In this document: piece after piece, positions 1 through 64,000 of the stretch | How the letters are laid out: each line of letters opens with the position of its first letter | Numbering within the stretch: the stretch's first letter is position 1 | Source of the DNA: Anaeramoeba flamelloides | Taxonomy: Eukaryota; Metamonada; Anaeramoebidae | Direction of reading: 5' to 3' | Length of the DNA stretch: 64,000 nucleotides | Assembly: GCA_027625915.1 (NCBI GenBank) | Contig: JANTQA010000012.1 | Span: 14,842,501-14,906,500 of the forward strand | The notes under the pieces: generated by a model | The model's database searches: none | What the model was told of the DNA's origin: nothing | The model's input: only the letters and a program-made list of their open reading frames with translations | Position numbers and translations under genes: made by a program

Positions 1-370
1 CTTTTTCTTTTTTTGTTTCTTTTTCTGTTTTTGTTTCTTTTTGAGTTTCTTTTTCTGTTTCTGTTTCTGTTTCTTTTTTTTGTTGTTGATCATTTCCTTT
101 GTCACTCTCCTTTTTTTCAGTTTCTTTTGTTTTTTTACCAGTCGTTTTTTTTGTTTTTGTTTTAGATTTTGTTTTATCTTTTTTTTTGCTTGATCGCTTT
201 TTTTTTTTAGATGTTTTGGTTGGTTCTTTCAGTTTTTCGTTATTTGTTTGTTTTGTTTGTTGGTTTTTTTCTTTTTTGTTTTCTTGTTCTGGTTCTTTTA
301 ATTCCTTTTTAGTTTTGGTACCTTTTTCTTCTTTTGTTGTCATATCTTTTTTATCAGTTTCTTGAGACAT
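1..370 (-). CDS. Lys/Glu/Thr-rich low-complexity protein, partial (C-terminus off the window)
   Basis: Reading the minus strand from an ATG at 368-370, the frame stays open for 123 codons to the window edge with no stop. The start is MSQETDKKDMTTKEEK. The rest is almost entirely K, E, T and Q, ending in ETETETEKETQKETK-like repeats at the edge. The ATG follows an A-rich leader (AAAAATAATG), as in the other genes here. There is no recognisable domain in the visible part; the product looks intrinsically disordered and highly charged. A folded domain may lie beyond the edge. The function is unknown. A purine-rich strand can stay open by chance, but the codon mix (GAA, ACA, AAA, CAA, GAT, CCA, with TCT/AGC serines) and the good start context make a gene likely. 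Confidence 0.6.
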   Translation of the reverse strand, partial: MSQETDKKDMTTKEEKGTKTKKELKEPEQENKKEKNQQTKQTNNEKLKEPTKTSKKKKRSSKKKDKTKSKTKTKKTTGKKTKETEKKESDKGNDQQQKKETETETEKETQKETKTEKETKKEK

Positions 371-1066
371 TATTTTTGAATAAAATGAGAGAAAATGTAA
401 AAGTTTTTATTTTTAAGGCTTATCTTGTATTCAGGACTATTCGAATTTTATGCACTGTGGGGGTTGAAACAAAATACTTTAAACAGAAAAAAATCTTTAA
501 AAGGCAATGAATTGAGGAAAAGTCAAAATATTGCAATTTTTGGGATTTTTTGGATTTTGCTTGAAAATCATTTATTGATCCAAAAACTTTTTGAATTTCC
601 AAACAAAACAAGGTAAAACTAAAAAGTTATTTTTTTGATATTAAGAAAAGTCTACTCCACTTTCTTTTCGAGTGTATTTATACTCTCTCTCGACACTCTA
701 ACATACTTGAAAAGAAAGTCTAGTGACATTTTCCTAATGAAATTTTTTTCTTCAAAATTTGTTGAGAATAATTTGGATTTGATGAAAGAAAAGTGTTTTT
801 TGTCGAATAATAAAATTTTTCAAGTTAGCAAGATCCCTTAAATCAAGTTTCTTTCTAGCCCATAAATATGTTACTAGGTGGAAAAATAGTATTCACTAAC
901 CATAAAATTCGACTAATCCTTAATTGAATTGAATAGTCTTATAACAAAGGAAAGTTCTAAATGTGTAATATATGCACACTGATTATTATTTGTTGTAAAA
1001 TAAATGTCTCAAGTTTTCAGTAAAATTTTCAAAAAAAGGTTTGATTCGTGTAGAATTTCAAATTTC
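371..1066. other. 5' flank of the left-edge gene; no gene seen
   Basis: AT-rich sequence upstream of the minus-strand gene. Short open frames on both strands between 420 and 841 have no domain and no supported start. No repeat shared with the rest of the window was recognised. Confidence 0.5.
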
Positions 1067-1634
1067 TTAAGGTTTACAATCACTGAAATTTGAAAAAAGA
1101 TTATGATTTTGTGTCAGATATGGTGACATCTTAATTTGGTTGTTTGTTGATCGATACTATGCTTAGTATGGGTTTTAATAATGATTCAAAATAGAAATTC
1201 TTGACAATTTATTTGTTTTTTTTTTCCGAAATCCAAATTGAAGAGTGTAAGATTAATAGATTGGTAGGTGTTTAAGAATAAATTTTGATTTTTAGGTTGC
1301 CGAATAAAAATTTTATTTGCTTTTTAGTCAATTAACTAAATGAAAAAATAATATTTTTTGAAAATGCTCCCGAGAAAACCAAACCTAATTAAAAATTTCA
1401 ATCAAGAACCCACAAACCACATTTTTTGATAACTTAGGTTCCAACCAATTAGCCTTACATTCTTCAATTCAGATTTCGGAAAAAAAAATAAATAAATTGT
1501 CAAGAATTGCTATTTTGAATTATTATTAAAACCCATACTAAGCACAAGATCGATCAACAATAAATCAAATTAACCCGTCGCCACATATGAAAAAACATAA
1601 TATTTTTTCATATTCCAGGAATTGTAAACCTTCA
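1067..1634. mobile_element. TTAA-flanked foldback element, copy 1
   Basis: The left arm begins GGTTTACAATCACTG at 1071 and the right arm ends ATTGTAAACC at 1630. The arms of about 200 bp (about 1071-1280 and 1425-1630) are inverted repeats of each other with scattered mismatches. The left flank is TTAA (1067-1070); the right flank is TTCA, probably a mutated duplicate. The second copy at 43717-44275 has TTAA on both sides. The family is non-autonomous with no coding sequence. TTAA target duplication is typical of piggyBac-type elements, but the termini do not start CCC, so the superfamily is unsettled. Confidence 0.8.
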
Positions 1635-1842
1635 TTTCATAAATTCATTTAAATTATTAATTTTCCTTGCGAGAATTGGGGACTTTATAGACTTGTTCTA
1701 ATTCTTGGAAAATGATTATTTTGAAAAACTGAATGAAAATTTTGATCTTTAAATTTTTAAATTAAAGGTAATAATATTATAAAGATGTTGTTAATCTCAT
1801 TTTTAACATTTTATAATAATTTTTAACCTTTTACAAAAAAAA

Positions 1843-1890
<48 letters not shown>

Positions 1891-3403
1891 TTTTTTTTTT
1901 TTTTTTGGGGGGGATTTTTTAAAAAGAGATGTTTAATATTAAAATATCTTTTTATTATGGGTGAATCAGGGTAGTATCCAAGAATACAAATATCTCAAGA
2001 AATACCTCGCCAAAAAATAGTACTATTTGTTGATACTTATCAATTAAAAAAGATATTTTTGAGTCAAAAAAGATATTTTTGTGTCAAAAAAGCATTAATT
2101 TTAGAAAAGTATCTTATTTCAAGATTAATTTAAAGGTGGAACCTCCAATACTCCTAATTTCAAAGCTACAAAATATCTTGAATCAATTGTTCTCAAAATG
2201 TGTATTAGTTACTAAAAAATTTGGTTTTTTTTATAAATTAAATTATCAACTCTTAGCTTATTTTGAGAAATTATTTTAAATTATTGGAAATATATCATCC
2301 AAGATAAGATATACACAATTTAAAAAAATCTATTTTCCAAGTTATTTATAACAATATAATTGTATATCAACTATTTAACCACTTCTAAACTTTTTTAAAT
2401 ATCAGAATAATTATCCTAAGTAGAAATAAATAAAGAAAATAAAAAATTTTATCTAGTTTTCTATTTTTCTAAATAAAAAAAAAGGATATACAGAAAATGA
2501 AAAGTATCGAAACACTTCGTGGTAATATATTACATTTTTCATATAATAAGTAAAGTCTAGAATGTATTTTTAAAGGTTACCAATAATAATAACAAGCTTA
2601 TATTGGGGTTTTTATAGATTAATATCTGTTTACACTTATATTCACTTCTATTTGCAGAACTTAAATCTTATGACAATCCAAACTAAAAAATTTAATTTAT
2701 AATTGTTTTCTGAATCAATAAATCCCGAAATTTGTTTTTTGTTGGGGATCTAGATTTTAAGTCAAAAAAAAAATACCAATGTAAATCACTTACAAGTAAA
2801 ATATTGTGTGTTTAAAAGGGTAAGAATTTGTATCTAGGTCTTCTTTATCAAAAAAAAAAAAACACCATTATTAGTGTTGTATAATCAATAATTTTTATTT
2901 TTTTTTTAATTTTGTTTTTATTATTTTCGATCTTTCTTTATCCTTTTGAATTTGGTTTGTTTTCAATTCATAATTTGTAATTTATTTGTGTTGTTTACTT
3001 TATGGTTTTAAAAAAAAACCTTCCAAATTGAAAAAAATAATTTCCTCAAAAATGTTCACAAATTAAATATTTTACAATTTTTATTTAATATAAGAGAAAA
3101 TCCTATTTGAATTTCTTATCAAATGGGTTCAATTTTTTAAAATAATTACATTTGGTCAAACTTTCCCTATTATGGGTATAAAACGCATTGTTAGGATAAA
3201 AACCATGTTTTTTATTTTTTTGCTTGTATAAAATCTATTTTAGTATTTAATAGTATATCTACAATACAATATTTTTTTGAAGGTAAAATTGTTTGGTATT
3301 TTGGGAGAGTTTCCAATAATTAAAAGAATTTATTAAATTTTTTTACAATTTTTTTGTTTTGTTTCGTAATTTTTGTTTTCTTGATGAAAAATGATTATAT
3401 GCC
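1635..3403. other. AT-rich intergenic stretch with a long poly-T/G7 tract
   Basis: No gene is visible. It contains an almost pure T run from about 1849 to 1906 followed by seven G (1907-1913). A short tandem of AAAAAAGATATTTTTG-like units occurs at about 2047-2092. Short frames such as 2079-2279 show no protein signal. Confidence 0.5.
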
Positions 3404-3800
3404 AAAATAAAAAGTGTGTTTTTTTGTTATAGAAGACCTATACATTAACCGATCATAGAAACTGACAATAAACGGTAAATAAATTTGTGTAACCGTTCCT
3501 TAAAGTTCTATTATTTAAAAAGAAATTGAAAAAATTTGGAAAATTGCAAAATTTATCTTAAAAAATAAAAGTAAATTTTGGAGAATATTTTATATTCATC
3601 AAAAAACAAAAAATTACAAAAATACTGAGAAAATTATTAAAAACAATTACACATTTGATTCTTAATTGACAAATTTACTGAAAATAACCCGACCTTTACT
3701 TTCAAAAATGAATTGAACTTCGTTAAACGCTTGGTTAATTGTTTATAAGTTACATTGGAACAAGAATAAAAAAAAGAAAAGTATTATTTTTATAAAAACA
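3404..3800 (+). repeat. Dispersed repeat, copy 1 (partner at 31792)
   Basis: About 390 bp shared as a diverged direct repeat with 31792-32171. Both begin AATAAAAAGTGTGTTTTTTT. Both share TTAAAGTTCTATTATTTAAA in the middle and ACTGAAAATAACC...CTTTACTTT near the end. It is not coding. Termini and class are not evident. Confidence 0.6.
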
Positions 3801-4846
3801 GATAAATGTCTTTTAAATGAAATAATTTTTCATCACAGCAAACACAACTGATTCTGAAACTTCTTTTTTTCTATGTTGTATTTTTCATTCACAAGGGAAT
3901 AAAATCCAAAAACAACAACAATTTTCGAAAATCTCAGAAAAAATTACAAAACACAAAGAACTATTATAACACATATTTTTTCACACACACTACAATACGG
4001 TTTCTAATTTGTTGGTAATTCGTTCTTGAAGAGTTTTGTCAATTTGTTTAACTAAAAGAAATAAATTTTATAAAAAAAAATTTAACGGATCAAAATCCTT
4101 TTTTACAGATCAAAAAGTGAGATTATTGATAATATCTTGTAAAATAAAGTCTCTAGGCATATATAGGAATTTTCGTTCTTTTCTTTTGATAAAAATAAAT
4201 ATGATCTATTTGAAACCAATTTGGAATCTCGTTCTTATTTCCAAAACAGTGTTTTTGGTGTTTTTATTTTTTGTTCTACTTGAAAATTCTCCAACCAATT
4301 CCTTTTAACAACACCTTAGAAGATATTTTTTGTGAATAAGTTTTTTCATTGAAGTCAGCCATCATGCTTTTTACATACTAACCGAAAAAAAAACAGTATT
4401 TTTGTTATAAACCAACCAAATCCATCAGAACAATTTTCTGAAAAAACAAGTTTAACTAAAGAACAAAAAAAAAGCATTAAAAAAAAACCCGTTTTAACTT
4501 CTAAAAAAAAATTTATTTTAGCTTTTTCAAAAAGATCGTGAACATAGAAACCAAAAAGAAAGGATGTGATCTGCAGTTTATCTTCAGGATCCATTTGGAA
4601 TGTATTAATTAAATCAGGATTAATTCTTGGGTTTTTTCCCTTTTACTTAAAATATTACGAATTACGTCATGATTTAAAACAAGAAGTGTCATTAATTTCG
4701 CAAGTTACAATAATTTCATCTAACTAATAAAAAAAATTTATTTTTTCTCTTTTTCAATTTTTTTTTTTTTTCAACTGAAAATAAAAACCCTTTCTCAATT
4801 TCCAAAAAAAAAAATTTCACTATAGCGCTTACGAATAAAAACCAAA
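3801..4846. other. 5' flank of the TDT transporter gene
   Basis: AT-rich and without a supported gene. A stop-free stretch on the plus strand at about 4345-4530 translates to a Lys/Ser-rich peptide without an ATG, and short frames on either strand lack domains. The last ~110 bp before the ATG is T-rich, then A-rich, a likely leader. Confidence 0.4.
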
Positions 4847-6412
4847 ATGAGTAATTCTGATTCAAAATCCTCAAACCAAAAATCTGGAACTTCATCGAGC
4901 TCTGATCATTCTAACGACGAAAAAGAAAACGTCTCTTCGAGCGATCATCGATCAAGCACATCACACAAAAGTGACACTTCCCATAAATCTGACATGTCAA
5001 ATAAATCTGACACATCCAACAAATCTAACACATCCAACAAATCTCAAACACCACCCGTGTCGTCACAAAAATCCGACGAATCACACAAAAGCGACACTTC
5101 TCATAAATCTGGCTTTTCTGAGAAATCTGATTCGTCTCATAATGTAACCTCCTCCAATAAATCAAATTCCGACGAAGGCAACGAGAAACCAAAGTCTAGT
5201 AGCGAAAACGGTGGCGAAGACAACAATTTAATTCATGAATCCGATTCCGAGGATTTGGACGATGAGATGGACAAGAGTGGCACGTCATCTACAAGCAACT
5301 ACTCGGACAACGGGATTGATCCCGAGTTGCCAACGGGATCAGAGTCTGACAACGAGCTGATGGAAGTCAAACACGGCAAGAAGGTGCAATACACTGAAAT
5401 GAAACCACACTTAACCTCGTCTTCGTGGCTGGTGCATTTCCCAATCCCCCTTTTTGCCTTCGTTATGGGTGTTGCGGGCTTTTCGTTAGTTTTAAAAAAG
5501 GCTACGGATTTTTTTAATTTAAGTGACAACTGGTACTGGGTCTTTCTTTTTATCGCGATGGGATTCTTTGTATTAATTTCTATTATCTATCTCATCAAAT
5601 TGATCCGTTTCCCACAGGCTGTCATTAAGGAATTCAAGCACCCGATTCGAAACAACTTTTACCCTTGCATCAACATTAGCTTGTTAATTTTCTCAATCGC
5701 ACTGATCCCCGATCACGAGACTGCAGCAGAGATCTTGATGTGGATCGCGTTTGGCCTTCAGTTGCCATTGACACTGTTTACGCTCAGGAAATGGTTTATC
5801 TTGCCCATGAAAAGGAAAGTCTTTAACCCAACGGGCTTTATCCCGATCGTGTCTCTTCTGTTAGTCGGGATCCCAATGGCAAAGCTCAAGTACACCGAAG
5901 CCGCGTGGTTCTTTTTATCCTTTGGGCTCTTCTTTTGGATTTTGATGATCGTGGCCTTATTTGTAAGAATGCTTTGGGACGATCCACTGCCAAAAAAATT
6001 CTTACCAGCGCTTTACATCGCCGTCGCACCACCGGCCATCTCGTTGGTCTGCTATAAGGTGCTCGTCCCAGAATGGGACCTTTTGTCCAAAATCTTATTC
6101 TGGATCACCGTTGCAAACTATGCCGTATTGCTTGCCCTGACCTTTGACATTGTTAAGCAACCCCCTTGCTCGACATACTTAGCATTCACTTTCCCCTTGG
6201 ACGCCTTTGCTATCGCAGTCCTTGAATGGCACGGATACTACGATTCCGATGTTTCGGAAGTTTTGGCAGTCATCGCAATGGTTCTTGCCTTTGCAGTAGT
6301 TTTAATAGTTACGATGGTTCTATTAATCTTAATAATTTTGAATAGAATCTTTATTCCCGAAGAAGAAAAAACTAAAACTTGGTCAGACTTTTTTTTTAAA
6401 CTAAACTATTAA
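4847..6412 (+). CDS. TDT-family (SLAC1/TehA-like) membrane transporter or anion channel with Ser/Lys-repeat N-tail
   Basis: The protein has 521 aa. Residues 1-190 are hydrophilic and built from SHKSDTS / SNKSDTS-type repeats, then an acidic stretch, probably a cytosolic and phosphorylatable tail. From residue ~195 it is polytopic, about ten membrane segments, matching the Tellurite-resistance/Dicarboxylate Transporter fold. Visible family signatures are FPIPLFAFVMGVAGF (~197), EFKHPIRNNFYP (~261), NPTGFIPIV (~327), EAAWFFLSFGLFFWI and ALYIAVAPPA (~388-397). Family members are anion channels or exporters (plant SLAC1, bacterial TehA) and C4-dicarboxylate carriers (yeast Mae1); the substrate cannot be read from sequence. 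The start is the first ATG, in context ACCAAAATGA. Codons in the membrane part are notably richer in G/C (CTC, GCC, ATC, GTC) than in the neighbouring genes, which may mean high expression or a different origin. No intron is needed. Confidence 0.9.
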   Translation: MSNSDSKSSNQKSGTSSSSDHSNDEKENVSSSDHRSSTSHKSDTSHKSDMSNKSDTSNKSNTSNKSQTPPVSSQKSDESHKSDTSHKSGFSEKSDSSHNVTSSNKSNSDEGNEKPKSSSENGGEDNNLIHESDSEDLDDEMDKSGTSSTSNYSDNGIDPELPTGSESDNELMEVKHGKKVQYTEMKPHLTSSSWLVHFPIPLFAFVMGVAGFSLVLKKATDFFNLSDNWYWVFLFIAMGFFVLISIIYLIKLIRFPQAVIKEFKHPIRNNFYPCINISLLIFSIALIPDHETAAEILMWIAFGLQLPLTLFTLRKWFILPMKRKVFNPTGFIPIVSLLLVGIPMAKLKYTEAAWFFLSFGLFFWILMIVALFVRMLWDDPLPKKFLPALYIAVAPPAISLVCYKVLVPEWDLLSKILFWITVANYAVLLALTFDIVKQPPCSTYLAFTFPLDAFAIAVLEWHGYYDSDVSEVLAVIAMVLAFAVVLIVTMVLLILIILNRIFIPEEEKTKTWSDFFFKLNY

Positions 6413-6740
6413 TCACTAAGATTCAATTCTTTTTATTTTTTTTTTAAACACCAAGTGGAGATATCATAAATATGGTGTCACAGACTTTCAATTAATAATT
6501 ATTTTTTTTATATCTTTAATTTCTTTAAATGATTTTATTTTTCTGATTTGAAAAGAATTTAAATAATATTTTAAATCGATTATTCATCATCATAATATAA
6601 ATAATAAATATCCACAAGAAACCGTTTACTGCAAAGATCATCATTTTTATTTTTAAACCTTTTATGCTTTGTTTTTTTTTTTTGGGATTTGTTGAACGGG
6701 CTTTTTTTTTTTAAATACTTGGAAAAATCTAAAATATACT
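6413..6740. other. 3' flank of the TDT gene
   Basis: T-rich sequence after the TAA stop. It presumably carries the 3' UTR and poly(A) site; no other gene is seen. Confidence 0.4.
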
Positions 6741-7120
6741 ATCAGAGTTCACATTTTGATTCCTTTTTCAAACAAAACCTCAAATAATTTTTTTTATATT
6801 TCAAAAATATCAAATGATCCTTTTTTATTTCAATGATAATTTTCAACTAAAGTTTCTTGTTTAAGTTTAAGGTTTCATCTAATTTCATAATTCCACAAAA
6901 TTGTTTTAATTAATAAATATTTTTTTCTTAAAAATTATTTAAAAATATTGAATATTTTTCAAAAAATATAAAGATTTGAGTTTTTTCTTCTTGAGATTTT
7001 AATTTTATCCACCTATTCATCAATTTTGACCTTTTTATATTTATTATTTGTATAAAAATTCTTTAATTTAAAATGAAATGAAAAAATCTGTTTTTTTTTT
7101 AAATAGAGTTTTGTTGTCAA
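6741..7120 (+). repeat. Dispersed repeat, copy 1 (partner at 22337)
   Basis: About 380 bp repeated in the same orientation at 22337-22715. Both start ATCAGAGTTCACATTTTGAT and share TTTTTTATTTCAATGATAATTTTCAAC and TTTGAGTTTTTTCTTCT. Each copy begins about 310-330 bp after the stop of a plus-strand gene (TDT here, CAP there). It is not coding. Confidence 0.7.
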
Positions 7121-7671
7121 ATAAAAAATACTATTTATGATTTGTGAAATCAGTCGAAAATAATTTTTGTTATTTTTAAAAAATTATTCAAAAATTAACT
7201 TAAATAAGTCGAAAATACGGATAAAAACCTATTCCATTATAATCATTTTAATATTTAATATCAAAATTACAATTTTTGTATATATATTATATATATATAT
7301 ATCCCTTAGAGGACCGCAATCGACCCATCCAGATTTTCGATTTTTTATCCTAATATTTTTGTACTCTGAGAGTGTGACATATGTACATATATCCTAGCGG
7401 GGCAGGCCTATGTAAATTTTTAATTTTTTAATAATTATTTTTGAGTATAATTTGATGAATAATTATAAAATTTTGAATTTTTTTTTGAAAAAAAATGATT
7501 TTTTTATTTTATAGTGATATTTACATCAAGTGATATTTTATGGATTATGCCTCTTTTATATTACTTAGTATGGTTCAAATTTGTAAAAAAATATTGAAAA
7601 AATCTAAAATTTTAAAAAATTTAACAATTGCCAAATTTTACACTTTAATTAACCTTTAAACAATTCATTCA

Positions 7672-7833
7672 TACATGAAGGGGGTGGAGATAGAAAAAAT
7701 TATTATTATAAATTTTATCAAAAGAATTTGGGATTTTAGGGTGCACGCGCTTCGCGCGCCCACCCAAAAACCACCAATCTCTTTTGATAACATAAATGAT
7801 TCTTATTTTGTTATTATCCACCCCTTTATGATT
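7672..7833. repeat. GC-tipped palindrome (hairpin element)
   Basis: A ~160-bp imperfect palindrome. The outer ends are CATGAAGGGGGTGGA and TCCACCCCTTTATG, the middle arms share TTTTATCAAAAGA-type sequence, and the tip at 7739-7765 (GGGTGCACGCGC, TTC, GCGCGCCCACCC) is strongly GC-rich inside DNA that is otherwise ~80% AT. It can form a long hairpin and resembles a small foldback element inside the 3.4-kb element. Confidence 0.7.
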
Positions 7834-7851
7834 AAACTATTTATCTGTTAT

Positions 7852-8053
7852 TACAGTCAGTTTCACTTTTAAGACACAAACTTTCAACGAAATTTAAGGG
7901 ACAAAAAAAATCTCAAATTAAAGCACAAAATTCAAATTCTAGTAAAAATAAATTGTAAAAAAAAAAAATTCCCAATTTTGTGCCTTAATTTGAGATTTTT
8001 TTGTGCCTTAAATTTCGTTGAAAGTTTGTGCCTTAAAAGTGAAACTGACTGTA
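7852..8053. mobile_element. Palindromic MITE, copy 1 (TA-flanked)
   Basis: This copy describes the family. It starts TA-CAGTCAGTTTCAC and ends GTGAAACTGACTG-TA, with arms of about 75-80 bp that are almost perfect inverted repeats around a short AT-rich centre containing TTCTAGTAAAAATAAATTG. Each arm carries the motif AAGRCACAAA three times at ~24-25-bp spacing. TA target duplication and CAGT ends are typical of Tc1/mariner-derived elements (established for the superfamily). There is no coding capacity, so an autonomous partner elsewhere must have mobilised it. Confidence 0.9.
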
Positions 8054-8626
8054 TTTCAAATTCAAATGTATTTTTCTAACAATAATTTTGAAAATTGTGA
8101 ATTTGATTTGAACTTCAATCACAAGAGTAAATATAAAACTGGGATCAAAAATTTTTTTATTGTTCAACAAATTCAAAATTTTCTTAAATTTTGATTTCTG
8201 GTGTTTAGAAGTCTCTAGGACGTCTAGTTTTCGAGATATTACCCAAAATCGATTTTTATATACAAATTTTTTAATAGTGATTTTTCACAACTATTTTGGA
8301 CAATAACTCGAAAAATATAAGAGCCCCAAAAAAACGAAAAATTGAGATTGTTTTTATATTTTTTATATAGTAACCCCCATAGATTAAAATGAATTTTACA
8401 GTTTTTTTTTTTTGAAAAAAAAAAAAATTTTTTTTTAATTGTAGGTTTTAGTATATATAAATAATTTAAAATCTTCTACTCCTCACACGGAAAAAAATAC
8501 TTAGTTACCAGTATTTATCCGAATTTTGGTACCTTAAGAGGATTTTAATTTTTGAAAAAAAAATTTTGAAAAGATTTAAAGGTAAATTCAGGTAGAAAAC
8601 ATGTATACTTTAATTGATCAAATTAA

Positions 8627-8657
<31 letters not shown>

Positions 8658-8669
8658 AACTATTAATTT

Positions 8670-8757
8670 AATTGATTTTATCAGGAATCGAACTTTGGCT
8701 ACACAGTTTTCAAATTTTGAGATCTCGGTGCTCTACAGCTGAGCTAATGAATAATTA
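8670..8757 (-). pseudogene. tRNA-like relic with A-box and B-box sequences
   Basis: On the minus strand TAGCTCAGCTGTAGAGC fits a tRNA D-arm (A box) and AGTTCGATTCC fits a T-arm (B box). The spacing between them is about 9 nt longer than in a normal intron-less tRNA, and the acceptor, anticodon and T stems do not pair convincingly. I read it as a decayed tRNA or tRNA-derived repeat head. An intron-containing functional tRNA is less likely. It lies within the 3.4-kb element. Confidence 0.45.
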
Positions 8758-8892
8758 TTGGATATTTTAAAATTATAAAATTCTGAAGATAATAAAATTG
8801 AATTTTTAATTGAGTAATTTTTCTAATATATTTTTTTTTTTTAAAAAAACTCAAAGTTTTAATGATTAAAACAAATTTTTTTTTTTTCATTG

Positions 8893-9094
8893 TACAGCCA
8901 GTTTCACTTTTAAGACACAAACTTTCAACAAAATTTAAGGCACAAAAAAAATCTCAAATTAAGGCACAAAATTCAAATTCTAGTAAAAATAAATTGTGAA
9001 AATTAAAATTCCAAAAAATTGTGCCTTAATTTGAGATTTTTTTGTGCCTTAAATTTCGTTGAAAGTTTGTGTCTTAAAAGTGAAACTGACTGTA
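8893..9094. mobile_element. Palindromic MITE, copy 2
   Basis: Same family as 7852-8053. Left end TACAGCCAGTTTCAC, with one change in the terminus; right end GTGAAACTGACTGTA. Very close to copy 1 internally, including the TTCTAGTAAAAATAAATTG centre. Confidence 0.9.
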
Positions 9095-9441
9095 AAAAAA
9101 TTTACAAATTTAAAATTGAATTGAAAAAAACTTATATAAAAAAAATTTTTTTAGAAAAAATCATTTTAATTGGAAACTCTAGTAAAAATTTGTTTTTAAT
9201 TGTTTTAGCATTTTTTTATATTTTTCTAGTGATTACACTATCAAAAATTTGAAAAAATGAATATTTAGATAAAATAAGATGAGTTCTAAATATTTTTTTT
9301 CAAAATTTTGATAATGTGAATTTTTTATGATAAATTAGAAAAAAATGAAATTTTACTAGAGTTTTCCTATTAAAAAAAATTTTTTTTTTTAAACTTTGTT
9401 TTTCAGTTAAAATAAAAATAAAAACCATTTTTTTGAGATGT

Positions 9442-9641
9442 TACAGTCAGTTTCACTTTTAAGACATAAACTTTCAACGAAATTTAAGGCACAAAAAAAA
9501 TATCAAATTAAGGCACAAAATTCGAATTCTAGTAAAATAATTTGTGAAAATTAAAATTCCAAAAAATGTGCTTTAATTTGAGATTTTTTTGTGCCTTAAA
9601 TTTCGTTGAAAGTTTGTGCCTTAAAAGTGAAATTGGCTGTA
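9442..9641. mobile_element. Palindromic MITE, copy 3
   Basis: Same family. Starts TACAGTCAGTTTCAC; the right end is slightly decayed (GTGAAATTGGCTGTA). The centre reads TTCTAGTAAAATAATTTG, a variant also found in copies 4 and 10. Confidence 0.88.
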
Positions 9642-10744
9642 AAAAAAAAATTTTTTTTTCAAAGTTACCAATTTTTAGTACTTTAAAAAATATTTTAAAA
9701 AAAGTCAAAAACACACATTTTAAATTCTAAATATTTTCGAAACCACTAACCCTCATAAAGTTTAAATTTAAAAAATTCACAAAAAAAATCAAAATAAAGA
9801 ATTTTTGAAAAAAATTTTTTTGTAAATGTCAAATAGATTTTTATATATCATTTTATCAACTCATATTCGCAGTAACTTATGTATTTTTATAATTAACTTG
9901 GATAAAAGTGAAAATAATAATATTTTTTTTTTTAATCTAAAAAAAAAAAAAGCAAAATTAAAAAATTTATAACTTTTGTAGTTTAAAATATATTAAATAT
10001 AAAATTTGAGTAAATCAAAAATGGGAAAATCAAAAGAGTAGTAAAAAAATTTCAAAAAAAAAATTTTTTTTTTTAAAACCTAATTTATTCAATTTTTTTC
10101 ACCAAAATCATATTTTTGATCAAAAATTACCTTAGTAAGATGATCTTTAAAATACCAAAAAAAAATTATTTTTGTGTTAAAATGTACCTTTTTTAGAAAT
10201 GAAAAATTCAAAATTTGAAAAAAAGAATTTTTTTTTTGATAAAAAATCTAAAATTGAGAATAACTTCTAAACTAGAGGAGATACAGAGCTCTAAACTTGA
10301 AAAATCAATTTTTCAGATTATTTGTATTTTGGAACGATGAGTAATTCACCCAGAGATTGAATATTTGTAAATTCATTTTTTTTCAATTTATACTTGTGAT
10401 ATGGTGTTTAATTGTAGAAAAATTATATTAAAAAACATTTCAAATGAAAAAAAATTCAAATTTTTGAAAAATAATTTTCGAAAATTCATTTCATTGGACC
10501 AATTAAGTACAAAAATAATATTGAAAAAATTAAAAATTTTGCGATCTACTGTTTTTTGAAAAAGATAGAGAAATCTACATATGCCTGCCCCACTGGGATA
10601 TATGTACCTTTGTCACACTCTCATTGTAAAAAAATATTAGGATAAAAATTCGAAAATATGAGTTGGTCGATATGTTACTCTAAGGGATATAAAATAAATT
10701 GAATCTTTTCGAAAACTTTGAAAATAATAATGAATTGAAAATTA

Positions 10745-10941
10745 AACAGTCAGTTCTACTTTTTAGGCAAAAACTTTCAACGAAATTTAACTCACTAAAA
10801 AATCTCAAATTAAGGCATATAATTCAAATTCTAGTAAAATAATTTGTAAAAAAAAATTTCAAAAAATGTGCTTTAATTTGAGATTTTAATATACCTTAAA
10901 TTTCGTTGAGAGTTTGTGTCTTAAAAGTGAAACTGACTGTA
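10745..10941. mobile_element. Palindromic MITE, copy 4
   Basis: Same family. Left end (AA)CAGTCAGTTCTACTTT with the flanking TA changed to AA; right end GTGAAACTGACTGTA. Inserted ~60 bp outside the right end of the 3.4-kb element. Confidence 0.85.
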
Positions 10942-12364
10942 TTCTAAGTTAATAATTATTTATTGTGGGTTTTATCCACGCACAAGGAAAAATTTACCAG
11001 AAAAATAAATACATGCAATTGTGCTTCTTTTAGTTGAAAAAAACCCAAAAACAAAAAAAAAAAATTAAAATATCCCAATTACAAAAAATTGAATTCACAA
11101 AAAAAAATATAATCCACAGGAGAATCTCAATGATAAAAACTTGAAGAATAAAAAAAAAAAATTGAAAAGATCAGAATTACAAAAATTCAGATTTTGAAAA
11201 AATAAAAAAAAATTTAAACTGTTTAATAGTACATAAGCTTTAAATTACTCAATTTAAAACAATTTTTTTTCATACCAAAAAAAGGTTATTCGTTTCAAAA
11301 ATAGAATTTGGTAGGTTGATAACCATCTATATTTAATAAGGTAACGTTTTTTTTTTTTGTATTATTTTTTCCATAAAAATCAACCAAATATAAAAGGAAA
11401 GGAACAAAAAAAAGAAAAAAAAATGAAAATTCTATTCTATTACAAGTAATCAAGCTATTAACACCTGGAATTACAAAAAATTTCTAAATAAAGTTTTTTA
11501 ACCATCTAAATTGGAAATATATATTTGAAATTTGTTAACAACTTTTAACCAAGTAAATATAACTTCAAACCCAACCACATCCAATACAACAGAGCGAAAA
11601 AGAAAAAATTCAATTTTTTTTTGAATCATCGAAAATAAGATTTTTTAGAAAAAATACAAATAAAAAACTTCAAATTAGAGCCAATATTTTAGAGAAATCT
11701 ATGAAAAAACTACCAATTTCGGAAAAAAATATCATATTAAAAATTGAATGTACCTTAGAATTCCCCATTCAATAATTTCTCAATTTTTTTTTTGGATAAC
11801 CGGGATTGTTGAAAAGAATAATATTAATAGGAAATGTAGCCATTTTTATAAGAAATTGTAATTACTCAATTTTATTAATAGTAAATGGGTTTACAATTTT
11901 TTTTTTTTTTGAAAAAACTTTCTTAAAAAAAGTATAAGAAAGAAAAAACTAAATCAAAAACAAAAGTTAAATAATAGAAATATATATAAACCATTTTTCA
12001 GTCAAATTTATTCAGTTTTGGTATGTGATAAACATGTTTTTAAAGTGTTTGAATGTATATTATAAGAACTAATTTATTTTAGAAATTTCAAAATTTAAAA
12101 TCATTTTTACAAATTGTTTACATATTTGTTATTTTTTTTTTTTGATACCTAATTCATCTGCAATTTTTTTATTACAAGATCTATAGTCACTTGGTAAAAA
12201 CCAGTTATTCAAATTTTAACGAAACAATGTAAATGGTTGTGTAAATTATTATTTATAACTATTATAAATTTATATGGATCTTAAATTAAAGATTAAAATA
12301 AATATTACCATTTTTCTTAATGGGCCCTAAGGATTTGAGATTTTCAATTTTTAGTTAAAATTAA

Positions 12365-12565
12365 TACAGTCAGTTCCACTTTTAAGGCACAAACTTTCAA
12401 CGAAATTTAAGGCGCAAAAAAATCTCAAATTAAGGCACAATATTTCGAATTTTAATTTTTACAATTTATTTTTACTAGAATCTGGATTTTGTGCTTTAAT
12501 TTGAGATTTTTTTTGTGCCTTAAATTTGGTTGAAAGTTTGTGCCTTAAAAATGAAATCGACTTTA
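12365..12565. mobile_element. Palindromic MITE, copy 5 (inverted centre)
   Basis: Same family. Left end TACAGTCAGTTCCAC; right end decayed (ATGAAATCGACTTTA). The centre is in the opposite orientation to copies 1-4 (CAATTTATTTTTACTAGAA), so the element inserts in both directions. Confidence 0.85.
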
Positions 12566-12727
12566 GTTTTTTTAATTATATTTCATAAGAATATCAACTA
12601 TTCTTTGATTATTATCATTCTACTTATTTCTTCGTTGATCTTCAAAGTTCAAGTATAAAAAATACTCCACATTTGAAAAAAATACTAACCCCCTTTGACT
12701 CTAACATAGTTCTGATATATACACGCA

Positions 12728-12805
<78 letters not shown>

Positions 12806-13615
12806 TATATATATAAACCCTAATTCAAAAATTTTTAACACAACAAAATTCAATTTTTGAAAAAAAATCCTTTAATTAATTCCCAAAGAAATATCATATT
12901 AGAACCATTCAATAATTGGAATGTTAACAATTGTTTATCAATTACAATATTTATTAAAAACAGACTATAAATAATAATTAATACAAATAACTTCTTTATT
13001 TGTTAAAAATTTGGAAAGAGCAATACAAAAAAATACATTGATAAATTTGTTTAAAATCTAAATAGACTATATGATCAATCAAATGTTTAAATACTATCAA
13101 CCGATTTTATTTGAGTTCTTCTATTTTGAACAACTTTACTTTAATCTAATATAAATAGTTGAAAAAAAAATCCAATCGAAACTGAAAAAAGTTACCTAAT
13201 TGAAAAAATGAAATGAAAACCAAAATTAAAAGATGAAAAAATGATTTTATATTTTTTAAAAATCAAAATTATTTCCAATTTGAATGAAATTTTATTATTG
13301 CTATTGTATGGACCGTTTTAACTGCGTGAAAAATTTTATATTTTAATTTATTTATATCTATATAAGAAATGAAAAAATACAAGAAAAGGAATAAAAAAGA
13401 AAAAGGAAAAAAAAAAAAATGATGAAATTAAATAAGATAAAGATCTTTATAATGTAAAATTTTATTTTGCCAAGAATACAAGTATAAAACCCAACAAAAT
13501 AACTTTGAAAAAACTTTATAAATCCTGTCAAAAATTTTGAATAATAATTTAGAATAAAAAACCTAACAAAGAATAAAAAGATAATCTTCCTTTAAAAATC
13601 TGTTTAACCCCCCCC

Positions 13616-13647
<32 letters not shown>

Positions 13648-13737
13648 ATAAAAATCAAGAAACAAAAAGATGAAAAATCTATCAAAAAACCCCTTCACCA
13701 TTTGGCCTACGTAGACTATAAATAGATTAAAAAAATA

Positions 13738-14294
13738 ATAAATAACCCCGATTTCACTCAAGGGGCCCAACCAAAAATGAATAAACCACTTTATTTTTAA
13801 GAATCAACCAATCTAAGATTGTTTAGAAATACGAGAAATAATAAACTTCATATTAGAGTTACTAATCATAAAAGAAAAGCCCGGACAAACGATAAATTTT
13901 AAAAAACAATAATGTTAAAAAAAATTTTTTGGGACCTTTTCATTGGAGAGTCTCATGCAACCTTTCTCAGTTTATTTAGGAAATTAAAATTGTTAACAAT
14001 AATATTTTTTACTAGTACATGAATGGATTTTAAAAGAACATACATAGCCTAACTTTTCTTAATGTTAATTTGGAGTTTTGAACATTTTTTTAATGAAGCA
14101 TAAAAAAGAAAAAAGAAAAGAAAAAAAAAAAAAATTGTACAAAAAAAAAAAATTTTACAAAAGTAGAAAAAATGATTTTGATCTAAAAATATAAATTTTA
14201 ATTTGTGAAGAATAATGAATTAAACTCATAGAGTGTGTTCTATTTCTTCAATAAAACTGGGCAATTATGACTGAAAAAGAGTTTATTATAAAAA
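13738..14294. repeat. Dispersed ~550-bp repeat related to the intron foldback arms, copy 1
   Basis: Starts ACCCCGATTTCACTCAAGG and ends near GACTGAAAAAGAGTTTATT. The first ~180 bp matches the arms of the 54669-56621 foldback (ACCCCGTTTTCACTCATAGG there). The later part (TTAATTTGGAGTTTTGAAC, then an A-rich run) matches 50450-50790 and 56060-56345. Not coding. Probably a solo or partial copy of that family. Confidence 0.6.
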
Positions 14295-14580
14295 ATTTCT
14301 ATTCAAGATATATAACCAAAGTGATACTTTTTTGAATTTTATATTTAAAGAGAGATATCATTATTTAAAATAAAATTTAAAGTTAACAATTAAATAATTT
14401 TTGTTCATCTTGATCAGTTAATTTAAAAAAAAAAAAAATTAGATTTATTTATCAAAATAATTGTAATCAATTATTTCTTTTTTTTAATGATATTAAAATA
14501 AATTTTTGAGAAATAATTATATATATTATTAGTAAAGAAAATAGAAATGTTAAAAAAAACATTTTTTTTTTGCATTTAAT

Positions 14581-17208
14581 TTATTTTCTTTTACGCTTTG
14601 ATCTTAAATTCAAAAAACTATATTGACTTTGCGAATTTGCGAATTGGGGTTGAGTATTGGAAATGTTTTTTCTTTTTTGTTTTTTTGTATTTTTATTTGA
14701 CTCTTTCTTTGTAATTTTCTTCTTTCTCTTACTTTGGCTTTTCTTCTTACTTTCACTTTTGCTTTTCTTCTTACTCTTACCTTTGCCCTTCCCCCCATTT
14801 TTTCTTTCGCTTTCTTTCCCCTTTTTATTCTTTTTACCTTTTTGTAAATTATTTTCATTGCCATCATCTAATATTATTTCCATATTTATTTCATCATCAT
14901 CGCTTCCCTTATTATTGTTATTTTTATATTTCTTATTATTTAATATTGAATTTTCTTTAGTAATATTTTCAAGATCAATAAAATCATTTTCATCATCTTC
15001 ACTATCTTCGTATAATGTTTTTCTTTTTTTCACATGTGCCATTTTATTTGATTTACCAAATGGATTTTCAATTTCGATATTTTGATCATCATCATCTTCA
15101 TCATCATCAAAATTAAAATCGTCTTCTTCATCATTACCAAATTGCTGTTTATTTTTTCTTGAAAGTTGTTTGGAATTATTTTGTGTATTTCCTCTATTTT
15201 CAATTGAATCAATATTATTTAAAACTGTCTCCATCGGATTGAAACCAAAATCATCTTCTTGTGCAACTCTTTTCAATTCTTCATTAAATTCGAGCTGTTC
15301 ATTATTTATGTTACCCGTTGGCACGACTTGATCAAGAGATATTTTCCTACGGTTTAAAAAATATTTTATTTCCTTTTCGGAAAGCGGACCCTCTTGGTTA
15401 ATTTTGTCTAGAATGAAAGTTACGCTTTCCTTTCTTGTCTTTTCGATTAAATCAGTTATTGAAGTTTTATCATGCTTTTCAACAAAATCAATAACTGCGT
15501 TTGTTAAATCGCTTTCCGATAAAACTAACAGTGAGCTTTTAGAGTTTTGTTCTTCAAGATTTATTTCATTATTATTTTCATTATTCTTATTCTTGTTGTT
15601 ATAGTTATTATTTAGGCTTGATTTTTGGATATATAAACGAATTAAATTCGGGACTGAATTTTGATCTAAAAACCCTTCCATTTCGGTAGATTGTTCCCCA
15701 ATCCCAAGATTGATATTGGAATTGTTAGATCCGTCCGTAGATTTTAACCCCGTCGGTCTTTTGCAATATATTCGAAGTAAATTTGTAGGATTGGCCACTT
15801 TTCCTACAAATCTTTGGCCAAATCGCTGAGGGGTGGGGACTTCAAATCCTGTATATTCGATTTTTAATCTAATTAATGGATAGTCAGGGTTCTTTAATGG
15901 ATACAACTTTTCATCTTCATCGTCTGATTCGTCTGATTCGTCAGATTCCTCTGCTTCATTTTCTTCATTGGCGTTCAAATTGTTTTCGTCTTCTTGAATG
16001 CTGTTTTTTTTTTCTTTTTTCCTCTTTTTTTCTTCTAATTTTAACTGTTGATACTTTTCTTTTCTGATTCTAAACTGTCTTTGCTTTTGTTGATGTAAAA
16101 TTTTACACTCATTGATCATTTGGTTGACGTTTCTTTCGATAAATTTACTTATAAAATCTAGATTTTTTTCTTTCCCAACAAGCTCTTCAAAATTGCTAAG
16201 TTGGACATCCTTCAGCATGAAGTTTCTTACATTTTCAAGAGGAATTGCTTCAATTTTAAAATTTTTGCCGCGGATGGTTAAAATTGCTACTTGCTTTTGT
16301 ACTTTCTCAAGCTCTGAGAGAGAAGTTGCAACAGACGATCCTGTTTGCACGATATAGGAATTTCCATTTTTCGATCGTTGTGGCACAATTTGGCAGTCGT
16401 GCTCGTGCCCCCAAAGAACAAAGTCTAACCAGTCTGGTAACTGCTCTTCTTCAACAAGGTTCTTCCTTGAATGGTGCACACGGTTTTGGTGAATCGAAAA
16501 AATTGAAAACCAATCGTCGGCACCTTGCCTGGGTCTTTTGAAGGTTACCTTGTTTTGTTCAAAATTCCGATGAAGCCTCTCATCTCGGATATAACCGAGG
16601 CCATATAACAGCACTTTTGTTTTATTCTTGGTTATGATTATGGGATTGATTTGAATGTCATCCAAATCGGTGCATTTCCCATAGTAATTCACCAGCCCCG
16701 TGACGCCCAAAACGTCATTAATCGACAAAGACTCATAACCAGAGGGATCGTCATGGTTTCCATGGATCATGAAAATCGGCGTTCTTACATTTAAATTCGG
16801 ATCTTCAAAGTTCACAGATTTGCTCGATGGGAAGTTGATCTCTTGGTTCGAAAAAATATCAAACTTAATGTCACCAGATCCCAAGCAATACTTTTTTAAG
16901 AGCTTAACAGTTCGATACAATGTCGACCTGCTCGGTTTGTTGTTATTAAACAAATCGCCACCGTGCAGAATAAAATCAACCCCTTTTTGCTTTCCGATCT
17001 GCAAGATCTCCTCAAACGACGAAAAGGAATCATTTCCTTGGATCGAATGCCTTTCGTTGTAGCCTAAATGCGTATCAGAGGTTAATAAGATTTTTATTTC
17101 ATCTTCTTCATTGTATTCCTCTTCAGAATCTTCTTCCGATTCACTAACTTCTTTTTCTTCCACATTAAGAGTTTGTTCATTTTGGTTTTCGAGATCTTCG
17201 CTACTCAT
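14581..17208 (-). CDS. MRE11: MRE11 double-strand break repair nuclease
   Basis: The product has 875 aa from the ATG at 17206-17208 (MSSEDLENQNEQ). The frame stays open 17 codons further upstream, but only from a TTG, so I reject that extension. An acidic N-tail of ~35 aa precedes the calcineurin-like phosphoesterase domain. All Mre11 nuclease motifs are present in order: DTHLG (45-49), GGDLF (~82), GNHDDP (~150), HQNRVHH (~240) and GHEHD (~270). The DNA-binding capping region follows, with KRPTGLKSTDG in the conserved area. The C-terminal ~350 aa are a long, low-complexity tail with acidic tracts (DDDEDDDD) and basic tracts (KGKGKSKKKSKSESKKK), longer than in human MRE11 (708 aa). In eukaryotes Mre11 with Rad50 and Nbs1/Xrs2 senses and resects double-strand breaks in the nucleus. 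No intron is needed. Confidence 0.96.
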   Translation of the reverse strand: MSSEDLENQNEQTLNVEEKEVSESEEDSEEEYNEEDEIKILLTSDTHLGYNERHSIQGNDSFSSFEEILQIGKQKGVDFILHGGDLFNNNKPSRSTLYRTVKLLKKYCLGSGDIKFDIFSNQEINFPSSKSVNFEDPNLNVRTPIFMIHGNHDDPSGYESLSINDVLGVTGLVNYYGKCTDLDDIQINPIIITKNKTKVLLYGLGYIRDERLHRNFEQNKVTFKRPRQGADDWFSIFSIHQNRVHHSRKNLVEEEQLPDWLDFVLWGHEHDCQIVPQRSKNGNSYIVQTGSSVATSLSELEKVQKQVAILTIRGKNFKIEAIPLENVRNFMLKDVQLSNFEELVGKEKNLDFISKFIERNVNQMINECKILHQQKQRQFRIRKEKYQQLKLEEKKRKKEKKNSIQEDENNLNANEENEAEESDESDESDDEDEKLYPLKNPDYPLIRLKIEYTGFEVPTPQRFGQRFVGKVANPTNLLRIYCKRPTGLKSTDGSNNSNINLGIGEQSTEMEGFLDQNSVPNLIRLYIQKSSLNNNYNNKNKNNENNNEINLEEQNSKSSLLVLSESDLTNAVIDFVEKHDKTSITDLIEKTRKESVTFILDKINQEGPLSEKEIKYFLNRRKISLDQVVPTGNINNEQLEFNEELKRVAQEDDFGFNPMETVLNNIDSIENRGNTQNNSKQLSRKNKQQFGNDEEDDFNFDDDEDDDDQNIEIENPFGKSNKMAHVKKRKTLYEDSEDDENDFIDLENITKENSILNNKKYKNNNNKGSDDDEINMEIILDDGNENNLQKGKKNKKGKESERKNGGKGKGKSKKKSKSESKKKSQSKRKKKITKKESNKNTKKQKRKNISNTQPQFANSQSQYSFLNLRSKRKRK

Positions 17209-18689
17209 AAAAGCAAAAAATTTGAATAAGTGATTGAAAAAAAAGAGAAGAAAAAACAATTGTTATTAAAGTGATAAAAAATGAATTGGTGAAATCTATT
17301 GTTTTTTCAAGATTTTTCGAACTTTTTTTGAATTGATTAACAGCTATTCTTCATGAACTTTGTATGAGGGTGATTTTAACATTTGTTTTTTTGAGACATT
17401 ATAAAAAAAAAAATGAATATTTTTTAAAAACATTTTTTATATTTTTGTTTTTTTTAAAGTTTTTTATCTTTTTTCGCAACCAAAAGCTCGCTTTTTAATT
17501 TCAAAAACAAGAATTTGTTCCTTATGTTTTTGGGATTCCTGAGAATTGTGGTTTAAAGACTTTGTCAAACTTCATTACCCAAAATTTCAAAAAACTCAAA
17601 AAGAAAAGTCAAGAAAACAACAACAAACTCAAAAAGAAAATTCTTGAAAAAATTAACATAAGAATTAAAGACAAAATTACTTGCATTCTAATAGTGAACA
17701 GAAATTATAAACACACACTCAAATTAATAACCGTATTACTAATAAACCACTTTTCAATAAGGGTAATTGTCTTTTTTTCAAACCCAACTTCAAAAAAATG
17801 AACAAATTTATTTCTTTTGATTTGTTTTGAATGAAATCTAAAGATTTTAGGAACTTAAAAAAGGATCGTTATTTTTATTTTTAAAATAGAAAGAATTGTC
17901 AAACAGTTTTTCATCAAGCATTAAATAAACTTTTTTTTTGTTTTTTTTTATGATTCAAAAAAACTTTCACAAAAATGCAATTTTTTCATTACATCTTTCA
18001 TTTAGGAAACTCTATCTTTTGTAAATAAGTTGGTGTGGTTTAATGTATGATTTTAGATAAATGAAATATCTTCTTTTAGAAAATTTTGTTATCCCAAGTA
18101 TTGAGTGAGATATATCTCAATTCTCGAATTACTTTGTTTTTATAAATAGAAAAACAAAACACTTTTATGGCAAAATAAAGCAGTGATTATCAATTGTTTA
18201 GAACATATTAAAACACCCTGTAAATAAACCTATTTATAGATATTTACCAATTACAACAAGATACACCAACTTTATAATATATATATATATATATAAATAA
18301 TTAAATCCTCAAGTAAAGTTAAATCAATGCTCGAATTGAATCCAATATGGAAATTGTTTTATTGAAACTTTCGGTTTCATTTTCAAATTTATTTTTCAAA
18401 TTAATAGTTTTTTATTACTCAAAATGTTTAGCTTTTATACTAAATAGATTAATATCAAGAACACGTATAAAGGTAAAAGTATATTAAAAATTTCAATAAA
18501 ATCTAAAATAAAAATAGATTAATTCTAATAATGTTAACATATTCGAATTTTTGAGATTCAAAAAAAATGTTTTTTATAATATTTGAAGGTTTACTGACAA
18601 TAAGTTCAAACAAAACAGTTTAAAAAAATATTAATAAATACAAAAATAAAAGGCTCGCCATGTTTACTCAACGAAATAATATTTCAAAA
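17209..18689. other. 5' flank of MRE11 and AT-rich spacer
   Basis: No gene is supported; the 79-aa frame at 17562-17801 is Lys/Asn-rich without a domain. A (TA)n run lies at 18276-18294. Confidence 0.4.
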
Positions 18690-19040
18690 ATTGTGACTCA
18701 CCTGAAATAATCAATACAAAAAAACAAAAATATCATTTAGTATTGAAGGACAACTACTATTGAAATCTATGTTATAATTCACTTTTAAATGATTCCAAAA
18801 ATATATTCACCAGATATTTTATATTTAAAAAAAAATAAAATCAAAAACTAAAAAAATGCCAGTCACAATTTTTGAAATGAACAATATTGATTTTTTATTA
18901 CTGAATTTTCAATGAAAAATGATTAGTACAAAGCTTTTTTTTAGAATACAATTATATTCATTTTTGAAAGAAACCAAATAGTCTCAAATTTCTTATTTTT
19001 TGTTGGTATTTTCTAAGCATCTTATTTTTTTTCCACCAGA
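18690..19040 (+). repeat. Dispersed repeat, copy 1 (partners at 52345, 62545 and inverted at 55205)
   Basis: Shares with the other copies the order CACCTGAAATAAT..., TTTAGTATTGAAGGACAA, AGTCACAATTTTTGAAA and TTTTTTATTACTGAATTTTCA. Diverged and non-coding. A (TA)n run at 19156-19176 follows. Confidence 0.6.
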
Positions 19041-20425
19041 TCTATTTTTTTTAAAAAAAGTTTCAAAAAAAAACAGAAAAAAATCTAAAGAAAAAAAAAA
19101 TTAAAAAAAAAAGAAATTTAAAAAAAGGAAAAAAAAAAAAAGAAAAGAAAAGGAAATATATATATATATATATATAATAGAATAGGAAAGAGAGAGTTAT
19201 AAACAAAAATTTTCATTTTTTCCATTTCCTCAAAGTCTGAAACTTCTTTATATTTGTCAGAAGAGATAAAAATGAAGAATATCAAGTAGTTACTTGATAA
19301 TACCCAGACACTTAAACACAAAATCATGTGTAACTTTGAAATAAAAAATACAAAACAAAGGTTAAAAATACCAAAAGGTTTGTAACAAATCAGAGCAAAA
19401 AGAAAAAAGAAATTTCAGCAATTTAACTACAACATCCCCAAATGAAAATTCATTGTCAATTTTAAATTAAACATAAAATATAATGATTATGATTTTGGGA
19501 GTCTTTGATTAAAGATATTATTGGTTTTTTTTTTTTTGATTTTTTACCAATTATTTTTTATAAACCCTTATTAAATTTCTTTATTTGGAAGCTGAATGAA
19601 AAATTTTTTTTTTCGACTCAGTAGACAAAAAATAAAAATCTGTCAGTCTTGTCCTTTAAAAATTGTTGAATCTTTGATATTACCTTTGAACTAACTTTGA
19701 GGAAATTTAAGTAAAAGGACTTTTTGAATATTTTTAAAAAAATAGAAACAAAACCAAAACTCAAGAAAAATCACAATATTCAAACATTAGAACCACATTT
19801 TACAGATGACTCATTATCTCGGAATCTCTATACTACTATTCTGTTTAAATGCAGGTGTTGGAAACAAATTTGAAAAGAAAATCAAATTTTTATCAACCTA
19901 CTGGTATTTGAATTCTAAATGGGAAAGAATTTTCACTTCCTTTTCCATATTTTTTTTTTATAAATATAGTTCTCAAAGAGATTAGGTTACAATTTAAGGT
20001 TCTCGATCTATGTTCTCTTAAAAAAGAGAAATTAAAAATGAAGTGAAAAAAAATCCCATTTATTATTCAAATACCAGTATAAATTTCAGGCCAAATTGTC
20101 TATTGATCGTTTGGGACAAAAATAACAATGGTATCTTTGTGTACACAAAACAACCTTTTTTACCATTTCATAAACCTTAATCTTAAGTTAAGAATAATTG
20201 TTGCTCAAAATTATGAAACAAATCATAAAAAATTATTCTATCTTTCAACAAAAAAAACAGTTTAGTTCTTTGTTGTAAAAAAGTTGAATTCAAAAAATAA
20301 TCACTAAAAGAGTTTAGACCAAATGTAAAAAGTCATTTTCAAGAATTATAAGGAACCAAAAAATCTGTTTTGAATCCATAAAAAATCATTTTTTTTAACT
20401 TCGTTCCTGAATAAAATTAACACAA
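19041..20425. other. 5' flank of the CAP gene
   Basis: AT-rich; no gene is supported. The 69-aa minus frame at 19118-19327 is driven by poly-Phe from an A-rich strand and is not believed. Confidence 0.4.
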
Positions 20426-22028
20426 ATGGAAAAATTAGATCAATTAGTCGAAAGACTTGAAAAAATAACTACCAAATTGGAAAAAACCGCAACAAATGTA
20501 ATGACAACTTCAACTACCCAAGTAAAAAAAGAAAAAAAACCAGATCGACCAGAGATTCTTCTTTTTAGAACTTTTATAAATACAATCAACAAAATGATCT
20601 TCATAAGCACGAAAGTTGAAAAAGTTGTTCACCAAGCACTGAAATATTTTTTGAATGTAATTGATGCACAATTTCATTTAATAATCAAGTCTTATGACAC
20701 AGACAAGGTTTGTTACAACTAGTTTTTTTACTTTAAAATCTTTTTTTATTTTTTTTTTCCCTTTTGGGAATTCTTTTGAGCTAAACCAAGAACTTTTTCA
20801 TTCTAAAAAAAAAAAAAAACAATTTTTTTCTACTTCTATTGTTAATTTTTCACTCCTTCCACAAAATCAATTGAACCAAAAAACGAAAACTGACCAAATT
20901 CATGTTTGAAACAAATTATAAAAAAAAACAACCAAAAAAAAGCCAACAAATTTTGATGAAATGCAAAAATTCTTGGATCCCATGAATGAGCACATGACAA
21001 ACCTTCAAACCCTAGCGGACAACAACCGTCATTCAAACTATTCAATTTTAATTAAGGCGATCCACGAGACCGCAAATGTCGTGATGTGGAGCGAGTTAGG
21101 AGGCGGAGCACTTGATTGGATTAACCGAACGATCGAGTCTGTCAAGTTTCTGACACAGAAAGGGAAAATCGAATACAAAACAAAGGGCAAGGATTGCATT
21201 GATCTGTGCGACATGCTGGATACCTTTTTACAGGACACCAAAGAATATGTCGTCGAGTATTTCAAATTTGGAATGAAATTTGGCACCTCAAACAAAAATT
21301 TCATCATCAAGACAAACAAAGCAAAGGAGCAATTAGAAACAAAGAAAAGTGTCAACAAAATTATCATACCAAAGGTTGTGTCCCTACAGCAAGTGGAAAA
21401 GATTGTCTCTGAAAGAAATGAACAAATTGGCACAAAAACAAATCAAAAACAAAAGCAAAAAGCAGTCGAGCAAAGCAAGAACAGCAATGAAAAAGGAAAC
21501 GAAAGCAAGAGAGTAACCAAAAAAAGAGAGCCAAAAAAGGTACTTGAAAAAAAAAAATGGATCATTGAATTTTTTGAAAATGAAACAGAAGGAATTGTGC
21601 TCGAGGAATACGACACAAATTCAAAGCAAATCATTTATATCCATAATTGTAAAACCTCAGTGATCAAAATAAATGGTGTCGTTGGGCAAATCTTCCTTGA
21701 CAATTGTGAAAACGTCGGCATAATCGCAAAGCAGGTTATCATTGGAGCATTCATTTTGAATTCCAAAGACATCCAATTCCAAATCAAATTGAAAATACCA
21801 AGCATAGAGGTCAATAGAACATCGGGCGCTAAAATATTCTTGCCCATCACCAGTCTGCATACAGAAATTGAGACTTACAAATCTTCGGAAATGTATATAC
21901 ACGCAGCAAGGTGGGACTCGACAGACCTTGAAAAGGAGGATAAAGAAATACCTGTTCCCGAAAGATATAAGCATTTCATAGATTTGACAACAGGTGAATT
22001 AATATCAGAAACGATAGAACATATTTAA
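20426..22028 (+). CDS. CAP: Cyclase-associated protein (CAP/Srv2-like), two exons
   Basis: Exon 1 is 20426-20707 and exon 2 is 20943-22028, joined in phase 0 across a 235-nt intron (AAG|GTTTGTTA ... AAAAAAAAG|CC). The product has 455 aa. The N-terminus MEKLDQLVERLE carries the LVxRLE motif that begins CAP family members. A helical-folded CAP domain follows to ~residue 210 (the ADNNRHSNYSILIKAIHE and VMWSELGG region match the EKNRGSPLFNHL...GW block). A short Lys/Gln-rich linker comes next, then from ~298 the beta-helix CARP domain (KKWIIEFFENETEG, VGQIFLDNCENVGI), ending in a typical CAP tail. CAP recycles cofilin-bound ADP-actin at the cortex. The usual proline-rich SH3-binding segment and a clear WH2 motif are absent from the linker. 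The splice acceptor is inferred from the frame. Confidence 0.92.
20708..20942 (+). other. CAP intron, 235 nt
   Basis: Donor GTTTGTTA, acceptor AAAAAAAAG. It contains in-frame stops, so it must be removed to join the CAP helical domain. The donor matches that of the long oxidoreductase intron (GTTTGTTT). Confidence 0.8.
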
Positions 22029-22336
22029 TTCCTTTAGTTTTTTTTCTTTCTTTGATCTCTTTTTCTCTTTTTCTCTTTTTATCGTTTATCTTTCATTTTT
22101 GATTTTTAATTTTTAATTTTTTATTGATATTCATTCTTATTTTGGCTTTTTTTGTTTATCTATTATTAATTTCTTTTGTTTTTGATTAATCCACGAATCA
22201 GTTTTACAAACAATAGAAAACAAATGAAATTATTTGACCGAATCCAGAAATTATTTGGAATGGGACAATTATCAATTTAAAAGAAATAAAGTTTTTTTCG
22301 ATCTTATTTTTTCATTTTTTTCATTTTTGCTGAATT
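22029..22336. other. 3' flank of CAP
   Basis: T-rich after the stop, with a possible poly(A) signal AATAAA near 22285. No gene is seen. Confidence 0.4.
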
Positions 22337-22715
22337 ATCAGAGTTCACATTTTGATTCTTTTTTCCAAAATAACCTCAAATAATTCTTTTTTTGATAACA
22401 TGGAATCAAATAATACTTTTTTATTTCAATGATAATTTTCAACTAATTTCTTATTTAAATTTGGTTTTTCATAGAATCTCATCATTCTCAAAATTTTAAT
22501 AATTAATAAATAGATTTCCTAAAAATTATTTAGATAGAATTTTTATTTTTATCAAAAAAATAGATATTTGAGTTTTTTCTTCTGGATATTTGAGTTGAAA
22601 TCATCTTTTCGTCAATCTTGATGTTTTTATATATTATTATTTGTAAGAAAATTATTTTATTGCAGAATGGAATCAACAATCTTTTTTTTTTTAAATATAG
22701 TTTTTATATCAAAAT
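22337..22715 (+). repeat. Dispersed repeat, copy 2 (partner at 6741)
   Basis: Direct repeat of 6741-7120, starting ATCAGAGTTCACATTTTGAT. It again lies ~310 bp downstream of a plus-strand gene stop. Confidence 0.7.
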
Positions 22716-23784
22716 AAAAATTCTTTTTTTGGTTTTAGGGAAACAGAATAAAACAATTTTTTAATCTTTTTGAAAAATAATTCTCTAAAGGTACTTTAAT
22801 AAGAATATGTCGACAAAAACAAATTTAATTGGAATTATTTTAGAAAATGATTTCAAATTTCAAATTTTTATGATTCTAAAATTCCATAATTGAATATTTT
22901 TGGATACTTTGTTAATCATTGAAAATATAAAAAAGCTGAAAATAAAAAAATACATTTTCATTGTTGTTTTTTTTTTGAGAATATTGGGGAATGTTTCTTT
23001 CAATTTTGACTATTTTAGAAATTATGAATTCGGGGGTTTCTAAATAAGCTTGTTTTCTGACAAAGGTGACCAAAAGAAATATCAATTATTAATTAATAAT
23101 TTATATAATGACCTTTGATGAATAAAGCAGAGATAAGAACAAGTATACACCTCTTACCTGAATAGTTTATGATCATCTAAAGTGAATATAATCTGTCTTT
23201 TTTTGTTCTTAAAAATTGAAAAACAAAAATTCTTATTGACCTATTGAGAAAAACACAGCATTTTACTTTTTAATCTACAATTTAAGAGACAAAGACAATT
23301 TCAATAGAAATTAAGAGCGTTTTTCAAAAATCGATTTCAATTTTTAATAACATTAGAATAACTTGTTTTTACTAATTTCTATCAAACTTGAAATAAATAA
23401 TCTAATTCTACAAAGCTATAATATTTTCAAAAAATTGTAAATAAAAAAAAATAGAAAAATATTGAAAAAATAATTTTAATTTAAAATTTTGCAAGTATAA
23501 TTTTTCTTCTAATCTCGATTCAAAGAAATAATTTTCTTTAATATGTTCACTAATTGTGATCATTTTGGCTGAAAAATAGTTAATGGTACCCTTTTAAATG
23601 TAGTTTAATATAGTTTGTAAAGTTTTATTAAATATTCTTGATTAATAAAACATCTGGATTAAAGATTAAAACAACATCTTTTAAAAATATATTTCAAAAT
23701 TAAAAATTTTCAATTTTTTAGAGTATAAAAAAGCACCTTTAAAATTTTATCGGTTGAATTAATATTTACAAACATTATTCAATT

Positions 23785-23845
<61 letters not shown>

Positions 23846-24777
23846 ATCCTGAGATAATCAAAAATAATTAAATTAATGATTATTTTATTTTTTATTCGTT
23901 ATTTAATCATAATTAAACTCTCGAAAAAAGTTAAATATTGATCTTTTAAAGCTGTTTTCTGTTTATTTTTTTACTCAATTGATTACGTTGAGAAGAAGTC
24001 TCAATTACTCACGTCAATAAATGTTAATCAAAAATAAATACCCAATCAGCTCTCATTATTATTTAATCTTCTCCGAGAGGAAATAAATTATGATACACCG
24101 CTTAAATAATCTTTTTTACTTGATAACAAATTTAATTTTAACATCATTTCAAAAATTCTTATATATCTAAGAAAAAGATAATTTTAAAAAGAGTTATTTT
24201 TAAAATTAAAATAGAATATTTATTCATCAAAAAATACATAACGTTGTAAGTAAATAATTATTTCGAAAAAAAAATAAAAACATCACATTCTTGATGTTTG
24301 TGAAGTTTCTTTTTTTAATTATTGGTATTTTAATTAAATAATTTATTTGTAAACTAAATTGTATTTTTACTAATATATAAAGAAAAATTAAAGATAATAA
24401 TAAATAAAATAATAAAAGTTGAATTATTCACTACAATTCTTTACTTGAAATCGAAAAAATATGTAAATATTTCTAGTTTTAATTTGTGATTCTTACCACC
24501 ATACCAATTTTAATTTTCTTTGGTGTTTTTTTTTTTTCAATTTTTCCTAAATCAAGTAAAATTCTATTTCAAAATTATTTTTTACTATATGGTGTAAAAA
24601 AAGAGAAGTCTGATTTTTTTTTATTTGATTTGGGATAATTTTTATTCTTAAAATATAATTTTGTTAAAAAGTGGAAATTTTTATAATATATATATTGAAA
24701 TGATGTCTATCATTGAGAACTTTTAATATGTTTTTGGTTTCAACTCTGAAAAGAGTTAGAATTCCAGTACATTTAGT

Positions 24778-24980
24778 TACAGTCAGTTTCAAATTTAAGA
24801 CACAAACTTTCAACTAAATTTAAGGCACAATAAAAAAATCAAATTAAGGTACAAAATTCAAATTCTAGTAAAAATAAATTGTAAAAAAAATAAAATTCCA
24901 AATTTTGTTTCTTAATTTGAGATTTTTTTGTGCCTTAAATTTTGTTGATAGTTTGTGCCTTAAAAGTGAAACTGACTGTA
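24778..24980. mobile_element. Palindromic MITE, copy 6
   Basis: Same family. TACAGTCAGTTTCAA at the left, GTGAAACTGACTGTA at the right. Forward centre (TTCTAGTAAAAATAAATTG). Confidence 0.9.
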
Positions 24981-25911
24981 TTATGAATACAACATCCACC
25001 AAAAATCACTCTACTCATTAAATTGATAATTATATATTACTGTGGATATAATTATTGTATTGTTCTTGATTTTCCTTTGTTTTGATTTTTTCAAATAATA
25101 AAATCATAAATTGGATAATAGATGTCGAAATAACAAAAATAAATAAATAAAATTACACTTGCACAAGTTTAAAAACTCTTCTTTATACAAAATTTATATT
25201 TAAACTAGTGTACAAACAAATAGTGAAAAAGTAATAATAAAAATTAATTTCTAAAAATAAAAAGACATCATTATTGACAATTTCAATGAAAATCAGAAAG
25301 GTTTTATGTAATTTTTTTGAAATACTGAACCTGTTATTCCAGCATGAATTTTTAAAAAGTAAATTAATGTGAAAAAGCTTAAAAACGTTGATCAATTGTT
25401 CTTAATTTAAATTTCTTAATAAAAAAAAATCAAAAAGATGATTTGAAAAAAAATTTCTTTAGCTCAAAATGAGATTCTAATAGTTTTAAGTTTATAATTT
25501 TTTTGAGGGCGTAAATATGTGTTTTTTCAGAAATATTTGACAAATGTGATAACCAATTAAAAAACTAACCTTATAAACTTTCAATAATTAACCCAATTGA
25601 ATTATATATCTATATTTATTTTTTATAATTATTTAACTGGAGGTTCTTAATTCCTCATATTTATAAGGATTCGATTTTTTTTTTATTTCAAAACCTAAAA
25701 TACAAATTCTTTATTTTTTTATAGTTTTAATTAAGTGGGGCGATTCAACAATATTACTTTGTCTTTAATCAAAATAGTAAATTTATTTAGATTTTTTTAC
25801 CCTAGAAATAATGTAGGAAAGATTAAAAATTTTCTGATAATCATTCTTTAATAGAAATATATATAATCAATGATTTTAAAAAAGAAAAAAAAAAAGTAAA
25901 AAAAAAAAAAA

Positions 25912-26110
25912 TACAGTCAGTTTCACTTTTAAGACACAAACTTTTAACGAAATTTAAGTCACAAAAATATCTCCAATTAAGGCACAAAATTTGGAATTAT
26001 TTTTTTACAATTTATTTTTACTAGAATTTGTATTTTGTGCTTTAATTTGAGATTTTTTTGTGCCTTAAATTTCGTTAAAAGTTTGTATTTTAAAAGTGAA
26101 ACTTACTGTA
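25912..26110. mobile_element. Palindromic MITE, copy 7 (inverted centre)
   Basis: Same family. TACAGTCAGTTTCAC at the left, GTGAAACTTACTGTA at the right. The centre is reversed (ACAATTTATTTTTACTAGAA). Confidence 0.9.
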
Positions 26111-26881
26111 ATAAAAACTTATTTTTTTGTCTCATAAGTATTGAATAGGATGTTGACTATTTAATTTGATGTCTAAAATTTATGGATTGACATCATAATA
26201 TCAACTATTTTTATAAAAAACCTCATTTGACACAAGTTGATTACACTATCAATACAAGACCTTTTTATTGTTATACTCAAAAGTTAATACCTGTATAAGT
26301 CAATTTCTTGTAATCAGAAGCTGAGTTCCAACACCATTTCTCCTTTTCAATAGTAACACATTAAATTAAAATCACATCTCTGATTATTTTTGTTCGACTT
26401 TTTAAGAAAAAACAAAAAAAACTATAAAAAAAATTCTTTTTTGATATATGAAAAAAGAGTAAATAGAAAAATAATAAAAGTTGTACTATTAATATATTAT
26501 ATTAACCTTTGAATTAAATATAAATCATTCAAAATATTTTCAACAAAGAAAATACATTAATTGCACAAAACAAAAATAGATCAATTTAATTAATCATTTT
26601 TTTTTAACGATAAAATTTGTATGATAAATTTAAATAAATTAAAAAAACATTAAATTAAAAAGTATTTTGATTATTTATTTGTCAAAAAAAAAAAATAAAA
26701 ATGTATATCTAAAATGTCATTTTTTCAATGTAATGAAAATCAAACTCAAAATTAAAATATAAAAAAAAAAATTTAAAAATAAAAATAATTTTCTAAAATA
26801 TTAAGGTTCTTATCCGAAATAAAAATTTTTTTCAAGAAAATAAAAGTATTGTTTTTAAATTGTATAGTCTTTAATTTAAAT

Positions 26882-29800
26882 TTATAAAAATTTCGATTCA
26901 AAAGGATTCGTTATTACATTTTCATCATCATCGATAAATTCAATGATTGAAATTGGAATTGTACCATTTTCTCCATTTTTTTTTTCAATTTGCACTTTCT
27001 TATCTCCCATTTCTCCAAATACATAAATTATTTCATTTTTCGCAAATTTGAAATCAATATTTATTGGATCTGTATAATCTTGTTTTAAACGTGCTTTTTG
27101 ATCACCTTCGTGTTCGTCAGGTCGATTTAAATCTATTTCATCTACTTCGACTGATACTCGGACTTTTTTTTTAGTTTTTCCAATTTCCTTGTTTTCTTGA
27201 ACTGATTTTAATTCCTGTACTTTAATATTACTTCCATATTGAAATTGTGTTTTTTGAGAAACATCCATTTTATTCTGATTATCATTAAATTCATTTGTTG
27301 TTGTTGTTGTTGTTGTTGTCGCTGTTTTAACATTAAAATTTATTGCAGAAATATCATTAAATTGTCCGACATTTTCATTTTCATCAACCATTTTTATCAA
27401 ATCTGCTCGAAATATTCCAATTCCTGTTCTGGTTTCTCCTTGCCACCATCCGCTTTCAGTTTGTCCAATAATGAAAATGGTTTCTCCTTTTTTGAATGAT
27501 AGTTCAGATTCTTTTTTTGAAGTATAATCACAAATTGCAATTCCTTTTGGATCATCTTGGTGATCATAAAGGAAGTCATCTTCATCTTCTGGTTGGAAAT
27601 CAATCTCATCAAATTTAATAGACTCTCTTTGTCTTTTTGGTTTTTTATTTGAATTTTGATTCGGATTATTTTCTTTTTCGTTTTGATTCTTTTTTTCATT
27701 TTGATTTTCATTATTATTTTCATTTTCTTTTTCATTTTCATTTTCATCAACCATTTTTATCAAATTTGCTCGAAATATTCCAATTCCGGTTCTGGTTTCT
27801 CCTTGCCACCATCCACTTTCAGCTTGCCCAATAATGAAAATGGTTTCTCCTTTTTTGAATGATAGTTCAGATTCTTTTTTTGAAGTATAATCACAAATTG
27901 CAATTCCTTTTGGATCATCTTGGTGATCATAAAGGAAATCGTCTTCGTCTTGGGGCAAAAGTTCAAAATCATCAAATTTGACAGTTATTCTTTGTCTTTT
28001 TGTTTTGTTGGTATTTGAATTTGAATTTTGTGTTGAAATATTATTTTTTTTTTCATTTTGATTTTCAACTTTAGTTTGATTTTCATTATTATTTTCATTT
28101 TCTTTTTCCTTGGCGTTGTCACCTTCCATTTTTATCAAATCTGCTCGAAATATTCCAATTCCGGTTCTGGTTTCTCCTTGCCACCATCCACTTTCAGCTT
28201 GCCCAATAATGAAAATGGTTTCTCCTTTTTTGAATGATAGTTCAGATTCTTTTTTTGAAGTATAATCACAAATTGCAATTCCTTTTGGATCATCTTGGTG
28301 ATCGTAAAGGAAATCGTCTTCGTCTTGGGGTAAAAGTTCAAAATCATCAAATTTGACAGTTATTCTTTTTCTTTTTTGGTTTGGATTGGTTTTTGGATTT
28401 TGATTTTGATTTAAATTATTTACTTTTTCGTTTTGATTGCTTTTTTCGTTTTTTTTTTCATTCTCATCTTCATATTCTTTTTCCTTGGCGTTTTCACCTT
28501 CCATTTTTATTAAATCTGATCTAAATATCCCAATTCCGGTTCTGGTTTCTCCTTGCCACCATCCACTTTCAGCTTGCCCAATAATGAAAATGGTTTCTCC
28601 TTTTTTGAATGATAGTTCAGATTCTTTTTTTGAAGTATAATCACAAATTGCAATTCCTTTTGGATCATCTTGGTGATCATAAAGGAAATCGTCTTCGTCT
28701 TGGGGCAAAAGTTCAAAATCATCAAATTTGACACTTATACGTTTTCTTTTTGTTTTTTTGTTTGGGTTGGTGCTTAGATTGGTATTTGGGTTTAGATTTT
28801 GTGTTGAAATATTATTTTTTTTTTCATTTTTATTTTTTATTTTATTTTCATTTTCTTTTTCATTTTCATCAACCATTTTTATCAAATTTGCTCGAAATAT
28901 CCCAATTCCTGTTCTGGTTTCTCCTTGCCACCATCCACTTTCAGCTTGCCCAATAATGAAAATGGTTTCTCCTTTTTTGAATGATAGTTCAGATTCTTTT
29001 TTTGAAGTATAATCACAAATTGCAATTCCTTTTGGATCATCTTGGTGATCATAAAGGAAATCATCTTCATCTTGTGTTTGTAAATCTAATTCATCAAATT
29101 TAACAGTTATTCTTTGTCTTTTTGGTTTTTTATTTGAATTTTGATTCGGATTATTTTCTTTTACGTTTTTATTTTCAACTTTAGTTTGATTTTCATTATT
29201 ATTTTCATTTTCTTTTTCATTTTCTTTTTTTATCAAATTTGATCTAAATATTCCAATTCCTGTTCTGGTTTCTCCTTGCCACCATCCACTTTCAGCTTGT
29301 CCAATAATGAAAATGGTTTCTCCTTTTTTGAATGATAATTCAGATTCTTTTGTGGCAGTGTAATCACAAATTGCAATTCCTTTTGGATCATCTTGGTGAT
29401 CATATAAGAAGTCATCTTCCTCTTGTGTTTGTAAATCTAATTCATCAACTTTAACACTTACTCTTTGTTTTTTAGGCTTTGAATTTGATTGTGTATTGGT
29501 ATTTGTACTTGTACTTGTACTTTTACTTGTACTTGTCTGAGTATTAACCTTTGTTTTGGTATTTATTTTACTCTTGGTATTTGTTGTTTGATCAGTAATT
29601 TCATTTTCGTCTTTGTTTTTGTTATCTGTATTATTCATTTTTTTTTTGGACTTTATCCTCGAAGTAATTCCAAATTTTATACGTGATCGAACTTTGTTTG
29701 TTGTTTTTCTTCTTCTTCTATTTTCTTTTAATGAATCCTGCAACAAATCAATGACGGCATCATTACCATTAGATGAATTGTCAATTTTTAGATTTTCAAA

Positions 29801-31129
29801 ATAATTGTCATTGATGTGGATTTTTTTTTGAACTAGTCTGATCGAATCCAAAAGATAATAATTTTTGGGAAGGTTATTCTTTTTTGTTGGCTTTTTCTTT
29901 TTGTTGCCAATTGATATATCCTTTTTTTTAATATCACCTAGCGACAAAGATCTTCGTTGTTCAGAATTTTCAAGCTGCTTGTTATCTACTTGGTCATTTT
30001 TATTTGTTCTGTTATTGTTTTTCTTTCTATTTGATTTGCTGTTGTTTTCGTTTTTATTTACATTTCTATTTTTGGTTGTATTTTCATTTTCATTTTGAAT
30101 TTCATTTCTGGTTTCATTTTTATTTTCATTTGTATTTCCATTTCCATTTCCATTTTCATTTTCATTTTCATTTTGGATTTGATTATTAGCAGGTGGCCAC
30201 CTAGAAAGCACTCCATTTTTTTTCTTTGTGTTGTCAAGGGTTTTTTTTCCAGATCGATATTGGTTTTGTTTTTGTTTTTGTTTGTAATTTAAATTTCGAT
30301 TTGGGCTTGTGTTTGCAGATTTATTCAAGGCCTTAGTGTATGTTTGTGGTTTTAAAAAGGTCTTTGTTGATGTTTTATTTTTTGTTTTTGAATTTATAAT
30401 TGGACTTGTATTGCTACTGTTGTTCCTATTTAGATTTGAATTGTATTTTTTTACAAGGCTGTACGTTTTTCCGATTGGCTGATAAGATTTTTTGTTTCGG
30501 ATATTTGAAGATTTATTTGTGCTAGAAATATTTGGAGAAGTGTCTATGTTTCTTCCTGTTGTTTTTATTGGTATTGGTGCTTTTTTTGCATTTTCCCATT
30601 TTTTTCCTTTCTTTTTCCATGAAGAACCAGAAGAGAGATGGGTTGTTGGCAATAAATTGTTTCGGCTAAAATTCTGTGTGTTTCTTGTTCTGTTGATTAT
30701 TGATCGTTTTTGTAAGCTTAAACTAGGGTTTTTTGGTTCAACCAATTTTGATTTGTACGTGTTTTGTTTTGTGTTCTTTGTATTTATATAACGAGTGTTT
30801 GGACTTATTTTTTTGTTCCCATACGCTGAGGAATATTTCGGGCTCTTACTTGGTGTGACATTTTTGGTGGTTTGAGTTCTTTTTGTTGATGTGGTTGATC
30901 TTTGAAATTGGTAATTACTATTATACCGATTATAAGGATAATTTTTGTTTGTTGTTTTTGTTGTTTGAGCTGTCTTTGATTTGTTTGTGGTATAATTAGA
31001 TCTCGAATACGGTTGTGGTGAGAGCGATTGGTATTTACGAGTTTGTTTGTTTGGTGTTTTTACATAAGAATTCGTTTTGTTTGTTGGTGGATTCTCAAAC
31101 TTTCTTATTCTGTTTTTGATATCGGTCAT
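26882..31129 (-). CDS. Multi-SH3 scaffold protein (six near-identical SH3 domains plus one divergent)
   Basis: The protein has 1415 aa, starting MTDIKNRIRKFENPP. Residues 1-~440 are disordered, Lys/Asn/Thr/Ser-rich, and a short conserved-looking patch (YYLLDSIRLVQKKIH) follows. From ~560 to ~1245 there are six tandem units. Each consists of a linker rich in E/N/K, an RxxVKFDEL-type lead-in, EDDFLYDHQDDPKG, and an SH3 domain with hallmark residues: AICDYT (ALYDY equivalent), ELSFKKGE, ESGWWQGE and GIFRSNLI. A seventh, weakly conserved SH3-like unit (ARLKQDYTDPINIDF) occupies ~1300-1390. The six cores are nearly identical even at DNA level, so they are recent duplicates or are kept alike by gene conversion. 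SH3 domains bind proline-rich peptides, so a clustering scaffold in the cytoskeleton or signalling is inferred. Family and partners are unknown. Intronless. Confidence 0.93.
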   Translation of the reverse strand: MTDIKNRIRKFENPPTNKTNSYVKTPNKQTRKYQSLSPQPYSRSNYTTNKSKTAQTTKTTNKNYPYNRYNSNYQFQRSTTSTKRTQTTKNVTPSKSPKYSSAYGNKKISPNTRYINTKNTKQNTYKSKLVEPKNPSLSLQKRSIINRTRNTQNFSRNNLLPTTHLSSGSSWKKKGKKWENAKKAPIPIKTTGRNIDTSPNISSTNKSSNIRNKKSYQPIGKTYSLVKKYNSNLNRNNSSNTSPIINSKTKNKTSTKTFLKPQTYTKALNKSANTSPNRNLNYKQKQKQNQYRSGKKTLDNTKKKNGVLSRWPPANNQIQNENENENGNGNGNTNENKNETRNEIQNENENTTKNRNVNKNENNSKSNRKKNNNRTNKNDQVDNKQLENSEQRRSLSLGDIKKKDISIGNKKKKPTKKNNLPKNYYLLDSIRLVQKKIHINDNYFENLKIDNSSNGNDAVIDLLQDSLKENRRRRKTTNKVRSRIKFGITSRIKSKKKMNNTDNKNKDENEITDQTTNTKSKINTKTKVNTQTSTSKSTSTSTNTNTQSNSKPKKQRVSVKVDELDLQTQEEDDFLYDHQDDPKGIAICDYTATKESELSFKKGETIFIIGQAESGWWQGETRTGIGIFRSNLIKKENEKENENNNENQTKVENKNVKENNPNQNSNKKPKRQRITVKFDELDLQTQDEDDFLYDHQDDPKGIAICDYTSKKESELSFKKGETIFIIGQAESGWWQGETRTGIGIFRANLIKMVDENEKENENKIKNKNEKKNNISTQNLNPNTNLSTNPNKKTKRKRISVKFDDFELLPQDEDDFLYDHQDDPKGIAICDYTSKKESELSFKKGETIFIIGQAESGWWQGETRTGIGIFRSDLIKMEGENAKEKEYEDENEKKNEKSNQNEKVNNLNQNQNPKTNPNQKRKRITVKFDDFELLPQDEDDFLYDHQDDPKGIAICDYTSKKESELSFKKGETIFIIGQAESGWWQGETRTGIGIFRADLIKMEGDNAKEKENENNNENQTKVENQNEKKNNISTQNSNSNTNKTKRQRITVKFDDFELLPQDEDDFLYDHQDDPKGIAICDYTSKKESELSFKKGETIFIIGQAESGWWQGETRTGIGIFRANLIKMVDENENEKENENNNENQNEKKNQNEKENNPNQNSNKKPKRQRESIKFDEIDFQPEDEDDFLYDHQDDPKGIAICDYTSKKESELSFKKGETIFIIGQTESGWWQGETRTGIGIFRADLIKMVDENENVGQFNDISAINFNVKTATTTTTTTTNEFNDNQNKMDVSQKTQFQYGSNIKVQELKSVQENKEIGKTKKKVRVSVEVDEIDLNRPDEHEGDQKARLKQDYTDPINIDFKFAKNEIIYVFGEMGDKKVQIEKKNGENGTIPISIIEFIDDDENVITNPFESKFL
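27395..29470 (-). repeat. Six coding tandem repeats of ~350-375 bp (SH3 units)
   Basis: Units end (plus-strand left edge of the TTTTATCAAAT phrase) near 27395, 27757, 28130, 28503, 28878 and 29229. Each has a ~200-bp SH3 core that is nearly identical between copies and a more variable E/N/K-linker of changing length. Core differences are mostly single silent changes such as CCTGTT versus CCGGTT. Confidence 0.9.
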
Positions 31130-31791
31130 TATTGTGGGTGGAAATAATAATAAAAAAAAAATTGTTTTTTAATTCTGTTTTTTGGATTCAGCTTTTTTTT
31201 TGTATTCCTTCAATTATGTAATAACCAAAACAAAATTTTTTATTGTTTTTCCTGAGGGATCAAAAGAGTTCAAAAAGGATTAAAAAAAGAAAAAGACAAA
31301 AATGTTTTTCCTTCATAATTTTGAAAACAGCAGACTTTACTTCAAAAAAAATCCCTTAATTCGTTTTTCAAAGAGACAGTTATAATTTTTTAATGACCAA
31401 AATGCTATTTTTGGAAATTATTTTTGAATTTTCAAAGAGACTCTTTTTTTCAAATTCCTAAAAAAAAATTTAATCGATTAATTTTTTGTGTAATTGATCC
31501 CTGAAGCAATTGTTCAGGGTTTTTGGTTTGTGGGCAGATTTAATCGTGTTTTATTGTTTTATATAGTTAAAAACAGTTTATATTTTTTAATTTTAAGGAC
31601 TAACTTCCCACCCTGAAGGTTGTTTAGTTGTTGTATTATTTTACACTCACTTCTCACAAAGAATTTAAATTTAATAGAAACTGGACATAAAAATAACAAC
31701 TAACCCAAAGTTAAAAAAATCCAAACAAAAAAAAAACTTGCAAATACTGTAGTCAAAATAAAGTGTGCAAAAAAATTTAATGTGTGTTTCG
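31130..31791. other. 5' flank of the multi-SH3 gene
   Basis: AT-rich; no gene seen. Confidence 0.4.
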
Positions 31792-32171
31792 AAATAAAAA
31801 GTGTGTTTTTTTGTTATAGATGTCCGATATATTAACAAATCAAATAAACTGAACAATAAAACATAAAAAATATGGGATTAGTTACTTAAAGTTCTATTAT
31901 TTAAAATAAATTCTAAAAATGAAGGATCGAATGTAGAAAATTTTTCTTAAAAAATAGAGTAAATTTTTCCTAAAATTTTAATCTTCAAAAATATAAAAAA
32001 ATTTAAAAAAATTGAGAATATAAGGAAAATTTTCAACTATTTACATTAATAATTTAAAATTTTACTGAAAATAACCAGAACTTTACTTTTAAAATTGATT
32101 TGAACTTAGGTAGATTATTTGGTTGTGAATTGGATGTTGTCTTGGTACAAGAAGAAAAAAAGCACAGATAA
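31792..32171 (+). repeat. Dispersed repeat, copy 2 (partner at 3404)
   Basis: Diverged direct repeat of 3404-3800. It ends exactly where the TAAACTA-ended element at 32172 begins, so that element may have inserted at or within the repeat edge. Confidence 0.6.
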
Positions 32172-32682
32172 TAAACTAAATTTCATAATAAATGGCCCAC
32201 CTTACATTTGAATCATGAATTTCTTTTGTATCATTTTGAAGTTTTTCCTCTCACAATGAAAAGTTTGCAAATAAATCATTTTTTCTCTTTTTTATTTTTT
32301 CAACAGTGTTTTGTTAAAATGGAAAATGAAAAATTTGAAAGAAGTAACAGATGAATTAATGCAAAAGTTGGTTTCAAATATGAAAAAGAGATTAGATTTA
32401 GTTATTCAAATCGAAGGAGAATCGATAAATAGGTTTTTTTAATTTTTTAAATTTTCTATTTTTCATGTAATGCTTCATTCAAAATAAATGGCCCAATTTT
32501 TTTTAACAGTTTTTTTTTATTTTTCTTTCTTTTATTTTTAGATAAAAAATAAATATCTCTTGAGTATATTATTGAATATTAAAATCTAAATTTTTATATT
32601 ATAATAGATAACTTCAATTATTAAAAATATTTTTCTTTAAAATTTGATTTTTAATGGGCCAATTATTATGAAAGATAGTTTA
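32172..32682. mobile_element. ~511-bp element with TAAACTA termini, copy 1
   Basis: Ends are inverted repeats of about 28 bp: TAAACTAAATTTCATAATAA at the left, and TTATTATGAAAGATAGTTTA at the right. Both continue into GGCCCA. A second, oppositely oriented copy is at 45240-45757. Only a short non-conserved reading frame is inside. Target duplication is unclear because the flanks are AT-rich. Non-autonomous, superfamily unknown. Confidence 0.8.
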
Positions 32683-34194
32683 TTATAAAACACAGATTAT
32701 AGTCTCTGTGCACGCATTATTTTGATCAATGTAGATATTTGAATGTAGATTTAAAAAAAAATAACTTAAAGTGATTTTCATGTACCAGTACATAATTTAA
32801 AGCATTTCAAATTTGTAAAGTTAACTCTTAAAAATATTCAGAGTTATTGAAGAAATTATTTTGTGTTTAAAGATTTGAAATGGAAATATAAAATTGTAAA
32901 ATCAAATTTTGGTAGTGTCACTTATAGAAGAGTTAAAATAGCAAAAATTGTTGGAATTGTGAAAAGGTCCCATTTTTCTGTTAAAGAAATTCCTAGTGGA
33001 TAAATTTAACTGGGTTTAAGGAATTCATTTCAAAAGGTTTTTATTGAAATTAAAATTTTCAACGGAAAAATTTCACAAGTTTTTACAAGTAATTTGTGAA
33101 TTAATGAAATAATTTTTCATAAAAAAGATAAAGGGTTGAAAATGAAAAATATTTATTCTATTCTAAATTATTAAAAAAATCTATTAAACTTTTTTTTTTT
33201 CAGCTTTTGTGAAAAAAATATTTTTAAGAGAACTAACAAAGCAAAATGAGAGGAACTTGAAAATAAATGATTAAATTTTATTTGAATTGCTAATACAATA
33301 TATATTTAAACACCAAATTTAAAGAAAGTTATTTAACCAGGTATTTCCAAAAAAAGTTATTTTTTTTTAAATATAGAAAAAAAGAACTTTATTGAAGGCT
33401 GTATTTGTATAATTGATTGCATTAAATTAAGTGAAACATTAAAATTAAATTAATCAAAATATTGGGTTTATTTAGATAGCTTTTGTCAAAATATTTCGAT
33501 AAATAATGAAAAAAAAAAAAACAGTTGTATGAGGAAAGGGTTGAAATAAAATTTCATAAAAAATGGTAATATAGTAATAATACAAAGGATTTTTTTTTCA
33601 AAAAAATACAATTAAGTTATGATTTTTTTCTATTCTATAAGAAAATTTACCAAGATTAAAGCTATGAGGAAATATTTTTTTATTATAAAAAAAAAAAAAA
33701 AAAAAAAAAACTATGAAATCGTCAATTTTCATCTATAAAAAAGTCATATCAAATCGAGATGAGAAACTTTGGTATCTTTTTATTAAATTATAGTTTTTAA
33801 ATAACCAAATTTAATAGTTTTTAAGGACAGTGATATAATTATTATTAATTTTTAATATTCAAACAGTTATATTAGGATTTTATTCAATAAAAATAATATA
33901 ATACCCCCCCTCCCTCTTTCTCTCTCTTTTTGAGCTTATTCTTACCAAAAAATAAAAATCAAAATAAATAATTTATAAAATACCATTAAGAAAATTTCTT
34001 CTGTACATTAATTTAAGAAAGTCTTTGTAATAGGATGGATTATTATTTATTCATTCATAGTTTTTTTACGATAATTTTCACAAATTATAAGTGAGTCTAT
34101 CATTAATTTTATAAAATCTTAAAACAGTTGAAGCTAGATATTTTTATTTTTTCGCAAACATAAATCAATCAATTCTTATTTTTTTGTGAAAAAT
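32683..34194. other. AT-rich spacer
   Basis: No gene seen. Holds an A run of ~24 at 33687-33710 and a short pyrimidine tract with C7 at about 33903-33928. Confidence 0.4.
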
Positions 34195-34553
34195 CATTTT
34201 TTTTATTTATTGTGAGAAAGGAGTAATCAAAGAAAATTTACTAAATAAAAAAGACAAGAAGAAAAATAATTAAAATATTCAGTAAAAAAAATTTATATCA
34301 TGTTCATGGCCAAATTAGAAATTATCCACGTCCTGAAACAGGAGGGGTAAAAAACCAATAGAAAGATTATTAATGAATAAGATTCCACAACCTTGATTAA
34401 TAAATTGGTATTCCACGACTCCGAAAAGTGGGGCACTATGTACCCGAATTTGTATATTTTTTTTACTGAATATTTTAATTATTTTTCTTCTTGTCTTTTT
34501 TATTTAGTAAATTTTCTTTGATTACTCCTTTCTCACAATAAATAAAAAAAATT
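34195..34553. repeat. Perfect ~98-bp inverted repeat around a ~160-nt structured loop
   Basis: Arms of about 98 bp (34195-34292 and 34452-34553) read as exact reverse complements, beginning TTTATTTATTGTGAGAAAGG. The ~160-nt centre is richer in G/C and contains small hairpins (CCTGAAACAGG) and two similar phrases (GATTCCACAACC and TATTCCACGACTCC). No frame. It abuts the LINE relic. Confidence 0.75.
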
Positions 34554-34569
34554 ATTGACAAGAAAAATA

Positions 34570-34890
34570 AATTTCGTAATTTTGATTAGCCAGATTAAAG
34601 TGTTTTTGAGCATTTTTTCTAAGAATTACATTTTTATATAATTTCTTATCTAAAATTTTTGCTAATTTTTTTTTTCATTTGGTTTCGTTAAATTTATATC
34701 TTTCACAATACCAAATAAAGTGATTTATATTTTCATAATATTGAGTACAATAATCACATTTTTTGTATTTTTCTTTTTTTTTAAATGTATCATATTATGA
34801 TTTCTTTTTTAAAATATAAGAGTATCTATTTAGCCTGTTTGTAAAAGTAAAAATCATTTTTTTTACTAAAAATAAAAATAAAATCTTGTG
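34570..34890 (-). pseudogene. LINE (non-LTR retrotransposon) relic: 3' end of reverse transcriptase ORF
   Basis: On the minus strand, codons around 34700-34770 read KCDYCTQYYENINHFIWYC, a CX2CX8HX4C zinc-finger typical of the C-terminus of non-LTR reverse transcriptases (zf-RVT, R2-like spacing). Upstream FTFTNRLNRYSYILKKK resembles the region just before that finger. Downstream KKLAKILDKKLYKNVILRK and AQKHFNLANQ continue in another frame after a stop within an A-rich run. It is a 5'-truncated, decayed LINE end. The catalytic RT domain (YxDD) was not found. Confidence 0.6.
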
Positions 34891-35882
34891 AAAATGAACA
34901 ACAAAGGTTATTTTTATAATAAAAGGGTCTAATTTGATTTTTTTTTTTGGAATAACGAAATTTGAAAATTTCCTTTAATGTAATTCTATATTATGAAGTA
35001 AAATGATTATATTTATATAACTGGTCAGGATTATCAAATGAATTTTATATTGGTTTATACCAATTGTTTGGATTTCAAAACAAAATTGCATAATTAATTT
35101 TAAGTAAATGTAGAAATTGTCTTCTTTGTCAAAAATAATGTAACAAAAATTTTTTTCAACGTTTTAGGATTTGAAATTTATTGGGGGGGGATGGTAATTG
35201 AAAACTATCTCAAAGCCTGGGTAAAATTATTTTTAAATAAAATTATGGAAATTTTTGGATAAAATAATCATTCACCCCACCCCATTCCATTTTAATCTTT
35301 TTTTTTTCAAAAGTTTTAAAGAGATTGAATTGTTCTTGTAAAATCAATTTATCTTTATGCCCTGTGCATTTTTAAGCCAGAAAAAATTTCCCAATTTATA
35401 TACACTTTTTTATTTTGATGTTAATAATTAGTATAAATAAAAAATTCGAAAAATTTGTCTAAATTTGATATGCCTTATGTATTCAAAATGGCACTGAATA
35501 CAATTTATCAAATCTTTCTTCTTATTTTAAAGAAGAAAAGAATGTATATTCTGAAAAAAATCAAAGAAAAATTATTTTTTACCAACCAGATCATTTTAGA
35601 TATCTGAGGACTAATTCTTGAACGAATAAGAATAAAAAAAAAATTCAAAATAGATAAAGAACTTTCAAAATTATGAATAAAATGATTATTAAATTTATTA
35701 AATTTTATTTAATTCTAAAATTTAAATAATACTATTTAATTTAAGAATATATTTTTAAATTAAAAAAATTACGTAAAAATATATCTAAAGATAAATTAAA
35801 AAAATGGGGAGATGTTACTTTTTCTAATCATTACAATTTGATATTAAAATATTAAATGAGAATTAATAAAAATGTAAAACTT
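34891..35882. other. AT-rich spacer, possibly further decayed LINE sequence
   Basis: Fragments such as FDNPDQLYKYNHF and ITLKEIFKFRYSKKK on the minus strand at ~34930-35040 could be older parts of the same LINE, but stops and frame changes prevent a confident call. A G8 run at ~35182 is also present. Confidence 0.35.
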
Positions 35883-37373
35883 TTAAATATTTGACATTGA
35901 CTCTGTAATAGAAATATATTGATAAAGGGATTCAGCGTCAATGTTAGTTATCCCCCAATCCAACAAAAAGTTTTTGTTGTCTTGATTTTCTGGTGGCTTT
36001 CGTTTTTCTTTTTCTATCTGTTTTTTAAATAGCTGTTTTTCGATTTCTTCTTGTCCATTGCCTTGTTCTTGTTCTTGTTCTTGTTCTTGTTCTTGCCCTT
36101 GTCCATGTTCTTGTACTTGCCCATGTTCTTGTTCTTTTTCTTGTTCTTTTTCTTGTTCTTTTTCTTGTTCTTGTACTTGTCCTTGTCCTTGTCCTTGCCC
36201 TTGTTTAACTTCCTTCGAAAAGGAATTATTGAAATCTAAAAATGATTGGTTAAATTCGTCTAGATTTATGATTGGTATCCCCCAACTCAAAGTTTTGGTG
36301 ATTTCCTTTGGATTTTTTTTCTTTTTTTTCTTAGGGGGTGGCTGTTGTTGTTTGTTTAATTCTTTTTGTTTTTCTTCGTTTTCTTTTCCAAACACGTTTT
36401 GATTAAATTCGTTGAGTATTTTATTAAATTCATTGATTGGAAGATCAGGGATCTCCCAACTATATTGAGTCATTTGATTTTCTTTTTTCTTCTTAGACAT
36501 AGTTTTTTGGGTTTTGTTTTTATGTTTAAAGACCAAAATTTTTTTTTTTTTCTTCTTCTTTGATTTTTTTTTCTGATCATTATTGGTGGGTTGTTCAAAA
36601 AATTTGGGACTATTCTTATGTGCAGAAGAAACAGTGGCTTGTGAAAGGTGGTGTTTTAAATTTTTTGATTCAACACTGAAGGTGGAACTATTGAAATTGC
36701 ACTTATTCTGATTCGCCCTCTCAAGTGTTTTATCAAATTTCACGCAAGTCTCTTCAATTGACCTTTTTCTTTGTATTTGCTTGAGATTCTCATTTCCCTT
36801 TCCTTTCCGGCCCCCATTGAGTTTTTCATTATAAATACCCCACAGCTGTATATTTTTTGGGTTTAGATAACCCAAAGATTGCTCTTCATCACTTTTCTGT
36901 ATATTTAATTGTTTTTCTATTTCCATAACTTTGTTTTCAAGCCCCATAAGCGAATTTGAAGCCATTTTCCGATTTTGAAATTCTTGTTTCACGATCTTTA
37001 TTTCATTTTGGAGATCAACTAATGATCCTCCAAGCCATTTTAAAAATTGGTTCTGATCAATAGAGTTTTGGATCGAATAATAAAGCATCTTTTCCTGTTC
37101 AAACACTATTTGCTTTTGTGTTTCAATTTCTTCAAGCAATTTCGACTGCAAAGGAGTTCGTGCTCTTTGGTTTGAAAACCATCTTGCAATTCTTTGCCTT
37201 GGCCAGCTTAACTCTTCAGCCATCGACGCAATCATTTTCCTATTTGGCTGTTGGTGGATCAGGAATTTGTTTCGCAAGTAATCTCTTTCCTTCTGTGTTG
37301 TGAACCTTCTGTTGGTGTTCTTCCTTTTGGTTTCTTGTTTGTATCCTTTTTTGTGTTTAATGGGCTTTTCCAT
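35883..37373 (-). CDS. Homeodomain transcription factor with repeated Trp-Ile motifs
   Basis: The product has 496 aa from ATG 37371-37373 (MEKPIKHKKGYK). The codon before it is TTG, so no longer start is used. A homeodomain spans ~18-73: RRFTTQKERDYLRNKF (helix 1), PNRKMIASMAEEL (helix 2) and RQRIARWFSNQRAR (helix 3), with W65, F66, N68 and R70 of the WFxNxR DNA-contact core. A coiled-coil-like Gln/Glu/Lys region follows (75-180). Then basic tracts, and three copies of a short motif: YSWEIPDLPINEF (~303), LSWGIPIINLDEF (~363) and LDWGITNIDAESL (~471), separated by poly-Lys and GQGQ/EQEK tracts. The motif may be a protein-interaction site (inference). No other known homeodomain class signature such as TALE or POU was recognised. 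Confidence 0.88.
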   Translation of the reverse strand: MEKPIKHKKGYKQETKRKNTNRRFTTQKERDYLRNKFLIHQQPNRKMIASMAEELSWPRQRIARWFSNQRARTPLQSKLLEEIETQKQIVFEQEKMLYYSIQNSIDQNQFLKWLGGSLVDLQNEIKIVKQEFQNRKMASNSLMGLENKVMEIEKQLNIQKSDEEQSLGYLNPKNIQLWGIYNEKLNGGRKGKGNENLKQIQRKRSIEETCVKFDKTLERANQNKCNFNSSTFSVESKNLKHHLSQATVSSAHKNSPKFFEQPTNNDQKKKSKKKKKKKILVFKHKNKTQKTMSKKKKENQMTQYSWEIPDLPINEFNKILNEFNQNVFGKENEEKQKELNKQQQPPPKKKKKKNPKEITKTLSWGIPIINLDEFNQSFLDFNNSFSKEVKQGQGQGQGQVQEQEKEQEKEQEKEQEHGQVQEHGQGQEQEQEQEQEQGNGQEEIEKQLFKKQIEKEKRKPPENQDNKNFLLDWGITNIDAESLYQYISITESMSNI

Positions 37374-40300
37374 CAAGTTTTTTTTGCTACTCTATTTTTT
37401 TGAGTAAGTTTTTGGTTTGTCAAAGATTTTAAATTCAAAACAGAAACTATTAATAAACACAGTCCTGAAGAAAAGATTGTTTTGATTGAATACGAAAAAA
37501 TGATTCAATAACTCAGATTAGAGAGTAAAATTTTATGGAAAAATAAATACTTTTACTCAAAAGGTTTTTTTGGTTTTTTGAAGATTTCTTTTTTCGAAAC
37601 AAACCGGAAAAATGCTTAGTTGACAAACTTTCGGTTGTTGTAATTGTTTTCGTCATGATGAATGAACAAAAGATCTTTTCTGAAAAAAAGTCTGAAGGAA
37701 ATATACCCCCAAGATCAATTGAGTTAGTTGTTGACAGAGTTCAAATGATTTCTGTTTGATGTTTTATTCACTTTTTCAAATCTGACAATGTTTTTAATAT
37801 TTTATCCGATAAAATCATTCAGATAATAAATTTGATGTGTTTTGGTTGATAATTTCATCTATAGAACCCAAACTCTATTTTTTGAGAATTTTTTAAAAGC
37901 AAATCTCAACACATGAGAACTATAAGAAATTATAATTTTCCATTTTAATTGTTTTGTCAAGATTTTAAGGTTTTTTGCTCTCGATTAGTATAAATTATTT
38001 TTCTCAAAAAGTCTTATTAAAATTTTTGCTTGCAAATCGATATTTAATTGGACGAAATTTTTATTTCGAATTGGTGAGATGAGTCTAATCAATTTATTGG
38101 TTTTTACTTTGCCTCTTTCCAGAGATTTCAAAAAGAAGTGTGAATAGAATTTTGCCTTTTACAAATAAAGTTTTTTAGTAACGTAATGAAAAAAAATTTT
38201 TACTTGTAAACATCTTGAAAATATAAGGTAGATTCCATGATAAGAAGAAAGAAATTAACCGTAAGACTAATTAATTAGATTACTATCACTCGAAAACTAA
38301 CAAATTGAATTTAAATCTTCTTTTATAAAAATCTGCTTAATTGTTTTTTAGAGATCTCAAAATAATTCTTTTTTTTAAATCAATTTTTGATAAAAGATCG
38401 AGCAAAATAAAAACTTTTTCAAAAAGATCGTATTAAGAAAATTATTGGTTTGTTTTTAGTCATTCTTTTTGTCTTTAGATATTTTTTTTTTAATTTAATA
38501 ATTGATCTTACTTTTCATTTTTAGTCAGGTTGATACTTTAAAAGTATTAAAAACTTTTTTTCTTCTTTTACTTTTTTTCCAAAAGGTTATTTTTAAAAAG
38601 AAAAATGAATTTAGCCTTAGAGTTGTAATTAGGTTATTTTCATTATTTTTGATCCTTTATGAGTCTTCTTTTATTTGGAAATAAATGGGAAAAATTTTAA
38701 ATTTCTTTCTCCTTTTTTTTTCTTTTCCAAATGAAGTTTTAATAGAAGTGGCGTTGGGTGTGGTTATGGACAAATTTGAAAAGGGGAAGAAGAAGAAGAA
38801 GATGAATTAAAAATTTACTGTTTGTTAGATACTATTATTTGTAAATAAAATTGGAAAAATCACAACTTCATTTCCGAATTTATTCTTTTCCAAAAAGAGT
38901 TTGCAAAGAAATTTATTGTAGTTAGTGATTTTGATTTGATTAAATACTTTACCCTTTTTCAGTGTGATAAAACCGGATATTTTGGGTGATCTAAGAATCC
39001 AAAATCAAAGTTGGGAAATGAAGATTTCAGAAGTGAAAAAGAAAATCATGTGAAATTTTCTCCAAATTAAAGAAAAAGAACCAGTAGAAAAATACAAAAA
39101 AAAATTTTTTTACACGTTTAGGAAATTTCCAGTCTTTTAATACCTAACCAAAAACCTATTTATTGTATGACACATCAAGTGTCTTTGGAGAATACTTTGA
39201 TTGTTAAAGTATTTATTTTTGAAAAGAAATTGGAAAATTCAGAATTTCATTAATTTTTTCAATTTGACAGATTTTAAATGTTAGTGATCAAGTGAGACAC
39301 CGAACTGTTTATGAACTTGTATTAAAATAGATCAATTTCTGATCTCTTTGAAATCGACCATGAGACTTTATTTATTTTTAATACTGTTCTTTGATCATGA
39401 AAGGGATAACTGTTCAGTTGGGTTATCTATTTTTGCAATGATTACCAAGTTTATAATTCAATTCATTTCAGATTCTTAGATCATCTAATTTAGAGCACAA
39501 AAAAAGTACACACAAATAACCAGTGGAAACATTTTATAAGAAAATTCTTTATAATTATTTGATAAGAAGAAATTAACAAATACAATTAAGAAAAATTTTT
39601 TCCAAGTACTTTTCAAATACCTGTAATCATTTTTCGAGAAAATCAAATAAAGAAAGAAGGACTACAAATACATACTTTAAGTTGATTCTTCAAATCAATT
39701 TTTTGAGATCAATTCAATAAATAAGTAAAATGAAAATAATGTTTAAGAACAAGAGAAAATTGAAAAAACAGATTTTGTACATAATAAGTTTAAACTTTGT
39801 GTATCTTTTGGATCGCTTTTTCAAGTTTCTTTTCTCTTCATTTTTTCTTTTTTTGACACTGAAACAAAAAGAGAGTAACATTAAAGACAAAAATAAAACT
39901 AAAGACAAATTACCTTAATTGAGAACCACAAGCGATCTAGATTTCGAACAAAGCAAAAATATAATAAATTTTTGTCTTTAGAAAATTGGTATTGATTTTC
40001 CGATTTTTGATACCTAAAATTTTCGTGTAAGGTGGAAATAAAAAATATAATAGTTGATGATTTTAACGATTCAGAAATTGAAAATTATAGAAATACAAAT
40101 AAAAGGGGAACATAAATCGCAGTGTTATCACTTTGAGACAGAGTTTAAAAATAATTAACAAATTTGACGAAAAAATCTATTTTCTGATTGTTCAGAAGCC
40201 ACCCTTCCTAAATTGAATTTACAACATGGAACAATTACTGTTTTTTTTGTGATCAGAAGCAAGGGTGTTTTCTTAATTATAACACAACTTGTAAAAACTT

Positions 40301-40834
40301 GTTTTTTTAAAAAATCGAGTATTTTCTTCCTTTGTTTAATAATTTCACGTTGTAAATATGAGCATTTTTTTTTTTTTTTAAAACACCATTTCTGTTTATA
40401 TTAGGATGGGATAATAATTTTATTAATATTCAAAATAATATAGGTATGAAATAATCCTATTTCCTTCGTTCAAATGAATTTAACACGACAGAAACTGGTC
40501 AAAAATTTGCTTTTCTAAAATGAGATATATATATATATATATATATTGATAAAAAAAGACAAGAAGTAAAGGATTATAACTGAAAACCAGGGAAAGAATA
40601 TTTTAGAGAACTTAGTTTTTTGAATATTATTGTCTTGAAATTTGACTACCAAGATATATATTAAAAATGGACGGTATCCATATACTTGTATTTGTTATTT
40701 GATTTTGAAACCACTCTGAGAAAAAATCAATATATTTTTTTTTCTGGTAAAAAGAGATTATCAGGAGTAGTAGAGGACTTCACTCAATTATACTTTTTTA
40801 ACAATTTAAAATAGTTTTTGTAGATTTATTCTTT
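37374..40834. other. Long AT-rich spacer upstream of the homeodomain gene
   Basis: No gene supported. About 280 bp at 38330-38610 is similar to 53310-53560 (shared GAGATCTCAAAA, GATCGTATTAAGAAA and TTTCATTTTTAGT-type phrases), a weak dispersed repeat. A (TA)n run is at ~40525-40547. Short frames at 38502-38684 and 39714-39918 are on AT-rich DNA without domains. Confidence 0.45.
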
Positions 40835-41210
40835 CCACAAGAGTAAATATGAATGTTGTAAAAAATCGAGTTTTTACAATTTTAGAGATAAATATAGAGT
40901 TCCATTCATTTATCCAAATTTTGGTAATAGTAAATATAATATCAGATTATTTTAATAGACTAAGAACAATTTTAAACGTAAAATAGTTTGGCAAACAACA
41001 ATCTTTCAAATATAAAAAAAAAATAGTTCTAAAACAAAGTATTGGTATTTGCCAAACGATTTTATATTGAAAATCCCTCTGAGATTAAAAATCAAAACGG
41101 ATATTTTGTTTACTATTACCAAAATTTTGATAAATACATGGAACTCTTTATTTATCTCTAAAATATTAAAAAATCTATTTTTTACAACATTCCTTATTTA
41201 CACTTGTGTC
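40835..41210. repeat. ~375-bp foldback with ~160-bp diverged arms
   Basis: The left arm (about 40835-41000) and right arm (about 41040-41210) are inverted repeats. They share GAATGTTGTAAAAAAT, TTAGAGATAAATA, GAGTTCCAT and AAATTTTGGTAATAGTAAA. Moderately diverged, so not recent. Non-coding. Confidence 0.7.
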
Positions 41211-42431
41211 TTTATTTCAATATTTTAGTAAACTTAAAAAAAGAAGTTTCATTTTTTTTTTTTTGATCATCTCAAAATTACCATAACCAATCTAAAAATA
41301 AAAAGCTTTTCCATGCTGTGTTTTGAATTTTTATTACCAAACAGTTAAGAATAAATTAAAATCTAAATTTGACTCAATTTTTTACAATTTATTTTTCATT
41401 TCCACAGATTCTCTCTAATTTGTAGACTATTATGTTTTTTAATTATATTTTTGATAATAATTCCCCATTTCAGTCAATTAACAACAAAAAAAATTATAAT
41501 TAACAATATTTCATTCTGAACAAACTATTGGAATATACCTAAAAAAAAAAAAAAGAGGAGTATCAATGATATTGCAACACCAATGGTATTAAATTAAAAA
41601 AAAAAAAAAAATCACGAACAATATCATTTGTAAAATAGTAATAGTTAATCAATATAATCTTATTTTTTTTTGTATTAAAATTACCAACCCAACTTGTTGA
41701 AAAAAGTAACCAATAATAAAAAAAACCACTAATGATAAATTTTTTAAATAAAAAAATTGACTTAAAGTTCAAATTATTAAAAAGAAATTTTGAAATAGAT
41801 TGGATTTACTGTATTTGTTTTCTATCTTATACCAATTTGATAAATCAATTGCTATATTAATATAAACCAGTTTTGCGTGAAATGGGACACTATTTAATTA
41901 GAGAAATTGAACATATTCTATATTTTTAATTCATTATTCTTCTGAAACGAAAATTTCAATTTTCAGTTCAGATCATTTATTCTTATTGAGTTCATTTTTT
42001 TTTTTTTTTTTTTTACTTATTGTTTTTTTTTTCTTTTTTTTTTAGTTTTTTTTTTAGAATTAAATTTGAAAAAAAATAAAAATGTTTAAAAATTCCAAAT
42101 TAACTTTAAGTTAATCTAGACTTTGTAATTCTTTTTATAATCAATATATTTTCTCTTGAAAAATCTTATTTTCAACAATTTTAATTTTCTAAGGAAATTT
42201 AGTAATTTTCTATGCAATGTTCCAATAATATTTGTACAATTTTTTTAACATTTTATTTTTTTCAAAAAAATTGGAATTTTTTATAGTATTTCTTTTATGA
42301 ATTTGTAAAAATATATTTTAAAATTTAGCATTTTTCTTGATTCTAAAAGAATCCTATTTTTATTGAAACTTAGAAAAAAAATTGAATTTTTTATTTTTAG
42401 CTTGTGAAATTTTGTCGAAATGGAGTTTGTA
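41211..42431. other. AT-rich spacer
   Basis: No gene supported. Contains T-runs around 41997-42055. The 69-aa minus frame at 41563-41772 has no domain. Confidence 0.4.
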
Positions 42432-42630
42432 TACAGTCAGTTCTACTTTCAAGATACAAACTTTCAAGGAATTTAAGGTACAAAAAAATCTCAAATTAAA
42501 GTAACTTTTTTGTAATTTTTTTTTACACAAATTATTTTACTCGAATCTAAATTTTGTACCTTAATTTGATTTTTTTTTTAGGTTTCTTAAATGTGACTGA
42601 AGGTTTGTGTCTTAAAAGTGGAATGGGCTA
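42432..42630. mobile_element. Palindromic MITE, copy 8 (decayed)
   Basis: Same family. TACAGTCAGTTCTAC at the left; right end decayed (GTGGAATGGGCTATA). The centre is reversed (ATTATTTTACTCGAATC). The most diverged full-length copy. Confidence 0.8.
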
Positions 42631-43007
42631 TATTAGATAATCTAAACATAGAAAAAGAAACATTTAATAATTTCTAAACAAAAGATGTAAATATTAGATT
42701 ATCTGATCTTTTGTATTAAGCCAATTAACAGACGAATTGAAAATATATAAATATAAAAAAAAAAACAATTTCAAAATATTTAAATTTTTGTATTAATTTA
42801 TGTATCAATGAAATATACAAAATGAACAGAAATATATAAATTCTTGGTTATAAAACCAAATTTAGTTTCGATAGAAAGACAATTTCAGTCTAAAAAATAA
42901 ATTTAAATTCAAAATAAATTAAAAAAATTTTCTATGCCTAATTACGAAGTAAATAATAATAATCAATCAAAAAACAATAAAAGTAATTGGGATTCCAAAA
43001 AAATTTT

Positions 43008-43208
43008 TAAAGTCAGTTTCACTTTTAAGACACAAACTTTCAACAAAATTTAAGGCACAATAAAAATCTCAAAGTAAGGCACAAAATTCAAATTCTAGGA
43101 AAAATAAATTGTAGAAAAAATAATTCCAAATTTTGTACCTTAATTTGAGATTTTTTTGTGCCTTAAATTTTGTTGAAAGTTTGTGTCTTAAAAGTGAAAC
43201 TGACTGTA
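43008..43208. mobile_element. Palindromic MITE, copy 9
   Basis: Same family. The left terminus reads TAAAGTCAGTTTCAC (one base changed from TACAGT), right GTGAAACTGACTGTA. Forward centre. Confidence 0.88.
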
Positions 43209-43328
43209 ATTAATCCAACCACAAACAGAAATTTTTAATTATACGATGATAATGAACATTGAATTCCATGAGCTGGAAATGTCGTTATGTTTTCTTGAGG
43301 TTTCTTTTTATTTGTGAAGTGTTCTAGG

Positions 43329-43558
43329 TTTTTTTTACTTTTTGAAATAAACAGAAAATTTATTAAAATGTTCAGTTTATTTCAAAAAGTAAAAAAAACC
43401 TAAGGAAAATCAATATATTTTACATATAAGACATAAAACTTTAAGAAAAGTGCCGTTAGGTTTTATTTTAATTCCAGTAATAAAAAGTAAATTTCTTAAT
43501 TTTTTTTTCAATTTCATAAATTAAAAAAAAAACCTAGGCATATGACGGTACTCTATAT
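43329..43558. repeat. Two adjacent TAGGTTTT...AAAACCTA palindromes
   Basis: At 43329-43405 a hairpin of ~28-bp arms (TAGGTTTTTTTTACTTTTTG and its complement) with a GTTTATTTC/GAAATAAAC inner pair. At about 43467-43538 a second, looser one begins TTAGGTTTTATT and ends AAAAACCTA. Neither is coding. Confidence 0.65.
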
Positions 43559-43716
43559 CATTCTACGACACTTTAAGGCACTTTATAACCCTCGAAAACA
43601 CACCACACGAATATTTTTAAAATAGAAAAAACTGTATTTTCTTTTTTTGCAACCTAAAAATATTGAAGTTATATTTCAAGTTTACCAATGAAAATTTTGA
43701 GACAATTACAAACCAA

Positions 43717-44275
43717 TTAAGGATTACAATCCCTAAAATTTGAAAAAAGATTATCTTATGTAGGGTTAGTGAGTTGTCGATTTGGTTCTTAGTTGATAGA
43801 TCCTGTACTTGGTTTGGATTTTAATAGTTGTCCAATATGGTAAATTTTGACAATTTATTATTTTTTTTTCCGAAATTCGAATTGAAGAGTTTAAGATTAA
43901 TTAGTTGATAGGTGTTCAAGAATAACTTTTGAATTTTGGGTTGTAGAAAAGAATCTTGATTTACTTTTTTGTCAATTAACCAAATGAAAAAATAAAATAT
44001 TTTAAAAGCTCCCAATAAAACCAAACTTAATTGAAAATTTCAATCAACAACCTACAAACCGCATTTTTTTATAACTTCAGTTCCAGCCAATTAATCTTAA
44101 ACTCTTCAATTTGAATTTCGGAAAAAAAAAAAATAAATTGTCAAAAATTGCCATTTTGAACCACTATTAAAATCCATACAAAGTACAAGATCGATCAGCT
44201 AAGAACCAAAATAACAAGTGGTAACAAACCACATAAGATAATCTTTTTTAAAATTTCAGGGATTGTAAACCTTAA
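43717..44275. mobile_element. TTAA-flanked foldback element, copy 2
   Basis: Best copy of the family. TTAA (43717-43720), then GGATTACAATCCCTAAAATT; it ends GGGATTGTAAACC, then TTAA (44272-44275). Arms of ~200 bp, with inner sequence matching copy 1 (ATTTCGGAAAAAAA, CCAAATGAAAAAATAA). Confidence 0.85.
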
Positions 44276-45125
44276 GGTGGTAACCGCCAATAAGTCAAAT
44301 TTTTTAATTGTTTTACATTTTCCAAGAAGATTTGAAAACAAAAATTTTTCTCTTTTTCTGTGTTTCGTTGCTTTTTAACACTCAAAGTGCTTTTTCAAAA
44401 ACTAGCTATAATTATTTTTAATTACAAAAGTAAAATTAAAATACCACAATGGAATATGAAAAAAGATTATTTTGAGTTGTTAAAATTTATCTACTTTGAG
44501 TAATTTTAAATTATTGACCCTTTACTCTTATCTCATCATTCTATAATGACATTTTATTTTATTTTTGAAAAGAAAATTATGAAATCATTTTTAAAGAAGG
44601 AAATTTAAATAATAAAAATCAAACTAAACCTCAAATGAATAAATAATAAGTTTTCAGATCTAATTGTAAAAATATAAATCATTGAAATCATTAGTATTTG
44701 TTATAATACTCTTAGACTAATTGAATCTACTCCAAAAATTAAAAGGAGCAATGTTGGCTTAACAGAAAGAGAGAGAGAGAGAGAGTAAGTGAAATGATAA
44801 ACAATCTTAAGATAGATCATTTTCTTTTAAACCCTATTTTTCTGAAATATTTGAATTTATATTATTGTTGTTTCTAAAATAATTGTGGAAAGCTATTTTT
44901 TACTTGAAGATAATTGAAAATATACAATTTGTTTAATGATATCTATTATCCCGAGTATTTATATTCTAAGTAAGTATAAAATGACAAAAATTGGGATTAA
45001 AGGTAAATTCCATAATTGATATGTATTGTGTATGTAAATGCTCAATCAACCCATAAATCAAGTTTATCAGGTATAAGACCAAAAGAAAAATATCTTTTGA
45101 TCTAATCACTGGTTTAATTTGTTTC

Positions 45126-45174
<49 letters not shown>

Positions 45175-45239
45175 AAGATCTTTGGGTAGATCCTTATTAT
45201 TAATTTTCAAATTCGAGAACTTTTCAAATTATTTTAATA
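44276..45239. other. AT-rich spacer with (GA)n and (TA)n
   Basis: No gene seen. (GA)n at 44764-44785 and (TA)n at 45132-45170. Confidence 0.45.
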
Positions 45240-45757
45240 TAAACTATCTTTCATAATAATTGGCCCATTAAAAATCAAATTTTAAATAAAAATATTTTTA
45301 ATAATTGAAGTTATCTATGATAATATAAAAATTTAGATTTTAATATTCAATAATATACTCAAGAGATATTTATTTTTTGTCTAAAAATCAAAGAAAGAAA
45401 GAAAAAAAAAAACTGTTAAAAAAAAATTGGGACATTTATTTTGAATGAAGCATTATATGAAAAATAGACAATTTAAATAAGTAAAAAAACCCATTTATCG
45501 ATTCTCCTTTAATTTGAATAACTAAATATAATCTCTTTTTCATATTTGAAACCAAATTGTGCATTAATTAATCTGTTACTTCTTTCAAATTTTTCATTTT
45601 CATTTTCCATTTTAACAAAACACTGTTGAAAAAATAAAAAAGAGAAAAAATGATTTATTTGCAAACTTTTCATTGTGCGAGGAAAAACTTCAAAACGATA
45701 CAAAAGCAATTCATTATTCAAATGTAAGATGGGCCATTTATTATGAAATTTAGTTTA
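45240..45757. mobile_element. ~518-bp element with TAAACTA termini, copy 2 (inverted relative to copy 1)
   Basis: Reverse-complement homologue of 32172-32682. Left end TAAACTATCTTTCATAATAA, right end TTTATTATGAAATTTAGTTTA. On the minus strand a short frame reads MENENEKFERSNRLINAQF; in copy 1 the same frame is interrupted, so it is not a conserved gene. It might be a captured exon fragment. Confidence 0.8.
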
Positions 45758-47276
45758 TTTTAAAGTATTTAATTTGAATAAAGATTTAATACTGGTAGAA
45801 TATTGATACCAAGTTGTATATTTTCAATATTATCAAATAGAATCTTACAATTCCAAAATATCATATTTTTAAAAAAAATTATTAAAAATTGAAATCAAAA
45901 TAATAAGTAATCTTTTATAATCAGAAAAGAATAATTATAATTATTTCAAGGTTTTTTTAAAATTCCCAAAATAATTAATTTTGAAGATTGGAAAAGTAAT
46001 AAAAACTAGATTTTCTTGATTTTGGTATTCAGATATATTTTGTAACATTATAGAGTTAAAATTTGGTAAATTTTTTTAAAAAAGTTTTAAATAAATCTAA
46101 AAATAGTTTAAAAGTTCTAAAAAGATTAATAATTAAATTTAAGAGAATTCAAAAGAATTATCCAGAAAATATATGAGGTTATTCTGTAAAATACATGTAA
46201 AAGTGGTTTATTTTTTTTATAAATTATAAACCAGTTACTAAAAACTTTTTAGAAAGGTAAAAAAAAAAAAAAAAGTAATTAAAAAAAAAATATGTTTAAA
46301 AATATTAAAATTATGATTAACAAATAAAATGAAATTATATTTTTTTAAAGGAATGAAATAAATAAAGTTTTATAAAAGAAATAACATGGAACCCCAAAAT
46401 TTTTTTTTCTAAAACAAGAATGTTGAAAAAAAAATAATTATTATTTTAATTTTTTTTTTTTGAGATCTCTAGAATATTTGGTTTTGGAGAATATTTAACG
46501 TTGAAATTTTAATAAAATAATAACAAAACAGTATTTAAATAAAATCTGAAAATATTAAAGGAAGTATCATATCTCAAAAAAATAATCTCTGAAAAAAATT
46601 CATTAAATTTCTCAAAATTTAATTATTTATATTAATCTAATTTTCTATGAAATTTTAATTTTAAACCAATATAAATTTAAAGTTTTATCAATTTTTATTC
46701 TTTTTAAAAATTTTTAGAGAATCTTGAACTTGAGAAAATCAATACAAATTATAATAAACTATCATATATTTCAATTCCGGGGGTTGTTATGATGTTTCTA
46801 CCCCCCTTAACATAGATACAATAATGAAATAAAAAAAAAGCAAATAATTACCCTTTTTGTTTAAAATATAAACAGAAGAAAATTATAGAAAATTTTGATC
46901 ATTTTCAATGGATCTGTCCTTCCTAGGAGAATAATAGGTTAATATTTCTAAACAAATTTACTTTAATTAAAACTTCTTAAAATAATTTTAAACTGTGATA
47001 GTTTAAAATGATTTTCGTTAAATGATGATCGAAAAATCAAAAATTTTCTGATCATTATATAACCGTGAAAGAAAATTTAAGTCTAAGTACATTTAGAGTG
47101 GAAATTACACTTTTTTCTATCATCAAAAATAAAAAATATTTTTTTTTACAAAAATTTTGTCTTTCATACTTTCTTTGTATAAATTTTCAAATGACTTTTC
47201 ACTCGATCAAAAAGTGATATCATAATATTTTCAGTTTTTTAACTAAATTTGTGATTTATCCAAAAATTATCAAACC
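45758..47276. other. AT-rich spacer
   Basis: No gene or recognised repeat. Confidence 0.4.
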
Positions 47277-47335
47277 TTTCGGTTGCGCTGTGGCCGAAGG
47301 GTTACTCGTCAGTGGACCTTGAATTTCTAATAGCA
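47277..47335 (+). pseudogene. tRNA(Ser/Leu)-like 5' half
   Basis: GCTGTGGCCGAAGGGTTACTC resembles the 5' half of class II tRNAs (TGGCCGAGTGGTTAAGGC), and GGACCTTGAATTTC resembles a Ser(TGA) anticodon arm. The 3' half, with variable arm and GTTCGANTCC box, is missing. A truncated tRNA copy or chance match; it stands out from the surrounding AT-rich DNA. Confidence 0.35.
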
Positions 47336-47953
47336 AAATAATTACATTTAATAAATGAATAAATATGTTTCACAAAAGAAACAGAAATAACAATTTGAAA
47401 ATAATTTTCAGAAATCCAAAAAAAACAACACGAGTATTTTTATTCTTTCTTTAAATTGTTTAAATTTGCTTTTTGAATCTCAGATTAGTTGTCAAAAAAG
47501 TTTTCCTGTGAAGCTGCACATGAAAAATTGAATAATTTTTGGAAAAGTGAAAAATTTCTTTTTAAAACTGAAAATATTAAGATATCACTTTTTGGAAACG
47601 TGAACTAAACTATCTGAAAAATGCTTAATATAATTCAAAAAATTTAATAATAAGTGTCTCTTGAAGACTTCAAAACCAGTAAATTTTCACACTTACAAAA
47701 TGTGATTTTATCTGTTTCACAATTCTTTTAAAATTTCAAAACACTGATACCAACTTTTTAACATGTTCCATGTTAAGAATTAGTTCACTTTACTATTGAT
47801 AAGTGAAAAAAAAAAAATACTCGATACGAAAAATATCCAAAGATTAAAAAATTTAAGCATTTTTTCTTATTTGATTCTGGTTTATTAGAACTCATTTTAT
47901 TGTTTAATTAAAAAACAAGTGTCCAACAAACTCATTTAAAACACAAACCTATA
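47336..47953. other. 5' flank of the coiled-coil gene
   Basis: AT-rich; nothing recognised. Confidence 0.4.
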
Positions 47954-48064
47954 ATGTCTCATAAGCACAGCCACAGAAAAAAAGATAAAAAAGAAAAAAA
48001 TGGTAAAAAGGAAAAAAAAGAAAAAAGTGTTAAAAAAGATAAAAAAGAAAAAAAAGTCATAAAC

Positions 48065-48095
<31 letters not shown>

Positions 48096-49861
48096 AAAAA
48101 ACAGAAATTGATCTCAACAAAGATCTTTTCAAGGAAATAAGAAAAAAAAAAATAGAAAAAGAAAAGATTAATTTTCTTCTGGCACAAAAAGATGAAATCA
48201 AAATGATACTATTTATTGAAAAGGAAAAATTAAATAATGATTTATCTGCGCTCAAAGAAAAGTTTAACAGTTTGTATGACAAGAATGTTAATTTAAACAG
48301 CGAAAAGGAATATTATTTAAATTTAAATATAAACCATAAGATGGATCTCGATACAAGTAAAATTGAAATTGGTAATTATGAAAAAGAGATTCAGGGTTCC
48401 CAGACGAATGAAGAAACATACAAGAAGCAAATCAAAGAACTTGAGATACAAGCCAATAGTGTAATCCAGAGAAAAAAAGAATCCAATACTAAAATTAAAG
48501 AGAAAAAATTGATCAACAACAGAAAGAAAAAAGAATTGGCAAAACTACAACAACAAATCTCAGGTTTAAGAAGACAAACGATCTTAAACAACAAGAAGAA
48601 TCAAGAGATGGATCTCGAAAATAAAAAACTTTTATTGGAAGATGAAAAATATCAGAAAATTTTAGGACTTTACCAAATTGATGGAAATAACTTATTCCAA
48701 GAAAGAATTAAGAAAAGGGAAAGGGAAAAGGAATCAGAAACAGAAAGAAAAAAAAACAATATTATTAAATTAACTTTAGATAATGAAGTTGAGCAAATTG
48801 ATTTAAAGATTGAAAAAAAAATATACCAAAAGATTCAAGATTCTATGAGAAATAAAGAAATTGGCCAAGAAATCAAAAAAGAAAAAGAACAAGAAATAAA
48901 AAATCAACAAAAACAAGAACAAGAACAAGAACAAGAACAAGAACAAGAACACGAAAAAGTAAAAGAAAAAGAAAAAGAAAAAGAAAAAGAACAAGAACAA
49001 AAAAAAGAAAATGAAAAGAAAAATGAAAAAGAAAAAGAAATAAAAGCTAAAAAAGATCTTGAGGAGATTAAAAAGAAAAAAGAAGAAAAAATTAAAGAAC
49101 TTGAAAAAGCACTCTCAAAATTAAAAGAAACCAATCAAAGAAACAAAGAAAAAATGAAAGAAACAAAAAAAAAAAAAATAACAATGGAATGCCAATTAAA
49201 AGAAAAGAAACAGGAATTCAAAAAAGTTAATAAAATACAATATGACATTAGTGTAGAGATTTTAAAAATTGAAAACAGTTTAAAGAGTCAACAATTGTTA
49301 TATAAACAAATCGATGAAAAAATGGAAATTCAAAAAGCAGAAATAAAAAATAATAATCGGATATGTGAAATGAATACATCTAGAATTGTCTCACTTGAAA
49401 AGATTATAGGAAGTAATTTATTTCATAAAAACCAATTAGAAAAACAATATAATTCTTCAAAAAAGAAATTGAGAAAAAAGAAAGCCGAATACCATAAAAA
49501 GAAAAAGCACAAAAAGAAATTTCATAACAGGCTACTTCTAAATCAACAAACTTTACAAACCAAAAAAATGGAAATTACAAAATTACAAAATACTAAAGAG
49601 AGATATCAAAAGGCTGTCCAGATATTAAATGATTATTGTACCGATCATGATCTACTCACTGAAAATAAAAATAATAAGGATCGATTAAATTCAATAAAAA
49701 CAAATATACAGGATTTTCTAAATTATTTACAAACTAACAAAAAGAATCACCACCAAAACCTATTTGAAGAGACACATCATCATGGTAACCATCATAATTA
49801 TAACCACCAGTTTGAAGAAGGGCAATATGGAGTAAGATACAAAAATTTTGAGTCTGATTAA
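47954..49861 (+). CDS. Lys/Glu-rich coiled-coil protein with His-rich tail
   Basis: The protein has 635 aa. Residues 1-48 are extremely basic (MSHKHSHRKKDKKEK, with a run of ten or more Lys). Residues ~50-575 are almost continuous heptad-like sequence (FNSLYDKNVNLNSEKEYY, LKETNQRNKEKMKETK), as in long parallel coiled coils. They are interrupted by an EQEQEQEQEHEKVKEKEKEKE tract at ~315-345. The C-terminus is His-rich (EETHHHGNHHNYNHQ). No catalytic domain was seen. A structural or cytoskeletal role is inferred from architecture only. The ATG at 47954 follows CCTATA, and no intron is required. Confidence 0.85.
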
Positions 49862-50267
49862 TTGTTTTTATCTTTTTTTTTCTAATATTTTGCTAAAATT
49901 GTCTACTTGAGTATTATCATTATTGAAGAAATTCAAATTGCACTCTAGATATTCTTCTTCTTGTATTTCACTTTTAAATTGAAATTTAAGTCCAAAATTA
50001 TGGATTTAACCATTATCCACGGAAGGTATCACCCATTAAAAATTCTACTTTATTATCTATATTATATTTTTCTTCTTTTTTATTCTGATTTTTTTTTAAT
50101 TTCTTCACAATTGACTTTTTAAAGATCTATTTTTATCAATAAATTTAATTGATCAAAAAAAATATAATTTTTTTTTATGATTGTTTCTTTTGTTTAGAAA
50201 TCCACACAATTATTTCCAAAAACCAATGACAAGTTTATTTAAAAATATCTTTATTAGTCCCTCTTTG
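49862..50267. other. 3' flank of the coiled-coil gene
   Basis: T-rich; no gene seen. Confidence 0.4.
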
Positions 50268-50793
50268 AATATAACATAAATCCATTTCATCCAAAGGGGC
50301 CCATCCAAAAAGGATAACTTTTGCTTTTTTTTTTAAAGAATTAAACAATATATGATTGTTTAGAAATAAGCAAAATAATAAAATGTGTTTTAAAGTTGAG
50401 ATTCATAAAATAAATACCTGAAAAAATCATAAATTTCAAAAAAAAAAATTTTGGGCACCTTTCCTTGGAATGTATCGTGCAATATTTCTCAATTTCTTCA
50501 GAAAATAAAAATCGTTGACATGGAGATTTTATTAAATATAAATTTATGAATTTTTAAAAGAAAATACAAAGATTCACTTTTCTATATATTAATTTGGAGC
50601 TTCAAATATTTTTATTTCTTTGAAATTGACTTAATTAAAAACAAAAAAAAAAAATAAAAAACAAAAAACATCAAAAAAAATTTTTTACTAAAGGATCAAA
50701 ATTTATTTTGAGAAGAATAATTATTTAAACACATATAATATGTCCTATTATATTAATAAAACTTGATACTTTTAACTGAAAAAGAGTTTAATT
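50268..50793. repeat. Dispersed ~530-bp repeat related to the intron foldback, copy 2
   Basis: Homologous to 13738-14294: both share GGGGCCCA-CCAAAAA near the start, TGATTGTTTAGAAATA(A/C)G, a T-rich/GGGACC(T)-type middle and AACTGAAAAAGAGTTTA near the end. Non-coding. Confidence 0.6.
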
Positions 50794-52344
50794 TGCATAT
50801 CAAAATTGTTATTTATTATTTATTCTGTGACTTTGTTATTTGGTTCTATTTTTTGTCTGTTGGTACCTTTATAAATTATGTGAACATGAATAATGTTGTT
50901 TCTTATATTTCCAAAAGGTAGTTGGTATTCAAAATATTTTAGCATTTTTTGATTGGAAATATTAGTTATTTTAGTAGAAATACTTAGATTTGCAATAATA
51001 TATTACTTAATATAATAGGAATATTATTTTTTTTTTTCAATGAAACTAAAAATAATCTTATTAAAGTACCAAGATTTTTAATTTAGTATTTTTGAATTAG
51101 GATGGATACTATATTAACAATCGAAAAGATATAAAATAAATTATTCTGTTTATTTGTAATTAATTTTAAGAAATAAAACTTAACATAAAATAAGAATTAA
51201 AAAAAAAACAATACAAGCCAAATAAATATAAACTAAAATTCATAATTTTTAACACCTTTAAAACGGAATAAAGAATCACAATACACAATTTCATTCAAAT
51301 TGGAAATAATTTTCAATTGTATAAAATATGAAAATCATTTATTCTTCTTTTATTTTTTGCTTTCATTTCATTTTTTGAATTACGTGACTTGTTTCGTTTG
51401 ATCACAATATTTTTTTTGAAACAATTGAAATTAAGTTAAAGCCAAGTTGTTCCAAATAGAAGAACTCAAATAAAATTAGTTTGTAGTATCTAACCATTTG
51501 ATCGATCAATATTTCTTATTTAGAATGTAAACAAATTTACAAATGCATTTTTTGGTTATAGTCTCTCTCCAAAATTTTCAACACACACCAATATTTTATT
51601 AGTATTGATAATTATTTATTTTTTGTTTTATGAGTAATGTGATCTATAGAAAAAGTGTTTACATTTCAATTAGTGAATGGTTCTAATTTGGTATTTCTTC
51701 TTGAATTAATTAAAAAAGTTTTTTTTTCACAAATTGATTTTTGAAAAATTTTGAATTAATGTTTATATAAATATATAAAAACTTTGTTTCAGTACAAAGT
51801 ATATAAGCGTAATAATATTTTCAAATATAAATTCTTTTTTATCTTTGACCGTTGAATATAAAACAAATATAAAATAGAATAATCCCCACCCTAGAATAGT
51901 TGATATCTGTCTAAAGTAAAAATAATAAATCTAAATTTTCTTAAAAATAGTAAATCTCAAATTCTTAGCTACACATTGAGAAAAATAACAATGCTTTTTT
52001 TGATCTGGAATTGAAGATCCAAATAAAATTCCAATAGAAATCCATATAATTTCTAGGCAATGATTTTTACTTTTTCAGTAACATTAGAATAACACTTTTA
52101 AAAGAAGTGACTAAAGATCGTGTTCGAAAATAAAAACCAAAAAATAAAAAAAAAAAAGTTGCGAAAAAAAGATTAAAATTTTTATTTTTCCAAAATTGAT
52201 TTTCTCTTCGAATATCTCTTTAAACTTGGATAATTAACTCACTAAAACTGGTAAATTTTAACTGTAACACGATTTAAATATTTGAAAGACTCAAAATATA
52301 AATTAATAAACATAAATTTTGACTTTTTAAAATCTAAAATACTT
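50794..52344. other. AT-rich spacer
   Basis: No gene seen. 51885-52120 is weakly similar to 23150-23400. Confidence 0.4.
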
Positions 52345-52990
52345 TTCATAAATTGTGGATCACCTTCAATAATTAATTGAAATTAGAATCTATACTCTTT
52401 AGTATTCAATAACAATTGATAACTAAAATCTGATTAATAATTCAGTTTTAAATCACTCTAAATCTACAGAAACCTGATATTTTACAAAAATTAAAAAAAT
52501 TAAAACCAAAAACAAAAAAAAAAATGAATGTAATTTTTGAAAACTAGTATTATAAATTTTTTATTACTAAACTTTCACTGAAAGGAGTTTAACAAGCTGA
52601 TTTTTGGCTAATAATTGAATTGATTTTAAAAGAAATTACATCGTCGAAATTTCCAAGTGATAATTTTATCTTTTCAAAGATTTTTTTTTTCTCGACATGA
52701 TCTTTTCTTAAAAAAAAAGTATCAAAAAAAAAAAGATAAAAAACTAAAAAAAAAACGAAATTGAAGATATTTCAATCAAAAAAACAAAAAGAAAAATAAA
52801 AAGAAAAAACAAAAAAATTACAAAAATACAAAAAAGCAAAATAAAAAGTTACAAAATTAGAAAAAATGATTCTGATCCAAAAAATTAAAAATAATTTTTT
52901 TGTAAGAATAGCAAATAAACCCTCATAAAAACTTCTATTAACATTATAAAGTAAATCAAAATTTTTGAAAAATGGTTTATTTAAAAAACT
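52345..52990 (+). repeat. Dispersed repeat, copy 2 (partners at 18690, 62545)
   Basis: Shares TTTAGTATTCAATAACAATTGATAACTAAA, TTTTTTATTACTAAACTTTCACTGAAA, a CATGATCTTTT phrase followed by an A-rich run, and AATTAGAAAAAATGATTCTGATCC with 62545-63145. Non-coding. Confidence 0.65.
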
Positions 52991-53756
52991 TAAAAGGTAA
53001 AAGATATAAAATTAAAACTAAGTTAGCTCCAATAAATTGACATTGGGGTTATTTTCTGAATTCTTTTTTGACTATGATGGGACTTTCCATTTCATAACAG
53101 TCTCCAAAATGGAAAAATATTTAACTGTTCTCGAAAAAAAGTGAAACATGGTTTTTCATTGGGAATAATAATAGAACCTGAAAAAGAAAAGTAAAATCAA
53201 TAAAAAGAAAAAACCAATTAACTTCAAATAATAATCCATAATATTATTTCCAACCAAACCAACTTTTATAAATTTTAAATCTACTTTCTTATCGAAATTG
53301 TTGGTGTGGTTTTAGAGAGATCTCAAAAATAGTCAATTTGTTGAACAAATTAATCGATCAAATCAAAGAAAAATCCCTTCAAAAGATAGTATTAAAAAAA
53401 AATTTTATTGTTTTGAGTCCTCCATTTTGCCTTTGATTATTTATTTTATCTTTTATTAATACATCTTATTTTTTATTTTCAGTAAAGCCACCAAATACAA
53501 ATAATTTTGAAACTTTTTTTTCTTTTTTCATTTTTTTTCCAGAACAGTAATTTTCAAAAATTTGTGCAAAAAAATTGAGAGATAATAAGAAATAATAGAA
53601 AATTACAAGTTATTGAAAATTTAAGGAAGAAATAATTTATTGTTTGAAATGTTTCTGAAACAGATGATGCAAGTATAATATAAATGAAAAAATAATAAGG
53701 ATATCAATTGATGAAAGAAAAATATTTTATTAATATTGAGTGAATGTGTTTGAGAT
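52991..53756. other. 3' flank of the oxidoreductase gene
   Basis: AT-rich; 53310-53560 resembles 38330-38610. No gene seen. Confidence 0.4.
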
Positions 53757-56700
53757 CTACCAATAACTGAAAACTTGTTCCTTGGGGAGATTCATTTGAA
53801 TTTTAAGTATTTTTGTCATTGCATTTGTAAATCCTTTTGGCCCACACATTACAATTTGTGGATCTAATTCTAAATCAATATGTTTTTCAATAATTTCTTT
53901 TGAGATATAACCTTCGCCACCATCCCAATTTTCGCCAGGTTTTTCCAATGCATAAGTGTATGTAAATTGTTCCGGACTATTCTCTTGATACGATTTAATT
54001 TCATCAAAGAGAACAAGTTCATTTTCCGAAATATTTCCATGTAGAAATACAATTTTTGTTTTATCTTTAGAGTTTTTCATAATGCTTCTGGCTAATTGAA
54101 TCATTGGTGAGAGACCAACACCTATTTTATACAAAATTTTTTTTCAAAAAAAAAAAAAAAAACAGTGAATATTATATTATTTAATAATTCAAGATGAAAT
54201 ATACAACAAAAAAGTGGCTTAATAATAGTTCCAGAATTTTTTTGATTTATTAAAAAAAAAATCAGAAAAAATCAAAAATAAAACAAAAAACTAAGAAAAG
54301 AAAAAGAAAAAGAGAATATAAAATATGCCAATTTTTTGTTAAATTATTTTAATTTAAGTGGTTAGGGTATACTACTGAGAAGTCTAAAATTAAAATATAT
54401 TGTTATTGAAAGTAAATCATATTAGTGATCCATGGTTCAAATATCTCTAAAAATTCTCTGAGCAAAATAGCACTAAAATTTATATCTTCAATTTAAAAAT
54501 GATTTGATATTCGTAAAAAATTAAACAATTTTTGAAAATAAATCTGAATTTTGATACACATTGAATGTTCAGTCACTAATATGAAGACTTAAAAGTTGAA
54601 AAATATCTTTTTTAAAGTTGTCTCAAATTTTCGATTAGTTGGTAAAAAATTATCAAGGATACAAATAGATATTATTTTTACAATTATTTTCTACATATTG
54701 GAAATATATTGAAAATATAACTAAACCCCGTTTTCACTCATAGGTTTCCCATCCAAAAATAAAATATTCATTTTCTTTTTTTAAGAATCAACTTATATAA
54801 GATTAATTAGAAATAAGAGAAATAATAATCTTTATATTTGAGTTGAATATTCATCAATGAAAAACCTGAGCAAACTAAACTATATTTCAAAACTTTTGAC
54901 TCACTTTATATTGTTATTGGAAGTTTTTTTGAGGCTTTTTCCAATATTCTTACCAAAAAATTATTTTCAAATTTTTGAATCTTGATCATTTTTTCTAATT
55001 TTTCAAATTTTTGTATTTCTTTTGTTTTTCTTTTTCTTTTTTTTTCGATTTCTTTTTTTATATTTTTTAGAGACTTTTTTTTTTCATTACTTTTTTTTTT
55101 TTTTTTTTCAAAATTCAAGCTGAAAAAAAAACTCTTGGAAAGACAAATAACCACTAAGAAAATTGAGACTATGTAATGTATTTTAAAACGAATTTAATTA
55201 TTAACCAAAAAATCTTGTTGTTAAACTTTTTTTAGTGAAAGTTCAGTAATAAAAAATCGGTAATACGCTTTACAAAAATTGTGTAACACTTTTTTTGAGG
55301 TTTTTGGTTTTATTAAAATATCAGGATTTTATGTGTTTGAAATCATTTAAAAGTGAATTACAAATCAGATTTAATTTTATTTGTTGTTTTTGAATAATAA
55401 TTTTTTTTTTTTTTTTTTCAATTTATTATTTCAGGTGATTCACAATTTTTGAAATGGATTTTATAAATTTTCAAATATAATAAAATTTAAAAAAAAATTG
55501 GTTACATACGGGAAAATTATTAAATTTCAAATTTGGTCAAATTCACATTTTTTTCTAAAAAGTTAATTCCGTTGAAATATATTGACTGTAGGTATTTAAA
55601 AACATCTTTACGGGTAGGTTAAGGTATATTAGGGTAGGTTAGAGTATGATAGAGTGGGTTTTTGGTGTTTGAATGGTATACTAGAAAATTTTGGGAAGGA
55701 TTTTGAAAAAAAAATTATTAACTGACCAATTAGACTTTTGAAACTTGTTTTAAGGGAGAAATTTATTTACACTTAACTTTGGTGATTAAAATTGGATTTC
55801 GAACAAATTTTTAAAAATATTTATTATTGATGATTTCAAAATTTTGGATTTTCTACAATTTAGTAATAAAATACTACCAATCGCAAAATAATCGTTTTGC
55901 TTTTTCCTCCCACAACTATAAAAAAACATTAAAAACTTTCATACCAATGATAATAATCAAGAAACTCTTCAAAAATATGAAAAATTTCAAATTGACCAAT
56001 TTTGAAATTTGACCAAATTTGAAATCTAATAATATACCCTTACATACCAATATAACTTCACATGCAATATTTCTTAATTTCTTTAGAAAATTGTAATTAT
56101 TTGTAATAATATTTTTTAATAGTAAGTATTCATTTTAAAAAAAATTACATTGCCTCAATTTCCTTTAAATTAATTTGGATTTTCAAATATTTTTTTTTTA
56201 AATTGACTTGTTAAAAATAAAGAAAAAGAAAAAAAAAAAAATTTGATAAAAAATTTTTAGAAAAATGATTTTGGAAATCAAAAATGCAAAATTAGAAAAA
56301 ATGGTTCTGATCGAAATATTGAAAATATTATTTGATAAAAATATGGGACAAACCAAACAAAACCACTTCCAATCAACAATATAAAGTGAGTCAAAAGTTT
56401 TGAAATATAGTTTAGTTTGCTCAGGTTTTTCATTGATGAATATTCAACTCAAATATAAAGATTATTATTTCTCTTATTTCTAATTAATCTTATATAAGTT
56501 GATTCTTAAAAAAAGAAAATGAATATTTTATTTTTGGATGGGAAACCTATGAGTGAAAACGGGGTTTAGTTATATTTTCAATATATTTCCAATATGTAGA
56601 AAATAATTGTAAAAATAATATGACTTAGAATCCGGGGATAATGTACTCTTTACCCAACTCTTAAAATCGATTCATAATGAAAAAAAAAAGCAATATTTAG

Positions 56701-59589
56701 TAGAGCCAAGTTGTTTGTTTAAATGATTGGTAGTGAAGATCAAGTTAATAGAACCAGAAAGAAGGTAAAGATAAAAAATGTTTTCATTGATCAAGTTTAC
56801 CACTCACTACAAAAATAAAATTTTATTCACCATTTCTCATTTTATTTTTTTTTAGACTTATATTTCGCTTTAGTACAGAGAGGGTTGTACACACCCAATG
56901 ATAAACTAAAACGTTAGTGCTCTCACTTTTCAAGAACTGTAAATGTAACCTAAAATTTCATAATCCATTTTTAGAAAAATAAAAGTCCTCTAATCAACCT
57001 GAAATACCTAAAGTATTTCAACTTCAAGACTCATTATTTCTTCATTGTCATCTAAAAAGAACCAATAGATACCTTTTACTTCTTGAATTGTTTTATTTAT
57101 TGCTAAAACAATAGCTTATTTTAGTACATTATCACCTGACTCAAATCACATTTTAAGAATTTTTTAAAATTTTTTTTGTTAATTTTCAAAAACAAGTCCC
57201 ATTCCATTCATCCCTCATCTAATGATAAAACTTTTGTTTTGAAACTGATTAGCTTGAAATTTTTTTTACGAGAAAAAAATTACACATTACAAAGTTGGTA
57301 TTTTTGAAAAAAATATGTTTGAAAAACGTAAAGCACTTCATTTAAAAATTGAAGGATTGCTTTATTGAACAAAATACCCAAAAGAAAAAAAAAAATAAAA
57401 TAGTACTGACATTGTAACGTAACTGTCAAATCTAAAACCCGGAAATTTCTGAAACCCGGAAATTTCTGAAACCCGGTAATTCCATTTTTCTGATCAATTG
57501 TAAATATTAGTAAAATGTCAAAAATATACTCCCATTTTACAGACAAATAACCCAATTACCCAGCAACTTATAACCGTTTCAATTGGGGTATTGGTTAAAT
57601 ATTCTGAATCCATCATTTTTAACTCTTTGGTGAATTCAGAAATCAAAAAAATCCAAAATTTGTAAAATTAATTGAGAACATTACTGAAAATTGAAAATCA
57701 AATTTATTGCGATTTTCCCTTTAGATAAATTCTAAATTTATTAGGAATCATCTTTATAAGAATTATTTTGTTATTGCATTTATGAAATAAGAGTTTTATT
57801 TACTTCATATCTTTCTTTTAATAATTTTTTCAAAATTTTAAATTTCTATTGGGAACCTTAGAGGATTTATTTTTTTACAAAATGGTTTTCATAATTTCAT
57901 GAAAATTTACAATAATCAAACACCTCTCTCAAATTCAAATTCTCTAAAAATATTTAAAAATATGAAAATGTTTTTTATTTCAAAATTTAAAATCAAAAGT
58001 GGATTTTCAATTTTCAGTCATGTTCTCAATTAATTTTACAAATTTTGGATTTTTTTGATTTCTGAATTCACCAAAGAGTTAAAAATGATGGATTCATATA
58101 TTTAACCAATACCCCAATTGAAACGGTTATAAGTTGCTGGGTAATTGGGTTATTTGTCTGTAAAATGGGAGTATATTTTTGACATTTTACTAATATTTAC
58201 AATTGATCAGAAAAATGGAATTACCGGGTTTCAGAAATTTCCGGGTTTCAGAAATTTCCGGGTTTTAGATTTGACAGTAAGACATATATATTTGTAAACT
58301 CTATAATTTTTTTCAAAAATATAATTTTTTACCAACTAATCTAAATTTTAAGACAACTTTAAGAAAGATATTTTTCAACTTTTAATTTATCAGAAGATTG
58401 GTGACTGAACATTTAAATTTGTGGCGAAATACAGATTTTTTTAATTGAATTCTTGGGGTTTTTTGCCAATACAAAGTTTCATTTTTGAATTGATGAGATA
58501 AACTTTTGGTACTATTTTACTCAGAGAATTTTTAGAGATATTTGAACCATGGATCACGAATGTGTTTTACCTTCAATAGTAGCGTACTTTTATTTTGGAC
58601 TTTTACATGGTAGACACTTATCCATTAAATACTAGAATAATATTATATTGGTTTCTATTTTTGGATTTTGAAACAGTAATTAAAAAATAATTTCAAAAAT
58701 GAAAATTTTTAATTATGATCTTTAGGGGGAAATCCTTAATAATTTATTTGTTCAATAATATTTAATATAGATTTTTTAAAAGTCATTTGAACCATCGAGC
58801 ACTTATTTGATTTACTTTCGATTAAATCATACTTTAATGAATAGACGAATCTATGGTGAAAGATAACCCCTTAAAAAGTAAAATCCTACAGATCAACAAA
58901 TTTTTTTTATTTTTTGTTGAAGGGATTTAGGTTTTGTGTTAAACAAAACTATTTCAGGGTTTGTTTGTGAACGAATAAAAAAAAAGTTAACCCTTATTTG
59001 AGAACTTTCAGTAAAAAAAGTTTGAAAAGCTTTCAAAAAATGTAAAAGAAAGGTTTTTTCGATAATTGAGAAAAAAAAATTTTTAAAAAAAAACAGACAA
59101 GGGATTAAAAGTAAATTGTTTTGTTTAAAAAGAAGAAAAAAACAAACCTGCAGAAAGAAGCACCATCTGTTTAAAATTGCCAGGTTTATAAATAAACCCA
59201 TCAACAGGTCCCATCATTTTAATTTTCTCGCCAATTTCCATCTTGCTTAAATAACCTGACATACCTGTAGATTCTAAATTAACCTTGACTAAGATCTCAA
59301 CAAAGCCATGATCTGAAGGTGTTGATGTAGGGGAGTAGAACCTTTTGACAATTTTATTGTTTATCTTTGCTTGTATGGCAATGTACTGGCCAGAAAAAGA
59401 TCCTAGTTGATCTGTTTCCTGAGGAAAAGAAAACCTAAAGGTGTAAATTGGACAACCAGATTTGGTGGAAGATACCTTTTCCTTCTTTGCAAGAGTAACG
59501 AGCGTCCACTCGTTTGGGTGTAGTGCAGACTTGTGTTTTATTCCTTCTAAATCTGTGAATGTTTCTATTCTTTCTGTAATTTTGTTCAT
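53757..59589 (-). CDS. Cytochrome-b5-reductase-like FAD/NAD(P)H oxidoreductase, two exons with a 5-kb intron
   Basis: Exon 1 is 59148-59589 and exon 2 is 53757-54121 (minus). They join in phase 1 (TCTGCAG|GTTTGT ... AAATAG|GTGTTGGT) to restore LLSAGVGLSPMIQLAR, the GxGxxP nucleotide-binding loop. The product has 268 aa. The FAD-domain motif RFYSPTSTP (family RxYSPxS), GMSGYLSKMEIGE and GPVDGFIYKPG are in exon 1. The NAD(P)H side has LLSAGVGLSP, FLHGNISENELVLFDE, MCGPKGF (CGP motif) and the end VFSYW. The family moves electrons from NAD(P)H to cytochrome b5 or similar acceptors. No membrane anchor or targeting signal is seen at the N-terminus, so a soluble form is likely. The acceptor protein cannot be named. 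Splicing across ~5 kb is inferred from the exact motif join. Confidence 0.9.
54379..54652. repeat. Outer inverted repeat, left arm (with 58320-58605)
   Basis: Reads GTGATCCATGGTTCAAATAT and AGTTGGTAAAAAATTAT; the reverse complement of both is found at 58320-58605. The arms are diverged, so they are older than the elements between them. Confidence 0.75.
54669..56621. mobile_element. Young 1.95-kb foldback element with 247-bp identical arms
   Basis: Arms 54669-54915 and 56375-56621 read as exact reverse complements over 247 bp (terminal ATATTATTTTTACAATTATT). The interior holds an inverted copy of the dispersed repeat of 18690/52345/62545 (at 55205-55470) and a smaller inner inverted pair (~55499-55555 / 55990-56050, sharing AATTTCAAATTTGGTCAAAT). 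It also has a G-rich tandem (GGGTAGGTTA, 55601-55665). No transposase. Fragments of the same family lie at 13738 and 50268. Confidence 0.85.
55205..55470 (-). repeat. Dispersed repeat inside the foldback (inverted copy)
   Basis: Reverse complement of the 62551-62780 sequence: AGTGAAAGTTCAGTAATAAAAAAT at one end and AATTTATTATTTCAGGTGATT at the other. Confidence 0.65.
57422..58278. mobile_element. ~860-bp palindromic element with CCCGG-rich ends
   Basis: Arms of ~278 bp (57422-57699, 58002-58278) are near-perfect reverse complements around a ~300-bp AT-rich centre. The outer ends carry ACTGTCAAATCTAAAACCCGG followed by a 16-17-bp tandem (AAACCCGGAAATTTCTG twice, then AAACCCGGTAATTCC). CCCGG tracts are rare elsewhere in the window. 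No frame of note; a target duplication is not clear. Confidence 0.85.
58320..58605. repeat. Outer inverted repeat, right arm (with 54379-54652)
   Basis: Holds ATTTGAACCATGGATCAC. A shorter, further-diverged direct copy of that piece (ATTTGAACCATCGAGCAC) follows at ~58786-58850. Confidence 0.75.
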
Positions 59590-61551
59590 TGAAGTGTTTG
59601 TTCTGAATTATAAGATAAATTGAAGATGAAAAAAATGGGTTTCCTTTATTTCGAAAAACATATTGTGTTGGAAATCATACTGTTATTGTATTTTTTCACT
59701 TTTTCGTTTTGTTAGAAATATAGGTTAATCATTCAATAAAAATTTTTCAATAAGAAAATAATTATCAAATCTTTTTGCGAAAAAAATTATATTTTGAATA
59801 AGACAGACTCTGATACAAATGATAATTTAAATAACACTGTAACATTGGTTGGTGGATTTAGAGTTATAAATAGTTTTTAACTTGATTGATCTTCAACATT
59901 TCAAACTAAAATGATAATTTTTCAAAAATTTTCAAAAGGGGAATTACTTTTTTTCTCTTTCAGAAGTTCAAAGAATCTTTTAAATAAAATTAAAACAAAA
60001 GAATAAATAAAATTGCATGGGGAGGAACATGAAATTTTCACAAAAAGTAATTTTAAATAGGATAAAAAATCATTTAATTTTGAAAGAAAAAATGTATTAT
60101 TTTTTAAATATACTTTTTGGTGTAAGGGGTTAAATTGCATTTGTTGCAATTTTTTTTGTATTGAAGAAATCTTGATAAAGTGAAAGATTTATATCTAAAG
60201 TTTGGTTTATTTATCCTCTTTGGTAGAAATTTCGGACCAAAACAATAAAATAAATAAAGATCCTGTCTTTGTTTTTTTGTTTTGGTAATATTTTTACAAA
60301 CCAAATTGACAGTTAAAAGATCTCTCTTTTTTACAACAACAGGAAAAAATTTTAATATGTGGTTTTGGTGATATTCACACTTACAAATATTGAATAGATC
60401 AGAAGTGTCAAAAAAGTTTTCTCTACAAATAAACCAAGAAAAGAAAATTTTTTCATTAGATCACATTTTTTTTTCCATTTGTTCGGAAAAAGAAAACTAT
60501 TAAATTCATTTTATTTCTTCACAATATAAAATTTTTTGAACACTTCCATTATTTCTTTCATATTTTTAACATTATAAATACTGAAAATTCAAAAAAAAAA
60601 AGAGGAATAAATTTTTACTGTGAAATAAAAAAAATTAAACAGTAAAAAAAAATTCAATAAATTATCTTAATTGGGATAATTATTTTAGAATTCAAAATTA
60701 AATCCATTTATAAAGAAATAAAAAAAGAAATTAAAATAAACAAAATGGAGGATTTAGCTAAACAAAATAACTTATAATGCTACCTATTATTAAAGATTTT
60801 TATTTGATTGATCAATTATTTTTAATTTGTTGAAAAAATCAACTATTTTTGAGATCTCCAATACAACATGAATAATTTCGATATGAAAGTAGATTTAAAG
60901 TCTGTTTGTTGGTTTGATTGACTATTATGAAATGGATTAATCTTTCAAATCAATTTATTTTATTCTTTTAATTGGTTTTTCTTTTAGTTTTATTAAGTTT
61001 ACTAATTAAAAATCTTTTTGGGCTTTTTTTTAAAAAAAAGAGTTAGCCCAATTAAACTTTTTGTAAATCTAAGAACTCTAAACTTTGACAAGAATTTTTT
61101 TTTAAGAATATTTTCAAGATCAAATTATTTGAAAAACGTTTCTTTGTATTTAAATCAACAAAATACATTTTTTAAAATAAGGTAAAAAAATTTTTAATAA
61201 TCAAAAAGCAAGCAAAAAATAGTGAAATATTTATTTGAATTTAACAAAATTGTTGAAAGAAAAATAAATTTAAAAAATTTTCAACTATTTTTTTTTAAAA
61301 AAAATCTATTTTAGAGTGCATAAATCAATAAAGTTACCTTTAAAAAAGTGTAAAATCATAATAACATACCAATGTAAAGTTAAAAAGATTTTTTAGTTTT
61401 ACATTTATTTTTTTAAACATAAGTATTTACAAAATTGAAGGGAAATATCACACAATTTATTATTCTATAAAATAGTCTGTTAATTATCAAATATCGGTAT
61501 TCAGATTGTTTTTCTCTTTTAAGATCATTCTTTTGGTTAAACAAAAAAAAA
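59590..61551. other. 5' flank of the oxidoreductase gene and AT-rich spacer
   Basis: No gene supported. The minus frame at 60104-60304 begins with TTG, not ATG, and has no domain. Confidence 0.4.
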
Positions 61552-61703
61552 TACAGTCAGTTCCGCTTTTAAGGCACAAACTTCAACAAAAATTCAGGCA
61601 CAATAAAAATCTCAAATTAAGGTAAGAAATCCAGAATTCTGGTAAAATAATTTGTGTAAAAAAAAATTCCAAATTTTGTGCCTTAAAAGTGGAACTGGCG
61701 GTA
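61552..61703. mobile_element. Palindromic MITE, copy 10 (internally shortened)
   Basis: Same family. TACAGTCAGTTCCGC at the left, GTGGAACTGGCGGTA at the right. About 50 bp of the right arm is missing, leaving 152 bp. Confidence 0.82.
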
Positions 61704-62544
61704 GAAGAGAATTAGAAAAGTTTATTCTCATTTTTTGAATCTCCAATATTAATGAAATTTATTCTCATTCTTTTCGTTATCTTGCATTGTAAAATAAAAA
61801 AATCAAAATTTTCATTAAGTTTTTTATAAATAATCACACCTCAATAATTTTAACAAATATTAAAAGTCATTATTGTTAAAGGTAGATTAATAATTTAAAC
61901 TGATTTGGGAATTAAAAAATTGAAATTTCCAATAATTGAAAAACCCTTTTTAATCTAAAGTTAAATCAAATTTTTGTTTAATTTATTTTACACCAAATCG
62001 TAAGCTTCTTTTTGGAATTAAAAAAGTAAAATGTTACATGATTTTATAAATCTTTTTTTTTTGGAAAGCTGAATGAAAATATTTTTCCATTTATTTTGCA
62101 AACAATATTAATAATAAAATGGATTAATATTTGATTTTAATTTGTTTCTTTTTTATTTTTATTTAAGATTTTATTTTTAGTAAGTTTTCCAATTAATTAT
62201 GCTTTTGAACTTTTTTCACCCTAGATAAGTTAAATTGATTTCTTTGATGATTCTAGGAAGTTAAAAAAACAACTAAACTAAAAATATTTTTTCAAATTTA
62301 TCCCTTCAACCTGTGCTTATTGTTAATTAGACAAAAAAAGGAACAATATTTTTTTATAATATTCCAAAAATTAGCAGAGATTTTATGAAACATCTAAATA
62401 CCTAATTTGATGGGAAATAACCAAAATATTATTCATTGGCGATCTGTATATTGAAAAATTACTTTGATCAAAAAAATCATTTTATGCAAGAAGAATCAAA
62501 ATTTTGTTCCATTTAGTTTTCAACAAATAAACTCTTTTTCAAAA
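61704..62544. other. AT-rich spacer
   Basis: No gene or clear repeat. Confidence 0.4.
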
Positions 62545-63145
62545 ATTGTAACTCACTTGAAATAATAAATTGAAAAAAAAAATTATCCTTTAGTATTCAA
62601 GAACAATTAATAACTAAATATGATTTTCAATTCGCTTTTAAGTCATTTTAAATCTATAAAAGCCTGATATATTAAAAATTACAAAAAATAAAACCAAAAA
62701 TTAAAAAACAGTGAGTCACAATTTTTGAAAAGAGCATTACAGATTTTTTATTACTGAACTTTCACTGAAAAAAAGTTCAACAATAAGATTTTTTATGAAT
62801 AATTAAATCCATTTTCATAAACATTACATATGTCACAATTTTCAGAGTGATTATTTGTCTTTTCGAAGATTTCTTTTTTTTTTCCACATGATCTTTTACA
62901 AAAAAAAGAAAAAAGAAAAACAAAAAAAAAAAAAAAAAAAAAAAAAAAGAAAAAGAAAAACAAAATAAAAACAAAAATTTGAAAAAGCAAAACAAAAATT
63001 TGCAAAATTAGAAAAAATGATTCTGATCCAAAAATTTGAAAAAATTTTTTGTAAAGAATACTGTGATAAACCCTCAAAACAACTCCCATTAACATTATAA
63101 AGTGAGTCAAAATTTATGAAAAATGGTTTAGTTTTTCTTGATCTT
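62545..63145 (+). repeat. Dispersed repeat, copy 3 (partners at 18690, 52345, inverted 55205)
   Basis: The longest copy. It has TTTAGTATTCAAGAACAATTAATAACTAAA, TATTACTGAACTTTCACTGAAA, CACATGATCTTTT, a ~70-bp A-rich run, and ATTATAAAGTGAGTCAAAA, which also occurs in the arms of the 54669 foldback. A (TA)n run follows at 63167-63192. Non-coding; the hydrophobic minus frames here are poly-Phe artefacts. Confidence 0.65.
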
Positions 63146-63339
63146 TACAAAATATATATAAATAGATTTATATATATATATATATATATATAAATTTAAA
63201 GATCCAAATAAAACAAAACCAAATTAAAAATATCAATTTAAAATCCTCAAATAAAGAATTTTTTTTCTATTCATGTTCTATCAACCTTTCTTTTTAAACA
63301 AATAAATTTTGCGAATTGAAACAAAAAGTAAAACATTAT

Positions 63340-63460
63340 TTTGTAGCCACTATTAAAAATTCATTCCAATATAAAGATGGATCAGCATAAAACCAAAATA
63401 ACAATCCAAAACATACCCAAAACGTGATAATCTTTTTTTTTTTTCACATTTTGGTGTTTG
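63340..63460. mobile_element. Fragment of the TTAA-flanked foldback family
   Basis: Diverged right arm only: AGCCACTATTAAAAATTCAT...GGATCAGCATAAAACCAAAATAAC aligns with AACCACTATTAAAATCC...GATCAGCTAAGAACCAAAATAAC of copy 2. Confidence 0.55.
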
Positions 63461-64000
63461 TACAGGGATCATAATAATATATGCCAATTCCTGATATTAG
63501 TTTTTCCAATTTAAAATCTCTGGTTTTTTTTCCTATTGTTTCAATGTAATATTGAATTCACTTCACTACAGTATACCTAATTTCAAATCATTTTTGAGAG
63601 TAAATTCTTTGATTTTGAAAGTAAATTTTCAATATGTATCGAAATTTGGTTAAAATTTATGATAGATTATTATAATTTGTAAATCTTTTTAGTTTTTTTT
63701 GAAGAAAAATATTCTCAAATTTATAACAATTTTTAAGGGAATAATCTCTATTAAATATTTCGACCTAAATTTAATGGAGATTGAGAAAATTTTTTGAAAA
63801 TAACTTAGATTTGAAAACCCTGTTTATTTTTAATATTAAACCTATTTCTAGATTAATAAATCCTTATTTAGAAATTGGTCAAAAAAAAAAATAATAGAGA
63901 CTAGTCCCTTAATATTCTCAGTTTTTTTGAAATTTTTCGTTTTTTTTTGATGAGAGATAACACTTAAAAATTAACTCTTATTTGAGATAAAATTTTCTAA
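63461..64000. other. AT-rich right edge
   Basis: No gene or repeat recognised. Confidence 0.4.

Follow-up and report, generated by a model that had tools for sequence, protein, structure and literature searches.

The 5,026-nt intron of an FAD/NAD oxidoreductase gene in Anaeramoeba flamelloides is very probably an older and shorter intron that was enlarged by nested, non-coding transposons with terminal inverted repeats (TIRs), the long inverted arms within it being a by-product of this growth. The gene is located in a window of 64,000 nt, by which we mean the whole stretch of DNA that was analyzed (C13:14842501-14906500 of a 254-Mb genome in 76 contigs, with a GC content of mostly about 20-25%). 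The coordinates of the individual features are summarized in Table 1.

The oxidoreductase gene is encoded on the minus strand and consists of two coding exons with a product of 268 amino acids, the two halves of which matched the Pfam domains FAD_binding_6 (E 2.5e-18) and NAD_binding_1 (E 9.3e-23). A first-pass annotation of the window had proposed that the exons join in frame over 5,026 nt, and this was confirmed, with GT-AG splice sites and an intron in phase 1. Exon 1 ends with CTTTCTGCAG and is followed by GTTTGT at the donor junction, while AAAATAG precedes GTGTTGG, the start of exon 2, at the acceptor junction. No open reading frame of at least 100 amino acids was found wholly within the intron (54122-59147). 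A search of both strands of the intron for recursive splice sites gave no match to two stricter AG/GT patterns and one match per strand to the loosest pattern. From the intact gene and its GT-AG sites we infer that the 5-kb intron is removed through ordinary GT-AG splicing. The whole gene is flanked by inverted repeats at 53181-53538 and 60627-60991 (71%). Elsewhere in the window, at 26882-31168, a reading frame of 1,428 amino acids contains about six near-identical repeats that by eye resemble SH3 domains.

As a comparison for intron length, we used the ribosomal protein L4 family, for which eight genomic matches were obtained (17 of 17 candidates scored). The 16 introns from these eight paralogs measured only about 121-227 nt, and the 5-kb intron is thus unusual against this sample, which covers 2.4 kb per locus of a single gene family, with boundaries assigned from GT and AG by simple rules. 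The presence of eight L4 matches (L076-L083) within one genome, each with the same two short introns, is an observation in its own right.

Table 1. Features of the oxidoreductase gene and its intron, in window coordinates.
Feature	Coordinates	Strand	Basis
Exon 1 (coding part), FAD/NAD oxidoreductase	59148..59589	-	exon join and Pfam match
GT-AG intron, phase 1, exactly 5,026 nt	54122..59147	-	exon join
Exon 2, stop codon included	53757..54121	-	exon join and Pfam match
Putative ancestral intron remnant at the donor, aligning in part with paralog C70	58877..59147	-	paralog alignment
Putative ancestral intron remnant at the acceptor, aligning in part with paralog C70	54122..54352	-	paralog alignment
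famA copy 1, outer TIR element bounded by TTAA	54354..58874	+	family alignment
Left outer arm, 5' half of famA copy 1	54352..54653	+	repeat alignment
Right outer arm, 5' half of famA copy 2 (reverse)	58288..58628	-	repeat alignment
Inner inverted tract, left copy; contains repeat X (54724-54871)	54671..54914	+	inverted-repeat alignment
Inner inverted tract, right copy	56376..56619	-	inverted-repeat alignment
Dispersed repeat famC	54872..55475	+	genome search
Dispersed element of ~520 nt, short terminal inverted repeats, loop of inner palindrome	55507..56042	+	copy alignment
Dispersed element of ~800 nt (56618-57422 and 58278-58287), within famA copy 2	56618..58287	+	copy alignment, joined flanks
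Foldback (near-palindromic) element of 855 nt, ~284-nt arms, TSD TAA	57423..58277	.	self-alignment, family, empty sites

Dispersed repeats make up about 4,408 of the 5,026 nt of the intron (about 88%), with boundaries set in this analysis; the names famA, famC and repeat X are likewise labels that we coined here. Genome searches returned 12,386 candidates for the whole intron, 7,784 for 54657-56633, 4,383 for 54724-55193, 1,307 for repeat X and 134 for 56634-57421, with 40 candidates scored for each query. The intron contains two inner inverted repeats, the inner inverted tract and the foldback element, that are stronger than the outer arms and absent from the first-pass annotation.

The foldback element is bounded by near-perfect terminal inverted repeats of ~284 nt, the ends of which are typically C[AT]GTCAAATC, with variants. 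It is located 10 nt from the end of the ~800-nt element, with TAA on each side. Of 28 family copies analyzed, three could not be parsed, and identical TNA triplets were observed on both sides in 24 of the 25 parsed copies (12 TAA, 9 TTA, 2 TCA and 1 TGA), the single mismatch being TAA/TTA. The terminal inverted repeats and the 3-bp TNA duplication would make this family a foldback element or MITE of PIF/Harbinger-like type. When joined, the flanks of the foldback element matched empty copies of its ~800-nt host element in five of five cases. The best-scored foldback copies were 95-97% identical to the copy in the window (40 scored), and hence the insertion looks recent. The ~800-nt element, which is itself split by the foldback element, has ends that are visible in copy L026 and in four other copies. 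Its joined flanks restored a collinear famA sequence in three aligned copies, out of seven offered, three of which had the anchor motif. On these alignments, both flanks in each case show the foldback element to lie inside the ~800-nt element and the ~800-nt element inside famA copy 2.

The outer arms correspond to the inverted arms at 54379-54652 and 58320-58605 in the first-pass annotation, which were said to bracket ~3.7 kb and to be of transposon origin. Both statements agree with our results. The arms align as a single gapped match (54343-54653/58321-58641, 78.6%, E 2e-66) with a spacing of 3,667 nt, in which one block (54352-54481/58501-58630) is 79% complementary and another (54582-54653/58321-58392) is 90% complementary. 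The donor is 517 nt and the acceptor 230 nt away from the nearer arm, and the arms represent two members of the dispersed family famA. A B-box-like stretch, noted by eye, raised the possibility that the arms are tRNA-derived SINEs, which was rejected, the element being ~770 nt long with terminal inverted repeats of its own.

Extended alignment defined famA as a TIR family of ~770 nt. Among 30 loci, including both arms in the window, TTAA was present near the 5' end in 21, and in 10 a 3' end fitting the search pattern was detected, some of the others being truncated or off-pattern. famA may be a TTAA-duplicating MITE, piggyBac- or Kolobok-like, and piggyBac-type transposases are a possible source of its mobility. 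The genome contains 68 matches to the piggyBac transposase PF13843 (94 of 94 candidates scored), several of which are pieces of one place. Several of the matches have open frames, such as the one at C43:474719-475771.

Copy 1 of famA is delimited by TTAA at 54354-54357 and at 58871-58874. It consists of a 5' part (54354-54723) and a 3' part (about 58624-58874), with the intervening DNA added later; the copy yielded no sequence for family positions of about 405-515. Copy 2 stops at the TTAA of copy 1 at 58625-58628, where copy 1 resumes, and TTAA is present in the same stretch of other family members. In the other direction, copy 2 resumes at 56617-56567, and its far end was not identified in the intron. 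The insertion of famA copy 2 into copy 1 is therefore visible, in these alignments, at one end only.

In the inner part of the intron (54724-56566), repeats X and famC are arranged in mirror order in both halves, with a partial inverted copy of famC at about 56128-56418. The window holds further inverted partners of famC on either side of the gene (52325-52982 and 62527-63134). The inner inverted tract displayed zero mismatches in 200 aligned columns (54691-54890), and its flanks are about 60-92% alike. As far as the alignment can tell, such identity points to gene conversion between palindrome arms or to a recent inverted duplication. The mirror order of X and famC and the stretch of perfect identity go beyond simple insertion, and the inner tract is thus not fully explained.

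Genome searches with each arm were used to ask how special the pair is. With the left arm as the query, the best non-self match was the right arm (246 bits, 79%), followed by a copy at 222 bits and 77% (40 scored of 1,974 candidates). Taken alone, this result would favour the reading in the first-pass annotation that is weighed below. With the right arm as the query, the highest score was obtained for a copy on another contig (258 bits, 79%); the left arm came second (246 bits, 79%) and a third copy was close behind (244 bits, 77%; 40 scored of 2,159 candidates). The two queries together suggest that the arms resemble each other to about the same degree as the nearest other famA members. Thus, the outer arms were not upheld as a privileged pair, since the right arm is the best match of the left among the 40 scored, and not vice versa.

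Inverted matches of this strength are not what random sequence gives, and they are common in the window. Among 982 stretches of 5,026 nt outside the intron, which overlap in 50-nt steps and are not independent, in a window that is rich in repeats, 385 contained an inverted pair; the pair bracketed at least 1 kb in 122 of the stretches and at least 2.5 kb in 75. Other repeats were also observed in the window. A repeat of ~525 nt forms an inverted pair at 32170-32690 and 45232-45759, with 94% identity and 12.5 kb apart. Another of ~200 nt, the copies of which are mostly self-palindromic, is present about ten times (7848-8053, 8893-9098, 9442-9645, 10731-10941, 12363-12565, 24778-24983, 25909-26114, 42431-42623 and 43008-43210, with a part at 61549-61638).

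Paralogous genes served as natural controls. A protein search returned nine matches, of which two are the exons of this gene, six are exon pairs from three other genes and one is a weak and distant match (C57). All three paralogs are interrupted at this codon, in the same phase, by introns of 2,166 nt (C70), 770 nt (C33) and 735 nt (C41). The outer arms were absent from all three introns when these were aligned to the intron in the window. The closest relative is C70, the exons of which are 88-89% identical to those of this gene. Each end of the window intron has an alignable counterpart in the C70 intron (76% over 220 nt, 74% over 137 nt), in which neither the outer arms nor the inner tract nor the ~800-nt element found a match. 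At 29 nt from its donor, the C70 intron contains a foldback copy of its own, bordered by TAA duplications, at a position where the window intron represents the empty site. The middle of the C70 intron, about 940 nt, has nothing that matches in the window intron. The introns of C33 and C41 are 81% alike; with the window intron they have the position and the length class in common and, in sequence, one 27-nt match only. Since these two are unalignable and the middle of the C70 intron is unmatched, we can only infer the length of the ancestral spliceosomal intron, which was perhaps 0.5-0.8 kb and would have occupied the position common to the four paralogous oxidoreductase genes.

The reading frames are intact in all four paralogs, at 268 amino acids. 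The dN/dS ratio was 0.12 for the pair C13-C70 (dS 0.475) and ranged from 0.12 to 0.21 among the six pairs; these values are little informative on function after the youngest insertions, as the exon changes may mostly predate them.

We analyzed the potential for pairing with minimum-free-energy folds, which are unreliable for 5 kb of AT-rich RNA and ignore proteins and the co-transcriptional order. In the predicted fold of the whole intron, 252 of the 302 nt of the left arm were paired into the right arm, in agreement with the earlier suggestion that the arms can pair. Shuffling one or both arms cost 114-145 of 1,664 kcal/mol. It had also been suggested that this pairing shortens the distance between donor and acceptor, which was not borne out by the predictions: the graph distance was 27 for the intact intron, and the eight arm-shuffled folds (four with one arm shuffled and four with both) all gave the same value. 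Eight other stretches of equal length from the window, one of which overlaps the intron by 174 nt, gave graph distances of 8-27. When the pair span was limited to 4,300 nt, the distance was 59 with the arms and 34, 22, 64 and 31 without them. Limits of 2,500 and 1,000 nt, at which the outer arms are unable to pair, resulted in distances of 45 and 93, and the predicted folds of the sister introns gave 49, 13 and 20. Folded alone with short flanks, the foldback element had a predicted energy of -492 kcal/mol (z -43, 20 shuffles), which far exceeds the contribution of the outer arms. A short distance between the ends is general in most long RNAs, with G-poor sequences as the exception, according to the excerpted text of PMC6193969.

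These results bear on the reading in which base-pairing between the outer arms of the pre-mRNA would exclude a loop of ~3.7 kb, draw the two splice sites close to each other and provide a scaffold on which the gene tolerates large insertions. The extensive predicted pairing, its energy, the proximity of the arms to the splice sites and the result of the left-arm query are all as expected from such looping. Assistance of splicing by structure is moreover documented for the yeast RPS17B intron (PMC2536676, in excerpt), and large mammalian introns are the subject of a similar proposal (PMC2773006, in excerpt). However, the predicted distance is the same with and without intact arms, and under the 4,300-nt limit it is shorter in three of the four folds that lack them. 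The right arm has a better match on another contig, the paralogs have no such arms, and famC within the intron has inverted partners beyond the gene. The claim that the arms are a scaffold for the survival of the gene found no support, as they are members of a dispersed family and missing from the three paralogs; it is further weakened by the lack of a predicted gain in distance and by the many inverted pairs in the window. The arms can pair in the predicted fold, and nothing shows that the splice sites are drawn together or that the gene needs the arms. We thus found no evidence for looping at this intron and no proof against it, and consider the scaffold very unlikely. In RPS17B, as here, one complementary stretch follows the donor and the other precedes the acceptor. 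The difference is that mutants tie the pairing to splicing efficiency in yeast (PMC2536676, in excerpt), whereas the present case is known from sequence and folds and the sister introns are without the complementary stretches. Shepard, McCreary and Fedorov (2009; PMC2773006, in excerpt) likewise considered that intronic repeats in opposite orientation could pair into long-looped stems. Their proposal is statistical and concerns vertebrate introns of more than 50 kb, whereas here a single 5-kb intron has a predicted end distance that is independent of the arms. Among the papers listed on looping, long introns, transposon splicing, RNA end proximity, Anaeramoeba, and transposons and intron length, none concerned the locus itself.

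A somewhat less improbable, albeit still unlikely, reading is that the huge intron is poorly spliced and that this copy is becoming a pseudogene, kept only because the insertions are recent. The similarity of the foldback copies, suggestive of a recent insertion, and the three other paralogs, which could compensate, are consistent with such decay, while the full frame of 268 codons, the GT-AG splice sites and the dN/dS value against C70 argue against it. The history of the arms themselves allows a variant that is compatible with nested growth and that we regard as a tentative possibility, with the odds somewhat against it. According to this variant, the outer arms and the mirror blocks formed one famA-X-famC palindrome by inverted duplication, later opened by insertions. 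It would account for the mirror order of famA, X and famC on both sides and for the mismatch-free stretch at 54691-54890, given that X is at most 83% identical elsewhere (40 scored). Against it, the outer 300 nt are only 79% alike, the same as for the closest other copy, and famA copy 2 ends at TTAA within copy 1 in the manner of an insertion.

Growth by nested transposons remains our preferred explanation. Non-coding, MITE-like TIR transposons would have inserted into one another within the ancestral intron and produced the 5-kb intron in this copy of the gene. The inverted arms would represent two opposite members of famA, brought together via a second insertion or an inverted duplication. 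Strong local hairpins would compact the intron RNA regardless, and pairing of the outer arms would be incidental. Transposon-driven intron growth is a known kind of event; the looping idea dates from a paper of 2009. The intron shares with the MITE and foldback insertions behind intron length polymorphism in plants (PMC5422474 and PMC9519581, both in excerpt) the high-copy, non-coding TIR elements and a lengthened intron with an unharmed reading frame. It differs from the plant cases described there in that several elements are nested in one protist intron, and in that one sister intron has independently gained a foldback element from this family.

Introns of this AT-rich genome may tolerate near-palindromic transposons by virtue of local hairpins that form co-transcriptionally, with selection filtering the families that dwell in introns. 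We consider this quite unlikely; two sister introns each received a foldback insertion from one family independently, in one case 29 nt from the donor, which fits such tolerance and does not prove it. The locus provides a worked case of an intron that has grown six- to seven-fold, as compared to the shortest sister introns, with the gene intact. With four introns of 735, 770, 2166 and 5026 nt at one codon, RNA reads could measure the effects of intron length and of the arms on splicing.
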